Assembly: GCF_025717535.1 (NCBI RefSeq)
Contig: NZ_JAJIRO010000006.1
Span: 62,001-126,000 of the forward strand
Source: Paucibacter sp. Y2R2-4
Lineage (GTDB): Bacteria > Pseudomonadota > Gammaproteobacteria > Burkholderiales > Burkholderiaceae_C
Reading direction: 5' to 3'
Length of the DNA stretch: 64,000 nt
Both the position numbers and the translations under genes were made by a program. Numbering within the stretch: the first letter of the stretch is position 1; each line of letters begins with the position of its first letter. This document shows positions 1 through 64,000 of this stretch, in pieces. Below the pieces are notes generated by a model. The model saw only the letters and a list, made by a program, of their open reading frames with translations. It ran no database searches and had not been told where the DNA came from.

Positions 1-1
1 G

Positions 2-658
2 GCCAATATCGTGCCGCCGGAGGGTTGCCACGACGTCAGCTGCAGCACCTACAGCCCCTACCAAACCATCAATGTGGGCACCGTCGATATTCCGGGTTTG
101 GAGCTGGAGTTTGATTACAAGCCCTGGTCCGGCGCGCGCTTGGGGGGCTTCTTCACCTACATCGACTCCAAGGTCAAGAATTACCCGAACTACAGCGATG
201 GCTGGATGTGCGACTTCCGCACCGAGATGGGGGCCGTCGCTTGCCCCGACTTCTACAGCGGCTCCGACCCCACCCTGGCCGGCCTGCGCGTTTTGAACGT
301 CACCGGCCACCATCTGCCTTTCTCGCCCAAGTTCAGCCTGGGCCTGAACTTCTCGCAGACTTTCAACTTTGGCGAGGGCTACAGTCTGACCCCTTGGATT
401 TCTTGGAAGTGGCAGGACAAGATGTACTTCACCCTGCGCAACCTGGACAACGCGCATATCTCGGATGCGCAAAAGGCCTATTCCAAGATCGATGCCTCGA
501 TCAAGTTGGTGGCGCCCAAGAATTGGTACGCCGAGGCCTATGTCTACAACCTGAGCAATACCAAGAGCATGAATTCGGCGCAAGCTGCCAACGGTTTTAT
601 TCGCGGGACCTGGAACGACCCCCGCATGTACGGAGTTCGCATTGGCATCGACTACTGA
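2..658 (+). CDS. TonB-dependent receptor, C-terminal part (5' end outside window)
   Basis: This is the last 218 residues of an outer-membrane TonB-dependent receptor; the reading frame is open to the left edge, so the GTG at 11 is not a start. Alternating amphipathic beta strands, the VDIPGLELEFDY strand, a Trp- and Tyr-rich barrel and a C-terminus in aromatic Tyr (RIGIDY) are typical of the TBDR barrel. A Cys-containing extracellular loop (residues around CDFRTEMGAVAC) is visible. The next gene starts inside its last codons, so the two are probably co-transcribed. Substrate cannot be read from this part; the neighbouring NagX-like protein and GntR/UTRA regulator suggest a carbohydrate or amino sugar, which is inference. 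Confidence 0.88.
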   Translation, partial: ANIVPPEGCHDVSCSTYSPYQTINVGTVDIPGLELEFDYKPWSGARLGGFFTYIDSKVKNYPNYSDGWMCDFRTEMGAVACPDFYSGSDPTLAGLRVLNVTGHHLPFSPKFSLGLNFSQTFNFGEGYSLTPWISWKWQDKMYFTLRNLDNAHISDAQKAYSKIDASIKLVAPKNWYAEAYVYNLSNTKSMNSAQAANGFIRGTWNDPRMYGVRIGIDY

Positions 659-1904
659 GCGTGATTTGAGCGCAGCCCCAAGAACTGTGTCGGCCTCCGG
701 CTGGCGTTTGCCACAGGTGCGAGGAGGGCGCATCTTGTCGATCGACGCGATGCGCGCCCTGACGGTGCTGGTGATGGTGATGGTCAACGAGTGGCATTCC
801 GTCGTCGGTCTGCCGCAGTGGATGAGCCATATGCCGGCCGATGTGGACGCGATGAGCTTTGTCGACGCGGTGTTCCCCTCCTTCCTCTTCATCGTCGGCA
901 TGTCGATTCCCTTTGCCTTGCAGCAGCGTTTCAAGGCAGGGGATCGCTTCTGGCAGGTGCAGGGTCATGTCTTGCTGCGCGGCGCTGGCCTGGTCTTGAT
1001 CGGCTTTTTCATGGTCAATGGCGAAGACGGATTCGATGCCTCCGCCATGCCGCTGCCTATTCCGCTGTGGAATCTGCTTTGCTACGGCGCGGCGTTTTTG
1101 CTCTGGGGTTCGGTCAGTGGCGGCAAGAATTTGGCCCAGCCTTGGCGAGTCGGTGGCTTGCTGCTGTTTGCGCTGCTGGCCTGGGTTTACCGCGGCGCAC
1201 CCACTTCGAGCGGTGGGCAGGGGTGGATGACACCGCAATGGTGGGGCATCTTGGGCCTGATCGGCTGGGCCTATTTGATCGCCAGCTGGGCCTACCAGGC
1301 GGTGCGCGGCAGCGTACTGGGTTTGCTGGCTTGCGTGGCGCTGTGCACGGCTTATTTTGTAGCCTTGCGTCTGCCGGTGGTGGCGGCCAGCCCGGGCTTG
1401 AGCTTGTTGTTCAGCCAAGACGGCAACTTCGTGCACGGCTCGATTGCACTGTGCGGGGTCTTGACCACGATGATCTTCTTTGACGAGAGCCGGTCATGGT
1501 CACGCCAGGCCCGCTTTGGCTTGGCCCTGCTTGTGGCCTTGCTGCTGGCGCTGGCGGCCACGGGCTTGCGGCCGGACTTCAAGATCTCCAAGATCCACGC
1601 CACGCCAAGCTGGGCGCTCTACAGCGCAGCGGCCAGCGTGCTGATTTTTGCCATGCTCTATCAGTGGGTCGATGTGATGGGGCGCCAGCTCTGGCCCGCG
1701 CTGCTGGCGCCGGTGGCGGCCAATCCTTTGCTGGCCTATCTGATCCCGTTTGTGATCGAAGCGGTGATGCAACTGGCCGGCTGGCATTGGCCTGAGCTCT
1801 TGCGCGGCGGCGGTGTCGGTCTTCTGTTTGGGGCCGCTTATTCGGTGTTTGTTGCCCTGCTGGTGAAGCAAGTGGCCGGTCGAGGTTTGCGGCTGAGCAT
1901 TTGA
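642..1904 (+). CDS. NagX-like multispanning membrane protein (DUF5009 family)
   Basis: A 420-residue inner-membrane protein with about ten hydrophobic helices. Near the N-terminus it has the motif RILSIDAMRALTVLVM and then FPSFLFIVGMSIPFAL, which mark the DUF5009/NagX group related to the membrane acyltransferase that acetylates heparan glucosamine. In proteobacterial GlcNAc or chitin loci such proteins are thought to move or modify amino sugars across the inner membrane. The TTG at 642 is chosen because GGAG lies at 632-635, six bases upstream; it overlaps the end of the TonB receptor by 17 bases, suggesting coupling. A GTG at 687 is the alternative. Exact substrate is unknown. Confidence 0.8.
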   Translation: MASTTERDLSAAPRTVSASGWRLPQVRGGRILSIDAMRALTVLVMVMVNEWHSVVGLPQWMSHMPADVDAMSFVDAVFPSFLFIVGMSIPFALQQRFKAGDRFWQVQGHVLLRGAGLVLIGFFMVNGEDGFDASAMPLPIPLWNLLCYGAAFLLWGSVSGGKNLAQPWRVGGLLLFALLAWVYRGAPTSSGGQGWMTPQWWGILGLIGWAYLIASWAYQAVRGSVLGLLACVALCTAYFVALRLPVVAASPGLSLLFSQDGNFVHGSIALCGVLTTMIFFDESRSWSRQARFGLALLVALLLALAATGLRPDFKISKIHATPSWALYSAAASVLIFAMLYQWVDVMGRQLWPALLAPVAANPLLAYLIPFVIEAVMQLAGWHWPELLRGGGVGLLFGAAYSVFVALLVKQVAGRGLRLSI

Positions 1905-1942
1905 TCGCAGCTTTGATTGATGAATGAATGAATAAAGTCTTG

Positions 1943-1980
1943 GCCGACCCGCGCTTGCCTGGGGTCGGCTTCTCTGTTTT
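1943..1980 (+). terminator. Rho-independent terminator after the NagX-like gene
   Basis: GCCGACCC at 1943-1950 pairs perfectly with GGGTCGGC at 1962-1969, with an 11-base loop, followed by a T-rich tail (TTCTCTGTTTT). It sits between the stop at 1904 and the next start at 1993, so it probably ends the TonB-receptor/NagX transcript, at least in part. Confidence 0.65.
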
Positions 1981-1992
1981 AAGAACTCGCCC

Positions 1993-3120
1993 ATGACGAC
2001 TCACTCCTCTGCTCTTTTGCCCGTCCACGCGTATGTGGGAACTTATGCGCCCAACGGGCAAGGCCTCTATCGCATGGAGCAGCGAGGGGAGGGCGGCGGC
2101 CTGAGCCTGCTGGGTCTGGCCACCTCTGAGCGCAATCCGAGTTGGTTGACGCTCAGCGCCGATCAGCGCCGGCTCTATGTCGCCCATGAGCATGAGTTGG
2201 GGTCTGAGGGCCAAGGGGCGCTGAGCTGCTATGCCCGAGACCCCGCCACCGGCGATCTGCATTGCCTGAAGACGATGGACAGCGGCGGCGGCCGCCCGGT
2301 CTATCTGAGCTTGTCCCCGGATGAAAAGCACTTGTTCGTGGCCAACTACGGCGCGGCCTCGGTGGCGGTGGTGGGTCTTGATGAGCAAGGCTGTTTGACG
2401 CAGATCCGTGACGTGCAAACGGCCGCACAGTTTGGCAGCACCAGCTTGGGCCCTCAGCCCGCCGCCCACGCGCCGCCGGGCAGCTTTGCGGTCAGCGACC
2501 ATGATGGCTCGCATGCCCATATGGCGGCTTTGGATCCGACAGGCCACCACCTGATCAGCACCGATCTGGGCCTCGATCTGCTCGCCGTCTGGGCTTTTGA
2601 CGCTGAGACCGGCCGTTTGCAGTCGCCGCGCTGCAGCAGCGTCTCACCCGGTGCGGGCCCACGCCACTTTGTGTTTCACCCCCAGCGTCCTGAGCTTTGC
2701 TATGTCTTGAATGAAGAGGCCTCGACGCTGGCGAGTTTTCATTTCGACGCCCAGACCGGGCGTTTGCAGCCGCTCGGCGAAGTCAGCAGCTTGCCGCCCG
2801 GCTTTGTGGGCACCAGCTTTGCGTCCGGCCTGATGTTTGGCCCCGGCGGGAAACACCTCTACTGCTTGAACCGGCTTTGCGATTCGATTGCCGTGTTTGA
2901 GATTGGGGCCGATGGGCTGCCGCAGTGGCGCGGCCAGGAATGGGTACGCGGCTCCTACCCGCGCAGCGCGGCCTTCGACCCGAGGGGCCGCTATCTTTAT
3001 GTGTGCAATCAGCGCAGTGACCACATTGCCATTTTTGAGTTGCGCGAGGACGGCGGTTTGGTCTTCACCGGGCAATGGGTCGCGGTGGGCAGCCCGGTGG
3101 CGATCTGCTTCGCGAGCTGA
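1993..3120 (+). CDS. Lactonase-family beta-propeller protein (6-phosphogluconolactonase-like)
   Basis: A 375-residue cytoplasmic-type protein (no signal peptide) of the YbhE/Pgl seven-bladed propeller family. The N-terminus HAYVGTYAPNGQGLYRM, repeated blade signatures such as NPSWLTLSADQRRLYVAHE, YLSLSPDEKHLFVANYG, GPRHFVFHPQRPELCYVLNE and YPRSAAFDPRGRYLYVCNQ, and the length all match the family. Members hydrolyse 6-phosphogluconolactone or other sugar lactones. In this locus, behind a NagX-like protein, a role on a carbohydrate-derived lactone is plausible, but the substrate is not shown by the sequence. The ATG follows a terminator-like hairpin by only 12 bases, so it may have weak read-through expression or a promoter overlapping the upstream gene. 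Confidence 0.82.
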   Translation: MTTHSSALLPVHAYVGTYAPNGQGLYRMEQRGEGGGLSLLGLATSERNPSWLTLSADQRRLYVAHEHELGSEGQGALSCYARDPATGDLHCLKTMDSGGGRPVYLSLSPDEKHLFVANYGAASVAVVGLDEQGCLTQIRDVQTAAQFGSTSLGPQPAAHAPPGSFAVSDHDGSHAHMAALDPTGHHLISTDLGLDLLAVWAFDAETGRLQSPRCSSVSPGAGPRHFVFHPQRPELCYVLNEEASTLASFHFDAQTGRLQPLGEVSSLPPGFVGTSFASGLMFGPGGKHLYCLNRLCDSIAVFEIGADGLPQWRGQEWVRGSYPRSAAFDPRGRYLYVCNQRSDHIAIFELREDGGLVFTGQWVAVGSPVAICFAS

Positions 3121-3147
3121 AGTCGAGCCGAAGTCGAACTGAAGGGC

Positions 3148-3987
3148 TCAGCGACGCGGCTCTGCTGCAGCGGTCGTCAGTGGCGCCGGAACCGGCGCAT
3201 GCATCAGCGCAATACTCAGCCAGACGGCCACGCTGAAGTAGGCCGTCATCCAGGTCATCTCGCTTTGCCAATCTTGCAGGCGATGTGACACGGTCCAACG
3301 GCCCGACACATCCATCAAGCCTTGTTGCAGGCTCAGGTAGTTGCGTCCGGCGGCTTCATCGGCCAGCCAGCGGCCCCAGTACATGGGCACATCCACCATG
3401 AACATAAAGAGCACATAAACCACGCCGCACGCGCACCAAGCCGCCAGCAGCGGGCGCTGCCTGGGGCTCAAGCGCGGCCAGATGGCGATCAGGCTGGCCA
3501 CCAGCAGCGCGGCGCACAAGCCCCACAGTGACTCTTCCACCACATGGCCGATGTTCGAGGTGGTCAGCACCGAGTACCAAGAAAAAGTCTCGGCCACCGC
3601 AATCATCGGCACGATCAACACGGCGGCCTTGCGCCCGACCTGGCTGCCGGTGCTGTGCGAGATCTCGCGCAACATCAGCGCCCATTGGGCGACGAAGCAG
3701 AGTTCCGCAAAGGTGGCTACCGAGCGTCCCACCACCACGCTGGACAACCAGCTGTCCAGCATGACCAGGCGCGGCACATCAAACACCGGCAGCGCGGAGC
3801 GAAAGGCGCAGCCAAACACATAGCCGGCCGATAGCAGCAACTGCCAGCGGCGCAGGGCAAAAGCTTCTGCCGGCAACTGCGCCTGTCTTCGGTACAGGGC
3901 GGCCGAGGACAGCAACCACGCGCTGATATTGAAGACGGCCACTGCGCACAGCAGCGACCACCAGGTGGCTACGCTGATTGTCATCAT
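3148..3987 (-). CDS. Uncharacterised seven-helix membrane protein
   Basis: A 279-residue protein with seven clear hydrophobic segments, roughly residues 8-30, 46-66, 93-110, 122-142, 149-170, 184-208 and 247-266, separated by short loops. I do not recognise a family. Two neighbouring in-frame ATGs (3987 and 3984) are possible starts; an ATG further out at 4008 is less likely because it adds a charged stretch before the first helix. No good ribosome-binding site is seen. It converges with the propeller gene (28 bases apart) and is divergent from the GntR/UTRA regulator, so it may be a target of that regulator. Confidence 0.6.
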   Translation of the reverse strand: MMTISVATWWSLLCAVAVFNISAWLLSSAALYRRQAQLPAEAFALRRWQLLLSAGYVFGCAFRSALPVFDVPRLVMLDSWLSSVVVGRSVATFAELCFVAQWALMLREISHSTGSQVGRKAAVLIVPMIAVAETFSWYSVLTTSNIGHVVEESLWGLCAALLVASLIAIWPRLSPRQRPLLAAWCACGVVYVLFMFMVDVPMYWGRWLADEAAGRNYLSLQQGLMDVSGRWTVSHRLQDWQSEMTWMTAYFSVAVWLSIALMHAPVPAPLTTAAAEPRR

Positions 3988-4218
3988 TTGGTCATATTCG
4001 CATGGCATGCATTGAACGCCAAGCGCAATTTGCTGGCGTGTAGCGACGCTTCGGTTTAGAGCCGGGCTAGAGCCGATCTTGAGACAGGCTTAAGCCAATC
4101 TTGCGCAAACGCTGAGGCATGGGCGGCGATAGTGGCGGGACCCAAAGACCCTGGCCTGCACCACGCAGGCGGGTCAAGGCGACACACGGCCTTGTGGCCC
4201 TCCAGAGACTCCCAAGCC

Positions 4219-5013
4219 ATGGACACATTTGCGCATCAAGGCGGCCCTGATCTTGGGCTGACGAAGGCCTATTTAAAAGACGAGGGGCGAGGTTCCGGCC
4301 CGGCGTGGCGGCGTGCGCGCCAGCCGCTGTACATGAACCTGGCGCAGCAGCTGCGCGAGGGCTTGCGCCAGGGGCACTGGCCCGCAAGCCATGCCTTGCC
4401 CTCGGAGCGCGAGTTGGCGGACCTCTTGCTGGTCTCGCGTGAAACCGCCCGCAAGGCGATGGATTTGCTGTGCGAACGCGGGTGGCTGCAGCGGGTGCAG
4501 GGGTCCGGTACTTTTGCCACGGTGCTTCAGCAGCCGTTCTCGGCTTTGCCTGTGGCGGCTGTGCTGGCGGCTGTGCCCGAGCCGGCTTTGCTGCCGGCCC
4601 CGAGTATTCAGCAATTGGGCCGCAGGCGGCGCCTCGCCGATGCGCAAGAGCGTCGGCTCTTTGGCCTCGCTGCAGAGGCCGAAGTCTGGCAAGCCTTGTG
4701 CATGGACTGCTCGCCCGCAGGCGCTCCGGAGTTGCGCAGCCGCATCCAGCCAGTGGATACGGCTGGGGAGGTTTGGCCCCAGGTGTTGGCCGAAACCCTG
4801 CAAGGCCAAGCCCAGCCACCCCGGCTGATTCGCATTGAAGCCTTGGCGGCCAATGCGCAGCAAGCCCATTACCTGGGTTTGCGCTCCGGCGAGGCGGTGC
4901 TGCGCCTCAGCCATGTCCAGACTTCGGCCGATGGCCGGGTCTTGGCGCTGCTGCACAGCGACTGCAAGGGCGCCGAGGCTTGTTTCAGCGTGGAAACGCC
5001 GATTCCTTCATAG
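4219..5013 (+). CDS. GntR-family transcriptional regulator with UTRA effector domain
   Basis: A 264-residue HutC-type regulator. Residues about 35-100 form the GntR winged helix: LYMNLAQQLREGLRQGHWP, LPSERELADLLLVSRETARK and the wing RVQGSGTFA. The C-terminal half, ending in LRSGEAVLRLSHVQTSADGRVLALLHSDC, is a UTRA small-molecule-binding fold. Such regulators answer to sugar phosphates, histidine-pathway intermediates or similar metabolites; with a NagX-like protein and TonB receptor nearby, an amino-sugar phosphate is the best guess. The ATG at 4219 is preferred over upstream GTG codons. The 230-base region shared with the divergent membrane gene probably holds its operator. Confidence 0.8.
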   Translation: MDTFAHQGGPDLGLTKAYLKDEGRGSGPAWRRARQPLYMNLAQQLREGLRQGHWPASHALPSERELADLLLVSRETARKAMDLLCERGWLQRVQGSGTFATVLQQPFSALPVAAVLAAVPEPALLPAPSIQQLGRRRRLADAQERRLFGLAAEAEVWQALCMDCSPAGAPELRSRIQPVDTAGEVWPQVLAETLQGQAQPPRLIRIEALAANAQQAHYLGLRSGEAVLRLSHVQTSADGRVLALLHSDCKGAEACFSVETPIPS

Positions 5014-5097
5014 TCCATCGCCCAGGGCTTGCAAGAAGGCTTGACCTCTTCAGAGCTGCGGGCATGATGCCAAGCATCGATCTTGAGTTCTTGGTGG

Positions 5098-6798
5098 ATG
5101 CCCTCTATGCCCAGCTCTCAGCCCTCAAGCCCTGCACCCTTCGCAGCAGCGGCTGCCGAGCCCCAAGTCCGGCGCTTGCACCAGTCCTTGCTGTGGCCGC
5201 TTCGGCTGATGCCGGTGGGCGATGCGCCGGGTGCGCCCAGGCGGCCTTGGGAGTTGCTGCCTCCACAAGGCGAGGCCAGCCCCTGGGCCGAATTGGTGGA
5301 TGAGTACACCGGCGATGCCGCTCGTTTCCACGAGCGCCACTACCAAGAGTTCGTCACCTTCTTGCCCTTTGTGCAGCGATTTCTTTATGGCGATGGGCGG
5401 CGCTCCGGGGCCAAGGGCGATGCCAGCGCGGAGTCGGGCATGAAGGTGTTTCGCCGCCATGACCTGAAGCAGCTGCGCGTCTGCTGCCGAGCCGGCGATG
5501 TGCCGCTGGTTTTAGACGTCATGCATGTCGATCTGTACTTCTTTTTCGACATCGATGTGGTGCTGCTGAATGTCGAAGTCAGCGCCAGTGATCTGAGCCT
5601 GCACCAAGCCCAAGACCTGCTGTACCGGTTGGGCCGCGCCTATCCCTCGGGCTGGGACGCCGCCGGCCTGCCCCTGCACAGCCTGGCCAGTGCTGAGTGG
5701 CTGGACGGCGAAGGGCGGGTTTTGGCCGCCTCCGATTCGCTGGAGCGTGAGCGCTACATCGCCCATGTGCATGAGCACCGCGCGCCGCGTATTGCCGAAC
5801 ACTGGGCCTTTGTGCTGCGGCCCTTGGTGGTGGACTATTCCGACGAGCCTGGCCCTTTGCGCTATCGGCAGATCGAGTACTACCGCATGCCGGTGATGGC
5901 TTTTCTGGCGCTGGACGAGCCCAAGGCCTTGTCACGCAGCGACTTTGTGCGCCTGGGCTTGGTGACTGCACCGGCCGGTGTTTCTGACAGCGGCGGCCTG
6001 CCGTTTGGTGATCAGCATTTGCAGGACTTCGAGGCCAAGTTTTGCTATGACCGTTTCTGGAGCGATGTCGGCCCCGCACCAAATACGCGTTATCTGTGCA
6101 GCGGCCACTCGCTGGTGGTGGTAGGTCGTGCCGAGGCCACCTACTTCAGCTGCCGCGACCGTGGCGTGCTGGCGCAGTTTCGGCATCAGCATTTCCTGAT
6201 CTTTTTGATCGCGCATTTTCAAAAGGCGGCGCTTCTGATGTTCTCTGACCGCTTGGTCGAGGCGCTGCGCCGGCTGAATGTGCAAGACGCCGAGAACGTG
6301 CGCCGCTTCAAACGCGCCATACGCTCCAGCTTCGAGGGCTTTTTGCGCTTCTCGCACCGCTACTGGTTTCACGAGGTGGCCGAGCAAGCGCAATCGCGCG
6401 CGCTGTTTCGCATGTGTGCCAAGCATCTGGAGCTGGACGGCTTGTATGCCGAGGTCAAAGAACGCATCAGCGATATGAGCAACTACTTGGAGACCGATAG
6501 CATCCGCCGTCAGGCCAATACCGTGGTGCGCCTGACGGTGGTGACTATTTTTGGCCTGGTGGGCACCATCACCACCGGTTTTCTGGGCATGAACTTGCTG
6601 GCCGAGGCGGACGCGCCCTTGAGCCAGCGCCTGCTCTATTTTGTGGCGGTGTTTGCGGTCACGGTGGCGCTGACGGTCTACACCATGGTCAAGTCCAAAC
6701 GCCTGTCGGACTTCTTGGACATCTTGTCCGATGAACGCGTCTCCGCCTGGACCAAGCTGCGCGCTTTTGCTGCCGTCTGGCGCCGTGGGCCGGACTGA
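5098..6798 (+). CDS. CorA-family divalent cation transporter-like protein with long N-terminal domain
   Basis: A 566-residue protein. The C-terminus has the CorA signature: a helix carrying TIFGLVGTITTGFLGMNL, with the GMN motif, then a second transmembrane helix (LLYFVAVFAVTVALTVYTMV) and a basic tail. The preceding 480 residues are cytosolic and larger than the usual CorA funnel domain (about 240 residues); they include VPLVLDVMHVDLYFFFDIDVVLLNVEV and long helices. Established CorA proteins are pentameric Mg2+/Co2+/Ni2+ channels; this long form occurs in some Burkholderiales and its ion is not known. The start is the ATG after GGTGG; another ATG lies at 5107. Confidence 0.72.
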   Translation: MPSMPSSQPSSPAPFAAAAAEPQVRRLHQSLLWPLRLMPVGDAPGAPRRPWELLPPQGEASPWAELVDEYTGDAARFHERHYQEFVTFLPFVQRFLYGDGRRSGAKGDASAESGMKVFRRHDLKQLRVCCRAGDVPLVLDVMHVDLYFFFDIDVVLLNVEVSASDLSLHQAQDLLYRLGRAYPSGWDAAGLPLHSLASAEWLDGEGRVLAASDSLERERYIAHVHEHRAPRIAEHWAFVLRPLVVDYSDEPGPLRYRQIEYYRMPVMAFLALDEPKALSRSDFVRLGLVTAPAGVSDSGGLPFGDQHLQDFEAKFCYDRFWSDVGPAPNTRYLCSGHSLVVVGRAEATYFSCRDRGVLAQFRHQHFLIFLIAHFQKAALLMFSDRLVEALRRLNVQDAENVRRFKRAIRSSFEGFLRFSHRYWFHEVAEQAQSRALFRMCAKHLELDGLYAEVKERISDMSNYLETDSIRRQANTVVRLTVVTIFGLVGTITTGFLGMNLLAEADAPLSQRLLYFVAVFAVTVALTVYTMVKSKRLSDFLDILSDERVSAWTKLRAFAAVWRRGPD

Positions 6799-6851
6799 AA
6801 GGCCAGGGGTGAGAAAATCGCCGATTGCTCACCCCAAGTTTGGCCCGCCCC

Positions 6852-8102
6852 ATGTTCACCGATCTGATTCCCGATGCCGCCCCGCCGGTCGCCAAGGCCG
6901 ATGCCAGCGTGCGCTTTTTGCGCCTGCTGGAGACGGCGCTGGCCAATGGCACATTCAGCCGGCTGCTGCTGAGCAAATACGTCGGGGCCGAGGCGCAGCT
7001 GGAGCGGCTGACGCTGCGCGAGGTGAGCTTGCGCGGCGAGCGGCACCTGAGCTTTTTGTGGCGTTATCAAACCCGCGACATCACCAAGAACTTGCCCTTT
7101 GCTGAGGCTTTGCAGCAGGTCGGTGGCTTGCTGGGCACGCAGTTCCACAGCGCGCATTTGCAAACCCAGCAGGGCGAAGAAGTGCAGCTGGTGTTCAGCC
7201 GCAAGGGCCGCCCCAGCCTGCGCATGGGCAAGGTGGCGCCGGCCGCGCAGCCGGTGGTTGCCGAAGTGGGCCATGACAAAGAAAAGCATCGTTACTTGGA
7301 GCTGAGTCGGCCCTTCTGGCTGGACCTGGGCGTGACGCATCAGGTGCGCAGCGCTGGCGAAGAGCGGCCCCAGCTGGTGCCGGCCATGTCGCGCAAGTGG
7401 AAGCAGATCAACAAGTTCATCGAGATCTTTGCCGCGGCGATGAAGAGTTCTGGCCTGGTCGACAGCCCCGATGTGCATGTGGCCGATTTCGGCTCCGGCA
7501 AGGGCTATCTGACCTTTGCCATGCATGACTGGCTGCGCAGCCAGGGCAAAGATGCGCAGGTCACCGGCGTGGAGCTGCGTGACGATATGGTCAAGCTCTG
7601 CGGCGCCGCCGCCGCCAAGCACCAGATGACGGGCTTGCGCTTTGACCAAGGCGATGTGCGCAGCTACACGCCGTTGAGGCTGGACGTCATGATCGCCCTG
7701 CATGCTTGCGACATCGCCACCGACTACGCCATTCACTTTGGTCTGCGCGCGGGTGCCAAGGTCATCATGTGCTCGCCTTGCTGCCACAAGCAGTTGCGGC
7801 CGCAGATGCAAACGCCCACGCTCTTGCGCCCCTTGCTGCAACACGGCATCCACTTGGGCCAAGAGGCCGAAATGGTGACCGACGGCCTGCGCGCGCTCTT
7901 GCTGGAAGCCGAGGGCTATGACACCCAGGTCTTCGAGTTCGTGGCCCTGGAGCACACCAGCAAGAACAAGATGATTCTGGCCGTCAAGCGCAGCCAAGCG
8001 GTGTCGGCAGCGCGCCGGGCCGAGCTGCTGGCGCAGATCGACGAGATCAAGCGCTTTTACGGCATTCAGGAACAGGCACTGCAAGCCTTGTTGGCGGCCT
8101 AG
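6852..8102 (+). CDS. Class I SAM-dependent methyltransferase (Methyltransf_32-like)
   Basis: A 416-residue cytoplasmic protein. The cofactor site is clear: motif I is HVADFGSGKGYLTFAM (residues about 208-223), followed by VTGVELRDDMVKLC, LRFDQGDV and DVMIALHACDIATDYAI. A conserved CSPCCHKQL segment lies near residue 310. This pattern (acidic post-I, ALHACD, PCCHK) matches the Methyltransf_32 group that includes METTL25-like proteins. The N-terminal 180 residues are a separate domain. The target molecule is unknown; an RNA or protein substrate is possible. It lies 53 bases after the CorA-like gene on the same strand and may be co-transcribed. A TTG at 6825 is an alternative start. Confidence 0.8.
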   Translation: MFTDLIPDAAPPVAKADASVRFLRLLETALANGTFSRLLLSKYVGAEAQLERLTLREVSLRGERHLSFLWRYQTRDITKNLPFAEALQQVGGLLGTQFHSAHLQTQQGEEVQLVFSRKGRPSLRMGKVAPAAQPVVAEVGHDKEKHRYLELSRPFWLDLGVTHQVRSAGEERPQLVPAMSRKWKQINKFIEIFAAAMKSSGLVDSPDVHVADFGSGKGYLTFAMHDWLRSQGKDAQVTGVELRDDMVKLCGAAAAKHQMTGLRFDQGDVRSYTPLRLDVMIALHACDIATDYAIHFGLRAGAKVIMCSPCCHKQLRPQMQTPTLLRPLLQHGIHLGQEAEMVTDGLRALLLEAEGYDTQVFEFVALEHTSKNKMILAVKRSQAVSAARRAELLAQIDEIKRFYGIQEQALQALLAA

Positions 8103-8224
8103 TCGGCTGAGTGCCTGGGGCCCGGCAAGGCACAATGCGGCGCAACGGTCTGCCGGCCTGCGCACTTCCGCGCGGCACAAACTCAAAGCCCTAGTTAAGG
8201 CCCTTTCTTCATGCGAGCGAAGTG

Positions 8225-8290
8225 ATGGATGGATCTGCGCCTCAAGCGCTTGTGCAACTGCTGCAGAAATTGCTGGAAATCCAGTCCTGA
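8225..8290 (+). CDS. Possible 21-residue leader peptide coupled to the TonB/TolA-like gene
   Basis: A short frame, MDGSAPQALVQLLQKLLEIQS, runs from ATG 8225 to TGA 8288-8290. Its stop overlaps the ATG of the following gene as TGATG (8288-8292), a standard coupling geometry. A still shorter frame (ATG 8211, four codons) ends in a second TGATG whose ATG is 8225. The peptide would be a mostly hydrophobic, amphipathic helix. This could be a regulatory leader or a chance arrangement; nothing beyond the overlap geometry supports it. Confidence 0.3.
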   Translation: MDGSAPQALVQLLQKLLEIQS

Positions 8291-10191
8291 TGAGACCGGC
8301 GGGCGTTGAGGTGCGGCTCGAAGCCGGGCTGCAGGGGCAAACACGGCGGGTCAGTACGTCGTTGCTGGTCTCCTTGCTCGCGCATGCCTTGCTCTTGAGC
8401 CTGAGTTTTGGCGGCCAAGGCATGGGCTTGCCGGGCCTGGATTTGCCCTGGCAAAAGCGCCGCTTGGCGGCCGATGACATCCAGGTTCGGCTGCAGCCGG
8501 CGCCGCCCAAAGCGCAAGAGGAGGCAGACCCTTCGCCAACTGCCCCGGAGTCTGCTGCGCCGCCCGAGCCGCCCGCCAGCGCAGCGGGCGAGTTGCAAGT
8601 TGTCGAACTGAGTGTTGCCAAGGCATTGCCCCGCGTGGTTCCCGCGCGTGCGGCGCTCGGCAAGACCGACGATGTTTTGGTCTCGCCGTCTGCAGATCCA
8701 TTGCCTGAAGCCCAGTCTGACGCACAGCCTGAGGCGCCTGTGGCGCCCGCCGCCCCGGCCTTGCTGGCCCTGGATCAGCCGGATCTGAATCGCTGGCGTG
8801 TGCCCAGCCCGCCCATCACTTCCGCCCCGGCACTGGCCGCCACAGCCAGCAGCCCGAGCGCCTCGATGCCAGACCTCAGCGCAGCTTATGCGCAGGCTTT
8901 GAAGGCCGAGAAAGAGGCGCAGCAGCGAGCCGAGGAGAAAGCGCAGGAGGAAGCTCAAAAGCTCGCGCGGGAACAGCGTGAACAAGCCGAACGCCTGGCC
9001 TTGCAACTCAAACAAGAGCGCGCCGAGGCCGAGCGGCGAGAGCAAGCGCTTCAGCAAGCCTTGCGGGCAGCGGCGGAACAGAAGCTGGAATTGGCGCGCC
9101 AAGAGGCGGCCCAGTTAGAGGCCGCGCGTAGGGAAGCTGCACGTGCCGAAGCTGCTCGATTGGAGGCGGCCCGTCTCGAAGCGCTGCAGCGTCAGGAAGC
9201 CGCCAAGCAAGCCGCGCTGCGGCAAGAGCTGGAACGGCAGGCGGCGGCCAAGCAGGAGTTGGCGCGTCTGGAGGCTGCCCGCGTGGAAGAGGCCCGCGCT
9301 CAAGCCGAGCGTTTGGACTTGGCTCGCCAAGCGGCGGCCAAGCAGGAGCTGGAACGCGCCGAGGCAGCTCGCCTGGCTGCCGCCAAGCAAGAGGCGGCAC
9401 GTTTGGAAGCTGCCCGTGCGGAAGCGGCCAAAGTCGAGGCGGCCCGCTTGGCCGCCGTGCAGCAGCAACAGCAACAAGAGGCTGCGCGGCAAGAGGCCGC
9501 CCGACAAGAAGCGGCAAAACAAGCAGCCGCTCGCCAAGAGGCGGTGCGACAGGAAGCGGCAAGGCAGGAGGCCGCCCGACAAGAAGCCGCTCGGCAAGAG
9601 GCCGCCCGTCAGGAGGCTGCCCGCCAAGAAAAGGCCAAGCATGACGCAGCCCGTGCGCAGCTGGACGCCGAGCGCGCGGAGCAAGACGCGCGTCGCGAAG
9701 CGGCCCGCCGTGCCATGGGGCGGCAATTGGACGAAGAAGCGGCCCGCCGTGATGCCGCAGCGGCCGCAGCAGCTCAACAGGCGCCGACACGGCCCTTGGC
9801 GTCCCAGGACACAAGGCCGCCACTTCCTTCGGCCAGCAGCCTGCGCCGCGGTCGCTTGTTTGGCCGCAGCGACCCGAATGCCGAGTTGATCCAGTACGCC
9901 GAGCTCTGGAGCCGGAAGCTCCAACTGAATCAGACCTTTGACATGGTCCGCGAGGCCGCCAAGAAGCCGCACCGCACGCCGCTGGTGACGGTGGCGGTGC
10001 GCAGCGATGGCTCGGTGGAGTCGGTCACTTTTGTGCTGTCCAGCGGTGTGGCCGAGATCGATGAGTCCATTCGTCGCATCATCCAGAGTCAGGCGCCGTA
10101 TCCGCCCTTCTCGCCGGCCCTAGCGCGTGAATTCGACGTCATCGAGATCCGCCGCAGCTGGGGCTTTGATACGGCGATTCGCTTGTATTGA
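8290..10191 (+). CDS. TonB/TolA-like energy transducer with long alanine-rich coiled coil
   Basis: A 633-residue envelope protein. One transmembrane helix (residues about 22-42) carries the S-x3-H motif (Ser28, His32) by which TonB and TolA contact ExbB/D or TolQ/R. A Pro/Ala linker follows, then a coiled coil of about 270 residues (about 200-485) built of EAAR/QEAAR-type units, as in TolA domain II. The last 110 residues (from SDPNAELIQYAELWSRK to the end) form a TonB/TolA C-terminal domain with the strands LVTVAVRSDGSVESVTFVLSSG. The role is inferred to be coupling the proton motive force to an outer-membrane process. It is longer than normal TonB (about 240) or TolA (about 420), and no exbBD or tolQR genes are adjacent. 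ATG overlaps the stop of a possible leader peptide. Confidence 0.8.
   Translation: MRPAGVEVRLEAGLQGQTRRVSTSLLVSLLAHALLLSLSFGGQGMGLPGLDLPWQKRRLAADDIQVRLQPAPPKAQEEADPSPTAPESAAPPEPPASAAGELQVVELSVAKALPRVVPARAALGKTDDVLVSPSADPLPEAQSDAQPEAPVAPAAPALLALDQPDLNRWRVPSPPITSAPALAATASSPSASMPDLSAAYAQALKAEKEAQQRAEEKAQEEAQKLAREQREQAERLALQLKQERAEAERREQALQQALRAAAEQKLELARQEAAQLEAARREAARAEAARLEAARLEALQRQEAAKQAALRQELERQAAAKQELARLEAARVEEARAQAERLDLARQAAAKQELERAEAARLAAAKQEAARLEAARAEAAKVEAARLAAVQQQQQQEAARQEAARQEAAKQAAARQEAVRQEAARQEAARQEAARQEAARQEAARQEKAKHDAARAQLDAERAEQDARREAARRAMGRQLDEEAARRDAAAAAAAQQAPTRPLASQDTRPPLPSASSLRRGRLFGRSDPNAELIQYAELWSRKLQLNQTFDMVREAAKKPHRTPLVTVAVRSDGSVESVTFVLSSGVAEIDESIRRIIQSQAPYPPFSPALAREFDVIEIRRSWGFDTAIRLY
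9463..9636 (+). repeat. 15-bp in-gene tandem repeat encoding QEAAR
   Basis: Within the TonB/TolA-like gene, about ten imperfect 15-bp units encode QEAAR (with AKQAA and QEAVR variants), preceded by a CAG/CAA run giving six glutamines. Third-codon positions vary between units, so the repeat is partly aged, but several units are nearly identical. Slippage here would change coiled-coil length in 5-residue steps. Confidence 0.75.
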
Positions 10192-10296
10192 GGGGTACTT
10201 TTTCACTCCGCACTTGCCCGCACTTGCAAAAGGCGAGCAAGTCGAAGAAGCTAGCGCGTCTTTTCCTTGCACCTGCAAAAAGCACGAGGAGCCGCC

Positions 10297-10602
10297 ATGC
10301 CTAACTTTGTCACCGGACAGGAAATTTCGACTTCGGAGTCCAATGTTGAAGTCACCGTGACCCCCAGCAGTCCGCTGCCGCCGGGGCGACATAAGTTTCA
10401 GCTGGTGGTGGTGGACGACTCCGGCAATCAATCGGAACCGGCGACCGTCGAGATCGTCGTCATCGACGACAAAAAGCCCACCGCCGTCATTGATGCGCCG
10501 GCCACCGTGCCCTTTGGCGCTTCATTCAAACTCTCGGGGGCGCGCTCCTCGGATCTGCCGCCAGGCAAGATCGTGCGCTACCAGTGGCTGCGCCTGAGCT
10601 GA
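10297..10602 (+). CDS. Small Ig/PKD-like domain protein
   Basis: A 101-residue protein whose sequence resembles a single beta-sandwich: VEVTVTPSSPLPPGRHKFQLVVVDDSGNQS, then ATVEIVVIDDKKPTAVIDAP and ending KIVRYQWLRLS. The GRHKFQLVVVDDSGN pattern resembles PKD or Ig-like repeats found in larger extracellular proteins, yet no signal peptide or membrane segment is present, so it may stay in the cytoplasm or use a non-classical export route. The start at 10297 is supported by CGAGGAG seven bases upstream. The function is unknown. Same-strand neighbours are the TonB/TolA-like gene and the DUF1428 gene. Confidence 0.65.
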   Translation: MPNFVTGQEISTSESNVEVTVTPSSPLPPGRHKFQLVVVDDSGNQSEPATVEIVVIDDKKPTAVIDAPATVPFGASFKLSGARSSDLPPGKIVRYQWLRLS

Positions 10603-10628
10603 GGCCTCTGAGTGGTGGAGTCGCTGAT

Positions 10629-10985
10629 ATGGACTATGTGGACGGATTCGTGATCGCCGTGCCCGAGGCAAACAAAGAGCGCTATCGCGCTTTTGCTTCC
10701 TTGGCCGCGCCTGTCTTCAAGGACCATGGGGCGCTCAGCGTTGTGGAATGTTGGAGCGATGATGTGCCTGAGGGCACGCTGACCTCGTTCACGATGGCAG
10801 TTCAACGCAAGCCCGATGAGGCGGTGGTGTTCTCTTGGATCACTTGGCCGTCCAAAGAGGTGCGAGACCGCGGCATGCCGGCCGCGATGCAAGACCCACG
10901 CCTGAGCGGCGTCGATCCGAGTCAGCTGCCTTTCGATGGCAAGCGCATGATCTTCGGCGGCTTCAAGGTGCTGCTGCAGGCCTGA
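10629..10985 (+). CDS. DUF1428 (YbaA-like) family protein
   Basis: A 118-residue cytoplasmic protein of the DUF1428 family, a ferredoxin-like (dimeric alpha-beta barrel) fold. Diagnostic parts are MDYVDGFVIAVPEANKERY, HGALSVVECWSDDVPEG, VVFSWITWPSKEVRDRG and the C-terminal FDGKRMIFGGFKVLL. E. coli YbaA is the known relative, also of unknown function. GGAG at 10617-10620 places the start at ATG 10629. Length and motifs are normal for the family. Confidence 0.88.
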   Translation: MDYVDGFVIAVPEANKERYRAFASLAAPVFKDHGALSVVECWSDDVPEGTLTSFTMAVQRKPDEAVVFSWITWPSKEVRDRGMPAAMQDPRLSGVDPSQLPFDGKRMIFGGFKVLLQA

Positions 10986-11040
10986 TCAGGCCCGTGATTC
11001 AATTCAGTGAGTTCTCAACACCTGTTTGGAGGAGCCCCGC

Positions 11041-11256
11041 ATGTCCGACTCAGCCCCCGTCAAAGGGCCCGCATCCTATTTCCCGTCGATCGAGAAAAAG
11101 TATGGCCAACCGATCGAGCATTGGTTGAGCTTGGTCGCGGGTTTGCAGGGCATGAAGCATATGGAGCGCGTGGCTTGGCTGAAGTCCGAGCATGGCCTCG
11201 GGCATGGCCACGCCAATGCCATCGTCGCCCATGTCATGGCGAAGGATGCCTCTTAA
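11041..11256 (+). CDS. DUF4287 domain protein
   Basis: A 71-residue protein matching the DUF4287 domain: YFPSIEKKYGQPIEHWLSL, then a helix with WLKSEHGLGHGHANAIVAH. Proteins with this small helical domain often carry an additional DUF5655 part; here the domain stands alone. TTGGAGG ends about eight bases before the ATG, a strong ribosome-binding site. The cellular role is unknown. It is the last plus-strand gene before the convergent copper locus. Confidence 0.8.
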   Translation: MSDSAPVKGPASYFPSIEKKYGQPIEHWLSLVAGLQGMKHMERVAWLKSEHGLGHGHANAIVAHVMAKDAS

Positions 11257-11283
11257 GGCGGGCTTGGTCTGGGTTTGAAAAAA

Positions 11284-11315
11284 AGCCCCCGGCGGAACGA
11301 AGTCGGCCGGGGGCT
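11284..11315 (-). terminator. Strong Rho-independent terminator, minus strand
   Basis: AGCCCCCGGC (11284-11293) pairs perfectly with GCCGGGGGCT (11306-11315). Read on the minus strand the stem is followed directly by a run of T (seven A on the plus strand at 11277-11283). It therefore best terminates leftward transcription from the copper operon, 456 bases beyond its last stop codon, and may act weakly as a two-way terminator for the DUF4287 gene. Confidence 0.75.
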
Positions 11316-11771
11316 GTGAAAAGCGCGTGACGCTGCCCTGAGGACATGGCCAGCTCGATGCTCAATGATCAGGGCTGACTTGTAGGGCTGCAGCGTGGAA
11401 GACGTAGCAAAAACTGACTTGCGCTGGCAGTGCGTGGCGAGGCTTGCCGGTGAGGGCAGGCAGCCTGGGCGCTGTGAAACCTGGGGAAGAGACAGATAGA
11501 CAGAGACAGACAAAGACAGAGGGAGGCAGAAGCAAAAGCGCTGCTGAACTCTGGTGAGGCCTCAGGCTGCTGGTGCAGAGCCCGGACAAGGCATTCGCGC
11601 TTGCGCCAGTCGGGCGGGGTGGCAGTCGAGAGAGGTCTGAGGCCGTGAGTTCATGTTTCACATCTTCGCAGGCCGCGGCGTCTCAAATTCCTCAAGAACC
11701 GGGGGCAAATCGCGCCTGATTGTTGGCCGGTTTTCGCCGCCTTTTCTGAGCAATATGTCCGGGAGTTGGCT
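11316..11771. other. Intergenic stretch without a credible gene
   Basis: About 450 bases between the terminator and the end of the thioredoxin-like gene. No coding frame here has family resemblance or a ribosome site. The one notable part is a purine-rich tract at about 11488-11530 made of GACA/GACAGA repeats (pyrimidine-rich on the minus strand). If the copper operon is read to the terminator, this is its 3' untranslated region. Confidence 0.5.
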
Positions 11772-12311
11772 TCAGCGAGGCTTGCTGTCCAACCAGGCGC
11801 GCAACTCAGTGGCATCCGGCGGCCCGACGACGAATCGCGCCGCGGAACCGGGCTTCAGCAGGGCGATATAAGGAGTCATGCCGCGCCACTGCGGGTTGAC
11901 GGCATAACGCAGCGCGGCCGATTGACCCTCAAAAGCCATCAGACGATCAGCTTTGCGGTAGTGCGGATTGCTCAGCAGCGCCGCGTCATCAGTTCCCGGC
12001 TCTTGATCGATCACGACCGCAATGACGGGGACTTTCAAGCGCTGCCTTTGCCGGTTTGCCGCCAAATCTTGCAGAACGCCCGGGCAATGAACGCAATCGG
12101 TGCTGGAGAAGACCACGATGGCGGGCTGCTTCAACTGGGCTTGCAGTTGCTGCCATTCCTCGGCGCGAAAAGCTTCCACTTGCTTGGGCGCGGCCTGGGC
12201 GGCCAGCGAGAACAGGCTGGCCGCGACTGCGGCCCCAAGCCGGCGAGCCCAAACTCTTTGGCCCGAAGCCCGCGCTTGCCAATGCTTATCAGTGATGCAA
12301 TGAAATGACAT
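11772..12311 (-). CDS. Periplasmic thioredoxin-like protein of the copper locus
   Basis: A 179-residue protein with an N-terminal export signal (RRLGAAVAASLFSLAAQAA) and a thioredoxin-like core: PAIVVFSSTDCVHCPGVLQDL contains the CxxC pair Cys-Val-His-Cys. The following VPVIAVVIDQEPG and the cis-Pro-like MTPYIALLKPG fit the fold. It is shorter than DsbC-type isomerases. The start ATG at 12311 lies inside the end of the upstream Asp-box gene (23-base overlap), so the two are translated together. A role in reducing cysteines of copper-binding partners is inferred from context. Confidence 0.72.
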   Translation of the reverse strand: MSFHCITDKHWQARASGQRVWARRLGAAVAASLFSLAAQAAPKQVEAFRAEEWQQLQAQLKQPAIVVFSSTDCVHCPGVLQDLAANRQRQRLKVPVIAVVIDQEPGTDDAALLSNPHYRKADRLMAFEGQSAALRYAVNPQWRGMTPYIALLKPGSAARFVVGPPDATELRAWLDSKPR

Positions 12312-13560
12312 GGGTCTTCTCCGCCGTGCGCCACAGCGCGTAGATTCCGCTGCCGCCCGCCTCACGGCGCTGCAGCAAGCGAGGGTGGTCGTTGTCGGAG
12401 GCACTGCTGGCCAGCTCCTTCAGCTCAAAACTTTTGCCGCCATCCTTGGAGAGCCAAGCGCGCAAGCGGTGGAGTCGGCCATCAAAGCTGCGCCAAACGA
12501 TGGCCAGTTCTTCGCCGTGAGCCGCGAGGTCGGCATGCTCGGCGGCTTCGTCCGGCAAGGCGCGCACCACGCCCTGGGGACGGCCGTCCGGATCCAAACG
12601 TCCGTAACGCACTGCGCCCACGCCATCGCGCAGCCCAAACCAAACCGCGTGGTAGCCGCCTCGGGGCTCGTCAGGCACCAGCCCAGGCCCGTGGTGCGGG
12701 CAGCCATCGACCGCCCATTGGTCTTGGGTGGCGCGCTGCAGCGTTGGCGCTTCGCCTTGCAACAGGGCAAAAGCATGGTCGCGCTGGTTCGGCTCAAACA
12801 CATGGCGCCAGAGCGCTGCCATGCCGCCCTCGGGCGTGGGGCTCAGGGCGATGCGGCAGCACTCGCAGCTGTGGTCGGCCAGCTTCAGGTCTGGCCCGAA
12901 GCTGGCTCCGCCGTCCTTGGATTCGTTGCGATAAAGGGCCGCGCCCCGGTAGGCTTGTTTGCGAGCCTTGCTGCTTTCGATATCACGCTTGTCGATCCAG
13001 ACCGTGTGCAGCAGGCCCTGGGCATCAAAGGCGATGCTTTCGAAACGGTGCGTGATCAGTTGCCGGTCAGCATGCACGGTGACGGGCGCCGCAAAAGTCT
13101 GGCCGCCGTCAATGGAGCGCAGCAAGCGGATCTCGCCGGTATAGGGCTTGCTGAGCGGCTTGGTGTAGCTGATCACCCCCCAGTTTTTGGGGCCGTAAAA
13201 AGCCAGCTTGGGGCGGTTTTCTCCGTCCGCAGACACCGTGTCGGCGCCGATGTCCAAGAGGCGAAGCGCGCCCCAGCTTTGCCCCAGGTCTGCGCTGCTT
13301 TGAACGAACAAGCGACCCTGTGCGTCCAGCCCGGTGATCCAAAGATCGCCATTCGGTGCGAAGGCCGCGCCGGTGCCCAGAGCGATTTTCTTAGGCTTGG
13401 GAATGGGCTTGGACTCGGCCGGCTTCTCGGCGGCCGCTTGAGGCGCTGCGGCCGAAGCCGTCGTGCTGGCGTGCATGGCGTGCTGGGCCTGCGCTGCGGA
13501 CAGGCCCAGGCCCATCAGCGCAGCCGTCAGCCAGTTTCGGAGCAGTTGAAGTCTTCGCAT
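12289..13560 (-). CDS. Exported Asp-box (sialidase-like) protein with CECC motif
   Basis: A 423-residue exported protein; residues 1-25 (MRRLQLLRNWLTAALMGLG and AAQA) are a signal peptide. The body looks like a six-bladed propeller with Asp-box motifs: SSADLGQSWG, SIDGGQTFA, SKDGGASFG and SKDGGKSFE. Between blades lies DHSCECCRIALSP, a cluster of three cysteines that could bind metal. The catalytic Arg triad and Glu/Tyr of true sialidases are not evident, so sialidase activity is doubtful. It follows the TonB receptor by 16 bases and sits in a copper locus, so a copper-handling role is a reasonable inference. Confidence 0.72.
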   Translation of the reverse strand: MRRLQLLRNWLTAALMGLGLSAAQAQHAMHASTTASAAAPQAAAEKPAESKPIPKPKKIALGTGAAFAPNGDLWITGLDAQGRLFVQSSADLGQSWGALRLLDIGADTVSADGENRPKLAFYGPKNWGVISYTKPLSKPYTGEIRLLRSIDGGQTFAAPVTVHADRQLITHRFESIAFDAQGLLHTVWIDKRDIESSKARKQAYRGAALYRNESKDGGASFGPDLKLADHSCECCRIALSPTPEGGMAALWRHVFEPNQRDHAFALLQGEAPTLQRATQDQWAVDGCPHHGPGLVPDEPRGGYHAVWFGLRDGVGAVRYGRLDPDGRPQGVVRALPDEAAEHADLAAHGEELAIVWRSFDGRLHRLRAWLSKDGGKSFELKELASSASDNDHPRLLQRREAGGSGIYALWRTAEKTHVISLHH

Positions 13561-13576
13561 GGGCTGGGCCTTTCTC

Positions 13577-15991
13577 TCAGTAGCTGGCGCGCAGTTCGGT
13601 GAACACCGTGCGGCCAGGGTAGGGGTGGGCTTGGTAGCCGCGGCTGTCGAAGGCATTGTCCAGGCCCAGCGCCAATTCCAGCTTGGGGCTGAACTTGTAG
13701 CTGGTACGCAGGTCCACAAAGGTGAAGGAAGACACGCCGCCATAGACGTTCGGGTTCACATCGAGGTTATAGGCGTCGTTATAAGCCCGCCCGGAGTAGC
13801 GCACCCCCACGCTGCCCATCCAATGTCCGTCGGGCCGGTAGGCTGCCAGCACATTGGCTCGCACCTTGGGCACGCGCAGCCACCATTGGCCCACGCTTTG
13901 CGGGTCGCGAGCGTTGGCCACGACCTTGGAGTGCGCGAAGGCGGCGTTGGCGTCCAGGCTCAGGCCCTTGAGGAACAAGTCTTGGGTTTGCCAGACGAAT
14001 TCCACGCCATAGGTGCGCACACGATCAACGTTAGACACACGGGTCACGTTCGGCAGCACCGAGATGTCGGTCTGGCGCAAGATGCTGTCGCTGACCTCGT
14101 CGTGGAATAAAGAGACACGCAGGCGCTGCAGCTCCCAGTCTTGCTCCAGGCTGAACTCCAGTGCGTCTGAGCGTTCGGGCTTCAGGTTCGGGTCGCTCTG
14201 GGTTTGCGCGGTGGCGGTGACCGTGCCGTTGTACAGCTCTTCCACATTGGGGAAACGCACACCGCGCCCGTAGCTGGCTTTCAGCAGCGTATCGGGCAGG
14301 GCTTGCCAGGCCAGCGAGGCCTTGGGCGAGCTGCCGCTGAGTTTGCGGCTGTCGTAGGGCACGATCTTGTTGAAGCTGCCATCGCCTGTGGATTCACAGC
14401 TGAAACCGGCGGCCGGCTTGCAGCTGCTAATGCGCAGCAATTGCTCGCCGTCCATGCTGCGGAACTGCTCTTGGCGCAGACCCAGGGTCAGGGTGAGCTC
14501 GTCTTGCAGCTTCCAGGCGTCTTGCACATAGGCGGCAAAGACCTCGGTGCGGCCTCGGTAGCGCTGAGTCAGCACGGTTTCGGTATTGCGCCAGTCGCTG
14601 GCCGAGGTGCTGGGGCTGTCCAGCTGGTAGCTGTTGTGATGCAGACCCAGCACCAGGCTGTGGCGGCCCTGACCCCAGTCGCCGGCCACCGGCGTGTAAG
14701 CGGCTTGCACTTCAAAAGTGTCCCAGCCGGTGCCGTCGCGGCGCGTCCAGCTGCCGGCGCCGCCAACTTGCGCTTGCGGCTCGGGCATGTTGGCCTGGCG
14801 CGCAATGTCTTTCAGGATGCGGTAGTTGGAGTAAACGACCGAGGCGTTCCATCCGGTCGGGCGCTTGCTTTTGAGCGTCAGGCCGGCATGGCGGTGCAGC
14901 TCTTCGCGATTGGAGGGGGCAAAGGCCGTGTCGGGGATGACAAAGCGGTTCGTGCCGTCGCTGACCGTGCCGGACCATACGGTGTTGCCTGCCGAGTCAC
15001 GCAAAAAGGGGCGATTGCTGTTTTGCGTGTCATTGGTCCAAAAGCCCAGCATGGCACTGCCCAGCAGTTCGGGTGTGAAGGCATAGCCGGCCTTCAGCTT
15101 GAGGGTGTCTTGCACCGTGTGATCGATGGCGCCGCCGCTGGCGCCAAAGATGGCGCGGGCCTGGCCCTTGGGGTCGAGGTCGTACTGAATGCCGGTGACG
15201 CGCTTGTCGCCGGGCTTGGCCGGGTCGAAGCTGCCGGTCTTGGCATTGACGCCGGCGGTGTAGTAATTCATCGGCTGCGAGGTCGAGTCTTGATGGTTCA
15301 GCGTGGCGCTGAACCACAGGCCCGAATCCAGCCGGTTGCCCACATAGGCCGAGGCCTGGCCGCCCGCGTAGCGCTCAGACAAGCCGTATTGCGAGAAGCT
15401 CTGGCTGTAGCCGGTCAAGCGTGCCGAGGCTTCAAGTTTTGTGGGCTCACGCTCGGTGGTAACCACGGTGGTGCCGATCGAGTTGCCCGGGTAAATGGCC
15501 GAGAAGGGACCGTAGAGCATGTCTACCCGAGCGATGGCTTCGGGGGTGATCATGTTCCAGCGCGGGCCGTCAAAGCGGCCCAGGAAGTTGCTGATCAGGT
15601 AGCCGTCCACATAGGCCAGGCCGCGGCCCGGCTGCAAGGTGCCAAAGCTGCGGCCGCCGATCATTGAGTTGCGGTCGCCGATATAGCGCTTGCGAATGCT
15701 GGTGTTGGGCATGTACTTCAGCGCGTCTTCAGGGTTGAAGAGGTTCTGGTCGCGCAGGTCTTCGGCGGTCTTGCTGACGCTATTGCTGGGCAGGTTGGCG
15801 GCCAAGCCCGAACGCAGGGCGACGCCATTGACCAAGACCGGGGCGAGTTGGCCCTCGGTGGCGACGCCCTGGGCCTGGGCTTTTTGTTGAAGGCTGGTCA
15901 GGCAGAGCGTGGCGAGGGTCAGCGTGGCCAAGCTCTGGCGCTTGAGGCGAAGGGCAGGAAACGAATTGGTGGAGCGAGAGATTGAATACAT
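13577..15991 (-). CDS. TonB-dependent receptor, probable copper receptor
   Basis: An 804-residue outer-membrane receptor with a long signal peptide ending in QKAQA, a plug domain (PVLVNGVALRS, TAEDLRDQNLFNPEDALKYM, RGLAYVDGYLI, IARVDMLYGPFSAIYPGNS) and a 22-strand-type barrel ending in the aromatic residue of LRASY. It lies 122 bases after a DUF2946 gene and a PCu(A)C chaperone and before a CECC protein, an arrangement that matches copper-regulated receptors such as Bordetella BfrG. The start ATG at 15991 gives a normal signal peptide; a longer frame to 16060 is less likely. Copper (or a copper complex) as substrate is inferred from context. Confidence 0.85.
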   Translation of the reverse strand: MYSISRSTNSFPALRLKRQSLATLTLATLCLTSLQQKAQAQGVATEGQLAPVLVNGVALRSGLAANLPSNSVSKTAEDLRDQNLFNPEDALKYMPNTSIRKRYIGDRNSMIGGRSFGTLQPGRGLAYVDGYLISNFLGRFDGPRWNMITPEAIARVDMLYGPFSAIYPGNSIGTTVVTTEREPTKLEASARLTGYSQSFSQYGLSERYAGGQASAYVGNRLDSGLWFSATLNHQDSTSQPMNYYTAGVNAKTGSFDPAKPGDKRVTGIQYDLDPKGQARAIFGASGGAIDHTVQDTLKLKAGYAFTPELLGSAMLGFWTNDTQNSNRPFLRDSAGNTVWSGTVSDGTNRFVIPDTAFAPSNREELHRHAGLTLKSKRPTGWNASVVYSNYRILKDIARQANMPEPQAQVGGAGSWTRRDGTGWDTFEVQAAYTPVAGDWGQGRHSLVLGLHHNSYQLDSPSTSASDWRNTETVLTQRYRGRTEVFAAYVQDAWKLQDELTLTLGLRQEQFRSMDGEQLLRISSCKPAAGFSCESTGDGSFNKIVPYDSRKLSGSSPKASLAWQALPDTLLKASYGRGVRFPNVEELYNGTVTATAQTQSDPNLKPERSDALEFSLEQDWELQRLRVSLFHDEVSDSILRQTDISVLPNVTRVSNVDRVRTYGVEFVWQTQDLFLKGLSLDANAAFAHSKVVANARDPQSVGQWWLRVPKVRANVLAAYRPDGHWMGSVGVRYSGRAYNDAYNLDVNPNVYGGVSSFTFVDLRTSYKFSPKLELALGLDNAFDSRGYQAHPYPGRTVFTELRASY

Positions 15992-16113
15992 GGTCGAACA
16001 AGCAGTGCGGCGGCCGCATCGGTGCGCGCAAACAAGCGTGCACGGCGAGGGTCGCGGCATTCAAAAGGGAGAGAGGGGCGGCGCCGCGATGCAGCGTCGC
16101 CCAGGCGGGCTTG

Positions 16114-16536
16114 TCAGACCGAGTGAGGGGGCGCGCGAGATTGCGCCGGGGCCCAGGCATGGCCGGTTCGCGGGGCGCTGTAGAAGCGCTCGGGCATCGC
16201 AAACTGCAGGCCGCTCAGCAGCAAGGGCGTTTGCGCTGCGGGCGGTGGAGGGGCCAGGTCTTGCGCATGCAGCGCGCAATAGGGGCAAGTCGAAAACAAA
16301 CCGTGAACGGCCGCTTCTGAGTCTTGCTCAGCCGCTTGAGTGGCCAGCACCGATTGCGCCGCGCGAGGCGACACCACACTGCTGCGGCACACCTGGCTCC
16401 AGGCCACCACATCGCCACGCGCATGCGCCAGCGCCTGCGACAAGGCAGGGGCGAGCGCGGCCAGCAGGAAGGTCACGAGGACCAGCCAGCGGCTTGCAGC
16501 AGAGGGACGAAAGGGATGGAGCGCTGAGCTTTGCAC
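16114..16536 (-). CDS. DUF2946 protein, CruR-like copper-responsive upstream ORF
   Basis: A 140-residue protein. It has a hydrophobic N-terminal segment (WLVLVTFLLAALAPALSQA), a central CPYC motif in LFSTCPYCALHAQDLAPPPP, and the C-terminal signature RTGHAWAPAQSRAPP that marks DUF2946. In Bordetella a DUF2946 ORF (CruR) just upstream of a TonB receptor is reported to act as a copper-sensing upstream ORF through its CxxC motif. Position and motifs here match. The frame begins with GTG at 16536; no Shine-Dalgarno is visible and a TAGAAT -10-like box lies only seven bases upstream, so translation may be leaderless or the promoter assignment may be wrong. Confidence 0.8.
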   Translation of the reverse strand: MQSSALHPFRPSAASRWLVLVTFLLAALAPALSQALAHARGDVVAWSQVCRSSVVSPRAAQSVLATQAAEQDSEAAVHGLFSTCPYCALHAQDLAPPPPAAQTPLLLSGLQFAMPERFYSAPRTGHAWAPAQSRAPPHSV

Positions 16537-16553
16537 GGCGGCGATTCTAGCGA

Positions 16554-16570
16554 GGCGTTTTGCAAACGCC
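16554..16570. promoter_or_regulatory. Perfect palindrome upstream of the DUF2946 gene
   Basis: GGCGTTT-TGC-AAACGCC is a perfect inverted repeat with 7-base arms, five bases upstream of the TAGAAT box (minus strand, 16549-16544). That position would suit an operator for the DUF2946/TonB-receptor transcription unit. It could instead be a weak 3' hairpin of the pcuC-like transcript, but no T-run follows. Confidence 0.4.
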
Positions 16571-16596
16571 CTTGATCTGCCTTAATTTGAATTGGC

Positions 16597-17058
16597 TCAG
16601 TGCTTGTGTGCGCCCGTGTCGGCTGCAGGAGAGCCGAGTTGGCGAGCCTCGGCTTGCACCTCGACGGCCGGCAGCTTCTTGCCGGACTTGTCTTCAAACA
16701 CCAAAGTCAGCGCCACCTTGTCGCCGGCCTTGATGGGGGCCTTCAGGTCCATCAGCATGACATGAAAGCCGCCGGGCTTGAGCTCCACGGTTTGGCCGGC
16801 CGGCAGGTCCAGACCTTGAATGGCGCGCATCTTCATGACCGAGCCTTCCATCGCCATCTCATGCACCTCGGTCACGTTCGCGACGCTAGCGCGCACTTCT
16901 ACCAAGCGGGCATCGCTCTTGGACTTCAGCTGCAGAAAAGCGCCGGTGGCTTTTTGCTGGGCGACGGTGGCACGCACCCAGGGCTGAGTCACTTCGACCT
17001 GGGCCGAGGCTTGGAAGGCTGCAAACAGCAGGGCGCTGCAGATGAGAGCTTTGTTCAT
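16597..17058 (-). CDS. Periplasmic copper chaperone PCu(A)C
   Basis: A 153-residue exported protein with a signal peptide ending FQASA. The Cu(I) ligand pattern H-(M)x10M-x21-H-x-M is visible in VHEMAMEGSVMKMR and GGFHVMLMDL, with the surrounding WVRATVAQQKATGAFLQL and DLPAGQTVELKPGG typical of the family. Such proteins deliver Cu(I) to cytochrome oxidase assembly or keep copper in the periplasm. The start ATG 17058 has AGAGGGAT just upstream. The C-terminal tail is His-rich (GAHKH), which could also bind metal. It heads the minus-strand copper locus. Confidence 0.92.
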   Translation of the reverse strand: MNKALICSALLFAAFQASAQVEVTQPWVRATVAQQKATGAFLQLKSKSDARLVEVRASVANVTEVHEMAMEGSVMKMRAIQGLDLPAGQTVELKPGGFHVMLMDLKAPIKAGDKVALTLVFEDKSGKKLPAVEVQAEARQLGSPAADTGAHKH

Positions 17059-17141
17059 GGGATCCCTCTTAGAAAACACTTGTTGAGCGGCTCAGTGACA
17101 GCATGGAGGCGCTTTGGCCGAAGATTCTAGGGGAGCGCTTT

Positions 17142-17987
17142 TCAAGCCCAAGTTGCAGCACCCGCCTCGCTATGTTTCTTTGACGCCAGGGCTTGCAGTC
17201 CGTAGCGACTCAGCGCCAATTGCCAGTCAGCGTCTTGCGGCATGTCTCGGGCTGCCGTGAGCACCAAGTCGCGCCAAGCTTGGGGCAAGTCAGGCGAGAT
17301 CAAAAAGCGCCGCTGGAAGTTGTTGCGAGGCTGCTCCGCAACATAGACCTGCTCGTCAAAAGACTCGATCTGTTGGCGCCACCAAGGCAGGCCACTGCGA
17401 GAAAGAAACACCACATCCACGCGGCCGCGCAGCAGCTTTTGCAAGTTGCTTTGGGTCGTCGGGGCATCTTCTCTTTGCATCAAATCGGCCGCGATCATGG
17501 GCTCGACTTCTGCGTAGACATGGCCCGCGACACCTCCGAGCTTGAAGCCTTTGAGGGAGCTGGTGCCTTGATACAGCACGGGCTTCTTTTTCAATGAGAG
17601 CACCAGATCGCCGTCTTCCATCACGGGAGCGCTCCAGACATAACGCTGCATGGAGACGTCGCCAAAAAAGCTCGGGCTGACCCAGGGCACCAGACCTATC
17701 CAGCCCGGGTGACTCATTTCAAGATCGAGTCGTTTTCGGGGCAGCAACTGGACGCGAAACGGCCCCATGCCAGGCGGCAGCCTCGCGCTCATCCATTGCG
17801 CCCAGTCTTGCGTCAGCCCCTGGCCAGGCGAGGTCACAAAAGGTGGGTAGTCGTAGTGACTGAACAGCAGTCCAGCTTTCAGAAACTCCTGGGCGGGCAT
17901 CGGCTCCCGGACCACCGAGCTCGCCTGAGGCTTGCCGCAAGCGGCGCCAAGAGTCAGCGCGAGCGCGAACTGGCGTCGGGTGCTCAT
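17142..17987 (-). CDS. Exported substrate-binding-like protein (PBP family 3 type)
   Basis: A 281-residue protein with the pattern of a two-lobe periplasmic solute-binding fold: GLLFSHYDYPPFVTSPGQGL at the start of lobe 1, SSLKGFKLGGVAGHVYAEVE and QSNLQKLLRGRVDVVFLSRSG in lobe 2. The N-terminus TRRQFALALTLGAACG resembles a twin-arginine or lipoprotein-like signal. No ABC permease or ATPase is adjacent, so it may be an orphan sensor or binding protein. It overlaps the stop of the M20 gene by four bases (ATGA), placing it last in the ureide operon. The ligand is unknown. Confidence 0.7.
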   Translation of the reverse strand: MSTRRQFALALTLGAACGKPQASSVVREPMPAQEFLKAGLLFSHYDYPPFVTSPGQGLTQDWAQWMSARLPPGMGPFRVQLLPRKRLDLEMSHPGWIGLVPWVSPSFFGDVSMQRYVWSAPVMEDGDLVLSLKKKPVLYQGTSSLKGFKLGGVAGHVYAEVEPMIAADLMQREDAPTTQSNLQKLLRGRVDVVFLSRSGLPWWRQQIESFDEQVYVAEQPRNNFQRRFLISPDLPQAWRDLVLTAARDMPQDADWQLALSRYGLQALASKKHSEAGAATWA

Positions 17988-19240
17988 GGTTTGGCGCTTG
18001 GACTCAGCAGCTCCAGCAGCGTGCGCGCCACCACCTTGGTGGCACCTCGCAAATCGGCCAGGTTCAGATGCTCGTCAGCGCGCTTGGCATTGCTCTCCAG
18101 CACGGTGCGCGGGCCGGCGCCGTAGATGGCGGCGGGGATGCCGTGCTCGCCGTAGAGGCGCACATCGGTGTAGAGCGGTGTGCCTGAGGTTGGGATGGGC
18201 TCGCCCAACACCGCCTCGCCATGGCGCTGCAAGGCTTGCACCAAGGCCTGGTTGCCGGGCAGAGGCTGCAACGCATGGGCCAGCAGCAGGCGTTTGATGT
18301 CCACGCTCAAGCCCGGCACCAGGGCTGCGGTGTCGCGGATCAGCTTGCGCAGATTGGCTTCCACCGCGACCGGGTCTTCCTCGGGGATCATGCGGCGGTC
18401 CAGTTTGAAGCTGACCTTGCCCGGCACCACATTGGTGTTGCTGCCGCCTTCGATGCGGCCCACATTCAGATAGGGGTGGGTGATGCCCTCGACCTGGGAG
18501 CTCACTTTTTTGTACAGCGTGTTCTGCGCATAGAGCGCGTTCAGAATCGCCACCGCGCCCTGCAAGGCGTCCACGCCGGTGTCGGGAATGGCGGCGTGCG
18601 CGGCGCGGCCATGCACCGTCACTTCCATCTGCAAACAGCCGTTGTGAGCGGTGACGACCTGGTAGCTGAAGCCGGCGGCGATCAAGAGGTCGGGTCGGGT
18701 CAGGCCCTGTTTGAGCAGCCAGCCGGGGCCGAGTTCGCCGCCAAATTCTTCGTCATAAGTGAAGTGCAACTCCACCCCGCCGCGCAGCGGCAGGCCCAGG
18801 GCTTCGAGCGCGCGCAGCGCAAAGGTGTAGCTGGCGAAATCACTCTTGCTGACGGCGGCAGCGCGGCCGTAAAGCTTGCCGCTTTGTAGACCGCCCTCGA
18901 TATGGCCGCTGTAGGGGCCATGGGTCCAGCCCTCGCCGGGTGGCACCACATCGCCATGCGCGTTCAGCGCAATCACCGGCCCGGTGTCTGAGTAATGCCG
19001 GCGCACGATCAAATTGGTGATGGAGGCCAGACCAAAGGCCTGCACTTGCTCGGCAGGAACCGGGTGGCGCTCGACGGGCAGGCCCATGGCGGTCAAGAGC
19101 TCGGCGGTGCGCTCGGCGTGCGGTGCGTTATTGCCAGGCGGGGTGTCGGTGGGCACCTGCACCAGCGCCTGCAAATAGCGCACTTCTTCATCAAAGTGTG
19201 CGTCGATCCAGGCGTCTAGTTTTTCGAATGAGTCGGTCAT
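17984..19240 (-). CDS. M20-family metallopeptidase/amidohydrolase (ArgE/DapE-like) of the ureide operon
   Basis: A 418-residue protein of the M20 zinc hydrolase family: ALNAHGDVVPPGEGWTHGPY supplies the first His and Asp, FTYDEEFGGELGPGW the catalytic Glu pair, and GRAAHAAIPDTGVDAL the dimerisation-domain His. The usual GRGxxDxKG motif, whose Asp bridges the two metals, reads GRAAAVSKSDFAS here, so this belongs to a distinct subgroup. Four-base overlaps with uraD-allC upstream and the binding protein downstream show tight operon membership. It may act on a ureido or N-acyl compound produced in the pathway; that substrate is inferred only from position. Confidence 0.78.
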   Translation of the reverse strand: MTDSFEKLDAWIDAHFDEEVRYLQALVQVPTDTPPGNNAPHAERTAELLTAMGLPVERHPVPAEQVQAFGLASITNLIVRRHYSDTGPVIALNAHGDVVPPGEGWTHGPYSGHIEGGLQSGKLYGRAAAVSKSDFASYTFALRALEALGLPLRGGVELHFTYDEEFGGELGPGWLLKQGLTRPDLLIAAGFSYQVVTAHNGCLQMEVTVHGRAAHAAIPDTGVDALQGAVAILNALYAQNTLYKKVSSQVEGITHPYLNVGRIEGGSNTNVVPGKVSFKLDRRMIPEEDPVAVEANLRKLIRDTAALVPGLSVDIKRLLLAHALQPLPGNQALVQALQRHGEAVLGEPIPTSGTPLYTDVRLYGEHGIPAAIYGAGPRTVLESNAKRADEHLNLADLRGATKVVARTLLELLSPSAKP

Positions 19241-21048
19241 GAAGAGAGTTCCTCCGCCAAATGGTTCAACAGGGCTTGAAAGGCGCGCACGCTCAAATCA
19301 GCGTCATCGTTGCTGATGCTTTCCAGCGGGTTGTGACTGATGCCGCTATTGCCGCCGCGCACAAAAAGCATGGCTTGCGTCATCAGATCATGCAGCTTCA
19401 TCGCATCATGGCCGGCGCCGGAAGGCAGTTGGTGCAGGGGCAGGCCGAGGCTGGCCACGGCGGCCTCCCAGCGCGCTTGCCAGCGCGCATCGCTGGGCGC
19501 GGCCTTGGCGGCCATGGTGGGGGTGAGGCTCCAACGCAGGCCGCGGCGCTGGCAGATGCGGGCCAGCTCGGCGCGCACATCGCCGTCCAGCGCATCGCGG
19601 GCCGCGTTGCTGCTGGCGCGCAGATCCAGGCTGAACTGGCAGCGGCCGGGGATCACATTGATGGAGCCTTGCGGCACCTGCAATTGGCCCACCGTGCCTA
19701 CGGTCACCGCGCCTGTGCTGTCTTGCTCGGCTGCCCGCTGTTCCACGTAGAGCAGCAGCTCGGCCACGGCGGCCGCCGCGTCTTGGCGCTGGCCCATGGG
19801 CGTGGTGCCGGCGTGGGCGGCCTGGCCGATCACCTCGCCCAGATAGCGCACGCTGCCATTGATGGAGGTGACGATGCCCAGCGGCAGGTCCAGAGCCTGC
19901 AGCACCGGGCCTTGTTCGATATGCACTTCAACAAAGCCGAGATAGTGGGCCGGGTCACGCGCCAGCGCCTGGATGGCCGCCATCTCGCCCGGCAGGCCGG
20001 CGCTTCGCATCGCCTCCCGCATGGCGATGCCTTGCTCATCCATTTCGTCCAGCCAGGCCGGGTCGAAGCTGCCGGTCAAGGCGCTGGAGCCCAAGAAAGT
20101 GGCTTTGTAGCGCTGGCCTTCTTCCTCGGCAAAAGCCACCACCTCAATCGCAAAGGGCAGGCGCTGCCCGGCCAAGCTCAGCTCGCGCACGCAGGCCATG
20201 GGCACCAGCACGCCCAGGCGCCCGTCATACTTGCCGGCGTGGCGCACGGTGTCGTAGTGCGAGCCGGTCAGCAAACTGGGCGCCTTGTCGGAGTGGCCCT
20301 CAAAACGTCCCACCACATTGCCCACCGCATCGATAGACACCTCGTCAAAGCCGCAGTCCTTGAGCATCCATTCGCGCAGCTGGGCGGCGCAAGCTTGGTG
20401 GGCGGGCGTCAGATAGGTGACGGTGAGTTCGCCCTGCTCTTGATAGCCGGGGTCGGAATGCTGGGCCAGGGCTTCGGCCCAATCCCAGACTAAATTTCCC
20501 AGATCGGGCGAGACGCCAAACTTGTCATTCAAGCGGATCTCGGCAATGCGGTGAATCTGGCGCAGGCATTCGCCCAACTCTTGCTCGGGGCTGTCTTGCA
20601 GGCGGCGCGCAAAGGCTTCGATGATTTGGCTACGGCTCAAGCCCAGGCCGCGCGGGCCGCGCACCGCCAGGATGAAGGGCCAGCCGAAATGCGCGCTGTA
20701 GTCGGCATTGAGCTGCTGCAGCCGGGCGAACTCTTCGGGCGTGCAGTGGGTCAGCCCGGCGCGGCCTTGCTCGTCGCTGGACTCGGCCGTCAAGGCCTGG
20801 GCCACCATGGCCTTGCCGGCCAGCTCGGGGTGGGCGCGTATCAGCTGCAGTTGCTCCTCTCGGCTGGCCTCTCGCACCACCTGAGCCAAGCCATGCTTGA
20901 GCTGGGCCAGGCTTTGAAACGGCCGCGCGGCAGCGGCGCGCTCGGCGATCCAGGGTGAATGCTCATAGGTGCCGGCCAGCAGCTCGGTGAACTGCGCGGG
21001 CGTGGCCGCATTCAAGGCACTCAAACTCAAAGTCATCGTCATGCTCAT
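19237..21048 (-). CDS. uraD-allC: Fused OHCU decarboxylase (UraD) and allantoate amidohydrolase (AllC)
   Basis: A 603-residue bifunctional protein. Residues about 1-170 are the UraD domain (PFQSLAQLKHGLAQVV, RAHPELAGK with the catalytic His, HFGWPFILAVRG), which turns OHCU into S-allantoin. Residues about 185-603 are an M20-type allantoate amidohydrolase (LLTGSHYDTVRHAGKYDGRL, VVAFAEEEGQRYKATFLGS, VEVHIEQGPVLQ, GHDAMKLHDLMTQAMLFVRG), which releases ammonia and CO2 from allantoate to give ureidoglycine. The start overlaps puuE by four bases (ATGA), and the stop overlaps the M20 gene by four. The fusion links two non-consecutive steps, with PuuE acting between them. Confidence 0.92.
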   Translation of the reverse strand: MSMTMTLSLSALNAATPAQFTELLAGTYEHSPWIAERAAAARPFQSLAQLKHGLAQVVREASREEQLQLIRAHPELAGKAMVAQALTAESSDEQGRAGLTHCTPEEFARLQQLNADYSAHFGWPFILAVRGPRGLGLSRSQIIEAFARRLQDSPEQELGECLRQIHRIAEIRLNDKFGVSPDLGNLVWDWAEALAQHSDPGYQEQGELTVTYLTPAHQACAAQLREWMLKDCGFDEVSIDAVGNVVGRFEGHSDKAPSLLTGSHYDTVRHAGKYDGRLGVLVPMACVRELSLAGQRLPFAIEVVAFAEEEGQRYKATFLGSSALTGSFDPAWLDEMDEQGIAMREAMRSAGLPGEMAAIQALARDPAHYLGFVEVHIEQGPVLQALDLPLGIVTSINGSVRYLGEVIGQAAHAGTTPMGQRQDAAAAVAELLLYVEQRAAEQDSTGAVTVGTVGQLQVPQGSINVIPGRCQFSLDLRASSNAARDALDGDVRAELARICQRRGLRWSLTPTMAAKAAPSDARWQARWEAAVASLGLPLHQLPSGAGHDAMKLHDLMTQAMLFVRGGNSGISHNPLESISNDDADLSVRAFQALLNHLAEELSS

Positions 21049-22004
21049 TCCCAGATGAAGGCGCGTGAAGCGTCAAAGGGATGAACGCTGCGCCAGTGGC
21101 GCGCGATGTCCACCCGGCGGCAAATCCAAACTCGCTCGTGCTTCTCGACATGATCAAGAAAGCGCTGCAGCGCGCGCATGCGCCCGGGTCGGCCCAGCAG
21201 GCGGCAATGCATGCCCACGCTCATCATCTTGGGCGCCTCATCGCCTTCTTTGTAGAGCACATCAAAGCTGTCGCGCAGGTACTCAAAAAACTCGTCGCCC
21301 TGCGAAAAGCCTTGCGGCAGGGCAAAGCGCATGTCATTGCAGTCCAGCGTGTAGGGCACGACCAGATGGGGGCTGAGCGCGCCATCGGTCTTGCGCACCT
21401 GCAGCCAGAAGGGCAGGTCGTCGCCGTAGTAGTCGCTGTCGTACTCAAAGCCGCCGTAGTCGGCCACCAGGCGGCGGGTGTTGGGGCTGTCGCGGCCGGT
21501 GTACCAGCCGGAGGGGCGCTCACCCGTCAGGCGCTGCAGCACATCCATGCCCTCGTTCATATGCTGGCGCTCGGTGGCTTCGTCCACGCCCTGGTAGCTG
21601 ATCCAGCGCCAACCGTGGCAGGCGATTTCATGGTTCATCTGCACCAGAGCCTGGCAGAGCTCGGGGTGGCGTTGCAAGGCCATGGCCACACCAAACACGG
21701 TGAGCGGCAGACCGCGCCCTTCGAACTCGCGCAGCAAGCGCCAGACGCCGGCCCGCGAGCCGTACTCGTAAATGCTCTCCATGCTCAGATGCCGCGCGGC
21801 AAAGGCTGGCGGGTTGGCCATCTCCGAGAGGAACTGCTCCGAGCCGGCGTCGCCATGCAGCACCGAGTTTTCGCCGCCTTCTTCATAGTTCAGCACAAAC
21901 TGCAGTGCGATGCGGGCCTGGCCCGGCCACTGGGCATGAGGCGGATGCTCCCCATAGCCAATCAGGTCGCGCGGGTAGCGATGTGGGGTCGGGCTTTGTC
22001 GCAT
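21045..22004 (-). CDS. puuE: Allantoinase PuuE (polysaccharide-deacetylase fold)
   Basis: A 319-residue cytoplasmic enzyme that hydrolyses allantoin to allantoate without the metal centre of AllB-type allantoinases. Diagnostic segments are [70 protein letters not shown] and the C-terminal [14 protein letters not shown]. The ATG at 22004 gives the family-standard N-terminus. It is the first gene of the four-gene minus-strand ureide operon and is divergent from uraH, with 85 bases between the two starts. Confidence 0.93.
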
Positions 22005-22038
22005 GGCGGGCAGCAAACAGTGGCGAGAGTTTTCTTGC

Positions 22039-22050
22039 CTACACTTTGCC
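22039..22050 (+). promoter_or_regulatory. CTACACTTTGCC motif, possible -10 region before uraH
   Basis: CTACACTTTGCC lies 39 bases before the uraH start. TACACT could be a -10 hexamer; no good -35 is seen at 16-18 bases. The same 12-mer occurs before puuD (33710-33721), another urate-pathway gene. Confidence 0.35.
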
Positions 22051-22089
22051 TCAAATCTTGACCCCTTTGACATTGAGAGCAAGCAAGCC

Positions 22090-22485
22090 ATGAGCACAGC
22101 AGCAAACACCGATACGGCCAGCGCCCCAGGTTGGCTCAGCACCCATGTGCTGGACACCATGCAAGGCCAGCCCGCCGCAGGCATGGGGGTGCGCCTGTAT
22201 CGACTGCAGGGCGAGGGTCAGGTCTTGCTCTTGAAGTCGCTTGTGCTGAACGCCGATGGCCGCGCTGATGCGCCTTTGCTGGCGGGCGCGGAGTTCTTGC
22301 CTGGCCGCTACCGCCTGGTGTTTGCTGTGGCCGAGTACTTCAGGCGCCAGCCTGGGGTGGTCTTGCCCGAGCCGCCTTTTCTGGATGAGGTGCCGCTGGA
22401 CTTTGGGCTGGCGGATGCCGCCGCTCACTACCATGTGCCGCTGCTGACCAGCCCCTGGAGCTATTCGACCTACCGTGGCAGCTGA
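22090..22485 (+). CDS. uraH: 5-hydroxyisourate hydrolase (transthyretin-like)
   Basis: A 131-residue enzyme that opens 5-hydroxyisourate to OHCU, directly after urate oxidation. The transthyretin-like fold is marked by [19 protein letters not shown] near the N-terminus, the central [14 protein letters not shown] and the C-terminal signature tetrapeptide YRGS; conserved active-site His and Arg lie in these segments. The ATG at 22090 is divergent from puuE. xdhC follows 19 bases after the stop on the same strand. Confidence 0.95.
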
Positions 22486-22504
22486 GCGGAGCTTGAGAGT
22501 CGAT

Positions 22505-23389
22505 ATGGGAGCTTCATCCTTCTTCGCCTTGCACAGCGATCTGGATCGGCTGCAGTCGGCGCTGCAGCAACACAGCTTGGTTTTGGTCACGGTGATGCTG
22601 GTGAAGGGCAGCGTGCCGCGCGGGCCGGGGACTTGGATGGCCGTGGGGGGCGAGGGCTCAGTGGCGCCCTTGATTGCGACCATCGGCGGCGGCCAGTTGG
22701 AGTTCGAGGCGATTGCGAAAGCGCGGCAGCTTCTACAAGCGGGGCGCTTCGCTGACGCTGTGCTCAGCGAACATGCTTTGGGTCCCAGCTTGGGTCAATG
22801 CTGTGGTGGCACTGTGGCGCTGCGTTATGAATGGCTGGAAGTCAGCGACAGCGCCGGCTTGGCCGAACGTCTGGGTTCAGCGGAGCCTCCGCCCATGTCG
22901 GTGGCTTTGTTCGGTGGCGGCCATGTGGGGCAGGCCCTGGCGAGGGTCTTGGCGAGGCTGCCGGTGCAGCTGCACTGGATCGACAGCCGCGACGAAGTCT
23001 TCCCCAGCGGCTTGCCTGAATCCATCAAAGCCGAGCATTCCGAGCCAGTGCAAGGTGCGGCGCGTGATTTGTTGCCGGGCTCCAGCGTCTTGATCATGAG
23101 CTTCAGTCATGCGGAGGACCTGGCCATCGTGCGTGCTTGCCTGGAGCGGCGGCGCGAACGCAATGACCTGCCCTTCATCGGCCTGATCGGCAGCAAGAGC
23201 AAATGGGCCAGCTTCCGCGCCCGGCTGCGCGAACGAGGCTTTAGCGAAGCCGAGCTGGACGGCGTTTGTTGCCCGATTGGTTTGCCCGGCATTGCCGGCA
23301 AGCAACCCGAGGTGATTGCGGTGGCGGTGGCGGCGCAGCTGCTGCTGCAAGCCAGCGCCGCGCCACCGTCAATGCCAGAGGCGTCTTGA
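22505..23389 (+). CDS. xdhC: XdhC, molybdenum-cofactor insertion protein for xanthine dehydrogenase
   Basis: A 294-residue XdhC/CoxI-family protein that binds molybdenum cofactor and helps sulfurate and load it into XdhB. The N-terminal domain has LVTVMLVKGSVPRGPGTWM and ATIGGGQLEFEAI with the conserved cofactor-binding Cys region LGQCCGGTVALRYE. The C-terminal Rossmann domain shows VALFGGGHVGQALARVL and FIGLIGSKSKWASF, ending with CCPIGLPGIAGKQPEVIAV. The start at 22505 is preferred; an in-frame GTG at 22475 would overlap uraH. Its partner genes xdhAB lie 20 kb away, and it is instead paired with uraH. Confidence 0.92.
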   Translation: MGASSFFALHSDLDRLQSALQQHSLVLVTVMLVKGSVPRGPGTWMAVGGEGSVAPLIATIGGGQLEFEAIAKARQLLQAGRFADAVLSEHALGPSLGQCCGGTVALRYEWLEVSDSAGLAERLGSAEPPPMSVALFGGGHVGQALARVLARLPVQLHWIDSRDEVFPSGLPESIKAEHSEPVQGAARDLLPGSSVLIMSFSHAEDLAIVRACLERRRERNDLPFIGLIGSKSKWASFRARLRERGFSEAELDGVCCPIGLPGIAGKQPEVIAVAVAAQLLLQASAAPPSMPEAS

Positions 23390-23390
23390 G

Positions 23391-24311
23391 TTAGCGCGAG
23401 CGAGCCGCAGCGCTGAGCCGGCGGCGCGCCAGCATCAAGCCTGCGCCAGCGAACCACAAAGCCCAGGTCGAGGGCTCGGGTACGGCTTGCACCGCGCGCA
23501 GCTCGACCCGGGTGTGGGTTTCGCCTCGGAAAGCGGTGCCGCTGGTATCAAAGGTTTGCAGGGCGCTGATCAAATTGCCTTGATCATCCAGATAGCCGTA
23601 GTTGCCAAAGATTTGGTCGCTGCCGGCTTCGTTGTGGCTGAGTACCAGCACAATGCCTTCTGCGCCGTTGGGCAGTGTCAGTGCTGTGTTGCCGTAAACC
23701 GTGATGCTTTGGTTCGGGAAATCTTGCTTGCGAAATGAGATGCCGCTGGGGCCGCCGTTAGCACTGGTATAGACCGACAGCTCCAAGACATCGTTGTTAT
23801 TGCTGAAGTTGTCACTGAGGCGAAGCCCCCAGGTGGACCCCGGCTGAGGCAGGGCGCTCAGCGAAAGCGACAGTGCCACGGCAAAGCTCCGGGATTGGTC
23901 CAGGCCGCTGCCCGAGTCGATCACGTTGGTGGAAAGGCGCAGTCTCAATGACTTGCCGACACCGCCGGTGGCGCCAGTGCTCGGCGTGGCGTAGCTGGAA
24001 TCCAGCATCAACGCGTTGCCTTCTTCGCGCGCCGCCAGGTTCGGGTCGGCGCCTGCAGCCAGATCGATCAAGGAATAGTTCGAGGGATTGCCGCTCGGGA
24101 AGTTCGGCCCTTGGAAGGCATTGCCGTTGCTGAAGTCGTCGCGAAGATAGAGGTTCTCGCCATTCAGCCAACTGGCCACTGTGCCGTCGCGGAACAGCTG
24201 CAACTCGGTGGCGCGCATGACGTCGGCTTGGGCGCTGCTGGCGAGGCCGGCCACAGCCATGACAGCCATTGCCATGCGATGTTGAGACCTGAGGTTTCCT
24301 TGCTCTGACAT
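23391..24311 (-). CDS. Exported PEP-CTERM protein of unknown function
   Basis: A 306-residue protein with a signal peptide (HRMAMAVMAVAGLASSAQA) and a C-terminal PEP-CTERM sorting tail: VPEPSTWALWFAGAGLMLARRR. That tail directs exosortase-dependent processing in bacteria that make exopolysaccharide. The middle is rich in Ser, Asn and Gly and contains LRLRLSTNVIDSGSG and ITVYGNTALTLPNG, looking like a beta-sandwich, possibly a lectin-like fold. The ATG at 24311 is chosen for its signal peptide. It is divergent from a GDPD gene that also ends in a PEP-CTERM tail, and stops one base after the xdhC stop codon. Confidence 0.78.
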   Translation of the reverse strand: MSEQGNLRSQHRMAMAVMAVAGLASSAQADVMRATELQLFRDGTVASWLNGENLYLRDDFSNGNAFQGPNFPSGNPSNYSLIDLAAGADPNLAAREEGNALMLDSSYATPSTGATGGVGKSLRLRLSTNVIDSGSGLDQSRSFAVALSLSLSALPQPGSTWGLRLSDNFSNNNDVLELSVYTSANGGPSGISFRKQDFPNQSITVYGNTALTLPNGAEGIVLVLSHNEAGSDQIFGNYGYLDDQGNLISALQTFDTSGTAFRGETHTRVELRAVQAVPEPSTWALWFAGAGLMLARRRLSAAARSR

Positions 24312-24405
24312 GGCTCGACTCCCTGTTTGTCGATGAAGAAAGATGCAGAAAGAAGTGGAAATAGGCGGCTTCGGGTCTGTAGCGGACGAAACCGCGGCCG
24401 AAATG

Positions 24406-24448
24406 GCTGCCAAACGGGTAGCCAAAACGGCAGCCCAAACGGCAGCCG
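24406..24448. repeat. Short 12-13-bp tandem repeat in a divergent intergenic region
   Basis: Three successive units, GCTGCCAAACGG, GTAGCCAAAACGG and CAGCCCAAACGG, are followed by a partial CAGCCG. They lie between the two divergent PEP-CTERM genes (starts 24311 and 24598). They could be repeated regulator-binding sites or a small slippage repeat. The rest of this 286-base region shows no gene. Confidence 0.5.
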
Positions 24449-24597
24449 ATTGTGTGGCGCCGCTTTGGTGCTGGGAAGGTACTCCCCCTAGATCGAAAAC
24501 TGTCACAGAGGAGGCTTGATTAGTCCATTTGGATCTTGCTTGCCACAGGGATTTCACAGAGCGCTGTCAGTATGTGCGGCTATCCAAGGAGCCTGAG

Positions 24598-25836
24598 ATG
24601 CAGCCCAAATTCGTACTTTCCTCCCTCGCCGCCGCCCTGGTGCTGGCCGCCGCCCCAGCCCTGGCCTGGAGCACGCTGGACGGCAATGCGCCGCTGGTGA
24701 TCGCCCATCGCGGTGCTTCCGGCTATATGCCCGAGCACACCATCGAGGGCTACACCAAGGCCATCGAGCTGGGCGCCAACTACATCGAACCCGACCTGGT
24801 CATGACCAAGGACGGCGTGCTGGTGGCTCGCCACGAGCCCGTCATCGGTGACTCCACCAATGTGCGTCAGCTGTCCCAGTTCGCCAACCGCATGACGACC
24901 AAGACCATCGACGGCGTCGTCTACAAGGACCAGTACTTCGTCGAAGACTTCACCTTGGCCGAGCTGAAGACCTTGGGCGCGATGCAAACCCGCGCCGGCC
25001 GCCCGACCACCTATGACGGCCAATTCAAGGTGCCGACCCTGGACGAAGTGATCGCCCTGGCCAAGGCCAAGAGCATCGAGACCGGTCGCACCATCGGCAT
25101 CTATCCAGAGCTGAAGCACTCGACCTATATGCAGGGCGTGTCGCTGGCCCAGGGCCGCAGCAAGACCTACTTTGAAGACAAGCTGGTGTCCACGCTGCAC
25201 AGCGCTTACGGCAATGTGGCGAATGCGCCGGTGTTCATTCAGAGCTTTGAAGTCTCGAACCTGCAGTACCTGAACACCAAGACCGACATCAAGTTGGTGC
25301 AATTGGTGGACGCCGATGATGTCAATCCAGACGGCTCGATGTCGCTGGTGGCACCGTATGACAAGCCTTTCGACGTGGCCAACCGTGGCGGCAAGCTGAC
25401 TTTTGCCGATCTGGTGAGCTCGGTCGGCCTGTCCTTCGTGGCCACTTATGCCGACGGCATCGGCCCCTGGAAGCCCTATCTGATGAAGACCGTGGCGGAC
25501 GGCGTGGACCGTGACGGCGACGGCGCACTGACTGGCAAAGACCGCCGTGTTGACGGCTCGACCGGCGTGATCGAGAACGCTCACGCCAATGGCCTCTTCG
25601 TGCACACCTGGACTTTCCGCAACGACGCCTCGATGCTGGGTTTTGCCGATCCACAAAAGGAAATGGAAGCCTATCTGAAGATGGGTGTGGATGGCATCTT
25701 CACCGACTTCACCGACACCGGTGTGGCCGCGGTGAACGCCGTGGCGGCCTCCGCCGTGCCGGAACCTGAGAGCTATGCCATGTTGCTGGCTGGCCTGGGC
25801 GCACTGGCGCTGGTGCGTCGTCGCAAGAGCATCTGA
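24598..25836 (+). CDS. Exported glycerophosphodiester phosphodiesterase with PEP-CTERM tail
   Basis: A 412-residue secreted enzyme of the GlpQ family, which hydrolyses glycerophosphodiesters to glycerol 3-phosphate and an alcohol. The signal peptide ends APALAW; catalytic motifs are VIAHRGASGYMPEHTIEGY (general acid/base His and metal Glu) and NYIEPDLVMTKDGVLVARHE. The C-terminal half contains IGIYPELKHSTY, FIQSFEVSNLQYL and FVHTWTFRND, as in periplasmic GlpQ. Unusually it ends in a PEP-CTERM tail, VPEPESYAMLLAGLGALALV plus basic RRRKS, so it may be attached at the cell surface. AAGGAG ends about six bases before the ATG. A Rho-independent terminator follows. Confidence 0.9.
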   Translation: MQPKFVLSSLAAALVLAAAPALAWSTLDGNAPLVIAHRGASGYMPEHTIEGYTKAIELGANYIEPDLVMTKDGVLVARHEPVIGDSTNVRQLSQFANRMTTKTIDGVVYKDQYFVEDFTLAELKTLGAMQTRAGRPTTYDGQFKVPTLDEVIALAKAKSIETGRTIGIYPELKHSTYMQGVSLAQGRSKTYFEDKLVSTLHSAYGNVANAPVFIQSFEVSNLQYLNTKTDIKLVQLVDADDVNPDGSMSLVAPYDKPFDVANRGGKLTFADLVSSVGLSFVATYADGIGPWKPYLMKTVADGVDRDGDGALTGKDRRVDGSTGVIENAHANGLFVHTWTFRNDASMLGFADPQKEMEAYLKMGVDGIFTDFTDTGVAAVNAVAASAVPEPESYAMLLAGLGALALVRRRKSI

Positions 25837-25902
25837 TTGCTCAGATTGCTCAGATCGCACTCACACTCAGCGGCGACTCGCTGCTGAGTGCAGTTCAAGA
25901 GA

Positions 25903-25926
25903 ACCGGCCCTGGGCCGGTTTTTTTA
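25903..25926 (+). terminator. Rho-independent terminator after the GDPD gene
   Basis: ACCGGC (25903-25908) pairs with GCCGGT (25914-25919) around a five-base loop, followed by seven T (25919-25925). It reaches the stop codon of the convergent DinB gene. Confidence 0.85.
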
Positions 25927-26529
25927 TGCCCCGCTCGCGGGCTCGGCAAACACCTGGGCTTCGGTCCAGCCCAGCGCCGCAAAGTCAGCGGCGCGCTCCC
26001 CAGCTTCGCCAGCGCAAAAGAATTCATCAAGCTGCGGCGGCGCCACCGACGTGCCTGCCAACATGGCGTGCACCTGACCCCGGTGGTGGATCTGGTGTTG
26101 AAACAGATGCGCCAGCAAGCGGCTGCGCGTGTCGATCTGCGGCCGGCCCGGCCGGGCAATGGTGACGGGCCGCTGCAAGTCCGTGTCGGTCTGCGCTTGG
26201 CAGTAGCGGATCAGGCGCTCGTCGACGCGCATCTGCTCGGCACGCAAGTCGGCGCACTGCGCATAGGGCTGCTCTTGCGCAAAAAAGACATAGCAATCGG
26301 GGTGCGGCGTTTGGCCCTGCAACTCGCGCTCCATCGCATCCAAGTAGAACCAATCCACGCACAGGGTGTGATTCAGCGTGGCCTTGATGGAGGGGAAGAA
26401 GCTGCAGCGCGTAGCTTCGAAGTCGGCGGGGCTGAGCTGCATGCAAGCGCCCAAGAGCCGATAGTTGGCCCAGGCGTTGTTGTAGGCCATGCGCAGCAGG
26501 TGCTGGCTCAGCGGCTGGTCTTTCGTCAT
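25924..26529 (-). CDS. DinB-family protein
   Basis: A 201-residue four-helix-bundle protein of the DinB/YfiT family. The expected metal-binding histidines appear in [19 protein letters not shown] (first His) and [17 protein letters not shown] (second and third), the standard H-x-x-x-H arrangement. DinB proteins act as thiol-dependent transferases or have unknown roles; a link to DNA damage holds only for the founding Bacillus gene. The ATG at 26529 is unambiguous. It is convergent with the GDPD gene and divergent from the caspase gene, so the 164-base gap contains two promoters. Confidence 0.9.
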
Positions 26530-26693
26530 GGCAAAAGCTCCTGATAAGTCGAATGATCCTAGGGGTTTCGCATTCTCGGGGCTACGCCCAAGATCGCAGG
26601 CGGCCGTCGTCGGCGGCGCACCCTTCTTTTTTCTTTCTCAATCATTCACAACAAGCCGAAGGCCGCGCGCAATTCGGCCAGGAGACCCGCACC

Positions 26694-27629
26694 ATGGCAA
26701 GCAAAGTCACCCCGGCCAGCAAGGCCCCCGTTAAAACCAGCGCGGCCAAGGCGAATGCACTCTCGCTGCACATTGGCCTGAATGCCGTGGACCCGGCCGC
26801 TTATGGGGGCTGGGACGGGCCACTCGCGGCTTGCGAGTTTGATGCCAAAGACATGGCGGCGTTGGCCAAGTCACAAGGCATGAAGCCCACGGTCTTGCTG
26901 ACCAAAAAAGGCACGCGCGCGGCCACGCTGGCCGCCATGCGCAGCGCCGCCAAGAGCTTGAAAGCAGGGGACTTGTTCCTGATGACTTATTCAGGCCATG
27001 GCGGCCAGGTGGGGGATGTGAACGGCGACGAGCCCGACCACAAAGACGAAACCCTGTGCTTGTACGATGGTCAGCTGATCGATGACGAGCTTTACTTTGA
27101 GCTGAGCAAGTTCGCTGCCGGGGTGCGGGTTCTGGTCTTGTCCGACAGTTGCCACAGCGGTACGGTCACGCGTGACTTCCCGCCGCCCCCGCCTCCGGCC
27201 GGCCAACGCCCGCGTTTGATGCCAGCCGAGGTGGCGCGTCGCGTCTATGAGACGCACAAGAAGTTCTATGACGATCTGCAGCGCAAGGTCTTGGCGGAGG
27301 CCGCCAAGACCGTCGTCGACCCCGATGCCGCTTTGGCCCTGGTCGGCGGCGCTTCGCAGGCCACCGCCTTGGTGGGCAAATTCAAGCCATCTGTGGTCTT
27401 GATCTCAGGTTGCCAAGACAACCAGACCTCGATGGATGGCGAGCACAACGGCGCCTTTACCGGCCAGCTCTTGAAGATCTGGAATAGCGGCGCCTTCAGT
27501 GGCAACTACAGCAGCTTCCACAGCCGCATTCGCGCTGGCATGCCGCCCAGCCAGTCGCCCAACTTATTCCTGCTTGGTGATCAGGCGGCTTTGGCGAGCT
27601 TCATGAAACAGAAGCCCTTCACGGTTTGA
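26694..27629 (+). CDS. Metacaspase-like caspase-family protease
   Basis: A 311-residue C14-type cysteine protease. The catalytic dyad is visible as His102 in [13 protein letters not shown] and Cys153 in [15 protein letters not shown]. Between them the acidic stretch [15 protein letters not shown] resembles the acidic pocket of metacaspases, which cut after Arg or Lys. A Pro run (PPPPPP) follows the Cys strand; the last strand pattern [13 protein letters not shown], with [12 protein letters not shown], completes the fold. There is no signal peptide or extra domain, so it is probably cytoplasmic. The ATG has AGGAGACC upstream, the same octamer found before the next gene. The next gene, 104 bases on, also carries a caspase-like (CHAT) domain, suggesting a joint system. 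Confidence 0.9.
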
Positions 27630-27733
27630 ATTGACCCGAGTGACCCAAGGGCCGTGCGTGCCAGCAGCGCCGCGGCACTCATTGCTGCGACTACCCCGCC
27701 TCCATCAAAAAGAGCCCCTAGGAGACCCAAGTT

Positions 27734-30700
27734 ATGGCCGAGCCGCAGATCACCCTCAAACTGAACGGTCGCCCTACCGCGCGGCTGCAACTGCCCGCCT
27801 TGCTGACCCCGGCGGCGCGCTCCGCCGAGCGGCGCGATGATGCTTTCCTGCCCGAAGGCTATTTGCAGCCACTCAGCGCGTTTGACATGAGCCCGGCGGC
27901 GCGCAGCGCGGAAGGCCTGCCCTTGGCGCAAAGCCATGCCGCCGCGCCCAATGAGGTCTTGGTGCTGGAGTTGGCCGATGGCAGCTGCCTGATTACCAGC
28001 GCGGCGCGTTTGCGGGCGACCTTGCAGCAAACTCATCCCGAGCTGATCGGGGAAGACGGCGAAATCTTGCTGGAGGCCTTGCGTGCCCAAGGCGCAGCGC
28101 CGGGTCGCGGCTTGGGCGAGGCGGTGGGCGGGCTGATCAGCAAGGTCTTCAGCTTCGCGGTGGGGGCGGCGCCCGATGCCATCATCGACGCGGCGCTGGG
28201 CGAGCTGAAGAACAAGGCCGAGCTTGGCGTCAGCTGGGCCGGCACCAAGGCCTTGATGTGGGCCATTGAAAAGCAGCTCTCGCAAGCACCGGGTCTGTAC
28301 CGCTGGGTCTCGGCCACCGGCAAGCCGCAAGATTTGGAACCGGTTGATTTCGAACGCCAGCCGCCTGCGGGGGCGATGCTGGTCTTTGTGCACGGCACAG
28401 GCTCCAGCACCCTGGGCAGCTTTGGCGAGCTGCGCAGTGGCGACCGTGACTTGTGGGGCACGCTGCAGGCTCGCTTCAGCGGTGGCATTTACGGCTTTGA
28501 GCATCGCACCCTGTCGCAAAGCCCAATCGAGAACGCCATTGATCTGGTCCGCGCTCTTCCGATGGGTGCCCAGGTCTGTCTGGTCTCTCATTCGCGCGGA
28601 GGCCTGGTGGCCGATCTGCTGTGCTTGGGAGACTTTGACGCCTTGATTGACCGTTATGCCTATGCCTTCAAAGGCACGGGCGATGCCGATGCCGAGGAGG
28701 CCAAACGCGTCATCAAGGAGTTGGAAACGGCCCATGCGGAACAACGCGCGCAGCTGCGCACCCTGGCCGGTTTGTTGCGCGAGCGCCAGATCGTGGTGCA
28801 GCGCTATGTGCGCGCCGCTTCGCCGGCCAGCGGCACCAAGTTGGCCAGTGGCAATTTCGATGTCTTTTTGTCTGGCCTGCTGAGCTTGATTGGCACGGTG
28901 CCTTTCTTCTTCGGCAGCCCTTGGTATTCGGCCTTCAAGCGGGTGGTGATCGAGATCGCCAAGAACCGCACCAATGCCCATTTGGTGCCGGGCATCGAGG
29001 CCATGCTGCCCGACTCGCCGATGGCGCGCCTGCTGCGCGATGCACCGGTGCGGCCGGGCACGGCGATGTCGGTGATTGCCGGCGATATTCAGGGCGGCCA
29101 TCTGTTGCGCCGGCTTGGCGTCATGCTGACGGACTTTCTGCTCTTCGACAATGACGACAACGATCTGGTGGTCAACACCACCGCCATGCTGGCCGGCATT
29201 GCGCCCAAGTCTGCGGCACGAGTTTTGTTTGATCGCGGGGCGGATGTTTCGCACTTCCGCTACTTCGTCAATATCGACACCCGCGCCGCCCTGCGCGACT
29301 GGCTGGTGGTAGCGCAGCCGCTGGAGCTGAGCAGCTTCCGGCCCTTGCCCGATCCGGCCGATTACGAGGCGGCGCTCGCTGCAGCCGGGGCCAGCCGCAG
29401 TGTCGGCGCGGCCGACCGGCCGGTGGTGGTGGTGCTGCCGGGCATCATGGGTTCGCATCTGCGTGTTGGCGCAAAAGACCGGGTTTGGTTCGACCCGGGC
29501 GATATCGCCACCGGCGGCTTGGCCAAGATCGAGTGGTCGAAGCCCACGGTGGAGGCGGATGAGCTGTTCGCCATGTTCTATGGCCGGGTCTGCAAGCACT
29601 TGGCCGACAGCCACCGGGTCGAACCCTTCCCTTATGACTGGCGCCAGCCGCTGGATGTCTTGGCCGAGCGCTTGGGGGAGTTCCTGGATCGACTGATGCA
29701 ACAGACCCAGCAACCGGTTCGCTTGCTGGCGCACAGCATGGGCGGCTTGGTGGTGCGGGCCTGCATTTACAAGCGCCGCGCGGTGATGGATCAACTGATG
29801 GCGCGCGAAGGCTCGCGCTTGCTGATGCTGGGCACACCTCACCAGGGCGCGCACTCGATGGTGGAGAACTTGATTGGCAAGGGCGCCACCTTGCGCACCC
29901 TGGTGCGCTTGGACCTGACACACGATATGCAGCAGGTGCTGGACATCATTGCCGGCTTCCGCGGTGCATTGCAGCTGCTGCCCAAGCCGGGCTTTCAAGA
30001 TCAGTTCCAGGGCCAACCCGGGGGCGGAGCCAGTTATGCCTATCAGCAGGCGCAAACCTGGTTGACGCTGAAAGAGAAGGTCAGCGATTTCTGGTTCGGC
30101 GACCAATTGGCCGGCACGCCCGCTCAATCGGTGCTGGACTCAGCCAGCTGGTTGTGGGCGCAAGACGGCTCCGCCCAGCCGGCTCTGCCCGCCGCCTACG
30201 AAACCAAGAGCATCTATATCTTCGGCCAGGCGCCCAACACCCCTTGTGGTCTGTGCGAAGAAGGTGGACGCTTGAAGATGGTGGGCACCTCGCGGGGCGA
30301 TGGCACGGTGACCTGGGCCTCCGGGCGCATTGGTGGCATCGGGCGGCAGTACTACATGCCGGCGGCGCATGGCGATCTCTTGTCGACCAGCGCTCACTTC
30401 GTCGCCATCACCGAGCTGCTGAACTCGGGCGCCACTTCGGGTCTGAGCGCGCAGCCGCCTAGCAGCCGAGCGATTGAGCAAGCCCAGCCGCTCATCTACG
30501 ACGCCGGCCCGCCCAATGCCGATGACCCCGATGCCCTGATGCGCGGGCTGATGGGCAGCTCAGCGCGCAACCGGGTGCCTGCGCGCACGCAGCGGCGGCT
30601 CGAAGTGGCCGTGCGCGCCATGGACCTGCGCTTTGTCAGCGACCCCATCATGGTCGGGCACTACGAGCGGGACCCCATCGCCGGCGCCGAGGCTTTGATC

Positions 30701-33670
30701 GACCGCGAGCTCTTGAACCGAGAGCTCAGTGAGCGCCACAGCCTTGGCCTTTACGCCGGCGCGCGCGGCACGGCGGCCGTGGTGCTGCGGGTGCGCGGTG
30801 ACTTTGAGCGCAGGTTTGGAAGCCTGAGTGGCGCTGTGGTCACCGGCCTGGGCTCTTATGACCGGGCCTTGAGCCCGGCCGATTTGACCGAGGCGGTGCG
30901 CACCGGCGCCTTGCGCTACTTGCTGCAAGTCATTGATGTCTTGGGCAAGGCCGACCGCGAGGTGCCGCTGTCCAGCTTGCTTCTGGGCTATAACTCCTCG
31001 GCCAATCTGACCGTGGCGGCCTCGGTGGAGGCTTTGGTGCGCGGCGTGATGGAGGCGAATGCGCGTTTTTATGCCGCCACCCGTTTGAACATCCGCATCG
31101 CCCGGCTGGACATCATCGAGCTCTATCTGGACACCGCCATCGGCGCCACCTATGCCTTGCGTGCCCTCAGTGGGCAGCTGGCGGCGCAGGCCGAAAAACA
31201 GGGCACGGCGCTGCTCTGTCAAAGCGAACTGCAGCAAGGAGAAGGCTTCCGGCAGCGACTCTTTGACGATGGCAATTCCAGCTATTGGCCGCGTTTGATC
31301 ATCACCGATGCCGAGCGCAGCGAATCGCAGAACCCGGTGGTTCCGGGGGCTGCCCCCTTGGCCGACAAGCTGCGCTTTGTGTTCGTGGGGCAGCGGGCTC
31401 GCGCCGAGTCGGTAGCCCTGCAGCGGCAGCCTGGCTTGATCGAGCAGATGGTGGCGCAGCAAATCGGCAATCCAATCTGGAACGAAGACTTCGGCCGCAT
31501 GCTGTTCCAGCTGATGGTGCCGCATGACTTCAAGGATGCTGCGCGTCAGCTCGACCGCGTGGTGTTGGTGGTGGATGGCTACACCGCCAATCTGCCCTGG
31601 GAGCTGATGTTGGCCGATGACCCGGATCGCCCCTCCGAAGAAAAGCAGCCGCTGGCCTTGCGCACGGCGGTGGTGCGCCAGTTGTCGGCGCAGACCTTCC
31701 GGGCCACGGTGCACCAAAGTGTCTTGCGGCAGGCCCTGGTGATCGCCAATCCCTCGGTGGCAGGTTTCGCCAAAGGCTTCCCGGTCTTGAATGGCCAGCC
31801 GACTCAAGACCCGCCGGATCTGCCGGGCGCTCAGGCCGAGGGCGAGGCCTGCCAAGAACTCTTGACCAGCATGGGCTACCAAGTCGAAGCGGTGATCGGC
31901 AGCTTCAACAAAGCCAGCGATGTGCTGGCCAAACTCTACGCCAAGCCCTGGCGCATCCTGCATATCTCGGCCCACGGCCTGTTTGACTTGCCGCATGCCG
32001 ATGGGCGCCGCCGCAGCGGCGTGCTGCTGTCCGATGGTTTGCTGATCACGGCGGCAGAAATCATGGCCATGGAGACGGTGCCTGAGCTGGTGTTCTTGAA
32101 CTGCTGCCATCTGGGTCAGGTCGACAGCGGCGCGCAAGGCCCTGGCAGCAACAAGTTGGCGGCCAGCGTGGCGCGCGAGCTCATCGCCATTGGCGTGCGC
32201 TGTGTGGTGGTGGCGGGTTGGGCGGTCAATGATGAGTCGGCCCGCCTGTTCGGCGAGGTCTTTTATGCACAGCTCCTGTTGCGCCGCCATTCCTTTGGCG
32301 ACGCGGTGTTCAGTGCCCGCAAAGAGGTGTGGAAGCACCATCCCGAGGACATCACCTGGGGCGCTTTCCAAGCCTATGGGGACCCTGTCTGGTTGGCCGA
32401 GCCGGCGGCGGAAGGCGGCCTCGGCGGCGGTGCAGCCAGCCGCTATGTGTCACCCGACGAGATGTTGGATGAGTTGGCCCGCTTGCGCTCTGACCTGGCC
32501 CGGCGTGGCGACGATCTGGGCTCGCGAGCCTTGCAAGCGCAGGTTGATCGGGTTGCCGATGCCTTGGCGCGTCGCTGCCCGGCGGGCTGGCAACAAAACC
32601 CGCAGCTGCAATATGCGCTGGGCCAGACTTGGTTTGATCTGGGCCAGTGGGAGCGCGCGCGGGCCGCCTTTTTGAGTGCCGCGCAAGCGGTGGACCGCAT
32701 CGGTGGTGTGCCTATCTCTGATCTTGAAAAGCTGGTCGATGTGGAGTCCCGTTGGGGCGAGGCTCGCGCGGTTCAGGCGCTGGGGCCGGCCTTGGCCGGC
32801 GACCGAGCGGCACAGCAGCAATTGCGGGCTGCCGAGGCCTTGATCGATTTGGCCCTGCGTCGCTTGGATGGGCTGGACGCTTTGGTGGTCAATGGCGATT
32901 GCGGCCCTGATGGCGAGCCGCTGCTGCCCCAAACCTCGATGCACAGTGAACGCACCGCCTTGCGCGGCGCTGCTTGGCAACGCAAGGCCAATTTGCAGGC
33001 GCGGCGAATGTTGAGTGGTCAGCTGGACACGGCGGCACAGGACTTGGCCGCCAAAGCGATGGCGACTTGCCTGCAAACCAGCGTGGAGGCTTACCGTGCC
33101 GGCGAAGGGCAGCCAGGGTCCGAGCATTTCAGCCCCTGCCATGCCTTGTACCGGCTGGCCCTGGATGCCTTGACCGATTGGCCCAGCCCGGCCGAAAAAG
33201 ACGCCGCCCTCGAGCTGGCCCAGCAATGCCGGCGCGCGGCTGCGCAGAACTTCGCCATGCAGCCCAGCCCCTGGGACTTGCTGATCCAGCCCGAGGCCTT
33301 GTTGGTCGAGCGCTTGATTGATGGTCAGCTGGGGCGGGCTGACGAAGAAGGGCGGCGCTGCTTCGAGGACTTGTCGTCCAGCTATGCCGAAGCACTGGGC
33401 TGCGTGACGGTGCGGCCACTGCAGCTGCAGGCCATGGTGGACCGATTGGAGCGACTGTCCCGCTTTGTCGATGCTTCGGCGCTGGCGCAGCATGACGACG
33501 AGGCGCTGAGCCGCACGGCGGACCGCCTGATCGCCTTGGCGCAAAGCCTCATGCCCGGCCACGCCGCGCGCAGCGACAGACCGCCCAAGCTCAGTGCCCG
33601 CACAAAGGCCAAGGCCCCGCGGGCAAAGCCGAAAGGGAAGCAGCAAGCCAAGAAGAATGCCAAGTCCTGA
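27734..33670 (+). CDS. 1978-residue fusion of two alpha/beta hydrolase domains with a CHAT protease domain
   Basis: Domains in order. A beta-rich N-terminus (1-200). A first hydrolase: MLVFVHGTGSS (oxyanion region, about 215-225) with nucleophile Ser287 in VSHSRGG. A second, LCAT/PDAT-like hydrolase: VVLPGIMGSHL (about 566-576), FPYDWR, nucleophile Ser668 in LLAHSMGG, LGTPHQGAHS, then Asp856 in GDGTV and His879 in AAHGDL, a complete triad. A middle region. A CHAT domain with His1414 in HISAHGLFD and Cys1458 in FLNCCHLGQ (C-x-x-G), plus CVVVAGWAVND. A helical, TPR-like C-terminal part (about 1600-1930) and a Lys-rich tail. Lipase plus protease in one chain, behind a metacaspase, suggests a defence or regulated-death effector; this is inference. 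AGGAGACC precedes the ATG. Confidence 0.88.
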   Translation: MAEPQITLKLNGRPTARLQLPALLTPAARSAERRDDAFLPEGYLQPLSAFDMSPAARSAEGLPLAQSHAAAPNEVLVLELADGSCLITSAARLRATLQQTHPELIGEDGEILLEALRAQGAAPGRGLGEAVGGLISKVFSFAVGAAPDAIIDAALGELKNKAELGVSWAGTKALMWAIEKQLSQAPGLYRWVSATGKPQDLEPVDFERQPPAGAMLVFVHGTGSSTLGSFGELRSGDRDLWGTLQARFSGGIYGFEHRTLSQSPIENAIDLVRALPMGAQVCLVSHSRGGLVADLLCLGDFDALIDRYAYAFKGTGDADAEEAKRVIKELETAHAEQRAQLRTLAGLLRERQIVVQRYVRAASPASGTKLASGNFDVFLSGLLSLIGTVPFFFGSPWYSAFKRVVIEIAKNRTNAHLVPGIEAMLPDSPMARLLRDAPVRPGTAMSVIAGDIQGGHLLRRLGVMLTDFLLFDNDDNDLVVNTTAMLAGIAPKSAARVLFDRGADVSHFRYFVNIDTRAALRDWLVVAQPLELSSFRPLPDPADYEAALAAAGASRSVGAADRPVVVVLPGIMGSHLRVGAKDRVWFDPGDIATGGLAKIEWSKPTVEADELFAMFYGRVCKHLADSHRVEPFPYDWRQPLDVLAERLGEFLDRLMQQTQQPVRLLAHSMGGLVVRACIYKRRAVMDQLMAREGSRLLMLGTPHQGAHSMVENLIGKGATLRTLVRLDLTHDMQQVLDIIAGFRGALQLLPKPGFQDQFQGQPGGGASYAYQQAQTWLTLKEKVSDFWFGDQLAGTPAQSVLDSASWLWAQDGSAQPALPAAYETKSIYIFGQAPNTPCGLCEEGGRLKMVGTSRGDGTVTWASGRIGGIGRQYYMPAAHGDLLSTSAHFVAITELLNSGATSGLSAQPPSSRAIEQAQPLIYDAGPPNADDPDALMRGLMGSSARNRVPARTQRRLEVAVRAMDLRFVSDPIMVGHYERDPIAGAEALIDRELLNRELSERHSLGLYAGARGTAAVVLRVRGDFERRFGSLSGAVVTGLGSYDRALSPADLTEAVRTGALRYLLQVIDVLGKADREVPLSSLLLGYNSSANLTVAASVEALVRGVMEANARFYAATRLNIRIARLDIIELYLDTAIGATYALRALSGQLAAQAEKQGTALLCQSELQQGEGFRQRLFDDGNSSYWPRLIITDAERSESQNPVVPGAAPLADKLRFVFVGQRARAESVALQRQPGLIEQMVAQQIGNPIWNEDFGRMLFQLMVPHDFKDAARQLDRVVLVVDGYTANLPWELMLADDPDRPSEEKQPLALRTAVVRQLSAQTFRATVHQSVLRQALVIANPSVAGFAKGFPVLNGQPTQDPPDLPGAQAEGEACQELLTSMGYQVEAVIGSFNKASDVLAKLYAKPWRILHISAHGLFDLPHADGRRRSGVLLSDGLLITAAEIMAMETVPELVFLNCCHLGQVDSGAQGPGSNKLAASVARELIAIGVRCVVVAGWAVNDESARLFGEVFYAQLLLRRHSFGDAVFSARKEVWKHHPEDITWGAFQAYGDPVWLAEPAAEGGLGGGAASRYVSPDEMLDELARLRSDLARRGDDLGSRALQAQVDRVADALARRCPAGWQQNPQLQYALGQTWFDLGQWERARAAFLSAAQAVDRIGGVPISDLEKLVDVESRWGEARAVQALGPALAGDRAAQQQLRAAEALIDLALRRLDGLDALVVNGDCGPDGEPLLPQTSMHSERTALRGAAWQRKANLQARRMLSGQLDTAAQDLAAKAMATCLQTSVEAYRAGEGQPGSEHFSPCHALYRLALDALTDWPSPAEKDAALELAQQCRRAAAQNFAMQPSPWDLLIQPEALLVERLIDGQLGRADEEGRRCFEDLSSSYAEALGCVTVRPLQLQAMVDRLERLSRFVDASALAQHDDEALSRTADRLIALAQSLMPGHAARSDRPPKLSARTKAKAPRAKPKGKQQAKKNAKS

Positions 33671-33709
33671 GTGCTCGGGAGCCTTCGCCGTAGCATCCGC
33701 TGAAGCTCG

Positions 33710-33721
33710 CTACACTTTGCC
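33710..33721 (+). promoter_or_regulatory. CTACACTTTGCC motif, possible -10 region before puuD
   Basis: The 12-mer is identical to that before uraH (22039-22050). TACACT is a fair -10 hexamer and no clear -35 is present. It lies 90 bases before the puuD start chosen here and 40 bases after the stop of the CHAT gene. Confidence 0.35.
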
Positions 33722-33811
33722 GCACAAAGGAATGGTGTCGCAGCGGCTTTGAGTGACGCGACCTAACGCAGCTCACAGCGCCCGCCTGTGGTGAGCCGCT
33801 TCGGGGTTTGG

Positions 33812-35020
33812 ATGAACAGCGCCTATCTGCTCGATTGGGCCGGCCTTTTATTGCGCTGGCTGCATGTGATTGTTGGCATTGCCTGGATCGGTGCCTCTTT
33901 CTACTTTGTCTGGTTGGACAACCATTTACGCAAGCCGATGGCCGAGGACTTGCGCGCCAAGGGCGTGGACGGCGAGCTTTGGGCCGTGCATGGCGGGGGC
34001 TTTTACAACCCGCAGAAGTACATGGTGGCGCCGCCCAATCTGCCGGAGCACTTGCACTGGTTTTACTGGGAGAGCTACTGGACCTGGATCAGCGGCTTTG
34101 CGCTTTTCGTGACCCTGTACCTGTTCAATGCCGACAGCTATTTGATCGACCGGCGTGTGCTCGATTGGAGCGCGCCTGCGGCCATCAGCGCGGCCTTGGG
34201 ATTTTTGGCGGCGGGCTGGCTGGTGTATGACCAAATCTGCCGCCGCTTGGGCCACAACGCCGATGGCAGCATCGGCCACGATGGCCGCGTGCTGGGCTTG
34301 ATCGGCGTCTTCATCGCCGCCGCCACCTGGTTGGCCTGCCAGCTCTTCGCGGGCCGCGCCGCCTTTTTGCTGATCGGCGCCATGATGGCCACGATGATGA
34401 GCGCCAATGTGCTGTTCTGGATCATTCCGGGCCAGAAGCAGGTGATTGCCGATATGCGCGCGGGCCGGCCGGTGAACCCGGTCTTTGGCCAGCGCGGCAA
34501 ACAACGCAGCGTGCACAACACCTACTTCACCCTGCCGGTGCTGGTGGCCATGCTGAGCAACCACTACGGCATGCTTTACAGCCATGCGCAGAACTGGCTG
34601 CTGCTGATCGTGCTGATGACGGTGGGCGTGTTGGTGCGCAGCTATTTTGTGAAGCGCCACAAAGGCGTCAACGCCTGGGGCTTGCTGCTGGCGGCATTCG
34701 TCTTGCTGGCGGGTTTGATCATCGGAACGGCGCCCAGGAGCACGCCGCCTAGCGCAGCAGTGAACGGATCCGCCGCCCCGAGCATGGCCGAGGTGCAAGC
34801 CGTGGTGGCGCAACGCTGTGTCGTTTGCCACAACGCCGAATTGGCGCAAAAAGGGGTGCAGCTGCACAGCGCCGAGTTGATTGAGAAGAACGCGCAAGCG
34901 CTCTATCAGCAAGCCGTGCTGCAAAAAACCATGCCGCTGAACAATGCCACCGGCATTACTGAGGAGGAGCGAGCCTTGCTTGGGCGTTGGTATGCCGCTC
35001 AGCAAGTAAAGCCGCATTGA
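33812..35020 (+). CDS. puuD: Membrane urate oxidase PuuD with C-terminal cytochrome c domain
   Basis: A 402-residue protein that oxidises urate to 5-hydroxyisourate and passes electrons to a cytochrome rather than O2. About eight transmembrane helices begin with LLLRWLHVIVGIAWIGASFY; FYNPQKYMVAPPNLPEHLHW and TWISGFALFVTLYLFNADSY are family signatures. The C-terminal 90 residues form a c-type cytochrome with the haem motif CVVCH and a Met ligand candidate in TMPLNN. Its location between the CHAT gene and glycerate kinase, with uraH elsewhere, completes the urate route. The ATG at 33812 is used; GTG 33788 would add eight residues. Confidence 0.95.
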   Translation: MNSAYLLDWAGLLLRWLHVIVGIAWIGASFYFVWLDNHLRKPMAEDLRAKGVDGELWAVHGGGFYNPQKYMVAPPNLPEHLHWFYWESYWTWISGFALFVTLYLFNADSYLIDRRVLDWSAPAAISAALGFLAAGWLVYDQICRRLGHNADGSIGHDGRVLGLIGVFIAAATWLACQLFAGRAAFLLIGAMMATMMSANVLFWIIPGQKQVIADMRAGRPVNPVFGQRGKQRSVHNTYFTLPVLVAMLSNHYGMLYSHAQNWLLLIVLMTVGVLVRSYFVKRHKGVNAWGLLLAAFVLLAGLIIGTAPRSTPPSAAVNGSAAPSMAEVQAVVAQRCVVCHNAELAQKGVQLHSAELIEKNAQALYQQAVLQKTMPLNNATGITEEERALLGRWYAAQQVKPH

Positions 35021-35041
35021 GCATTGATCGGGGAGACCGTG

Positions 35042-36364
35042 TTGAGTGCAATTCAGATGCCGCCTGGCGAGATCTTGCGTCACTTGTTTGATGCGGCGGT
35101 CCGGCGCGCCTTGCCTGCAGAGCGCATGGCGGCGCATCTGCCCGAGTTGCGGCGGCTTGCGCCCAAGGCGGGCCAAGGGCGCACCCTGGTGCTGGGCGCC
35201 GGCAAGGCCGGTGGCGCGATGGCGCAGGCGCTGGAGGCGGCCTGGCCCAAGGACCTCGCCCTCAGTGGCTTGGTGATCACCCCTTACGGCCATTGCCCGC
35301 CGGACTACAAAGCGCAGCGCCTGGAGTTGGTCGAGGCGGCGCACCCGGTGCCTGATGCGGCAGACCTGGCGGCCTCGGCCCGGCTGCTGCAACTGGCGCA
35401 AGGCTTGAGCGCGGACGATCTGGTCATTTGCCTGATCTCGGGCGGCGGCTCGTCCTTGCTGTGCTTGCCCGCGCCGGGCTTGAGCCTGGCCGACAAGCAG
35501 GCGGTCAATCGCGCCTTGCTGCGCAGCGGCGCTTCCATCGATGAAATGAACTGTGCGCGCAAGCATCTCTCAGCCATCAAAGGCGGCCGATTGGCGGCGG
35601 CCTGTGCACCGGCGCAAGTCCTGACCCTTTTGATCAGCGATGTGCCGGGCGATGAGCCGGCGGTCATTGCCTCAGGCCCAACGGTGGGGGATGCCAGCAC
35701 ATGTGCTGACGCTCTGGCCATTTGTCAGCGCTATGCCATCAATTTGCCGGATGCGGCGCGGGCCGGTCTGCGCTCGGGTGCCTTCGAAACGCCCAAGCCC
35801 GATGACCCCGTGTTCGCGCAACAAGCGCTGCGCTTCATGGCGACGCCGCAGCAAAGCCTGCAAGCCGCTGCTGAGGCGGCGCGTGCGCTGGGCTTGCAAG
35901 CCCATGTGCTCAGCGATGCGATGGAAGGCGAATCCCGCGAGTTGGGCCGTATGCATGCGGCGCTGGCGCGAGAAGTGGCGCGCCGGGGCCAACCGTTTAC
36001 CAAGCCTTGTGTGATCTTGTCGGGCGGCGAGACCACAGTGACGCTGGCCGGCAAAGAAAGTGCCAAGTCGGGCCAAGGTGGCCGGGCCACCGAGTTCTTG
36101 CTCGGCTGTGCCTTGGCCTTGGATGGCGAGCCGGGCGTTTACGCGCTGGCGGCGGATACCGACGGCATCGACGGCGTCTGCGATAACGCCGGTGCCTTGC
36201 TGACACCCAGCAGCTTGGCGCGGGCCCGCGCCTTGGGCCTGAATGCCCGCGCAGAGCTGGACGCGCACAATGCGCGCGGCTTCTTCGCGCCCTTGGGCGA
36301 TCTGCTGATCACCGGGCCCACCTTCACCAATGTGAACGATTTCCGAGCCGTGCTCGTGCTGTAG
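35042..36364 (+). CDS. Glycerate 2-kinase (MOFRL family; TtuD/GckA-like)
   Basis: A 440-residue cytoplasmic enzyme of the DUF4147/MOFRL family. Motifs include GRTLVLGAGKAGGAMAQALE, LVICLISGGGSSLLCLPAPG, MNCARKHLSAIKGGRLAAA, LLISDVPGDEPAVIASGPTV and, in the MOFRL domain, CVILSGGETTVTLAGK and ALAADTDGIDGVCDNAGA. These proteins phosphorylate glycerate to 2-phosphoglycerate; some were first annotated as hydroxypyruvate reductase. It lies 21 bases after puuD and would channel glyoxylate-derived glycerate, the carbon end-product of ureide breakdown, into glycolysis. TTG 35042 is chosen because GGGGAG lies six bases before it; GTG 35039 is the alternative. Confidence 0.85.
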   Translation: MSAIQMPPGEILRHLFDAAVRRALPAERMAAHLPELRRLAPKAGQGRTLVLGAGKAGGAMAQALEAAWPKDLALSGLVITPYGHCPPDYKAQRLELVEAAHPVPDAADLAASARLLQLAQGLSADDLVICLISGGGSSLLCLPAPGLSLADKQAVNRALLRSGASIDEMNCARKHLSAIKGGRLAAACAPAQVLTLLISDVPGDEPAVIASGPTVGDASTCADALAICQRYAINLPDAARAGLRSGAFETPKPDDPVFAQQALRFMATPQQSLQAAAEAARALGLQAHVLSDAMEGESRELGRMHAALAREVARRGQPFTKPCVILSGGETTVTLAGKESAKSGQGGRATEFLLGCALALDGEPGVYALAADTDGIDGVCDNAGALLTPSSLARARALGLNARAELDAHNARGFFAPLGDLLITGPTFTNVNDFRAVLVL

Positions 36365-36375
36365 TTTTGCCGTTC

Positions 36376-36975
36376 TCAGGGCAGCTGCAGCCCGCGCCGG
36401 GCGGCCATCTCGCGGCCAATCTCGGCTTGCTGCTGTGGCTCAAGGGCCCTTGAGGCGGCAGGAAAGATCAGGCCGTCTTCGCTCTCAAGATGGGCTTGCT
36501 GCAGTTCAATGAAGCGCTGCGCGGCGGCACTGAATGCGGCCCAGTCTGGATTTGTTGGCGGCAGCGCCTGCGCGGATTGCAGCACGAGCAACTGCAGTCG
36601 CAGCTGCAGCCATTGCTCGCGCATTTCTTCATGCTGCTGCCGCAAGCTTTGGCACAGCGACAGCAGCTGCGCTTCCCCCTGACGCTCCAGCGCAGGAAAT
36701 ACATGCAACTCCTCATCTTGGTGATGCAGCGGCGCGGCCACGTCGAAGTAACGCAGCAGGTCTTGTGCGGCATGAGCGGCTGCAGCGTCGGCACCCTGCG
36801 CTTGCAGATGCTGGGCCAGCCTGTCCAGCAAGTTCAAGCTGGCGCGCAGGCGATCGTGGCAAGCCGCCAGCAGCTCAAACGGCGCTTCGTAGCTGCTGCC
36901 AGGCTGCAAGCCATGCGGAACGCCGGCCTCGGGCTTCTTGCCGGTGCCGCGCGGGATGGGAATCGAGGACGCCAT
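36376..36975 (-). CDS. Hemerythrin-like domain protein
   Basis: A 199-residue protein with a hemerythrin-type four-helix bundle. Iron-ligand candidates are visible: His in FELLAACHDRLRASL, His-His/Glu in DVAAPLHHQDEELHVFPAL, His-Glu in SLRQQHEEMREQW and His-x3-Glu in LQQAHLESEDGLIFPAA. This spacing fits a di-iron site binding O2 or NO. The ATG at 36975 is preferred; longer frames run into the regulator region. It is divergent from a Crp/Fnr-type regulator with 169 bases between, a pairing common for nitrosative-stress or oxygen-response genes, and is convergent with the glycerate kinase gene. Confidence 0.85.
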   Translation of the reverse strand: MASSIPIPRGTGKKPEAGVPHGLQPGSSYEAPFELLAACHDRLRASLNLLDRLAQHLQAQGADAAAAHAAQDLLRYFDVAAPLHHQDEELHVFPALERQGEAQLLSLCQSLRQQHEEMREQWLQLRLQLLVLQSAQALPPTNPDWAAFSAAAQRFIELQQAHLESEDGLIFPAASRALEPQQQAEIGREMAARRGLQLP

Positions 36976-37026
36976 ATGTCTTGGATCAAAAACCCTGGAT
37001 TCGCCATTGTGCGGCGGTCGCGAGTC

Positions 37027-37040
37027 TTGACATGGCGCAA
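37027..37040. promoter_or_regulatory. Possible Crp/Fnr-type box in the hemerythrin/regulator intergenic region
   Basis: TTGAC-ATGG-CGCAA keeps the TTG-N8-CAA core of Fnr/Dnr sites but is imperfect in the inner bases. A second candidate, TTGAT-TGGA-TCCAA, lies at 37125-37138, just before the regulator start. Both are weak matches and are offered as possible autoregulatory or divergent-control sites. Confidence 0.3.
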
Positions 37041-37144
37041 AGACAGGACGGCGAGCATGACCGACATTGCCGCTCATACGCCGGTACTTTGATTGACCTT
37101 GTGCCGCGCCTCGCCAACCCTCACTTGATTGGATCCAAGCCATC

Positions 37145-37885
37145 GTGGACACCACAAGCGCCAAATCAATCGCCCGCAGCAGCAGTGGCATTAGCAGCAG
37201 CCATCACCGCGCGGCCGAAGTCTGGGTGCCGGGATGGGACGCCGTTTTCGGCCCTCCGCGCCTGAGTGAGGCCGAGCGGCAGGCCTTGGCCCTGCTCTTG
37301 CGCTCTCGGCGGGTGATGGTGGGAGAGGCGGTATTCCGACGGGGACAAAGCGCCACGCATCTGGTGGCGGTGGTGGACGGGGCCGTGGGCCTAGGGGTGG
37401 CCGGTGAAGGCCCAGCCTTCCATCTGGAACGCAATATTCATGGCCCAGCCTGGCTGGACATCAGCAGTGCCTGGTTGGGTGGCGGCCATGGGCAAGATGC
37501 TCGGGTGCTGCTTGCTGCGACGGTGCTGGAGCTGCCCGTGGACGGCTTGCGCCAGCTGCTGGGGCGCTTTCCTGATCTGCGCGAACGAATGATGCAGGCC
37601 ATGGCCCGCGCGGTGCAAAACCTCACCGGCACCACCCATGACTTGATGGCCAAAGACGCGCAGAAACGCTTGGCCAGCTGGCTGCTGACGCAGCGCTCGC
37701 CGAGCAGCGGCGCTGATGTGGCTTTGAAAGAACGCAAGCGTGAGGTGGCGGCTCAACTCGCCATCACGCCGGAAACCTTGTCTCGTCTGCTGAGGCAACT
37801 GATGAGCGCCGGGCTCATCGAGGTGAAGGGTTACACCATCCGTCTGCTGAATCTGGGGGCCTTGCAAACCATGGCCCACGATTGA
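37145..37885 (+). CDS. Crp/Fnr-family transcriptional regulator
   Basis: A 246-residue regulator. A cyclic-nucleotide-binding-like beta barrel (about 40-155; VFRRGQSATHLVAVVDGAVGL) is joined by a long helix (RFPDLRERMMQAMARAVQNL) to a winged-helix domain with the recognition helix in KREVAAQLAITPETLSRLLRQLMSAGLIEVKG. No N-terminal cysteine set for an Fnr iron-sulfur cluster is present, and the cAMP-binding residues of Crp are not evident, so the effector may be haem/NO, redox or something else. The GTG at 37145 is the only good start. Its divergent partner is the hemerythrin gene, a likely target. Confidence 0.85.
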   Translation: MDTTSAKSIARSSSGISSSHHRAAEVWVPGWDAVFGPPRLSEAERQALALLLRSRRVMVGEAVFRRGQSATHLVAVVDGAVGLGVAGEGPAFHLERNIHGPAWLDISSAWLGGGHGQDARVLLAATVLELPVDGLRQLLGRFPDLRERMMQAMARAVQNLTGTTHDLMAKDAQKRLASWLLTQRSPSSGADVALKERKREVAAQLAITPETLSRLLRQLMSAGLIEVKGYTIRLLNLGALQTMAHD

Positions 37886-38087
37886 GCGTCCGTCCTCGGC
37901 GCTTGATCTGTCGCCCTGACCTTGCCCCTGCCCCTGACATTGAGGCGGAGTGCTCGGAATTTCTCTGTTTTTCTGGTCCTTCTTGCTGGTGCAGCCGGGC
38001 TGAGGCCCCTTAGACTGCAGTCGAGGGGCTTCGCAGGTGCGAGCCTTTCCTAATGCTCGTTCCGAGCCAGAGCCAGAGGAGACCAAT

Positions 38088-38918
38088 GTGACCGCTGCCG
38101 CCGAGAAGTTCTTCCAAAACAACAACGCCTTGCCCACCATGCCTGAGGTGGCCAACCGCCTGATGCGCAGTTTTGATGACGACAACATCAGCCTGGGCGC
38201 GATTGCCGACCTGATTGGCAAAGACGCCAGCCTCTCGGCCAAAGTCTTGCGGCTTGCCAATTCGGCCCGCTACAGTCCTTCGCACCAAATCTCTAGCTTG
38301 AGCGACGCGGCTGCGGCGCTGGGCATGGAAACCCTACGCAATCTCTCTTTGGCCGCTTGTCTGTCAGGCGCCTTTCCGGTCGTCAAGGGCCTGGATCGCG
38401 CGCTTTTCTGGCGCCACAGCGTCAGCACCGCCGCCTATGCCCGCATCCTCAGCAAAATGCTGCACCTGGATGCCGACACGGCTTATCTGTCTGGCCTGAT
38501 GCTGCGCACCGGCCAAATCATGATGGCCATGAGCGAGCCCGACCTGGTGGCCGACGTGGAGGCCCATGCCGACGAACCGGGCAGCCGCTTCTCGCTCGAA
38601 GAGCATCGTTTTGGCTGCACGCATGCGGACGTGACGGCTTCCTTGGCTTCGCACTGGCACTTTCCGGCCGCCATGGTGGAAGCCTTCAAAGACGCCAACA
38701 CCCCGATGGAGATTCGCCCCTTCTCCTTGATGGCCGCCGTGCTGCATCTGGCTGAGGTTTTGGCCGATGCTGCCGAACACCATGACAATCCAAGCCATGC
38801 CCTGCAAGTGGCGGTGCCCGAGTTGGTCGAGCATCTGCATTTGGACCTGGACTTTCTGGCGGCCAAGATCGAAGCCGCCGGCGATGTGGCCAGCGATGTG
38901 GAGCAGTTGCTGCACTGA
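38088..38918 (+). CDS. HDOD-domain signalling protein
   Basis: A 276-residue protein consisting almost wholly of an HDOD domain: LPTMPEVANRLMRSFDDDN, IGKDASLSAKVLRLANSARY, GMETLRNLSLAACLSG and FWRHSVSTAAYARILSKML. The metal-binding HD pair is degenerate: the expected HDIG segment reads LRTGQIMM, so phosphodiesterase activity is unlikely, as is normal for HDOD proteins. These act in signalling, including c-di-GMP- and stress-related pathways, by protein contacts. The GTG at 38088 has a very good ribosome site, GAGGAG, seven bases before it. The 202-base region upstream shows no other gene. Confidence 0.87.
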   Translation: MTAAAEKFFQNNNALPTMPEVANRLMRSFDDDNISLGAIADLIGKDASLSAKVLRLANSARYSPSHQISSLSDAAAALGMETLRNLSLAACLSGAFPVVKGLDRALFWRHSVSTAAYARILSKMLHLDADTAYLSGLMLRTGQIMMAMSEPDLVADVEAHADEPGSRFSLEEHRFGCTHADVTASLASHWHFPAAMVEAFKDANTPMEIRPFSLMAAVLHLAEVLADAAEHHDNPSHALQVAVPELVEHLHLDLDFLAAKIEAAGDVASDVEQLLH

Positions 38919-38972
38919 ATTTGCATGGCGCCGGCGGGGCAAAAGGCCGCATCGCTCGCTCCGGACTCGACG

Positions 38973-40268
38973 TCATGGCCCCACATAGCGCGCCCGCACC
39001 CAAAGCCGCTGGCCACTTCGTTTTTGCTCCAGGATATGGGCCATCACGCCGATGCCGCGGCCGGCCATTTGCAGGCTGAGTGCGGCGTCGGCTGGGGCGC
39101 CGAGCGCGCGGCGCAGCGCCACCAGTCCAAAGTCCAGCGAAGGCTTCCAGCCGGTCAGGCGGGCCACGGCCGGTGCCAGGGTTTGCGGCAGGGTCTGCTG
39201 CAGGGATGGGGCTTCGCCGGTCGCCAGCAGTGCGCATTCCTCCAGCAGGCGGCGCGCGCGGGGGTCGCCGCCGGGGTAGGACAGATGATTAAAACCCGGC
39301 AAGCCTTCGCCGCGGTCCAGCCGGCGCCTCAATGCCGCCTTCATATCGGGCGCTGCGGCAATCTCATCCCAAAGAGCCTCCACCTGCGCGCAGGCGCCGC
39401 CGTTGAAGGTGGCCGTTAGATTGCACATGGCCGCCAGCATGGCGGCGCCCAGACTGGCCTCCACCGAGGCCAAGCAGCGGGCGCTGAAGCTGACCATATT
39501 CATCTCGTGATCGGCCACCAACACCAAGGCCCGGCGCAAGGCCGCATCGCTTGAGGCGGGCAGCCGCCAGGCGCGGCGGAACTGCGTGTGAAGCGCCTCA
39601 TGGCTGGGCGGGCGGTTCAAGAAGCTGGCGACCAGGGCGCGCAAATGGGCTGCGCAGGCCAAGGCCAGGGCCTCGCCATCGGGTAGCCAGGCCGGCCCAT
39701 GCAGATCGCTCAGTGCCGTGGCGAACAAGGCCAAGGGACGGCTGTTTGGGCCCAGCGGCAACTGCGCTCGCAGCATCTGCCAGCTTGCACCCAAGGTCGG
39801 CGCCGGGCTGGCAAAAGGGTCGAGTTCCGGGGCGAACTGCCAGAGGTGCCGGGCCACATCTTCGGCGCTGCAGTCGGCTTCCACCATGGCCAGGGCGGGG
39901 CGGCCGCGATAGATGGGCTCGCCCTCGCGCACGCAGGACAAAGCGGTATCCAGTACCGGCAGTCCTTCGTTGAGCGCGGCCCGCGCTTGCTGTTCGCGTT
40001 GCCGACCGCCTTGCTTGCGCCGCTGCAGCAGCTCGACCTCAAAGCTGGAGTAGCGCCGCACCCGCGGATCGCTGGGGTCGTTCGACGCACTCAGCAGGCC
40101 GCGGCTCACATAAGCATAGAGCGTGGCCTTGCTGATGCCCAGGCGCGCCGCCGCCTCGCTGGAGTCCAACAAGGTGTAGGTGCCGGTGACGGGCAGGTTC
40201 CGGGCGAGCTTGGGCTCCGCAGGCTTGGCCTTGGCTTGGCGGCCTTTCTTGGGCTGTTGTGAATTCAT
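38973..40268 (-). CDS. Citrate-synthase-family protein with N-terminal helix-turn-helix
   Basis: A 431-residue protein. Residues about 30-80 form a MerR/excisionase-type DNA-binding helix-turn-helix (LLDSSEAAARLGISKATLYAYVSRGLLSA, continuing to RRYSSFEVELLQRRK). From about 110 on it is a type II-like citrate synthase: the catalytic regions ALVLVADHEMNMVSFSARCLAS (His), LPGFNHLSYPGGDPRARRLL (His) and KPSLDFGLVALRRALG (Asp) are all kept. Whether it makes citrate or 2-methylcitrate, or uses the fold as a metabolite sensor, is unknown; the fusion suggests a sensor-regulator. It is divergent from a TonB receptor, with tandem TTGAT repeats just upstream of its start, a plausible operator. Confidence 0.85.
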   Translation of the reverse strand: MNSQQPKKGRQAKAKPAEPKLARNLPVTGTYTLLDSSEAAARLGISKATLYAYVSRGLLSASNDPSDPRVRRYSSFEVELLQRRKQGGRQREQQARAALNEGLPVLDTALSCVREGEPIYRGRPALAMVEADCSAEDVARHLWQFAPELDPFASPAPTLGASWQMLRAQLPLGPNSRPLALFATALSDLHGPAWLPDGEALALACAAHLRALVASFLNRPPSHEALHTQFRRAWRLPASSDAALRRALVLVADHEMNMVSFSARCLASVEASLGAAMLAAMCNLTATFNGGACAQVEALWDEIAAAPDMKAALRRRLDRGEGLPGFNHLSYPGGDPRARRLLEECALLATGEAPSLQQTLPQTLAPAVARLTGWKPSLDFGLVALRRALGAPADAALSLQMAGRGIGVMAHILEQKRSGQRLWVRARYVGP

Positions 40269-40270
40269 AT

Positions 40271-40304
40271 ATTGATGAACTTGATCAAGATTGATGATTT
40301 GATC
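40271..40304. repeat. Direct repeat ATTGATGA(A)-C/TTTGATC at a divergent promoter
   Basis: ATTGATGAACTTGATC (40271-40286) and ATTGATGATTTGATC (40290-40304) form two 15-16-base direct repeats containing four TTGAT pentamers about 10 bases apart. A perfect palindrome, CTTGATCAAG, spans 40280-40289. They lie two bases upstream of the HTH-citrate-synthase start and before the divergent TonB receptor, so they are a likely operator. Confidence 0.55.
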
Positions 40305-40349
40305 GCCGGCCAGTCTAATCGCGGGCTTGTTGAGGGGTGGGTTTTTTTT

Positions 40350-42638
40350 GTGGGACGAGATGACGTGGTGATTGGCGCAGTTGCAGGCTCGAAGGCGAGC
40401 AAAAGGTTTGAGAGGGCATCGTCCTTGCAGGTGGGTATGGCGGCGTTCGGCTTCGCGATTTTTCTGATGCCAACAAAGGCGGTGGCGCAAGTCGTGGCGC
40501 AAGGGGCCGAGCCACCGGCCAAGCTGCAGCGCGTGGAGGTGCAAGCGGAAGGCGCGGCTCAGGCGCTGAACGCCCGGCGAGCCTCGGTGGGCGCTCTGCA
40601 GGTGCTCAGCCGCGAAGAGTTGCTGCGTCAGGGCGACACCCGGCTGAGCGATGCCTTGCGGCGCGTGCCGGGCGTCAGCGTGCATGAGCAAGGGCCGCGG
40701 GGTGTGGAGATCCGCATGTCGGGCTTGGGTGGGGGCTACACGCAAATCTTGCTCAATGGCGAACCGGTGCCGCCGGGCTTCTCGCTGGAGAGCCTGTCGC
40801 CTGAATTGATCGAGCGCATCGAGGTCTCGCGCAGCGCCAGCGTGGAGCAAAGCAGCCAGGCGATTGCGGGCAGCATCAATATCGTCACGCGGCGCAGCAG
40901 CAAAGCAAGTGTTGGACAAGCACAGCGCGACCTGAAATTGGGCCTGAGTTCGCAGCTGCAACGGCCCAGTGCCACATTGGATTTGAATCTGGGCGACCGG
41001 GACGGTGCCCTCTCTTGGGGCCTAGGTCTGGGGCTGGCTCATGAGCAACAGCGCTGGCCGATGAAGCTGGATCAGCAGGCGCTGGATTCCCAGGGCCAAG
41101 TGCAGCAAGCCTATCGCACCGAAAAACTGGAGTACGACCGCAGCCAGCGCATGACTTTGAGCCCGCGCGCAACTTGGCTGCTCTCGCCTCAGCAAACCAT
41201 CAGTACTGACCATTTGCTGCGCGTTTCGCGCTCCAGGGGTGGGGCGGTGGATGATCGCCAGAGCCTGGTGGGAGAAAAACCCGAGCAAGCGCACAACGAC
41301 CTGGACATCAATATCCGCGGCCTGCAGCTGCGCAGCCGCCTGAACTGGACGCTCAATGAGGCGGACGGAGCCAAGTCGGAGCTCAAGCTCGGCTACACCC
41401 GCTTGCAGCGTGATTCAGACGCGCAATTCGAGGGTTATGACTTCAGCGGGCGGTGGATTCGCGATGCGCATGTGGACTCGCTGGCCATCGATCAGGGTTG
41501 GAGCATGTCCGGCCGGCATCGCCGCGGCTTGGGTGAAGCGCACAGCCTGAGCACCGGCTTTGACCTGGAAGAAAACCGCCGCAGCGAAGACCGCCTGCAG
41601 CGCGAACAGCCTTTGCCCGGCGGCTTGCCGGTGGAGAATCTCGACGAGGTCTATGACGCGCGGATTCGCCGCCTGGCTTTCTTTGTGCAAGACGAGATCG
41701 ATCTCAGCCAAGCCTGGCAAACCACGCTGGGTCTGCGCTGGGAGGGCTTGCACACGGTCAGCTCAGGCAATGTGTTTGACAGCGTGGCCAAGCGCTCTGG
41801 TGTGTTCAGCCCGGTGATGCAGTTGCTTTGGCGCCTGCCGGACAGCAAGGATCAGCTGCGCTTAGGGCTGGCGCGCAGCTACAAAGCGCCCACGCCGCGC
41901 GAGCTGACGCCGCGCCGCTTTGTCGCCAACAACAACAGCCCGACCACGCCTGACCTGCAAGGCAATCCGGACTTGCTGCCGGAGCTGGCCTGGGGCATGG
42001 ATGCCAGCTGGACGCACCCGCTGAGCAAGTCCAGCCTGCTGAGCGCCAGCGCTTATCTGAAGCGCATCGAGCAAGTCATCGTCAGCGAGCTGATTTTTCA
42101 GAACAAGCATTGGGTGGAGCGCCGCAGCAACCAGGGCGCGGCCTGGGTCGAGGGCCTGGAGTTGGAAGCCCGCCTGAGCTTGCCAGAGCTGCTCAAAGCG
42201 GGCACGCCTGCCTTGGAGCTGCGTGGCAACTGGGCGATGCATCGCTCACGGGTGCTGGCGGTGCCGGGGACAGACAACCGCCTGGCTCAGCAGATTCCGA
42301 TGAGCCTGAATCTGGGCTTTGACCACCGTCTGGCGGCGCCCCCGCTGGAGGCCCTGAGCGGCAGCTTCAGCTGGGGCGGCAATCTGAGCTTGAGCCGCGG
42401 CGCCACCCAGCGCTTGGCCGAAGGTCGCTGGGCGAGCTTGTCCTCCACCCGGGTTTTGGATGTCTATGCCTTGTGGAAGCAAGACAAGCAAAGCGCATGG
42501 CGGCTTTCCTTCAGCAATCTATTGCATCCCGACCGAGTCAGCACTCGCCGCGTGCTGGCCGAGGGACTGGACCATCGCCTGGAAGAGCGGCTGCAAAGCG
42601 GTGTGAACGCGCGCCTCCTGTGGGAGCGCAGTCTCTGA
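40350..42638 (+). CDS. TonB-dependent receptor
   Basis: An outer-membrane receptor of about 762 residues. After a hydrophobic export segment (MAAFGFAIFLMPTKAVAQ) comes a plug domain: LQRVEVQAEG, VGALQVLSREELLRQGDTRL, LRRVPGVSVHEQGPRG, EIRMSGLGGGYTQILLNGEP and PELIERIEVSRSASVEQSSQ. The barrel includes TLGLRWEGLHTV and LRLGLARSYKAPTPRELTPR, and ends in WERSL, without the usual terminal aromatic residue. The N-terminus is uncertain: GTG 40350 (with GAGGGG upstream), GTG 40365 or ATG 40437 are possible, and an eight-T run sits just before 40350. Substrate unknown; it is divergent from the HTH-citrate-synthase protein, which may regulate it, hinting at a citrate-type siderophore or organic acid. 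Confidence 0.82.
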   Translation: MGRDDVVIGAVAGSKASKRFERASSLQVGMAAFGFAIFLMPTKAVAQVVAQGAEPPAKLQRVEVQAEGAAQALNARRASVGALQVLSREELLRQGDTRLSDALRRVPGVSVHEQGPRGVEIRMSGLGGGYTQILLNGEPVPPGFSLESLSPELIERIEVSRSASVEQSSQAIAGSINIVTRRSSKASVGQAQRDLKLGLSSQLQRPSATLDLNLGDRDGALSWGLGLGLAHEQQRWPMKLDQQALDSQGQVQQAYRTEKLEYDRSQRMTLSPRATWLLSPQQTISTDHLLRVSRSRGGAVDDRQSLVGEKPEQAHNDLDINIRGLQLRSRLNWTLNEADGAKSELKLGYTRLQRDSDAQFEGYDFSGRWIRDAHVDSLAIDQGWSMSGRHRRGLGEAHSLSTGFDLEENRRSEDRLQREQPLPGGLPVENLDEVYDARIRRLAFFVQDEIDLSQAWQTTLGLRWEGLHTVSSGNVFDSVAKRSGVFSPVMQLLWRLPDSKDQLRLGLARSYKAPTPRELTPRRFVANNNSPTTPDLQGNPDLLPELAWGMDASWTHPLSKSSLLSASAYLKRIEQVIVSELIFQNKHWVERRSNQGAAWVEGLELEARLSLPELLKAGTPALELRGNWAMHRSRVLAVPGTDNRLAQQIPMSLNLGFDHRLAAPPLEALSGSFSWGGNLSLSRGATQRLAEGRWASLSSTRVLDVYALWKQDKQSAWRLSFSNLLHPDRVSTRRVLAEGLDHRLEERLQSGVNARLLWERSL

Positions 42639-42725
42639 CCGAGCTTGGGGTGGGGCGGGCGCACCTTCATAATGCCGCCTCTCCCCGCCTCTCCCCGTCG
42701 CTTCTTGAGATGCTTGCTTTTGATC

Positions 42726-43208
42726 ATGGATAAATTCTTGCTGCAGCAGCAGGTGCTGGAACGGCTCGCCGACGACTTGCAGCAAGTTGAGCAGGCAGCG
42801 CGGGCGGCCCATGAGACGGCGACGCACGAAGAAAACATCGCCGAAAACAAATACGACACCTTGGGCCTCGAAGCTGCCTACTTGGCGACCGGCCAAGCCC
42901 GCCGCGCCGAAGCCATCCGTCAGGCGATAGCCCATTGGCGCCAGTTCCGACCCCTCCCTTACGACGCCAGCAAAGGCATTCAGCTCGGCGCGCTGGTCTG
43001 CCTGGTGGACGCCGACGAGCAGCAGCATCAGCTCTTTCTCGGTCCGGCTGGGGGCAGCATGAAGTTGCTCAGCGGCGAGCAGTCCGTTCAAGTCATCAGC
43101 TGCGAAGCCCCCTTGGGCAGGGCCATGCTGGGCAAATGCGAGGGCGATGAGGTGTCGATTCAGCTAGCTCAAAACCGACAGCAGTTTGAGGTGCAGCGGG
43201 TTCATTGA
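42726..43208 (+). CDS. GreA/GreB-family C-terminal domain protein
   Basis: A 160-residue protein. The N-terminal half is a helical coiled region (MDKFLLQQQVLERLADDLQQ through AHETATHEENIAENKYDT, then AYLATGQARRAEAIRQAI), and the C-terminal half is the FKBP-like Gre domain (IQLGALVCLVDADEQQHQLF, VQVISCEAPLGRAMLGKCEGDEV). This resembles short GreAB-like proteins that bind RNA polymerase; whether it cleaves backtracked RNA is unclear because the usual tip acids are replaced by the E-E-N-I-A-E-N-K-Y-D motif. The ATG at 42726 is used. It converges with the xdhB gene; the 179-base region between has no visible gene. Confidence 0.78.
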   Translation: MDKFLLQQQVLERLADDLQQVEQAARAAHETATHEENIAENKYDTLGLEAAYLATGQARRAEAIRQAIAHWRQFRPLPYDASKGIQLGALVCLVDADEQQHQLFLGPAGGSMKLLSGEQSVQVISCEAPLGRAMLGKCEGDEVSIQLAQNRQQFEVQRVH

Positions 43209-43387
43209 GCCGCCCGCGAGTTCGGCGCCGGCCCCAAACTGTCATCAGGGCAAGGCCGTCGTCCCTTCAGGGGCGAACGCCACGCGATCAGCCCAGCAAC
43301 CACCCGGGCTGCCGTGTCCCACGCGTCAGGCCCTCAGGCCCGCGCTCAGCGTTTATGCAAGACCCATCAGCCCCGGACCCCTTGAGG

Positions 43388-45721
43388 TCAAAGCGCAGCC
43401 AAGCCTTGCACCGAATGCAGCGCCCGCAAGACCGATTCGGCCGTGGCCGGGGCGCGCAGATCGGGGTCGCAAGCGGCTGGGCCGGTCGCGGCGACAGCGT
43501 CCTTGATGGCCAGCAGCACCGAGATCGGCAAGAGCAGCGGCGGCTCGCCCACCGCTTTGGAGCGATGGATGCTGTCGGCTGCATTCGGCTGGTCGTACAA
43601 GGCCACGCGGAAGTCTGGCGGGCTGTCGTTCGCCGTAGGGATTTTGTAGGTGCTGGGCGCGTGGGTGAGCAGGGCGCCGCTGCTGGGGTGCCAGACCAGT
43701 TCTTCCATCGTCAGCCAGCCCATGCCCTGCACAAAAGCGCCCTCGATCTGGCCGATGTCCAGCGCCGGGTTCAGCGAGCGGCCCACGTCGTGCAAAACGT
43801 CGGCGCGGATGACGCGGCTTTCGCCGGTGAGCGTGTCGACCAAGACTTCGGAAACGGCGGCGCCGCAAGCGAAGTAATAAAACGGCTTGCCCTGCAGCTT
43901 GCTGCGATCCCAGTGCAGGCCAGGCGTGGCGTAAAAGCCCTCGCTCCAGAGCTGCACCCGCTGCATATAGGCTTTGTGCACCAGCTCGGCAAAACTCATC
44001 GATTGAGCGCCGGCGCTGACCCTCTCGTCCGCAAAAACCACCTCAGCTGCCGAGCACTGCCACAGCTGCGCCGCCAGCGCGGCCAGCCGGGCCTTGATGC
44101 GCGCGGCAGCGTCTTGCGCAGCCTTGCCATTCAGGTCGCTGCCGGTGGAAGCGGCCGTGGCCGAGGTGTTGGCGACCTTTTGGGTGTCGGTGGCGCTGCA
44201 GCGCACGCGGGCCAGGCTGAGTCCCAGCTCATGCGCCACCACTTGCGCCACCTTGGTGTTCAGGCCCTGGCCCATCTCGGTGCCGCCGTGGTTCACCAAC
44301 ACCGAACCGTCGGTGTAAACGTGCACCAGCGCGCCGGCCTGGTTCAGGTGCACCACATTGAAGCTGATGCCGAATTTCAACGGCGTCAGCGCCAGGCCTT
44401 TTTTCAAGACCGGGCTGCGAGCGTTGAAGTTGCTCACCGCTTGGCGGCGCTGAGCGTAGTCGCTGCTGGCCTGCAGGCGATCGATCAGCGGAGCCAGGAT
44501 GTTGTCTTCAACTTGTTGGCCGTAGGGCGTGATATTGCGGCCGTCTTCATCGGTGTAGAGATTGCTCAGCCGCACCTGCAGCGGGTCACGCTGCAAGCGG
44601 CGCGCCACCGCGTCCAGAATCATCTCGATGGCCAGCGCTCCTTGCGGCCCGCCAAAGCCGCGAAACGCGGTGTTGCTCTGCGTGTGGGTGCGGGCGCAAA
44701 AGCCGTGCAGTGCCACATGCGGCAGGAAGTAGGCATTGTCAAAATGGCAGAGCGCCCGCGCCATCACCGGCGCCGACAAATCGGCTGAATGACCGCAGTT
44801 GGAGATCAGATCCACCTCGGCGCCGAGGATGCGGCCTTGCTCGTCAAAGCCCACATCCCAGCGGTAGTCAAAACCGTGGCGCCGGCCGGTGATCATGAAG
44901 TCGTCATCGCGGTCCAGGCGCAGCTTGACCGGGCGGCGCAGCTTTGTGGCAGCGAGGGCGGCCACGCAGGCGAACAGGGCCGACTGCGACTCCTTGCCGC
45001 CAAAGCCGCCGCCCATGCGCCGGCATTGCACCTGCACCTGATGCGAGGCCCAACCCAAGGCATGGGCCAGCAGTTGCTGCATCTCACTGGGGTGTTGGGT
45101 AGAGCAATGCACCAAGAGGCCTTGGCTCTCCTGCGGAACGGCGTAGCTGATCTGCCCTTCCAGATAGAACTGCTCTTGCCCGCCTACCGACCACTCGCCG
45201 TTGAGCCGCAAGGGCGCCGCTGCCAGGGCGGCCGCCGCATCGCCCCGGCTCAGATGCATGGGCGGCAGCACATAGTGGCCTTGGGCATGGGCGTCTTTGG
45301 CCGTCAGCACGGCGGGCAGGGCTTCAATTTGCAAAGCCGTCTTGGCCAGGGCAGCGGCACGACGCGCCAGCTCGCGGCTGCTGGCAATGACAGCAAAAAC
45401 CGGCTGGCCCAGATAACTCAAAGTCTCGCCGGCAAGAATCGGGTCATCATGGACCAGCGGCCCACAGTTGTTTTCGCCGGGGATGTCGGCCGCAGTCAGC
45501 ACCGCCACTACGCCCGGCTGGGCGCGCAAGAGCGCCAGGTCGATGGACAGCAAGCGCCCATGCGCCACCGGCGACAAGCCCAGGGCCGCATGCAGCGTGC
45601 CTTGCAACTCGGGGATGTCGTCGGTGTAAGTCGCTTCGCCGCTGACGTGCAGCGCGGCGGATTCATGCGAGTGGCTGTGGCCGACGCTGCCGCCCGCGCT
45701 TTGGAGTTGGGGCGCCTTCAT
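43388..45721 (-). CDS. xdhB: Xanthine dehydrogenase, molybdopterin-binding large subunit
   Basis: A 777-residue subunit carrying the molybdenum cofactor and the active site that oxidises hypoxanthine and xanthine to urate. Typical segments are VSGEATYTDDIPELQGTLHA, VGGQEQFYLEGQISYAVPQE, RRMGGGFGGKESQSALFACV, NTAFRGFGGPQGALAIEMIL, VNHGGTEMGQGLNTKVAQVV and the C-terminal KAVGEPPLLLPISVLLAIKD, where the Glu serves in catalysis. The start overlaps the end of xdhA by four bases. Sulfuration by XdhC is expected, but that gene lies elsewhere in the window. Confidence 0.96.
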   Translation of the reverse strand: MKAPQLQSAGGSVGHSHSHESAALHVSGEATYTDDIPELQGTLHAALGLSPVAHGRLLSIDLALLRAQPGVVAVLTAADIPGENNCGPLVHDDPILAGETLSYLGQPVFAVIASSRELARRAAALAKTALQIEALPAVLTAKDAHAQGHYVLPPMHLSRGDAAAALAAAPLRLNGEWSVGGQEQFYLEGQISYAVPQESQGLLVHCSTQHPSEMQQLLAHALGWASHQVQVQCRRMGGGFGGKESQSALFACVAALAATKLRRPVKLRLDRDDDFMITGRRHGFDYRWDVGFDEQGRILGAEVDLISNCGHSADLSAPVMARALCHFDNAYFLPHVALHGFCARTHTQSNTAFRGFGGPQGALAIEMILDAVARRLQRDPLQVRLSNLYTDEDGRNITPYGQQVEDNILAPLIDRLQASSDYAQRRQAVSNFNARSPVLKKGLALTPLKFGISFNVVHLNQAGALVHVYTDGSVLVNHGGTEMGQGLNTKVAQVVAHELGLSLARVRCSATDTQKVANTSATAASTGSDLNGKAAQDAAARIKARLAALAAQLWQCSAAEVVFADERVSAGAQSMSFAELVHKAYMQRVQLWSEGFYATPGLHWDRSKLQGKPFYYFACGAAVSEVLVDTLTGESRVIRADVLHDVGRSLNPALDIGQIEGAFVQGMGWLTMEELVWHPSSGALLTHAPSTYKIPTANDSPPDFRVALYDQPNAADSIHRSKAVGEPPLLLPISVLLAIKDAVAATGPAACDPDLRAPATAESVLRALHSVQGLAAL

Positions 45722-47271
45722 GCTGCGCTCCCCCTGCGGCTATCAAAGCTGATGGCCTGCCAGACGCTCAACTCACTCGCCGCCAGTGGCTGCTCGGCGC
45801 GTGTTTCCAGCCAGAGCCGGCGCAGCAGGTTTTGCGCCACCTGCAATCGGTAGCCGCTGCTGGCGCGAGCGTCGCTCAGGGGCGTGAAGTCCTGGCTCAA
45901 GGCGGACTGCGCCGCTTGCAGCGCCGTCTCATCCCAGGCCTGGCCCAGCAAGGCCGCTTCGGCAAGTGCTGCGCGTTTCACCACCGCCGCCATGCCGCCA
46001 TAAGCCAGGCGCGCTTGCAGCACGCGCTGGCTGCCGGGCTCCAGTTGTAGCGCCAACACGGCGCAGACGGCGGAGATATCGCTGTCGTAGCGTTTGGCCA
46101 CCTTGTAGGCGCCGAGGCGCCAGTCCGGGCCAGGCAGCGGCAGGTGCAAGGCCTCGACAAACTCGCCCGGCTGGCGGGCGTTTTGCATATAGCCGAGGTA
46201 GAAGTCTTCCAGCTTCATGCGGCGCTGCTGGGCACCGCGACGCAAGACGATCTCGGCGCCCAGGGCGATCAGCGCGGGCGCGCCGTCGCCAATCGGTGAG
46301 CCATTGGCGATATTGCCGCCCAGGGTGCCGGCCAGGCGAACCGGCGGTGAGGCAAAGCGCAGCCACAGTTCGCGCAGGGCCGGCACCGCCGCGGCCAGCG
46401 CCGACCAAGCCTCTTCCAGCGAAGCGGCGGCGCCTATCCACAGGCCCGGCTGGCCCTGGAAGTCTTGCGCGCGAATCTGCCGCAACTCAGCTACAGCGCC
46501 CACAAAAATCAGGTCGCCTACATCGCGGAACTGCTTGTTCAGCCACAGGCCAATGTCGGTGGCCCCGGCCAGCAGCCGGGCTTGCGATTTGGCCTCGCAA
46601 AGCGACGCCAAATCGGCCACGGTGCGCGGCGCATCAAAGGCGTCCACGCGGCCTGCATAGGCTGGGTTCGCGGCTGCGTAATGCAGGGCTGCATCGGCCT
46701 GCAATTGGCGCAAAGCCGCGACGATGGGCGCGCGATCAATGGTCTGGGCTGGCAGGGCGAACATGCGCTCGCCGGCGTCCAGAATCGGGCGGTAGCCGGT
46801 GCAGCGGCACAGATTGCCGGCCAAGTCATCGGCCAGTTCTTGGCGTGTGGGCTGGCTGCCCGCCTCCTGATGGCGCTCATAACAAGCTTGCAGCGTCATC
46901 ACAAAGCCGGGGGTGCAAAAGCCGCACTGCGAGCCGTGGCAGTCGATCATGGCCTGCTGCACCGGGCTGGGCTCGGCGGCCGAGCCCAGGTCTTCGACCG
47001 TCCACAGGACCTGGCCGTCCAGCGTGGGCAGCAGCTGGGTGCAGGCGTTGACATTGCGCAGGCGCAGTTGGCCTTGCTGATCCAACTCGCCCAGCAAGAC
47101 GGTGCAAGCGCCACAGTCGCCTTCGGCGCAGCCTTCTTTGGTGCCGGTGCAGGCCTGCTCGGCCTGGTGTTCACGCAGATAGCTGAGTAGCGTGGTCGTG
47201 GTCGGCAGACCTTGGACGGACCGAATCTGGCCCTGCTGGAAAAAACGGATCGGACGCTGCTGCATGCTCAT
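45718..47271 (-). CDS. xdhA: Xanthine dehydrogenase, Fe-S/FAD small subunit
   Basis: A 517-residue subunit. The N-terminus holds two [2Fe-2S] clusters: CTGTKEGCAEGDCGACTVLL (plant-type) and SQCGFCTPGFVMTLQ with GNLCRCTGYRPI. The C-terminal two-thirds is an FAD domain (ARLLAGATDIGLWLNKQFRD, LAGTLGGNIANGSPIGDGAP, VAKRYDSDISAVCAVLALQL), passing electrons from XdhB to NAD+. This two-subunit layout is usual in Proteobacteria. Either ATG 47271 or ATG 47265 could be the start. It is divergent from guanine deaminase with 74 bases between the starts, a natural place for a shared purine-responsive promoter. Confidence 0.95.
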   Translation of the reverse strand: MSMQQRPIRFFQQGQIRSVQGLPTTTTLLSYLREHQAEQACTGTKEGCAEGDCGACTVLLGELDQQGQLRLRNVNACTQLLPTLDGQVLWTVEDLGSAAEPSPVQQAMIDCHGSQCGFCTPGFVMTLQACYERHQEAGSQPTRQELADDLAGNLCRCTGYRPILDAGERMFALPAQTIDRAPIVAALRQLQADAALHYAAANPAYAGRVDAFDAPRTVADLASLCEAKSQARLLAGATDIGLWLNKQFRDVGDLIFVGAVAELRQIRAQDFQGQPGLWIGAAASLEEAWSALAAAVPALRELWLRFASPPVRLAGTLGGNIANGSPIGDGAPALIALGAEIVLRRGAQQRRMKLEDFYLGYMQNARQPGEFVEALHLPLPGPDWRLGAYKVAKRYDSDISAVCAVLALQLEPGSQRVLQARLAYGGMAAVVKRAALAEAALLGQAWDETALQAAQSALSQDFTPLSDARASSGYRLQVAQNLLRRLWLETRAEQPLAASELSVWQAISFDSRRGSAA

Positions 47272-47345
47272 CGAAACCAAACTCACCAAGCTGCTGGGCC
47301 CTTGACGATATACGATCCTGTCCCGCCTCTTTTGAAAACGCTGCC

Positions 47346-48656
47346 TTGTCCACTTCAACGCCACAGAAAATCGCCCTGCGCGGCGACTTGCTCGACTTCA
47401 CCGCCAGCCCTGTCTGGGGCGACTTGGAGGGCGGTGGCGCGGTGCGCTTCCAGCCTGACCATTGGTTGCTGATCGATGAGCAGGGGCGCATCCAGGGCAC
47501 GCAGGCGCAAGAGCCGGATCAGCAGTGGAACAAGATCGATCACCAAGGTCGCCTGATCCTGCCCGGCTTCATCGACACCCATGTGCATTGCCCGCAGCTC
47601 GATGTGATCGCCTCTTACGGCGCCGAGCTGCTGGACTGGCTCAACACCTACACCTTTCCGGCCGAATGCCGCTATGCCGACCCCGCCGTGGCGCAGGCCG
47701 GCGCGGCGCGCTTCTTGGACGCCTTGCTGGCCCATGGCACGACGGCGGCGGTGGTCTTCCCCACCGTCCACAAGGTTTCGGTCGAGGCCTTGTTCGAGGC
47801 CGCGCAGCAGCGCGGCATGCGCCTGATCACCGGCAAGGTGCTGATGGATCGCCACGCCCCGGCCGCCTTGTTGGACCTCAGCGTGGCCCAGGCCGAGCGC
47901 GACTGCGTGGACCTGATCTCGCGCTGGCATGGTGTAGGCCGCCTCAGTTATGCGGTCACGCCGCGCTTTGCGCCCACCAGCACGCCGGAGCAACTGGCCA
48001 TGGCCGGCGCGCTTTGCCGGGCCGACACCACGCTCTATATGCAAACCCATGTGGCCGAGAACCGCGAGGAGGTGCGCTGGGTCAGCGAGCTGTTCCCGCA
48101 GGCGCGCAGCTATCTGGATGTGTATGCCCGGGAGGGCCTCTTGCACCCGCGCTCGGTACTGGCCCATGGCATCTGGCTGGATGATGAAGACCGGCGTGTG
48201 CTGGCCGGCAGCGGCGCGCAGGTCGCCTTCAGCCCTTCGTCCAACCTCTTCCTGGGCAGCGGCTTGTTTGATTGGCCGGCGGCGCGGGCCGGGCAGGTGC
48301 AGGTGTCGGTGGCCAGCGATGTGGGCGGCGGCACCAGCTTGTCCATGCAGCGCACGCTGCTGGATGCCTACAAGGTGCAGGCCATGGCCGGCCAGCGCCT
48401 GACGGCCTGGGCCGGCTTGCATGCCGCCACCCGCGGTGCCGCCGAGGCCTTGGGCCTGGGCGCTGAGATCGGCCATTTCGGCGTGGGCACCCTGGCTGAT
48501 GTTTGCGTTTGGGATTGGGCACGCGGCCCGGTCGCCGAGGCGCGCGACGCGGTGGTACGCGGCCTGCATGAACGGGTGTTTGCCTGGATGAGCTTGGCCG
48601 ATGACCGCAATCTGCGCGCCGCCTATGTGGCTGGGGTGTGCAAGCACTCAGCCTGA
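47346..48656 (+). CDS. guaD: Guanine deaminase
   Basis: A 436-residue amidohydrolase that converts guanine to xanthine, feeding the divergent xanthine dehydrogenase. The metal-binding first strand is GRLILPGFIDTHVHCPQLDV; further ligands lie in YMQTHVAENREEV and LAHGIWL, with the Asp in SVASDVGGGTSLSMQRTL. N-terminal IALRGDLLDFTASPVWGD is diagnostic of bacterial GuaD. The gene starts with TTG at 47346; there is no in-frame ATG nearby and no clear ribosome site, but the family alignment requires this N-terminus. Length equals that of E. coli GuaD to within a few residues. Confidence 0.95.
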   Translation: MSTSTPQKIALRGDLLDFTASPVWGDLEGGGAVRFQPDHWLLIDEQGRIQGTQAQEPDQQWNKIDHQGRLILPGFIDTHVHCPQLDVIASYGAELLDWLNTYTFPAECRYADPAVAQAGAARFLDALLAHGTTAAVVFPTVHKVSVEALFEAAQQRGMRLITGKVLMDRHAPAALLDLSVAQAERDCVDLISRWHGVGRLSYAVTPRFAPTSTPEQLAMAGALCRADTTLYMQTHVAENREEVRWVSELFPQARSYLDVYAREGLLHPRSVLAHGIWLDDEDRRVLAGSGAQVAFSPSSNLFLGSGLFDWPAARAGQVQVSVASDVGGGTSLSMQRTLLDAYKVQAMAGQRLTAWAGLHAATRGAAEALGLGAEIGHFGVGTLADVCVWDWARGPVAEARDAVVRGLHERVFAWMSLADDRNLRAAYVAGVCKHSA

Positions 48657-48657
48657 G

Positions 48658-48708
48658 TTTGCCCTGGGTTTTGCCCTGCTTTTTGCCTAGCTTGCCGGGT
48701 TTGCCCTG
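48658..48708. repeat. Imperfect TTTGCCCTG repeats after guaD
   Basis: TTTGCCCTG occurs three times (48658, 48670, 48700 region) with two shorter TTGCC units between. It begins one base after the guaD stop. No hairpin is obvious. The remaining bases up to the ABC gene at 48797 show no coding frame. Confidence 0.4.
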
Positions 48709-48796
48709 CCTCTGCATCGATCCGCAGCGCTAGGGCCCAGGCGGATTTGCCCGGATACTTGCGTTTGAACTTGTCGCCTGCCTTCTTTCCTTCTTC

Positions 48797-50365
48797 ATGA
48801 GCCCAGCCCGCCTGCAACTTTTCGGCATCAGCAAGCAATACCCCGCGGTGCGGGCCAATGACGCCATCGATCTGACGGTCACCCCGGGCCAGATCCATGC
48901 GGTGCTGGGCGAGAACGGCGCCGGCAAGTCCACGTTGATGAAGATCATTTACGGCGCAGTGCAGCCCGATGCCGGCCGCATGCAGTGGATGGGCCAGCCG
49001 GTCACGATTAGATCGCCGGCTCAGGCTCGCGCCTTGGGCATCAGCATGGTCTATCAGCATTTCTCGCTGTTTGACACGCTGACCGCGGCCGAGAACGTCT
49101 GGCTGGGTCTGGACAAAAGCATGGCCTTGGCCGAGGTGAGTCGTCGCATTGAGGAGTTGGCCCAAACCTATGGTCTGGAGGTCGACCCGCAGCGGCCGGT
49201 GCACAGCCTCTCGGTGGGTGAGCGCCAGCGCGTCGAGATCCTGCGCGCCTTGATGACCGAGCCCAAGCTGCTGATCTTGGACGAACCCACCTCGGTGCTA
49301 ACGCCGCGCGCGGTGGACAAGCTTTTTGTCACCCTGCGCCAGTTGGCGGCGCAGGGCTGCTCGATTTTGTATATCAGCCACAAGCTCGATGAGATCCGTG
49401 CGCTCTGCGATCACTGCACCGTCTTGCGCAGCGGGCGGGTCAGCGGCGAGGTGGACCCGCGCACCCAAAGCAGCAGCGAACTCTCGCGCCTGATGATTGG
49501 CGCCGAGCCGCCGGCGGTGCAACGCCAGCCGCGCCGGCCCGGCCCGCTGGCGCTGAGCCTGCGCCGCCTCAGCCTGGCCAAGGCCCAGCCCTTTGGCACG
49601 ACCTTGGTCGATATCGATCTGGACCTGCATGGCGGCGAGATCGTCGGCGTGGCCGGTGTCTCGGGCAATGGTCAGCAAGAGTTGCTGGCCGCGCTCAGCG
49701 GCGAGGACCGGCGCGCCCAGGCCGGCGTGGTGCAGCTGTTTGGGCAAGACATCGCGCGCAGCGGCCCGAGCCGGCGGCGCAAGCTGGGCCTGCACTTTGT
49801 GCCGGAAGAGCGTCTCGGGCGCGGCGCGGTGCCCAGCTTGTCGCTGGCGCAAAACACCTTGCTGACCCGCACCGAGCGCGGCCCGCAAGGCTCGCTCGGG
49901 CCTTTCGGCTGGATGCATCAGCGCCGGGTTCAGCATCTGGCCGAGCGTTTGATCGCGCGCTTTCAGGTGCGCGCCGGGGGCGCCGGTGCGGCAGCGCGCA
50001 GCCTCTCGGGCGGCAATTTGCAGAAATTCATCGTCGGCCGCGAGATCGATGCCGGCCCCAAGGTGCTGATCATTGCCCAGCCGACTTGGGGTGTGGATGT
50101 GGGCGCGGCGGCGCAGATCCGCGCCGAGTTGTTGCAACTCAGCGCGGCCGGTTGCGCGGTGCTGGTGCTGAGTGAGGAGTTGGACGAATTGTTTGAGATC
50201 AGTGATCGCCTGGTGGTGATGGCGCAAGGCCGCTTGTCACCCTCGGTCTCGGTAAGCGAGGCCAGCCGGTCTTTGATTGGCGAGTGGATGAGTGGCCTGT
50301 GGCAGACCTCGTCGAGCGCCGCACCGACCCACAGTGCAGAAGGAATGGCCGATGTTCAAGCTTGA
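48797..50365 (+). CDS. BMP-type nucleoside ABC transporter, duplicated ATPase
   Basis: A 522-residue protein with two ABC ATPase domains, as in sugar and nucleoside importers. Domain 1 has Walker A GENGAGKSTLMK, signature LSVGERQRVEIL and Walker B LLILDEPTSVLTP. Domain 2 (from about 255) has a degenerate Walker A, GVSGNGQQELL, and signature LSGGNLQKFIVGREI, with LIIAQPTWGVDVGAA for Walker B. It powers import through the two permeases that follow. The permease start lies 14 bases inside its end. Placement between guanine deaminase and adenosine/adenine deaminase argues for purine nucleosides or bases as cargo. Confidence 0.93.
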   Translation: MSPARLQLFGISKQYPAVRANDAIDLTVTPGQIHAVLGENGAGKSTLMKIIYGAVQPDAGRMQWMGQPVTIRSPAQARALGISMVYQHFSLFDTLTAAENVWLGLDKSMALAEVSRRIEELAQTYGLEVDPQRPVHSLSVGERQRVEILRALMTEPKLLILDEPTSVLTPRAVDKLFVTLRQLAAQGCSILYISHKLDEIRALCDHCTVLRSGRVSGEVDPRTQSSSELSRLMIGAEPPAVQRQPRRPGPLALSLRRLSLAKAQPFGTTLVDIDLDLHGGEIVGVAGVSGNGQQELLAALSGEDRRAQAGVVQLFGQDIARSGPSRRRKLGLHFVPEERLGRGAVPSLSLAQNTLLTRTERGPQGSLGPFGWMHQRRVQHLAERLIARFQVRAGGAGAAARSLSGGNLQKFIVGREIDAGPKVLIIAQPTWGVDVGAAAQIRAELLQLSAAGCAVLVLSEELDELFEISDRLVVMAQGRLSPSVSVSEASRSLIGEWMSGLWQTSSSAAPTHSAEGMADVQA

Positions 50366-51437
50366 GCCGCGTCCGCAACCCTCGCGTCTGATGGGTCTGG
50401 CGTCGCCGCTGCTGGCGCTGGTGGTGACGGTGGCGCTGGGACTGGGCTTGTTCCTGTTGCTGGACAAAGACCCGCTGCGCGGCTTGCAGATGTTTTTCTG
50501 GGAGCCGATTCGCAGCCCGCAGGCCTGGAGCGAGTTGGGCCTGAAGGCCACGCCGCTGCTCTTGATTGCGCTCGGTTTGGCTGTTTGCTTCCGCGCCAAT
50601 GTCTGGAATATCGGGGCCGAAGGGCAGTTCATCGTCGGCGCGCTGGCCGCAGGCTGGGTGGCCATGCAGGCCGATGCGGGCAGCTCGGCGGCCGTGATGG
50701 TGCCTGCCATTTTGGCCGCCGGTGTGCTGGGTGGCATGGCCTGGGCCGGCATCACCGCGCTGCTGCGGGCGCGCTTCAATGCCAATGAGATTTTGGTCAG
50801 CCTGATGCTGGTCTATGTGGCCGATCTGCTCTTGGCCTATCTGGTCTACGGCCCCTGGAAGGACCCGGCTGGTTTTAACTTTCCGCAAAGCATCAGCTTT
50901 TTGCCGGTGACCAAAATCCCTCGGCTGTTTGACGGTTCGCGGCTGAACATCGGCGTTTTGATCGCGCTGGGCTCGGCCCTGGCTTGCTGGGTCTTGCTGT
51001 TTCGCTCCTACCTGGGCTTTTCGCTGCAAGTCGGCGGGCTCGCGCCGGCGGCGGCGCGCTATGCCGGGTTTTCGTCGGAGCGGGCTTTGTGGACGGCGCT
51101 CTTGCTCTCGGGCGCCATGGCCGGCTTGGCGGGCGCGTTGGAAGTGGCCGGGCCGCTTGGGCAGCTGACGCCATATGTGCCGGCCGGCTACGGCTTTGCG
51201 GCCATCATCGTGGCCTTTGTCGGGCGCTTGCATCCGCTGGGCATCGTCTTGTCTTCGATTCTGATGAGCATGTTCTACATCGGCGGTGAGTTGGCGCAGT
51301 CGCGCTTAGGGCTTCCCAAGTCCATCACCGGGGTGTTCCAGGGCTTGCTGCTGTTCTCGCTCCTGGCCTGCGACACCTTGATTCACTACCGCTTGCGGCG
51401 CATTGCCACGCCCGCGGCTGCAGCCAGAGAGGTCTGA
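50352..51437 (+). CDS. BMP-type nucleoside ABC transporter, permease 1
   Basis: A 361-residue inner-membrane permease of the BPD_transp_2 type with about ten helices. Family marks are GLFLLLDKDPLRGLQMFFWE, FRANVWNIGAEGQFIVGALA and LVSLMLVYVADLLLAYLVYG near the middle, and YGFAAIIVAFVGRLHPLGIV towards the end. The start ATG 50352 has AAGGA 7 bases upstream and overlaps the ATPase gene. It forms a heterodimer with the next permease, whose gene begins two bases after its stop. Confidence 0.93.
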   Translation: MFKLEPRPQPSRLMGLASPLLALVVTVALGLGLFLLLDKDPLRGLQMFFWEPIRSPQAWSELGLKATPLLLIALGLAVCFRANVWNIGAEGQFIVGALAAGWVAMQADAGSSAAVMVPAILAAGVLGGMAWAGITALLRARFNANEILVSLMLVYVADLLLAYLVYGPWKDPAGFNFPQSISFLPVTKIPRLFDGSRLNIGVLIALGSALACWVLLFRSYLGFSLQVGGLAPAAARYAGFSSERALWTALLLSGAMAGLAGALEVAGPLGQLTPYVPAGYGFAAIIVAFVGRLHPLGIVLSSILMSMFYIGGELAQSRLGLPKSITGVFQGLLLFSLLACDTLIHYRLRRIATPAAAAREV

Positions 51438-51439
51438 GC

Positions 51440-52360
51440 ATGGACAGCATTGCACCGCTGATTGCGGCCTCGATGAATGCCGGCACCTTGCTGGCGCTGG
51501 CGGCCTTGGGGCTCTTGATCAATGAGCGCGCTGGCATTGTCAACCTGGGTGCGGAAGGCCTGATGCTGGTGGCGGCCGTCGCCGGCTTTGCCACCGCCGT
51601 GCACACCGGCAGCGACACCTTGGCTTTTATGGCCGGCATGGCGGCTGGCGCGCTTTTGTCGGCCTTGTTCGGCCTGTTGGTGATCTGGCTCAACACCAAT
51701 CAATATGCGGCCGGTCTGGCGCTGAGCCTGTTTGGCGCGGGCTTCTCGGCCTTTGTCGGCCTGCGCTACACCCAAGAGAAGCTGAGCCCGCGCAGCAGTT
51801 ATGAGCTGCCCTGGCTGACCGATCTGCCTTTTGTCGGCCCGGCTTTCTTCAAGCATCATCCGCTGGTCTACGGCGCGATTGCGCTGACCGCCTTGTTGGC
51901 TTGGTTCTTGTATCGCTCGCGTGCCGGCCTAGTGCTGCGGGCGGTGGGCGAGTCGCCGGAGTCCGCTCATGCGCTGGGTTATCCGGTGCGCAAGATTCGC
52001 TTGGCGGCGGTGGTGGCCGGCGGCGCCTTGTGTGGCCTGGCCGGGGCTTATGTGTCGGTGATCTATACGCCGCTGTGGGTCGAGGGCATGATTGCCGGCA
52101 AGGGCTGGATCGCGCTGGCCTTGACCACTTTTGCCACCTGGCGGCCGGCGCGTATTCTGCTCGGCGCCTATCTGTTCGGCTTTGTCACCATGTTGCAGTT
52201 CCATCTGCAGGGGCAGGGCGTGCAGATTCCCAGTCAGTTCCTCAGCATGCTGCCCTATTTGGCCACCATCGTGGTCTTGGTGCTCATCTCCAGCAAGGCG
52301 GCTTTCATTCGCGCCAATATGCCGGCCTCGCTGGGCAAACCCTTCTTCCCTGGCTCATGA
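51440..52360 (+). CDS. BMP-type nucleoside ABC transporter, permease 2
   Basis: A 306-residue permease of the same family, with about eight helices. Diagnostic segments are GTLLALAALGLLINERAGIV with NLGAEGLMLVAAVAGF, then RAVGESPESAHALGYPVRKI, the coupling region to the ATPase, and GKGWIALALTTFATWRPARI. Two bases separate it from permease 1, and the binding-protein gene follows after 22 bases. It completes the membrane channel of the importer. Confidence 0.93.
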   Translation: MDSIAPLIAASMNAGTLLALAALGLLINERAGIVNLGAEGLMLVAAVAGFATAVHTGSDTLAFMAGMAAGALLSALFGLLVIWLNTNQYAAGLALSLFGAGFSAFVGLRYTQEKLSPRSSYELPWLTDLPFVGPAFFKHHPLVYGAIALTALLAWFLYRSRAGLVLRAVGESPESAHALGYPVRKIRLAAVVAGGALCGLAGAYVSVIYTPLWVEGMIAGKGWIALALTTFATWRPARILLGAYLFGFVTMLQFHLQGQGVQIPSQFLSMLPYLATIVVLVLISSKAAFIRANMPASLGKPFFPGS

Positions 52361-52382
52361 TTCTTGAATGGAGAGAAAGTCT

Positions 52383-53531
52383 ATGAACAAGCGACATCTT
52401 CTGTTGAAACTGGCGTCCTTGACCGCGGTGGCCGCCGCGGCGGGCTTGGTGGGCTGCGGCAAAAAGACCGAGGAGGCCGCGGCACCTGCGGCCAGCAGCG
52501 CGCCCGCCAAGGCCGAGCCGCTGAAGATTGCCTTTGCCTATGTCGGCCCGGTGGGCGATGGCGGCTGGACCTTCGCCCATGACAATGCCCGCAAGGCGGT
52601 GGAGAAAGAGTTCGGTGACAAGGTCGTCACCAGCTTCGTCGAGAAAGTGCCTGAAGCGGCCGATGCCGAGCGCGTCTTCCGCGACATGGTCAGCACCGGC
52701 AACAAGCTGATCTTCGGCACCACTTTTGGCTATGGCGAGTCCATGCTCAAAGTGGCGGCGGATCATGCGGATGTGAAGTTCGAGCACGCCACCGGCTACA
52801 AGCAGGCGGCCAATCAGCGCACCTATGACTCGCGCACCTATGAAGGTGCTTATATGGCTGGCTTGATCGCCGGCAAGATGAGCAAGAGCGGCACCCTGGG
52901 CGTGGTGGGTTCCATCCCAATCCCCGAAGTGATCCGTAATATCAACAGCTTCACCCTGGGTGCGCAAAGCATCAACCCCAAGGTGGTGGTGAAGGTGGTG
53001 TGGGTGAACAAATGGTTTGACCCCCCACAAGAAACCGAAGCCGCGCAGACCCTGATCAACGGCGGCGCCGATGTCCTGATGCAAAACACCGACTCCAGCG
53101 CGGTGCTGCAAACCGCCGAGAAGAACGGCAAATACGCTTTCGGCTGGGACTCCGACATGACCGCCTATGGCCCCAAGGCCCACCTGGGCTCGGCGGTGAT
53201 CAACTGGGCGCCGTACTACATTGCCGCCGTGCGTGAGGCGCTGGACGGCAAGTGGGTCGCTGGTGCCGGCAAACACGCCTGGTGGGGCGTGAAAGAGGGC
53301 GCCATCGATATGGTGTCGGTGGCTGAATCGGTGCCGGCTGAGACCCGAGCCCAAATCGACAAGATCAAGGCCGGCCTGAAGGACGGCAGCTTCGCCATCT
53401 GGAAGGGCCCCATCGTCGGCCAGGACGGCAAGGAGCTGCTGAAGAAGGACGAGGTGGCGGACGATAAATTCCTCTCTGGCATCAATTTCTACATCAAGGG
53501 TGTGGAGAGCAAATTGCCGAACTCGAAGTGA
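52383..53531 (+). CDS. BMP-family substrate-binding lipoprotein
   Basis: A 382-residue lipoprotein: signal peptide LASLTAVAAAAGLVGCGKK with the lipobox Cys, then an Ala/Lys linker. The BMP (PnrA-like) fold shows PLKIAFAYVGPVGDGGWTFA, VSTGNKLIFGTTFGYGESML, GAYMAGLIAGKMSKSGTLG, VNKWFDPPQETEAAQTLING and NWAPYYIAAVREAL. BMP proteins bind nucleosides such as guanosine, inosine or adenosine. GGAGAG precedes the ATG at 52383. It closes the ABC operon and is followed 53 bases later by the deaminase gene on the same strand. Confidence 0.95.
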   Translation: MNKRHLLLKLASLTAVAAAAGLVGCGKKTEEAAAPAASSAPAKAEPLKIAFAYVGPVGDGGWTFAHDNARKAVEKEFGDKVVTSFVEKVPEAADAERVFRDMVSTGNKLIFGTTFGYGESMLKVAADHADVKFEHATGYKQAANQRTYDSRTYEGAYMAGLIAGKMSKSGTLGVVGSIPIPEVIRNINSFTLGAQSINPKVVVKVVWVNKWFDPPQETEAAQTLINGGADVLMQNTDSSAVLQTAEKNGKYAFGWDSDMTAYGPKAHLGSAVINWAPYYIAAVREALDGKWVAGAGKHAWWGVKEGAIDMVSVAESVPAETRAQIDKIKAGLKDGSFAIWKGPIVGQDGKELLKKDEVADDKFLSGINFYIKGVESKLPNSK

Positions 53532-53584
53532 AGCTGAGGCCATGAGGCCGAGCAAGACCTGACCCCTGAGCCGAGGGCGCAACG

Positions 53585-54688
53585 ATGGACAAAAGCCAGC
53601 ATGAAACCCGCGATACGGGCGCATTGAACTTCGAAGCCATCCCTCGGCCGGTCTTGCTGGATCTGTTGCGCCGCGCGCCCAAGGCGGAACTGCATCTGCA
53701 CATCGAGGGCACGCTGGAGCCGGAGCTGATCTTCAAGCTGGCGCAGCGCAATGGGGTCAAGCTCGGTTATCCCTCGGTCGAGGCCTTGCGAGCCGCCTAT
53801 GCCTTCACCGATCTGCAGAGTTTTCTGGATGTGTACTACGCCGGCGCCGGCGTCTTGCTGACGGAGGATGACTTCTTCGATCTGGCTTGGGCTTACTTTG
53901 AGCGTGCCGCGGCCGATGGTGTGGTGCACGCCGAAGTGTTTTTCGACCCGCAAACGCACACCAGCCGTGGCGTGCCCATGCAGGCGGTGATCTTGGGCCT
54001 GCACCGGGCCTGCCAGCGGGCGCAGGCTGAGTTGGGCCTCAATGCGAGCCTGATCCTGTGCTTTTTGCGTCATCTGAGTGAGAAAGACGCGCTGGCCACG
54101 CTGGAGGCGGCCTTGCCTTGGCGTGAGTACTTTATCGGCGTGGGGCTGGACAGCGCCGAGCAGGACAACCCGCCCGAGCGCTTTGCCCGCGTCTTTGCGC
54201 GCGCCCGTGACTTGGGCCTGCATTGCGTCGCCCATGCCGGCGAGGAAGGCCCGCCGGCCTATATCTATGGCGCGTTGGACGCGCTGCAGGCCAAGCGCAT
54301 CGACCACGGCGTGCGCTGCCTGGAAGACCCCGCCCTGGTGCAAAGACTGGCGGATGAACGCATGCCGCTGACGGTTTGCCCACTCTCCAACCTCAAGCTC
54401 TGCGTGGTGCCGTCTCTGGCCGAGCATCCCTTGCGGCGTATGTTGGATCTGGGCTTGTGTGCCATGGTCAATTCCGATGACCCCGCTTACTTTGGCGGCT
54501 ATTTGAACGACAACTACCTGCGCTGTTTTGAGGCTGACCCCGGCCTGAACGCGCGTCACGCCTATGCTTTGCTGCGCCATAGCTTTGAAGCTTGCTTTGA
54601 TCTGGATGAGCCCAGCCGCCAGCAGCGCTATCGCCAGATTGATGTGCTTTTTCTAGAAGCAGCCGCCGGTTTGCCGCACGCGGGCTGA
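53585..54688 (+). CDS. Adenosine/adenine deaminase family enzyme
   Basis: A 367-residue zinc amidohydrolase. The metal ligands and active site appear in PKAELHLHIEGTLEPELIF, GLHCVAHAGEEGPPAYIYGA, RIDHGVRCLEDPALVQRLA, VCPLSNLKLCVV and AMVNSDDPAYFGGYLNDNYL. The short N-terminal form HLHIEGTLEPEL and PLSNLKL are closer to the adenine deaminase branch (as in Pseudomonas) than to classic adenosine deaminase, so adenine to hypoxanthine is the more likely reaction. It sits at the end of the nucleoside importer operon and its product would feed xanthine dehydrogenase. Confidence 0.9.
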   Translation: MDKSQHETRDTGALNFEAIPRPVLLDLLRRAPKAELHLHIEGTLEPELIFKLAQRNGVKLGYPSVEALRAAYAFTDLQSFLDVYYAGAGVLLTEDDFFDLAWAYFERAAADGVVHAEVFFDPQTHTSRGVPMQAVILGLHRACQRAQAELGLNASLILCFLRHLSEKDALATLEAALPWREYFIGVGLDSAEQDNPPERFARVFARARDLGLHCVAHAGEEGPPAYIYGALDALQAKRIDHGVRCLEDPALVQRLADERMPLTVCPLSNLKLCVVPSLAEHPLRRMLDLGLCAMVNSDDPAYFGGYLNDNYLRCFEADPGLNARHAYALLRHSFEACFDLDEPSRQQRYRQIDVLFLEAAAGLPHAG

Positions 54689-54752
54689 GGCGCGGCGCTC
54701 CGCCGCATGATTCCCGCCTAAAATTCGCCCTCCTTCTTGGGACTACCTTGCT

Positions 54753-55652
54753 ATGACCGCTGCACTGCTGAACTCCTCGCTGACCTCTTTGCCCCTGATT
54801 GCCCGTGGCAAGGTGCGTGAAAACTACGCCGTGGGTGAGGACCGCATCCTGATGATTGCCAGCGATCGCCTCTCGGCCTTCGACGTCATCATGGGCGAGC
54901 CGATCCCGGGCAAGGGTGCCTTGCTGACGCAAATGGCTTTGTTCTGGTTCGACAAGCTGACCGGCATCGTTCCGAATCACCTGACCGGCGATGACCCGCT
55001 GTCGGTCGTCAGCGAGGCCGAAAAAGCCCAGGTCAAGGACCGCTCCATGCTGGTCAAGCGCCTGAAGCCGCTGCCGGTGGAAGCGGTGGTGCGCGGCTAT
55101 TTGGCCGGCAGTGGTTGGGCCGAGTACCAGCGCAATGGTCAAGTCTGCGGCGTGCAATTGCCGGCCGGCCTGCAAAACGCCTCCAAGCTGCCTGAGCCCA
55201 TCTTCACCCCGGCCACCAAGGCCGAGATGGGCGACCACGACGAGAACATCTCTTTCGATCGCATGGTCGAGATCATCGGCCTGGATCTGGCGACCCGCGT
55301 GCGCGATATCTCCATTCAGCTCTACAAGCGTGCCGCCGACTTTGCGCTGACCAAGGGCATCATCATTGCCGACACCAAGTTTGAATTCGGCCTCGACGCC
55401 GATGGCACCTTGACGCTGATGGACGAGGTGCTGACCCCCGACTCTTCGCGCTACTGGCCGGTGGAAAGCTATGCCGTCGGCATCAACCCGCCCAGCTATG
55501 ACAAGCAGTTTGTGCGCGACTGGCTGGAGCAGGCCCAGGTGGATGGCAAGCCCTGGGGCAAGACCGCGCCGGCGCCCGCCTTGCCGGCCGAAGTGATCGA
55601 AAAGACCGCCGCCAAATACCGTGAGGCTTTGCAGCGCTTGACTCTGTCATGA
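54753..55652 (+). CDS. purC: Phosphoribosylaminoimidazole-succinocarboxamide synthase
   Basis: A 299-residue SAICAR synthetase, step 8 of de novo IMP synthesis, joining aspartate to CAIR with ATP. Typical motifs are [91 protein letters not shown] and [17 protein letters not shown]. Length is that of the longer, yeast-like PurC used by many Betaproteobacteria. The next gene overlaps its stop by four bases (ATGA). purE and purK lie 2.7 kb downstream on the same strand, so the biosynthetic genes are close but interrupted. Confidence 0.96.
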
Positions 55653-56752
55653 GCATCAAGAGTCGCCTGCTGAAACGGCTGGATGCCGAAATCGCAGCGG
55701 CGACCGGGCCGACCCAGCCAGCGGTATTGAAAGCTCAAAAAGCGCTGCTGCTGGCCCGTCATGGGCAAATGGCCGCAGCTCGCGAGCAACTCACCGCCCT
55801 GCATTTGCAGTCCTTCCAGCACCCTCATCCGGAGCTGGGCGCTTGGCTGCATTTTGCCGAGGGCTTGATGAGTTACTACACCGACTTCAGCAGCGCCGCC
55901 AAAGAGAAGATCTCGCATGCGCGAATGATTGCCTCGGGTGCGGGGCTGAAGTCACTGGACGCTTTGTGCTCGGCCTGGCTGGCGCAGCTGGCCTATGTTC
56001 AGCACGAACTGGACGCCATGCTCAGCCATGCACAAGCCTGCGATCAGGTGGCTGGTGTTCAGGATCACGCCGCCCGCTACCGCTTGTGCACCGTGATGGG
56101 CCTGGCTTTTGATTTTGCGGCCCAGCAGGAATCGGCCAAGCTCTGGTATGCCAAGGCGCGCGCGCATGCGCAAGCCGATGGTGACGACGCCTCCATCTCG
56201 GCACTGATGTACAACATGGCGGAGATGCGCGCCGCCCAGCTGCGCCGCGAGGCGGTCTGGTCGGATGCCAATGGCCAAGGGCAGGGCTTGCTCTTGGGGG
56301 CGGACTCCATCAAGCATTACGACGCCGCCGTGGGCGGCTCGGTCAAGCCAGATTTGACGCCGGTGTTGCGGGCGCAGATCTTGGTGGTGGAGGGCGAGTT
56401 TGCCCAGGCGCTGGCTTTGTATGAAGCCCATTTGCCGCAGACGGTGTCAGCGGGTTTGGCGCGTTTGAGTGGCAGCCTCTTGGCCGATATGGCTTGGTGT
56501 CGGGTGCATCTGGGGCAGACCGAGCGCGCGCTGCTGCAAGCCCAGGAGGCTGAGCTGGAATCGCATCAACATTGCGATGTGGACGACCGCGCCATCTCGC
56601 ACAGCCGCTTGGCCCAGGTTTACGGCGCTTTGGGTCATGAGAGCCAGGCGGCTCGACAGGCCGGTCTGGCTCAAACTTTGTGGCGCGAATTCAGCGCCGA
56701 GCAGCAGCATTGGGCGCAGGCGCTGCAAGCCGTGGCTTTGCGTCCAGTTTGA
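55649..56752 (+). CDS. TPR-like helical protein of unknown function
   Basis: A 367-residue protein made of repeated helix pairs resembling tetratricopeptide repeats, for example [60 protein letters not shown] and [20 protein letters not shown]. No signal peptide, membrane segment or catalytic motif is visible, so a scaffold or partner-binding role is likely. It begins inside the purC stop (ATGA), so the two genes are translated together, but a functional link with purine synthesis is not evident. Two inverted structured elements follow its stop. Confidence 0.7.
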
Positions 56753-56792
56753 AGCTTCGACTGCGGCTGTCGAGGCTTTCATCTGCTGTGGC

Positions 56793-56819
56793 GACTTCGT
56801 GCCCGAAGCGGAGTCTTTT
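56793..56819 (+). terminator. Weak terminator-like hairpin after the TPR gene
   Basis: CTTCG (56795-56799) and CGAAG (56804-56808) form a short stem, with GACT/AGTC outside it and four T at 56816-56819. It could end the purC transcript before the structured elements. Confidence 0.35.
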
Positions 56820-56831
56820 GCATGGGCCGGA

Positions 56832-56939
56832 TGCCGAGCGCCGCCGGGGGCGCAATTCCGCTCCTGTCCCCCGCCGTCGCCTTTCAGGCGCCGGCTCCTC
56901 CTTTACCTCGCGGAATCACACCCCCGACGCCACTCGGCA
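56832..56939 (-). other. Structured element 1 (long hairpin with conserved purine-rich internal loop)
   Basis: Read on the minus strand, the outer 30 bases pair with the last 30 at 29 of 30 positions (including wobbles). Inside lie two unpaired strands, GCGAGGTAAAGGAGGAG (plus-strand 56895-56911) and GCGGGGGACAGGAGCGG (56858-56874), separated by a small hairpin (GCCT-GAA-AGGC). Element 2 on the other strand repeats both strands almost exactly while its stems differ. This is either a structured RNA or a palindromic repeat; I cannot match it to a known class. The 472 bases between the two convergent genes hold no credible protein gene. Confidence 0.7.
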
Positions 56940-56983
56940 GTTCCACCGATGTGCGTCCGCGTCGAGGGAGCACGGCCGTGGTG

Positions 56984-57088
56984 GATCAGGACGCTTGGGG
57001 GTTCTGCGATGCGAGGTTAAGGAGGAGACCCGGGTGCGAGCCCGGGGCGGGGGACAGGAGCGGCGCAGAGCCCCCAAGCATCCTGATC
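56984..57088 (+). other. Structured element 2 (inverted copy of the same architecture)
   Basis: The first 25 bases (56984-57008) pair with 57064-57088 at 24 of 25 positions. The internal strands GCGAGGTTAAGGAGGAG (57011-57027) and GCGGGGGACAGGAGCGG (57047-57063) match element 1 at 16/17 and 17/17 bases. A CCCGGG/CCCGGG hairpin with loop TGCGAG separates them. Stem sequences are unrelated to those of element 1, so pairing rather than sequence is kept there. The internal strand contains TAAGGAGG, complementary to the 3' end of 16S rRNA. The copies point away from each other, 44 bases apart. Confidence 0.7.
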
Positions 57089-57224
57089 TCCGTCCAAACG
57101 AAGGACCGTTCCGGATGCATCGCTGCCGTTCATGTCGGCGAGTCGAGTGGCAAGACATGGACGCTGCTGATAGCGCAAGGTCTTCGCCAGCCAAAGAGTC
57201 TCTGGCTCGCCTAGATGTACGGCG

Positions 57225-58184
57225 TCAGTTCAGCGCCATGCTGAGTTTGCGGCGGTACTGGTCCAGCAGCGGATCGCGTGCCACGGCCACGGCCTGACCG
57301 GCCAATTCCAGTGCACCCTTGGCCTTGGCTTCGGTGGCCGCCGGTTTTGGCGCGGGCTTGCTCAGCAGTTCCAAGATGGCCACATAGGTCTTGCGTGCCA
57401 GCTCGTTGTTCCAGCTCTTGTCGCGCATGATGATTTCCAGCAGCGCGTCCATGGCATCGGTGAAGCGCTGCTCGGCCATCAGGCCTTGCGCCAGGGCGAA
57501 ACGGGCGTCGAAGTCGCGCTTCTTGCTTTCAATCGCAGCCTGCAGGGCGGGGGCGTCGATGCCGGCTGCGGCCCGCTCGCAGGCTGTCAGCCAATGCGCC
57601 AGCGCGGCAAAGCGTGCATGCGGGGTGATGGTGTCGGCCGCCTTCGCGGCCACCGGCGCAAAGGCCTCTTGAGCTTCGCAGAGCAGGCCTAACTCCAGCA
57701 AGGCTTTCACATAGTCAAAGCGGGCAACTTCGTTGGCGGGGTCGCTCTCCAGCGCTTGTTGCAGCTTGCCCAGGGCCGATTCCAGATCGCCATCGGCCAG
57801 CAGGGCTTCGGCCTCGGCCACATCTTCTTGGGCCGCCAAGACCTCACCGGGCGGCACATGCTTGTCCAGGAACTCGCGGATCTGCGCCTCCGGCACCGCG
57901 CCGACGAAGCCGTCGACCGGCTGGCCGCCGACGAACATCACGCAAAACGGGATGCTGCGCACGCCGAACATCTGGCTCAGCTGGGTGGCGATCTCGGGCA
58001 CTTCGTCGCTGTTGAGCTTGGCCAGGGTGAAGCGACCGGCGTAGGCCTCTTCCAGCTTCTCCAGCATCGGGCCCAGCGTACGGCAGGGGCCGCACCAGGG
58101 CGCCCAGATGTCCAGCAGCACCGGCTGCTGCATGGAGCCGGTGATGAGTTCAGATTCGAAGTTTTGTAGCGTGATGTCGATCAT
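57225..58184 (-). CDS. cnoX: Thioredoxin-TPR co-chaperone (CnoX/YbbN-like)
   Basis: A 319-residue cytoplasmic protein. Residues 1-110 are a thioredoxin domain with a complete WCGPC active site in LLDIWAPWCGPCRTLGPML and the cis-Pro in GVRSIPFCVMF; E. coli CnoX has a non-redox SXXC, so this version may keep reductase activity. The remaining 200 residues are TPR-like helices (EVAEAEALLADGDLESALGK and following), as in YbbN, which pass oxidised or unfolded clients to GroEL or DnaK. The ATG at 58184 is divergent from purE with 120 bases between. Confidence 0.9.
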   Translation of the reverse strand: MIDITLQNFESELITGSMQQPVLLDIWAPWCGPCRTLGPMLEKLEEAYAGRFTLAKLNSDEVPEIATQLSQMFGVRSIPFCVMFVGGQPVDGFVGAVPEAQIREFLDKHVPPGEVLAAQEDVAEAEALLADGDLESALGKLQQALESDPANEVARFDYVKALLELGLLCEAQEAFAPVAAKAADTITPHARFAALAHWLTACERAAAGIDAPALQAAIESKKRDFDARFALAQGLMAEQRFTDAMDALLEIIMRDKSWNNELARKTYVAILELLSKPAPKPAATEAKAKGALELAGQAVAVARDPLLDQYRRKLSMALN

Positions 58185-58304
58185 GGCGAGCCGAACTTGG
58201 AGGTCAACAATGGGTGAGCGGGGGTAGGTGGCCCTGGCCGCCTACAATTCAAGGCTTTCCAGCCTTTGACGAAGCGAGCCGTGCAGATTCTGCCGGGCAC
58301 CTCC

Positions 58305-58802
58305 ATGAAGACAGCAACTCCCCTGATTGGCGTGGTGATGGGTTCCAGCAGTGACTGGGAAACCATGAAGCATGCCGCCGACATTCTCGCCGAGTTCGGC
58401 ATCGCCTATGAGACCCAGGTGGTGTCGGCTCACCGCATGCCGGACGATATGTTCGCCTATGCGGAAAGCGCTGCCGGTCGTGGCCTGCAGGCCATCATCG
58501 CGGGCGCTGGCGGCGCCGCGCATTTGCCGGGCATGCTGGCCGCCAAAACGGTGGTGCCGGTGCTGGGCGTGCCGGTGGCCAGCCGTCATTTGCAAGGTGT
58601 GGATTCACTGCATTCCATCGTCCAGATGCCCAAGGGCATTCCGGTCGCCACTTTTGCCATCGGCACCGCTGGCGCCGGCAATGCGGCGCTGTTTGCCGTG
58701 GCCATGTTGGCCAATCATGACGCCGCTTTGCGCGAGAAGCTGCAAGCCTACCGCGCCCGCCAAACCGAAGTGGCGCGCGCCATGAGCAAGGACCTGGTCT
58801 GA
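58305..58802 (+). CDS. purE: N5-carboxyaminoimidazole ribonucleotide mutase
   Basis: A 165-residue class I PurE that moves the carboxylate of N5-CAIR to give CAIR in de novo purine synthesis. Characteristic are [74 protein letters not shown] and [20 protein letters not shown]. The ATG at 58305 gives the family-standard start; an in-frame ACG/GTG region upstream is not needed. Its stop overlaps the purK start (TGATG, 58800-58804), coupling the two. Confidence 0.96.
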
Positions 58803-59971
58803 TGGCAGGCAAGACCTTGCTGCCGGGCGAAGCCACGCTGGGCGTGATGGGTGGCGGCCAACTCGGCCGCATGTTTGTTCACGCCGCCCAAAGCCTGGGC
58901 TACCGCACCGTGGTGCTGGACCCCGATGCCGACAGCCCGGCCGGCTTGGTCGCCCATGGCCATGTGCAAAGCGGCTATCTGGATGAGGCCGGGCTGCAGC
59001 AATTGAGCGCGCAGTGCGAGGCCATCACCACCGAATTTGAAAACGTGCCGGCGCAGGCGCTGGAGCAATTGGCGCAAAGCCGCGTGGTTGCGCCGGCCGG
59101 TTCGGCCGTGGCCATCTGTCAGGACCGCGCCGCCGAGAAGGCGCATTTCGCCGCCAGCGGCGTGGCTTGCGCACCCTATGCGGTGATCCATAGCGAGGCG
59201 GCCCTGCAGGCCGTCAGCGATGACTTGCTGCCCGGCATTCTGAAAACCACCCGCATGGGCTACGACGGCAAGGGCCAAGTCCGCGTGCGCAGCCGTGCAG
59301 AGTTGGTGGCAGCCTGGGCCGAGTTGAAACAAGTCGACTGCGTGCTTGAGCAGATGCTTCCGCTGGCGCTGGAGTTGTCGGTCATCAGCGCCCGCAATGC
59401 CCAAGGCGAGATCGTGCAGTTCCCGGTGCAGCAAAACCTGCACCGCGACGGCATCTTGGCCGTCACCCAGGTGCCGGCGCCGGCCATCTCAGAGGCTTTG
59501 CAGACCGAAGCCCTGGCTTCGGCCGCGCGTATTGCGGCCTCGATGAATTACGTCGGCGTGCTCTGCGTCGAATTCTTTGTGCTGCAAGACGGCCGCCTGA
59601 TCGTCAACGAAATGGCGCCGCGCCCGCACAACTCGGGGCATTACACGATGAACGCCTGCGATGTGTCGCAGTTTGATCTGCAGGTGCGCGCCATGGCCGG
59701 CCTGCCGCTGCGCCAGCCGCGTTTGCATTCGCCCACCGTGATGTTGAACCTCCTGGGTGACTTGTGGTTTGACGCTCAAGGCGTCGAGCGCACGCCGCCC
59801 TGGGATGCGGTCTTGGCCCTGCCGGGCACGCATTTGCATCTGTATGGCAAGAGCAGCGCCCGCGTGGGCCGCAAGATGGGCCATCTGAACATTACCGCCG
59901 CCACGGCCGAGCAGGCTGAAGTTCTGGCGCGCCAAGCTGCGGCCCTGCTGGGTCTGCCGACCGAGTGGTGA
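58802..59971 (+). CDS. purK: N5-carboxyaminoimidazole ribonucleotide synthase
   Basis: A 389-residue ATP-grasp enzyme that carboxylates AIR with bicarbonate. The N-terminus LGVMGGGQLGRMFVHAAQSL binds the substrate; ATP-grasp parts are FPVQQNLHRDGILAVTQVPA, GVLCVEFFVLQDGRLIVNEM and APRPHNSGHYTMNACDVSQF, the last a PurK hallmark. The C-terminal HLHLYGKSSARVGRKMGHLN fits the family. It overlaps purE by one base and precedes the Sua5-type gene by 16 bases, so the three genes probably form one operon. Confidence 0.96.
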   Translation: MAGKTLLPGEATLGVMGGGQLGRMFVHAAQSLGYRTVVLDPDADSPAGLVAHGHVQSGYLDEAGLQQLSAQCEAITTEFENVPAQALEQLAQSRVVAPAGSAVAICQDRAAEKAHFAASGVACAPYAVIHSEAALQAVSDDLLPGILKTTRMGYDGKGQVRVRSRAELVAAWAELKQVDCVLEQMLPLALELSVISARNAQGEIVQFPVQQNLHRDGILAVTQVPAPAISEALQTEALASAARIAASMNYVGVLCVEFFVLQDGRLIVNEMAPRPHNSGHYTMNACDVSQFDLQVRAMAGLPLRQPRLHSPTVMLNLLGDLWFDAQGVERTPPWDAVLALPGTHLHLYGKSSARVGRKMGHLNITAATAEQAEVLARQAAALLGLPTEW

Positions 59972-59987
59972 GCAGAAGGTTTTGACC

Positions 59988-60962
59988 ATGCTCTTGAACG
60001 GCAACGATCCTCAGGCCATCGCCACGGCCGCGCGCGCGCTGGCCGCCGGTGAATTGGTGGCCCTGCCGACCGAGACGGTCTATGGCCTGGGTGCGCGTGC
60101 CGATGACGACGCAGCTGTGGCCAAGATCTTCGCGGCCAAGGGCCGGCCGGCCGATCACCCTTTGATCGTGCATGTGCTGGATGCCGAGGATGCCGCCTAC
60201 TTTGCGGCCGACTTGCCTGAGGTGGCGCGTCGTTTGATGCAAGCCTTTTGGCCCGGGCCAATGACGGTGATCGTGCCACGCGCTGAAGGCGTGGCCGCGG
60301 CCTCGGCCGGCGGCCAGTCCAGCATCGGACTGCGTTGCCCGGCGCACCCGGTCGCGCGGGCCTTGTTGGCCGCAGCGCGGCAGCAGGGCGTGCGCGGCGT
60401 TGCGGCGCCCAGTGCGAATCGGTTTGGTCGCGTCAGCCCGACGCGTGCGGCCCATGTGGCCGATGAATTTGATGCCGATTTGTTGGTCTTGGACGGCGGC
60501 GATTGTGCGGTGGGCATTGAGTCCAGCATCGTCGATTGCAGCCGTGGCCAGGCGGTTTTGCTGCGCCCAGGTGTTTTGACGGCGGCGCAGATTGAAGCCG
60601 CCATCGGCTCGCCTTTGCTGGCGCCCGACGCCGCCGCGCCGCGCGCCTCCGGCACTTTGGCGGCCCACTATGCGCCTCGTGCCACGGTGCGCTTGCTCAG
60701 CACCGAACAATTGCAGCAGCGCCTGTCTGGGGCCTTGCCTGAAGGGCTGGCGGTATATTCCCGCACGGCCTTGGCTTTTGCGGGCTGCATTTTGCAGCCC
60801 ATGCCGCTGGACGCCGTGGTCGCTGCGCAGCAGTTGTTTGCGGTGCTGCGTGATCTGGATGCGGCCGGTGCACGTGAAATTTGGGTGGAGTCGCCGCCGC
60901 CGGCGCGCGAGTGGGACGGCGTCAGGGATCGCCTGACCCGTGCCGCTGCGGCTTTTGAGTGA
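59988..60962 (+). CDS. Threonylcarbamoyl-AMP synthase, Sua5 long form
   Basis: A 324-residue enzyme that makes threonylcarbamoyl-adenylate from threonine, bicarbonate and ATP for the universal tRNA t6A37 modification. The YrdC domain shows GELVALPTETVYGLGARADD, AAKGRPADHPLIVHV, FWPGPMTVIVPR and RCPAHPVARALL, APSANRFGRVSPTRAAHVAD. The extra C-terminal Sua5 domain starts after SGTLAAHYAPRATVRL. AGAAGG precedes the ATG at 59988. Its t6A partner TsaB lies 1.1 kb downstream. It may be co-transcribed with purEK. Confidence 0.92.
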   Translation: MLLNGNDPQAIATAARALAAGELVALPTETVYGLGARADDDAAVAKIFAAKGRPADHPLIVHVLDAEDAAYFAADLPEVARRLMQAFWPGPMTVIVPRAEGVAAASAGGQSSIGLRCPAHPVARALLAAARQQGVRGVAAPSANRFGRVSPTRAAHVADEFDADLLVLDGGDCAVGIESSIVDCSRGQAVLLRPGVLTAAQIEAAIGSPLLAPDAAAPRASGTLAAHYAPRATVRLLSTEQLQQRLSGALPEGLAVYSRTALAFAGCILQPMPLDAVVAAQQLFAVLRDLDAAGAREIWVESPPPAREWDGVRDRLTRAAAAFE

Positions 60963-60997
60963 TGTTTGTGGGTTTGAGTTTTCGGGATGGAATGTTC

Positions 60998-61954
60998 ATG
61001 AAGCGTATTCAAGGCGGAGCAGGTCGAGTGGGCCGGATGGGTTTGTTGTCCTTGGCCATCAGTGCCGTTCTGGCCGGCTGCGGCGGCGGTACGCAGCAGA
61101 TTGAGCCCTTTGCGCCCACTCGCATGATCGCTTTTGGTGATGAGTCCAGTGTGGTCACCACGGATGGCAAAAAGCATGGCATCAATGCCTTGAATGCCAC
61201 CACAGGTGCTCTGGAATGTCAGTCCAATCCGAACTGGGTTCAGTATTTGGCTGCGAGCTATCGCTTGGTGTTTGCCGAGTGCAACCCCGACAAAGTGGCC
61301 TCGCCGACCAGCCTCATGTATGCCAAAGCAGGCGCCAAGATTGTCGATTTCAAAAAGCAGATTGACGCCCATCTGGCTGTCGGCACGATCGGCCCCAAGG
61401 ACCTGTTGTCCGTGTTGGTGGGTGCCAATGACTTGTGGGCGCTGTACGCCAAGTTTCCTGCTCAGTCGCAAGACTCGCTGATGGCGGAAGCACGAGCCTT
61501 GGGCGTGGAATTGGGCAACCAGGTCAATCGCCTCGCCGATGCCAATGGCCGCACGATTTTGCTGACGGTACCGGACTTGGGCCTGAGCCCCAGGGCGCTG
61601 GCGGATGACAAGCTCAACGCCGGCCGAGCTAAATTGCTCAGCGACTTGACCCATGCCTTCAATATTGAAATGCGCATCACCATCCTCAACGATGGTCGAT
61701 TCATTGGCTTGGTGGATACCGAAGTCGAATCCCAAAAATGGGTCAGGTTTCAGCAATTTGGCAATTGGGTCGATGCCGCTTGTTTGTCCACGGTAGCTGC
61801 CACCGACTGCACCCCCAAGACCTTGACCACGGCTGCGACCACCAGCGATGCCTGGAAGAACTATTTGTGGGCGACGGATAGCCAACTGAGCCCATACGCT
61901 CAGAATCAGGTCGGCATCATGGCTTACAGCCGGGTGTACAACAACCCCTTCTGA
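60998..61954 (+). CDS. SGNH/GDSL-like exported lipoprotein with degenerate active site
   Basis: A 318-residue lipoprotein: LLSLAISAVLAGCGGG has the lipobox Cys. The body resembles the autotransporter-type SGNH esterases: block I reads RMIAFGDESSVVTTDG, where GDSx would have the nucleophile Ser but Glu is present; block III is intact as LLSVLVGANDLWAL; the last block, expected as DxxHP, reads WATDSQLSPYAQNQVG with no His. The enzyme may use another Ser (GDE-S) or be inactive. ATG 60998 or ATG 60992 can start it. It sits between the Sua5 and tsaB genes, and a terminator follows. Confidence 0.7.
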   Translation: MKRIQGGAGRVGRMGLLSLAISAVLAGCGGGTQQIEPFAPTRMIAFGDESSVVTTDGKKHGINALNATTGALECQSNPNWVQYLAASYRLVFAECNPDKVASPTSLMYAKAGAKIVDFKKQIDAHLAVGTIGPKDLLSVLVGANDLWALYAKFPAQSQDSLMAEARALGVELGNQVNRLADANGRTILLTVPDLGLSPRALADDKLNAGRAKLLSDLTHAFNIEMRITILNDGRFIGLVDTEVESQKWVRFQQFGNWVDAACLSTVAATDCTPKTLTTAATTSDAWKNYLWATDSQLSPYAQNQVGIMAYSRVYNNPF

Positions 61955-61995
61955 TCGCGCTGATCGCGCGCCTCGCCCTGCATGCACTTGACTTG

Positions 61996-62023
61996 GCCCG
62001 GTCGCTCAGCGGCCGGGCTTTTT
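61996..62023 (+). terminator. Rho-independent terminator after the SGNH-like gene
   Basis: GCCCGG (61996-62001) pairs with CCGGGC (62013-62018) around an 11-base loop, followed by five T (62019-62023). It separates the purEK-Sua5-SGNH transcript from tsaB. Confidence 0.75.
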
Positions 62024-62059
62024 CATCTGCGCTGGCTCTGAGCAAAGGCGCAGGGCTTC

Positions 62060-62806
62060 ATGGCCCAAAGCTACACTTCCCCAATGACTGTATTGCTGGC
62101 ACTCGATAGCTCGACGGAAACCATGGCTTTGTCTTTGACAAGCCCGGCGGGACGCTGGCTGTTTGAGTCCGACGGCGGGCCGCAGGCCTCCTCGCGCCTG
62201 GTGCCGGAAGCGCTGGCCTTGCTGGCCCAGGCGGGCCTGAAGTTGGCGGATGTGGATGCCATCGCCTTCGGCCGCGGCCCAGGTGCCTTTACCGGCCTGC
62301 GCGCCGCTTGTGCCGTGGTGCAAGGCCTGGCTTTTGGGGCCGGCAAACCGGTGCTGGCCATCGACAGCTTGATGCTGGTGGCCGAGGATGCGCGTCAGCA
62401 AGCCGGCGCAGCCTTTGAAGGCCTGATGTGGGTGGCGATGGATGCGCGCATGGGTGAAATCTACGCGGGCGCGTACCGCTGGGTGGAGGGCGCTTGGCAG
62501 CAAGATCAGGCCCCCATGCTCTACAGCCCCGAGTCCTTGATGGCGCACTGGGGTCAGCCTACTGCGCTGTGCGGCTCGGCCTTGACCGTCTTTGCCGATC
62601 AGCTTGCACCCGCTTTGCAGGCACCCACTCAGAGTTGGCCACGCCATCAATCGCGCGCGGCAGCCTTGGCCGCTTTGGCGGCGCAGGCCTGGACGCAAGG
62701 CGCCTTGCTGGATGCCGCTGAAGCCATGCCGATTTATGTACGCGACAAGGTGGCGCAAACCACGGCCGAACGCATGGCTTTGCGGGAGCAGGCCGCCGCA
62801 TCATGA
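62060..62806 (+). CDS. tsaB: tRNA t6A protein TsaB
   Basis: A 248-residue member of the TsaB/TsaD ASKHA fold, the dimer partner that activates TsaD for t6A transfer. Motifs are VLLALDSSTETMALSL at the N-terminus, AFGRGPGAFTGLRAACAVVQ and GAGKPVLAIDSLMLVAED. The metal-binding His of TsaD is absent, as expected for TsaB. ATG 62084 would give the most typical N-terminus; ATG 62060 has AGGG nearby and adds eight residues. rimI overlaps its stop by four bases (ATGA). Confidence 0.93.
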   Translation: MAQSYTSPMTVLLALDSSTETMALSLTSPAGRWLFESDGGPQASSRLVPEALALLAQAGLKLADVDAIAFGRGPGAFTGLRAACAVVQGLAFGAGKPVLAIDSLMLVAEDARQQAGAAFEGLMWVAMDARMGEIYAGAYRWVEGAWQQDQAPMLYSPESLMAHWGQPTALCGSALTVFADQLAPALQAPTQSWPRHQSRAAALAALAAQAWTQGALLDAAEAMPIYVRDKVAQTTAERMALREQAAAS

Positions 62807-63339
62807 GCGCCTTGTTGAATAGCCCCATTGATGACCCCACCAACGGCCCTGTTGACCGGCCAGCGGTGGCGACCCGTCTGCAGCCCATGCAAGTGGCCGA
62901 TGTGCCCGAGGTGCTGGCCATCGAGCGCGAGGTCTACGCACTGCCGTGGTCGGAGGGCAACTTCATCGATTCGATGGCAGCGGGATATTTGGCCTATGTC
63001 TTGCGACGGGCGCCTTCGCTGCGCGAGGTCAATACGCCGATCTTGGGCTATTTCCTGGCCATGAAGGGCTTTGAGGAAATGCATCTGCTGAACATTTCGG
63101 TGGCCGCAACTTTTCAGGGCCAAGGTTTGGCGCGACAGATGCTGGATGCTTTGTGCCGCCTTTGCGCAGAGCAGGGCTGCCCGCAGCTGTGGTTGGAGGT
63201 TCGCTTGAGCAATCAGCGTGCTCGCACGGTCTATCAACGTTATGGCTTCAGCGAAGTGGGGCTGCGGCGGGGCTATTACCCGGTCTTGCAGGGGCCGCGT
63301 GAGGACGCCTGTTTGATGAGCTTGGTGGTGCCCCAATGA
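62803..63339 (+). CDS. rimI: Ribosomal protein S18 alanine N-acetyltransferase
   Basis: A 178-residue GNAT acetyltransferase. Acetyl-CoA binding is shown by ISVAATFQGQGLARQMLDAL (the QGQG loop), followed by LWLEVRLSNQRARTVYQRYG and FSEVGLRRGYYPVL with the catalytic region of RimI. About 25 extra N-terminal residues precede the domain. The gene lies in the common tsaB-rimI pair with a four-base overlap and itself overlaps the glycosylase gene by four bases, forming a tight operon. Its substrate is the N-terminus of S18, known for the family. Confidence 0.93.
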   Translation: MSALLNSPIDDPTNGPVDRPAVATRLQPMQVADVPEVLAIEREVYALPWSEGNFIDSMAAGYLAYVLRRAPSLREVNTPILGYFLAMKGFEEMHLLNISVAATFQGQGLARQMLDALCRLCAEQGCPQLWLEVRLSNQRARTVYQRYGFSEVGLRRGYYPVLQGPREDACLMSLVVPQ

Positions 63340-64000
63340 CTTGGGACGAGCGCCAGCGCCGCATGCTTGCTGCCATGGGCTTGCGCGTTTGGGCGCGGCC
63401 TGAAGCAGAGGTCGTAGAAGACGTCGCGGAAGAAGTGGCCTTGGTGAGTGTCAGCGAGGCGAGAAGCCAGCAGGCCGAAGCGCATTCGACGGCTGCGGTG
63501 TCGGTTTTGCAAGCCTTGCCCGTCGAGTTGAAGCGCGCCGCTGCTACACCGGCTCCAGCGCCCGCGACCCCGCTCGCGCAAGCTCCTGCCGATGGCAGCA
63601 GAGCGCCTGCCATTGCCGGCATGGACTGGCTTGAGCTGCAGCACAGCGTGGGCGACTGTCGGGCCTGCCAGTTGTGTGAGGGGCGACGCGGCCCCGAGGA
63701 TGCAGTGTTCGGCCACGGTCAAGCGCAAGTTCAGTGCTTGGTGGTCGGTGACATGCCGGGCGAGCCAGAGTTGGCCGAGGGTCAGCCTTTTGCCGGGCAG
63801 GCCGGGCAGCTGCTGGGCAATATGCTGCGCGCGATAGGCTTGGACCCGAGCGAGGCCGCCGGGCAAGTAGGCATGGTCAATGCCTTGAAGTGCCGCAGCA
63901 CGCCGGGTCGCAACCCAGGCGCCAAAGAGTTGCAGCAGTGCGAACCGTATTTGCAGCGCCAAATTGAACTGCTGCAGCCGCGGGTGATCCTGGCTCTGGG
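63336..64000 (+). CDS. Family 4 uracil-DNA glycosylase (3' end outside window)
   Basis: The first 221 residues of a uracil-DNA glycosylase with an N-terminal linker of about 95 residues rich in Ala and Pro, then the catalytic domain. The iron-sulfur cysteines start in CRACQLCEGRRGPED; the active-site region is VVGDMPGEPELAEGQPFAGQ and the family-4 continuation is VNALKCRSTPGRN, with a third cysteine in QQCEPYL. The frame stays open to the end of the window. It overlaps rimI by four bases (ATGA). The enzyme removes uracil from DNA; the long linker is seen in many Burkholderiales. Confidence 0.93.
   Translation, partial: MTWDERQRRMLAAMGLRVWARPEAEVVEDVAEEVALVSVSEARSQQAEAHSTAAVSVLQALPVELKRAAATPAPAPATPLAQAPADGSRAPAIAGMDWLELQHSVGDCRACQLCEGRRGPEDAVFGHGQAQVQCLVVGDMPGEPELAEGQPFAGQAGQLLGNMLRAIGLDPSEAAGQVGMVNALKCRSTPGRNPGAKELQQCEPYLQRQIELLQPRVILAL

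Follow-up and report, generated by a model that had tools for sequence, protein, structure and literature searches.

A metacaspase and a giant CHAT protein with two lipase-like domains in Paucibacter: a candidate protease-gated lipid attack pair

Described protease systems and the Paucibacter locus

What bacterial metacaspases do in nature is, to our knowledge, largely open. SAVED-CHAT of type III CRISPR activates a caspase-like protein in its cascade. Caspase-superfamily peptidases and alpha/beta-hydrolases are encoded together in the VMAP (MoxR-vWA) ternary conflict systems, for which a joint action has been proposed and in which, according to a passage of the same report, the caspase always has an alpha/beta-hydrolase gene as neighbour (PMC7159879). 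TPR-CHAT (Craspase) combines CHAT with helical repeats, and passages of its description present a protease that is off until a signal arrives, as well as CHAT substrates that are encoded nearby (PMC9729208). In the nuclease-protease pairs of Hachiman, AVAST and Lamassu, as outlined in part of the corresponding report, a proenzyme effector is activated by the linked protease (PMC12799240).

The window, i.e. the whole stretch of 64,000 nucleotides analysed here, encodes a metacaspase (P0001) and a giant protein (P0002) whose genes, both on the + strand, are separated by 104 bp. Their features are the following.

26680..26687, + strand: AGGAGACC, ribosome-binding site of the metacaspase gene (octamer counts, relatives' starts)
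26694..27629, + strand: metacaspase (C14) of the GSU0716/3bij type, 311 aa (Pfam, nearest solved chain, His102/Cys153)
27720..27727, + strand: AGGAGACC, ribosome-binding site of the giant gene (octamer counts, relatives' starts)
27734..33670, + strand: giant protein, 1978 aa, with lipase 1, lipase 2, M17-N-like region, CHAT and TPR-S-like repeats
28331..29323, + strand: hydrolase 1 (DUF7379; about residues 200-530), triad Ser287/Asp477/His507
29417..30448, + strand: hydrolase 2 (LCAT/PGAP1-like, Pfam; about residues 562-905), triad Ser668/Asp856/His879
30545..30604, + strand: basic linker (K+R content), residues 938-957, at the junction of the lipase and CHAT halves; candidate metacaspase cleavage region
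30599..31303, + strand: M17-N-like region, about residues 956-1190, resembling the N-terminal domain of M17 aminopeptidases in some relatives
31490..32383, + strand: CHAT protease, residues 1253-1550, His1414/Cys1458
32447..33562, + strand: C-terminal helical repeats, about residues 1572-1943 (TPR-S in relatives; helical model)

Pairings of a caspase with an alpha/beta-hydrolase have already been published and, by analogy, the present pair is a variation on them. The joint encoding and the proposed joint action are those of the VMAP systems, as far as these are described in part of PMC7159879, but here two hydrolases, CHAT and the repeats form a single chain. VMAP/MoxR-vWA membership failed at the locus: Pfam named no MoxR, vWA or VMAP part among 12 window proteins (the metacaspase, the giant and 10 flanking ones). 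CHAT and helical repeats are shared with TPR-CHAT/Craspase, from which the giant differs by the C-terminal position of its repeats; the off state partly described for that protease would also apply here (PMC9729208). The predicted CHAT fold was closest to SAVED-CHAT (8tl0); lipases are fused to CHAT in the giant, for which Pfam gave no match to SAVED. In the Hachiman, AVAST and Lamassu pairs, as partly reported, the effector is a nuclease and the protease is trypsin-like, whereas here lipases stand with caspase-fold proteases (PMC12799240). No prior description of a CHAT-lipase giant with a metacaspase was found among titles and abstract openings, a coverage that takes in little of the subscription literature, so that an earlier account may exist.

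Domains, active sites and linker

A preliminary description of this locus had assigned a metacaspase with His102 and Cys153. The residues are as it claimed, and the caspase family match (Peptidase_C14, E 8.4e-21, Pfam) and the His/Cys dyad are both present in P0001. The nearest solved chain, 3bij of Geobacter ('Uncharacterized protein GSU0716'), belongs to the same subfamily (E 2.7e-85). The protein failed the test for the EACC1-caspase type (NF047832, 30.2 bits against a cut-off of 140). An Asp is found two residues before Cys153, which presumably fits a basic P1. NCBIfam gave no match over cut-off and PADLOC no strong match for either the metacaspase or the giant, the weak ones being caspase (E 2.9e-8) and BovA (E 0.004). 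Two CHAT and two C14 matches over cut-off were counted in the whole genome; the second CHAT match, at G000:C3:510422-511294 in a frame of 1144 aa, was stronger than that of the giant.

The 1978-residue chain with CHAT residues His1414 and Cys1458 was likewise recovered as previously claimed, and its DUF7379, LCAT and CHAT matches all exceeded Pfam cut-offs. Both CHAT membership (PF12770 over cut-off with His and Cys) and LCAT/PGAP1-like membership of hydrolase 2 (family match with the Ser-Asp-His triad) were found in the giant. Two hydrolases with a single full triad, Ser668/Asp856/His879, had been announced: this triad stands, but the count does not, as Ser287/Asp477/His507 is also complete. 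The latter was invariant in 33 of 33 aligned rows, while the triad of lipase 2 kept its Ser in 32 of 33 and its Asp and His in all 33; the CHAT His and Cys were kept in 32 of 32. Active sites varying freely among homologues, which the preliminary description had named as an argument against its reading, are the opposite of this near-invariance of catalytic residues among aligned giants. The giant at L048:6991-13128 has a lipase 2 that lacks both its Ser (HGMGG) and the LPG motif; its lipase 1 and CHAT residues are intact and no metacaspase is adjacent.

The two remaining regions were recognised mainly through relatives. An M17-N-like match was obtained for 6 of 32 rows at E<=0.1 (best 1.9e-4) and for L087 at E 6.3e-7, and TPR-S (PF20308) for 18 of 32 rows at E<=0.1 (best 2.5e-14); the window giant itself had no Pfam match to either. 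The model of its residues 900-1978 had an overall pLDDT of 58.5 and was good only in the repeats and in parts of CHAT, and the N-terminal model was of low confidence (pLDDT 51.8).

Metacaspases cut after Arg or Lys. Such cleavage is also stated for a wheat metacaspase, in the abstract of the work concerned. An Arg/Lys site between the lipases and CHAT had been named earlier as something to look for, and a K/R-rich linker was found, although the trend is weak: its K+R content averaged 24% in giants with a metacaspase in the genome or contig (n=25, including L048, whose sole metacaspase is a 999-aa C14 protein) versus 13% in the others (n=6, including L066 from G448, a genome outside the metacaspase survey; Mann-Whitney p 0.02, uncorrected), and the enrichment was absent in L054 and L058, both with an adjacent metacaspase.

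Association, partner exchange and distribution

Co-occurrence of the two genes was observed in three samples, three giant genomes being common to the order and family samples. Full-length giants, defined by a best piece of at least 300 bits, were present in 20 of 300 genomes of the order, and a metacaspase of at least 45 bits occurred in 15 of these 20 versus 8 of the 280 others (Fisher p 9e-16). In the family sample (120 genomes; giant at least 200 bits, P0001-like metacaspase at least 50 bits), the corresponding figures were 18 of 23 versus 2 of 97 (p 5e-15), the 23 including G705, with a CHAT protein whose match is confined to residues 962-1665. Within the genus (18 genomes), a metacaspase of the P0001 subfamily (at least 470 bits) accompanied 14 of 14 giants and was found in 0 of the 4 other genomes (p 3e-4), a result that depends on the threshold, since the weaker C14 matches of the giant-less congeners G681, G684 and G686 (53-59 bits) would pass the family's 50-bit line. 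All three tests ignore ancestry and use thresholds set post hoc. According to coordinates, the metacaspase adjoined the giant in 12 of 23 family genomes and was unlinked in 6; it adjoined the giant in 10 of 20 order genomes and lay elsewhere in the genome in 5. The adjacent cases include G049, with a gap of about 1 kb, and G187, with a downstream metacaspase. The metacaspase is not obligatory, since 5 of 23 and 5 of 20 giant genomes, respectively, had no P0001-like metacaspase over threshold. The pairing nevertheless goes beyond chance, given that the genome of the window has only two CHAT and two C14 matches and that the association recurs in other genomes, which bears out the gene pair that the preliminary description proposed to search for.

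Metacaspase His and Cys were both intact in 44 of 44 proteins from giant genomes or contigs versus 5 of 9 from giant-less genomes. This upkeep is taken as supporting evidence only, because only two genera account for the four losses, close relatives are counted among the 44 and the comparison covers a subset of C14 genes; two C14 proteins of about 1000 aa (L125 and L131) were left out of it and of the metacaspase tree. The stand-alone metacaspases L119, L120, L123 and L124, which lost His and/or Cys in giant-less genomes, are candidate pseudo-caspases.

Giants of Piscinibacter and of G264 were 58-64% identical to P0002, whereas their upstream metacaspase was only 32-34% identical to P0001, and the two metacaspase types were split in the metacaspase tree by a branch with support 100/100. 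In the giant tree, from which L065, L042, L043 and L039 (partial) were omitted, L035 and L046 were sister to the window-type giants (98) within a 12-row clade (support 100) that also contains L038 and L044. From the shared upstream place, the split metacaspase branch and the giant clade, it follows that, next to closely related giants, one metacaspase subfamily has taken the place of another. Taking adjacency, co-occurrence and exchanged subfamilies together, the view that the two genes act as partners appears well supported, at the level of comparisons uncorrected for phylogeny.

Three states were observed in the genus: ten genomes had giants 69-100% identical to P0002, four had giants at 34-35% and four had none. 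In the four congeners with a divergent giant, the metacaspase was unlinked to it and stood at the urate locus of the window, downstream of xdhC and the deacetylase gene; in L179 and L181, it directly preceded puuD, the place held by the giant in the window. The four giant-less congeners kept the deacetylase gene and puuD with neither gene of the pair between them. Since xdhC, GDPD and DinB were also without a match between deacetylase and puuD in these four genomes, the difference is not simply the removal of the pair. The giant and the metacaspase are thus accessory in the genus, where this metacaspase subfamily occurs only if some giant exists (18 genomes). As some of the species are close relatives, the three states may stem from few events.

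The relatives at 85-86% identity came from four Paucibacter/Roseateles and one uncultured Burkholderiales bacterium. Outside the order, a phylum scan of 398 genomes yielded one further giant of at least 300 bits (G448), and a different scan another one in Competibacteraceae (L045). Related giants were also plasmid-borne in Azotobacter, Ensifer and Paracoccus (31-32% identity over 69-75% of the query); the Azotobacter one adjoins a recombinase gene, with type I restriction-modification genes coming next. A phage or virus origin of the pair was rejected, since no relative was matched in phage records and none of 13 pattern matches in viral contigs was a relative. A tandem second giant, suspected in L157 from the length of an open reading frame, was discarded as well, this 2035-aa frame matching UvrA. 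A gene for a PLD-like protein (L045:11624-13972) lies 3' of the Competibacteraceae giant, and a large protein of 1081-1094 aa precedes the giant in Paracoccus (L083:5342-8584, L085:5244-8525); the L083 protein is without a Pfam match, and the L085 one matches a solute-binding protein.

Neighbourhood, proposed switch and alternatives

The 10 window neighbours scanned with Pfam were housekeeping proteins or had no assignment; urate, GDPD, DinB, XdhC and deacetylase genes are included. At 32 giant-bearing loci, 114 neighbour proteins were scanned with Pfam and PADLOC, as raw counts; 17 of 131 neighbours were omitted, including far-off ones and doubtful frames, and among them are four window proteins (scanned separately) and L046:2582-5566. 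The 25 listed of 133 Pfam families were mostly housekeeping, with TIR_2 in three proteins. PADLOC matched 38 families at E<=1e-10; the 25 listed match one protein each, and many are PD-T4-6 models. Enrichment in defence islands, which the preliminary description proposed to test, was abandoned as a reading: no such island was seen among the 10 window neighbours and the 114 of relatives, which are mostly housekeeping with scarce PADLOC or defence matches, and the pair has a fixed chromosomal position in the closest relatives of the window. TIR and nSTAND1 neighbours do occur at loci of some relatives: in three giant-bearing genomes, the unlinked metacaspase is immediately preceded by a TIR gene (G254, G224) or has one alongside it (G026); in L063, a TIR gene immediately follows the giant, and in L050 one lies no more than a few kb away. 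Such neighbours fit a conflict role without proving one, and the whole suggests the flavour of a conflict system outside any defence island; a defence or death function of the pair is plausible. Several atypical proteins were also noticed. Plasmid L086 of Rhizobium (1999-15886) encodes a CHAT/TPR-S protein with no lipase match between two TIR-nSTAND1-WD40 genes, LCAT-type lipases occur fused with a trypsin-like peptidase in L088:5839-8358 (Qingshengfaniella plasmid) and with CHAT in L087, and a second protein of 995 aa is encoded divergently beside the metacaspase-giant pair at L035:3637-6621 (-) and L046:2579-5566 (-), the L035 copy having a caspase domain (C14, E 1.6e-7) and the L046 copy being its relative.

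A protease-gated attack on lipids is suggested by the fusion of two conserved lipases to a CHAT protease that carries sensor-like repeats, and by a metacaspase maintained in parallel. We tentatively propose, at slightly less than even likelihood, that the two proteins form a cytosolic switch through which the cell damages its own membrane in a controlled way. The architecture, the conserved active sites and the association of the genes are observed, and from them we infer the order of activation, the cleavage site, the lipid substrate, the trigger and the purpose. At rest, the lipases and the CHAT protease of the giant would be kept inactive. The C-terminal TPR-S-like repeats, perhaps aided by the M17-N-like region, would respond to a signal by activating CHAT, and CHAT and the metacaspase would act in series; most simply, CHAT would cleave the metacaspase, which would then cut the Arg/Lys-rich linker of the giant. 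This cut would free or unblock the two Ser-hydrolases, and their attack on membrane lipids could lead to growth stop or cell death, plausibly in phage infection. A death circuit in which CHAT in cis and the metacaspase in trans gate two membrane lipases within one chain of 2000 residues appears somewhat doubtful. It would be a lipase counterpart of gasdermin, which is likewise protease-activated, with exchangeable metacaspase partners.

Another possible explanation can be based on housekeeping or stress lipid remodelling, the giant recycling membrane lipids as a regulated phospholipase or acyl hydrolase whose amount is tuned by the two proteases, with no suicide involved. The housekeeping surroundings of the loci, the fixed place in the closest relatives and the LCAT/PGAP1-like nature of the hydrolases would agree with such a role, which we nevertheless consider unlikely in view of the patchiness among species (neither a giant nor the P0001 subfamily is present in 4 of 18 congeners, which keep deacetylase and puuD with neither gene between) and of the plasmid location of some relatives; two caspase-fold proteases and sensor-like repeats would also be odd for a metabolic enzyme. 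The logic could also be reversed, the metacaspase being the toxic end effector, CHAT its activator and the lipases a means of making or sensing a lipid signal and not of damaging membranes. The partial CHAT protein of G705, which adjoins a metacaspase, and the lipase-less protein of L086 between its TIR-nSTAND1-WD40 genes point that way, as does the tendency of CHAT substrates to be neighbours, mentioned in part of PMC9729208. This reversal is quite improbable, given that conservation of the lipase triads is nearly as strict as that of the CHAT dyad; the lipase also seems tied to protease control, because LCAT-type lipases are fused with a trypsin-like protease (L088) or with CHAT (L087).

Finally, the two genes might be neighbours by history only, with no joint action, since they are adjacent in only about half of the giant genomes (10/20, 12/23), five giant genomes per sample have no metacaspase over threshold and three of the four giant-less congeners carry a weaker C14 gene. 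We regard this as very improbable: the genes co-occur even when unlinked, different metacaspase subfamilies take the same position, and the dyad is intact in 44/44 proteins with a giant against 5/9 without. The P0001 subfamily thus has a genetically inferred partner carrying its own protease and two lipases, which offers a concrete, testable hypothesis on the substrate of a metacaspase related to a protein of solved structure (3bij); if the proposed switch is true, lipid attack joins the list of protease-gated outputs.

Both genes had been said to share an octamer before their starts. The octamer is present at both sites, but its role as a regulatory element was ruled out in favour of an ordinary Shine-Dalgarno sequence, because AGGAGACC has five copies in the window (chance mean 1.08; five reached in 2 of 100 shuffles) and is only partly kept before the starts of relatives, some of which are absent from the comparison or mis-set. 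A sigma-70-type promoter-like site was looked for and none was found, and 12 terminator-like sites were counted versus a shuffled mean of 7.5.
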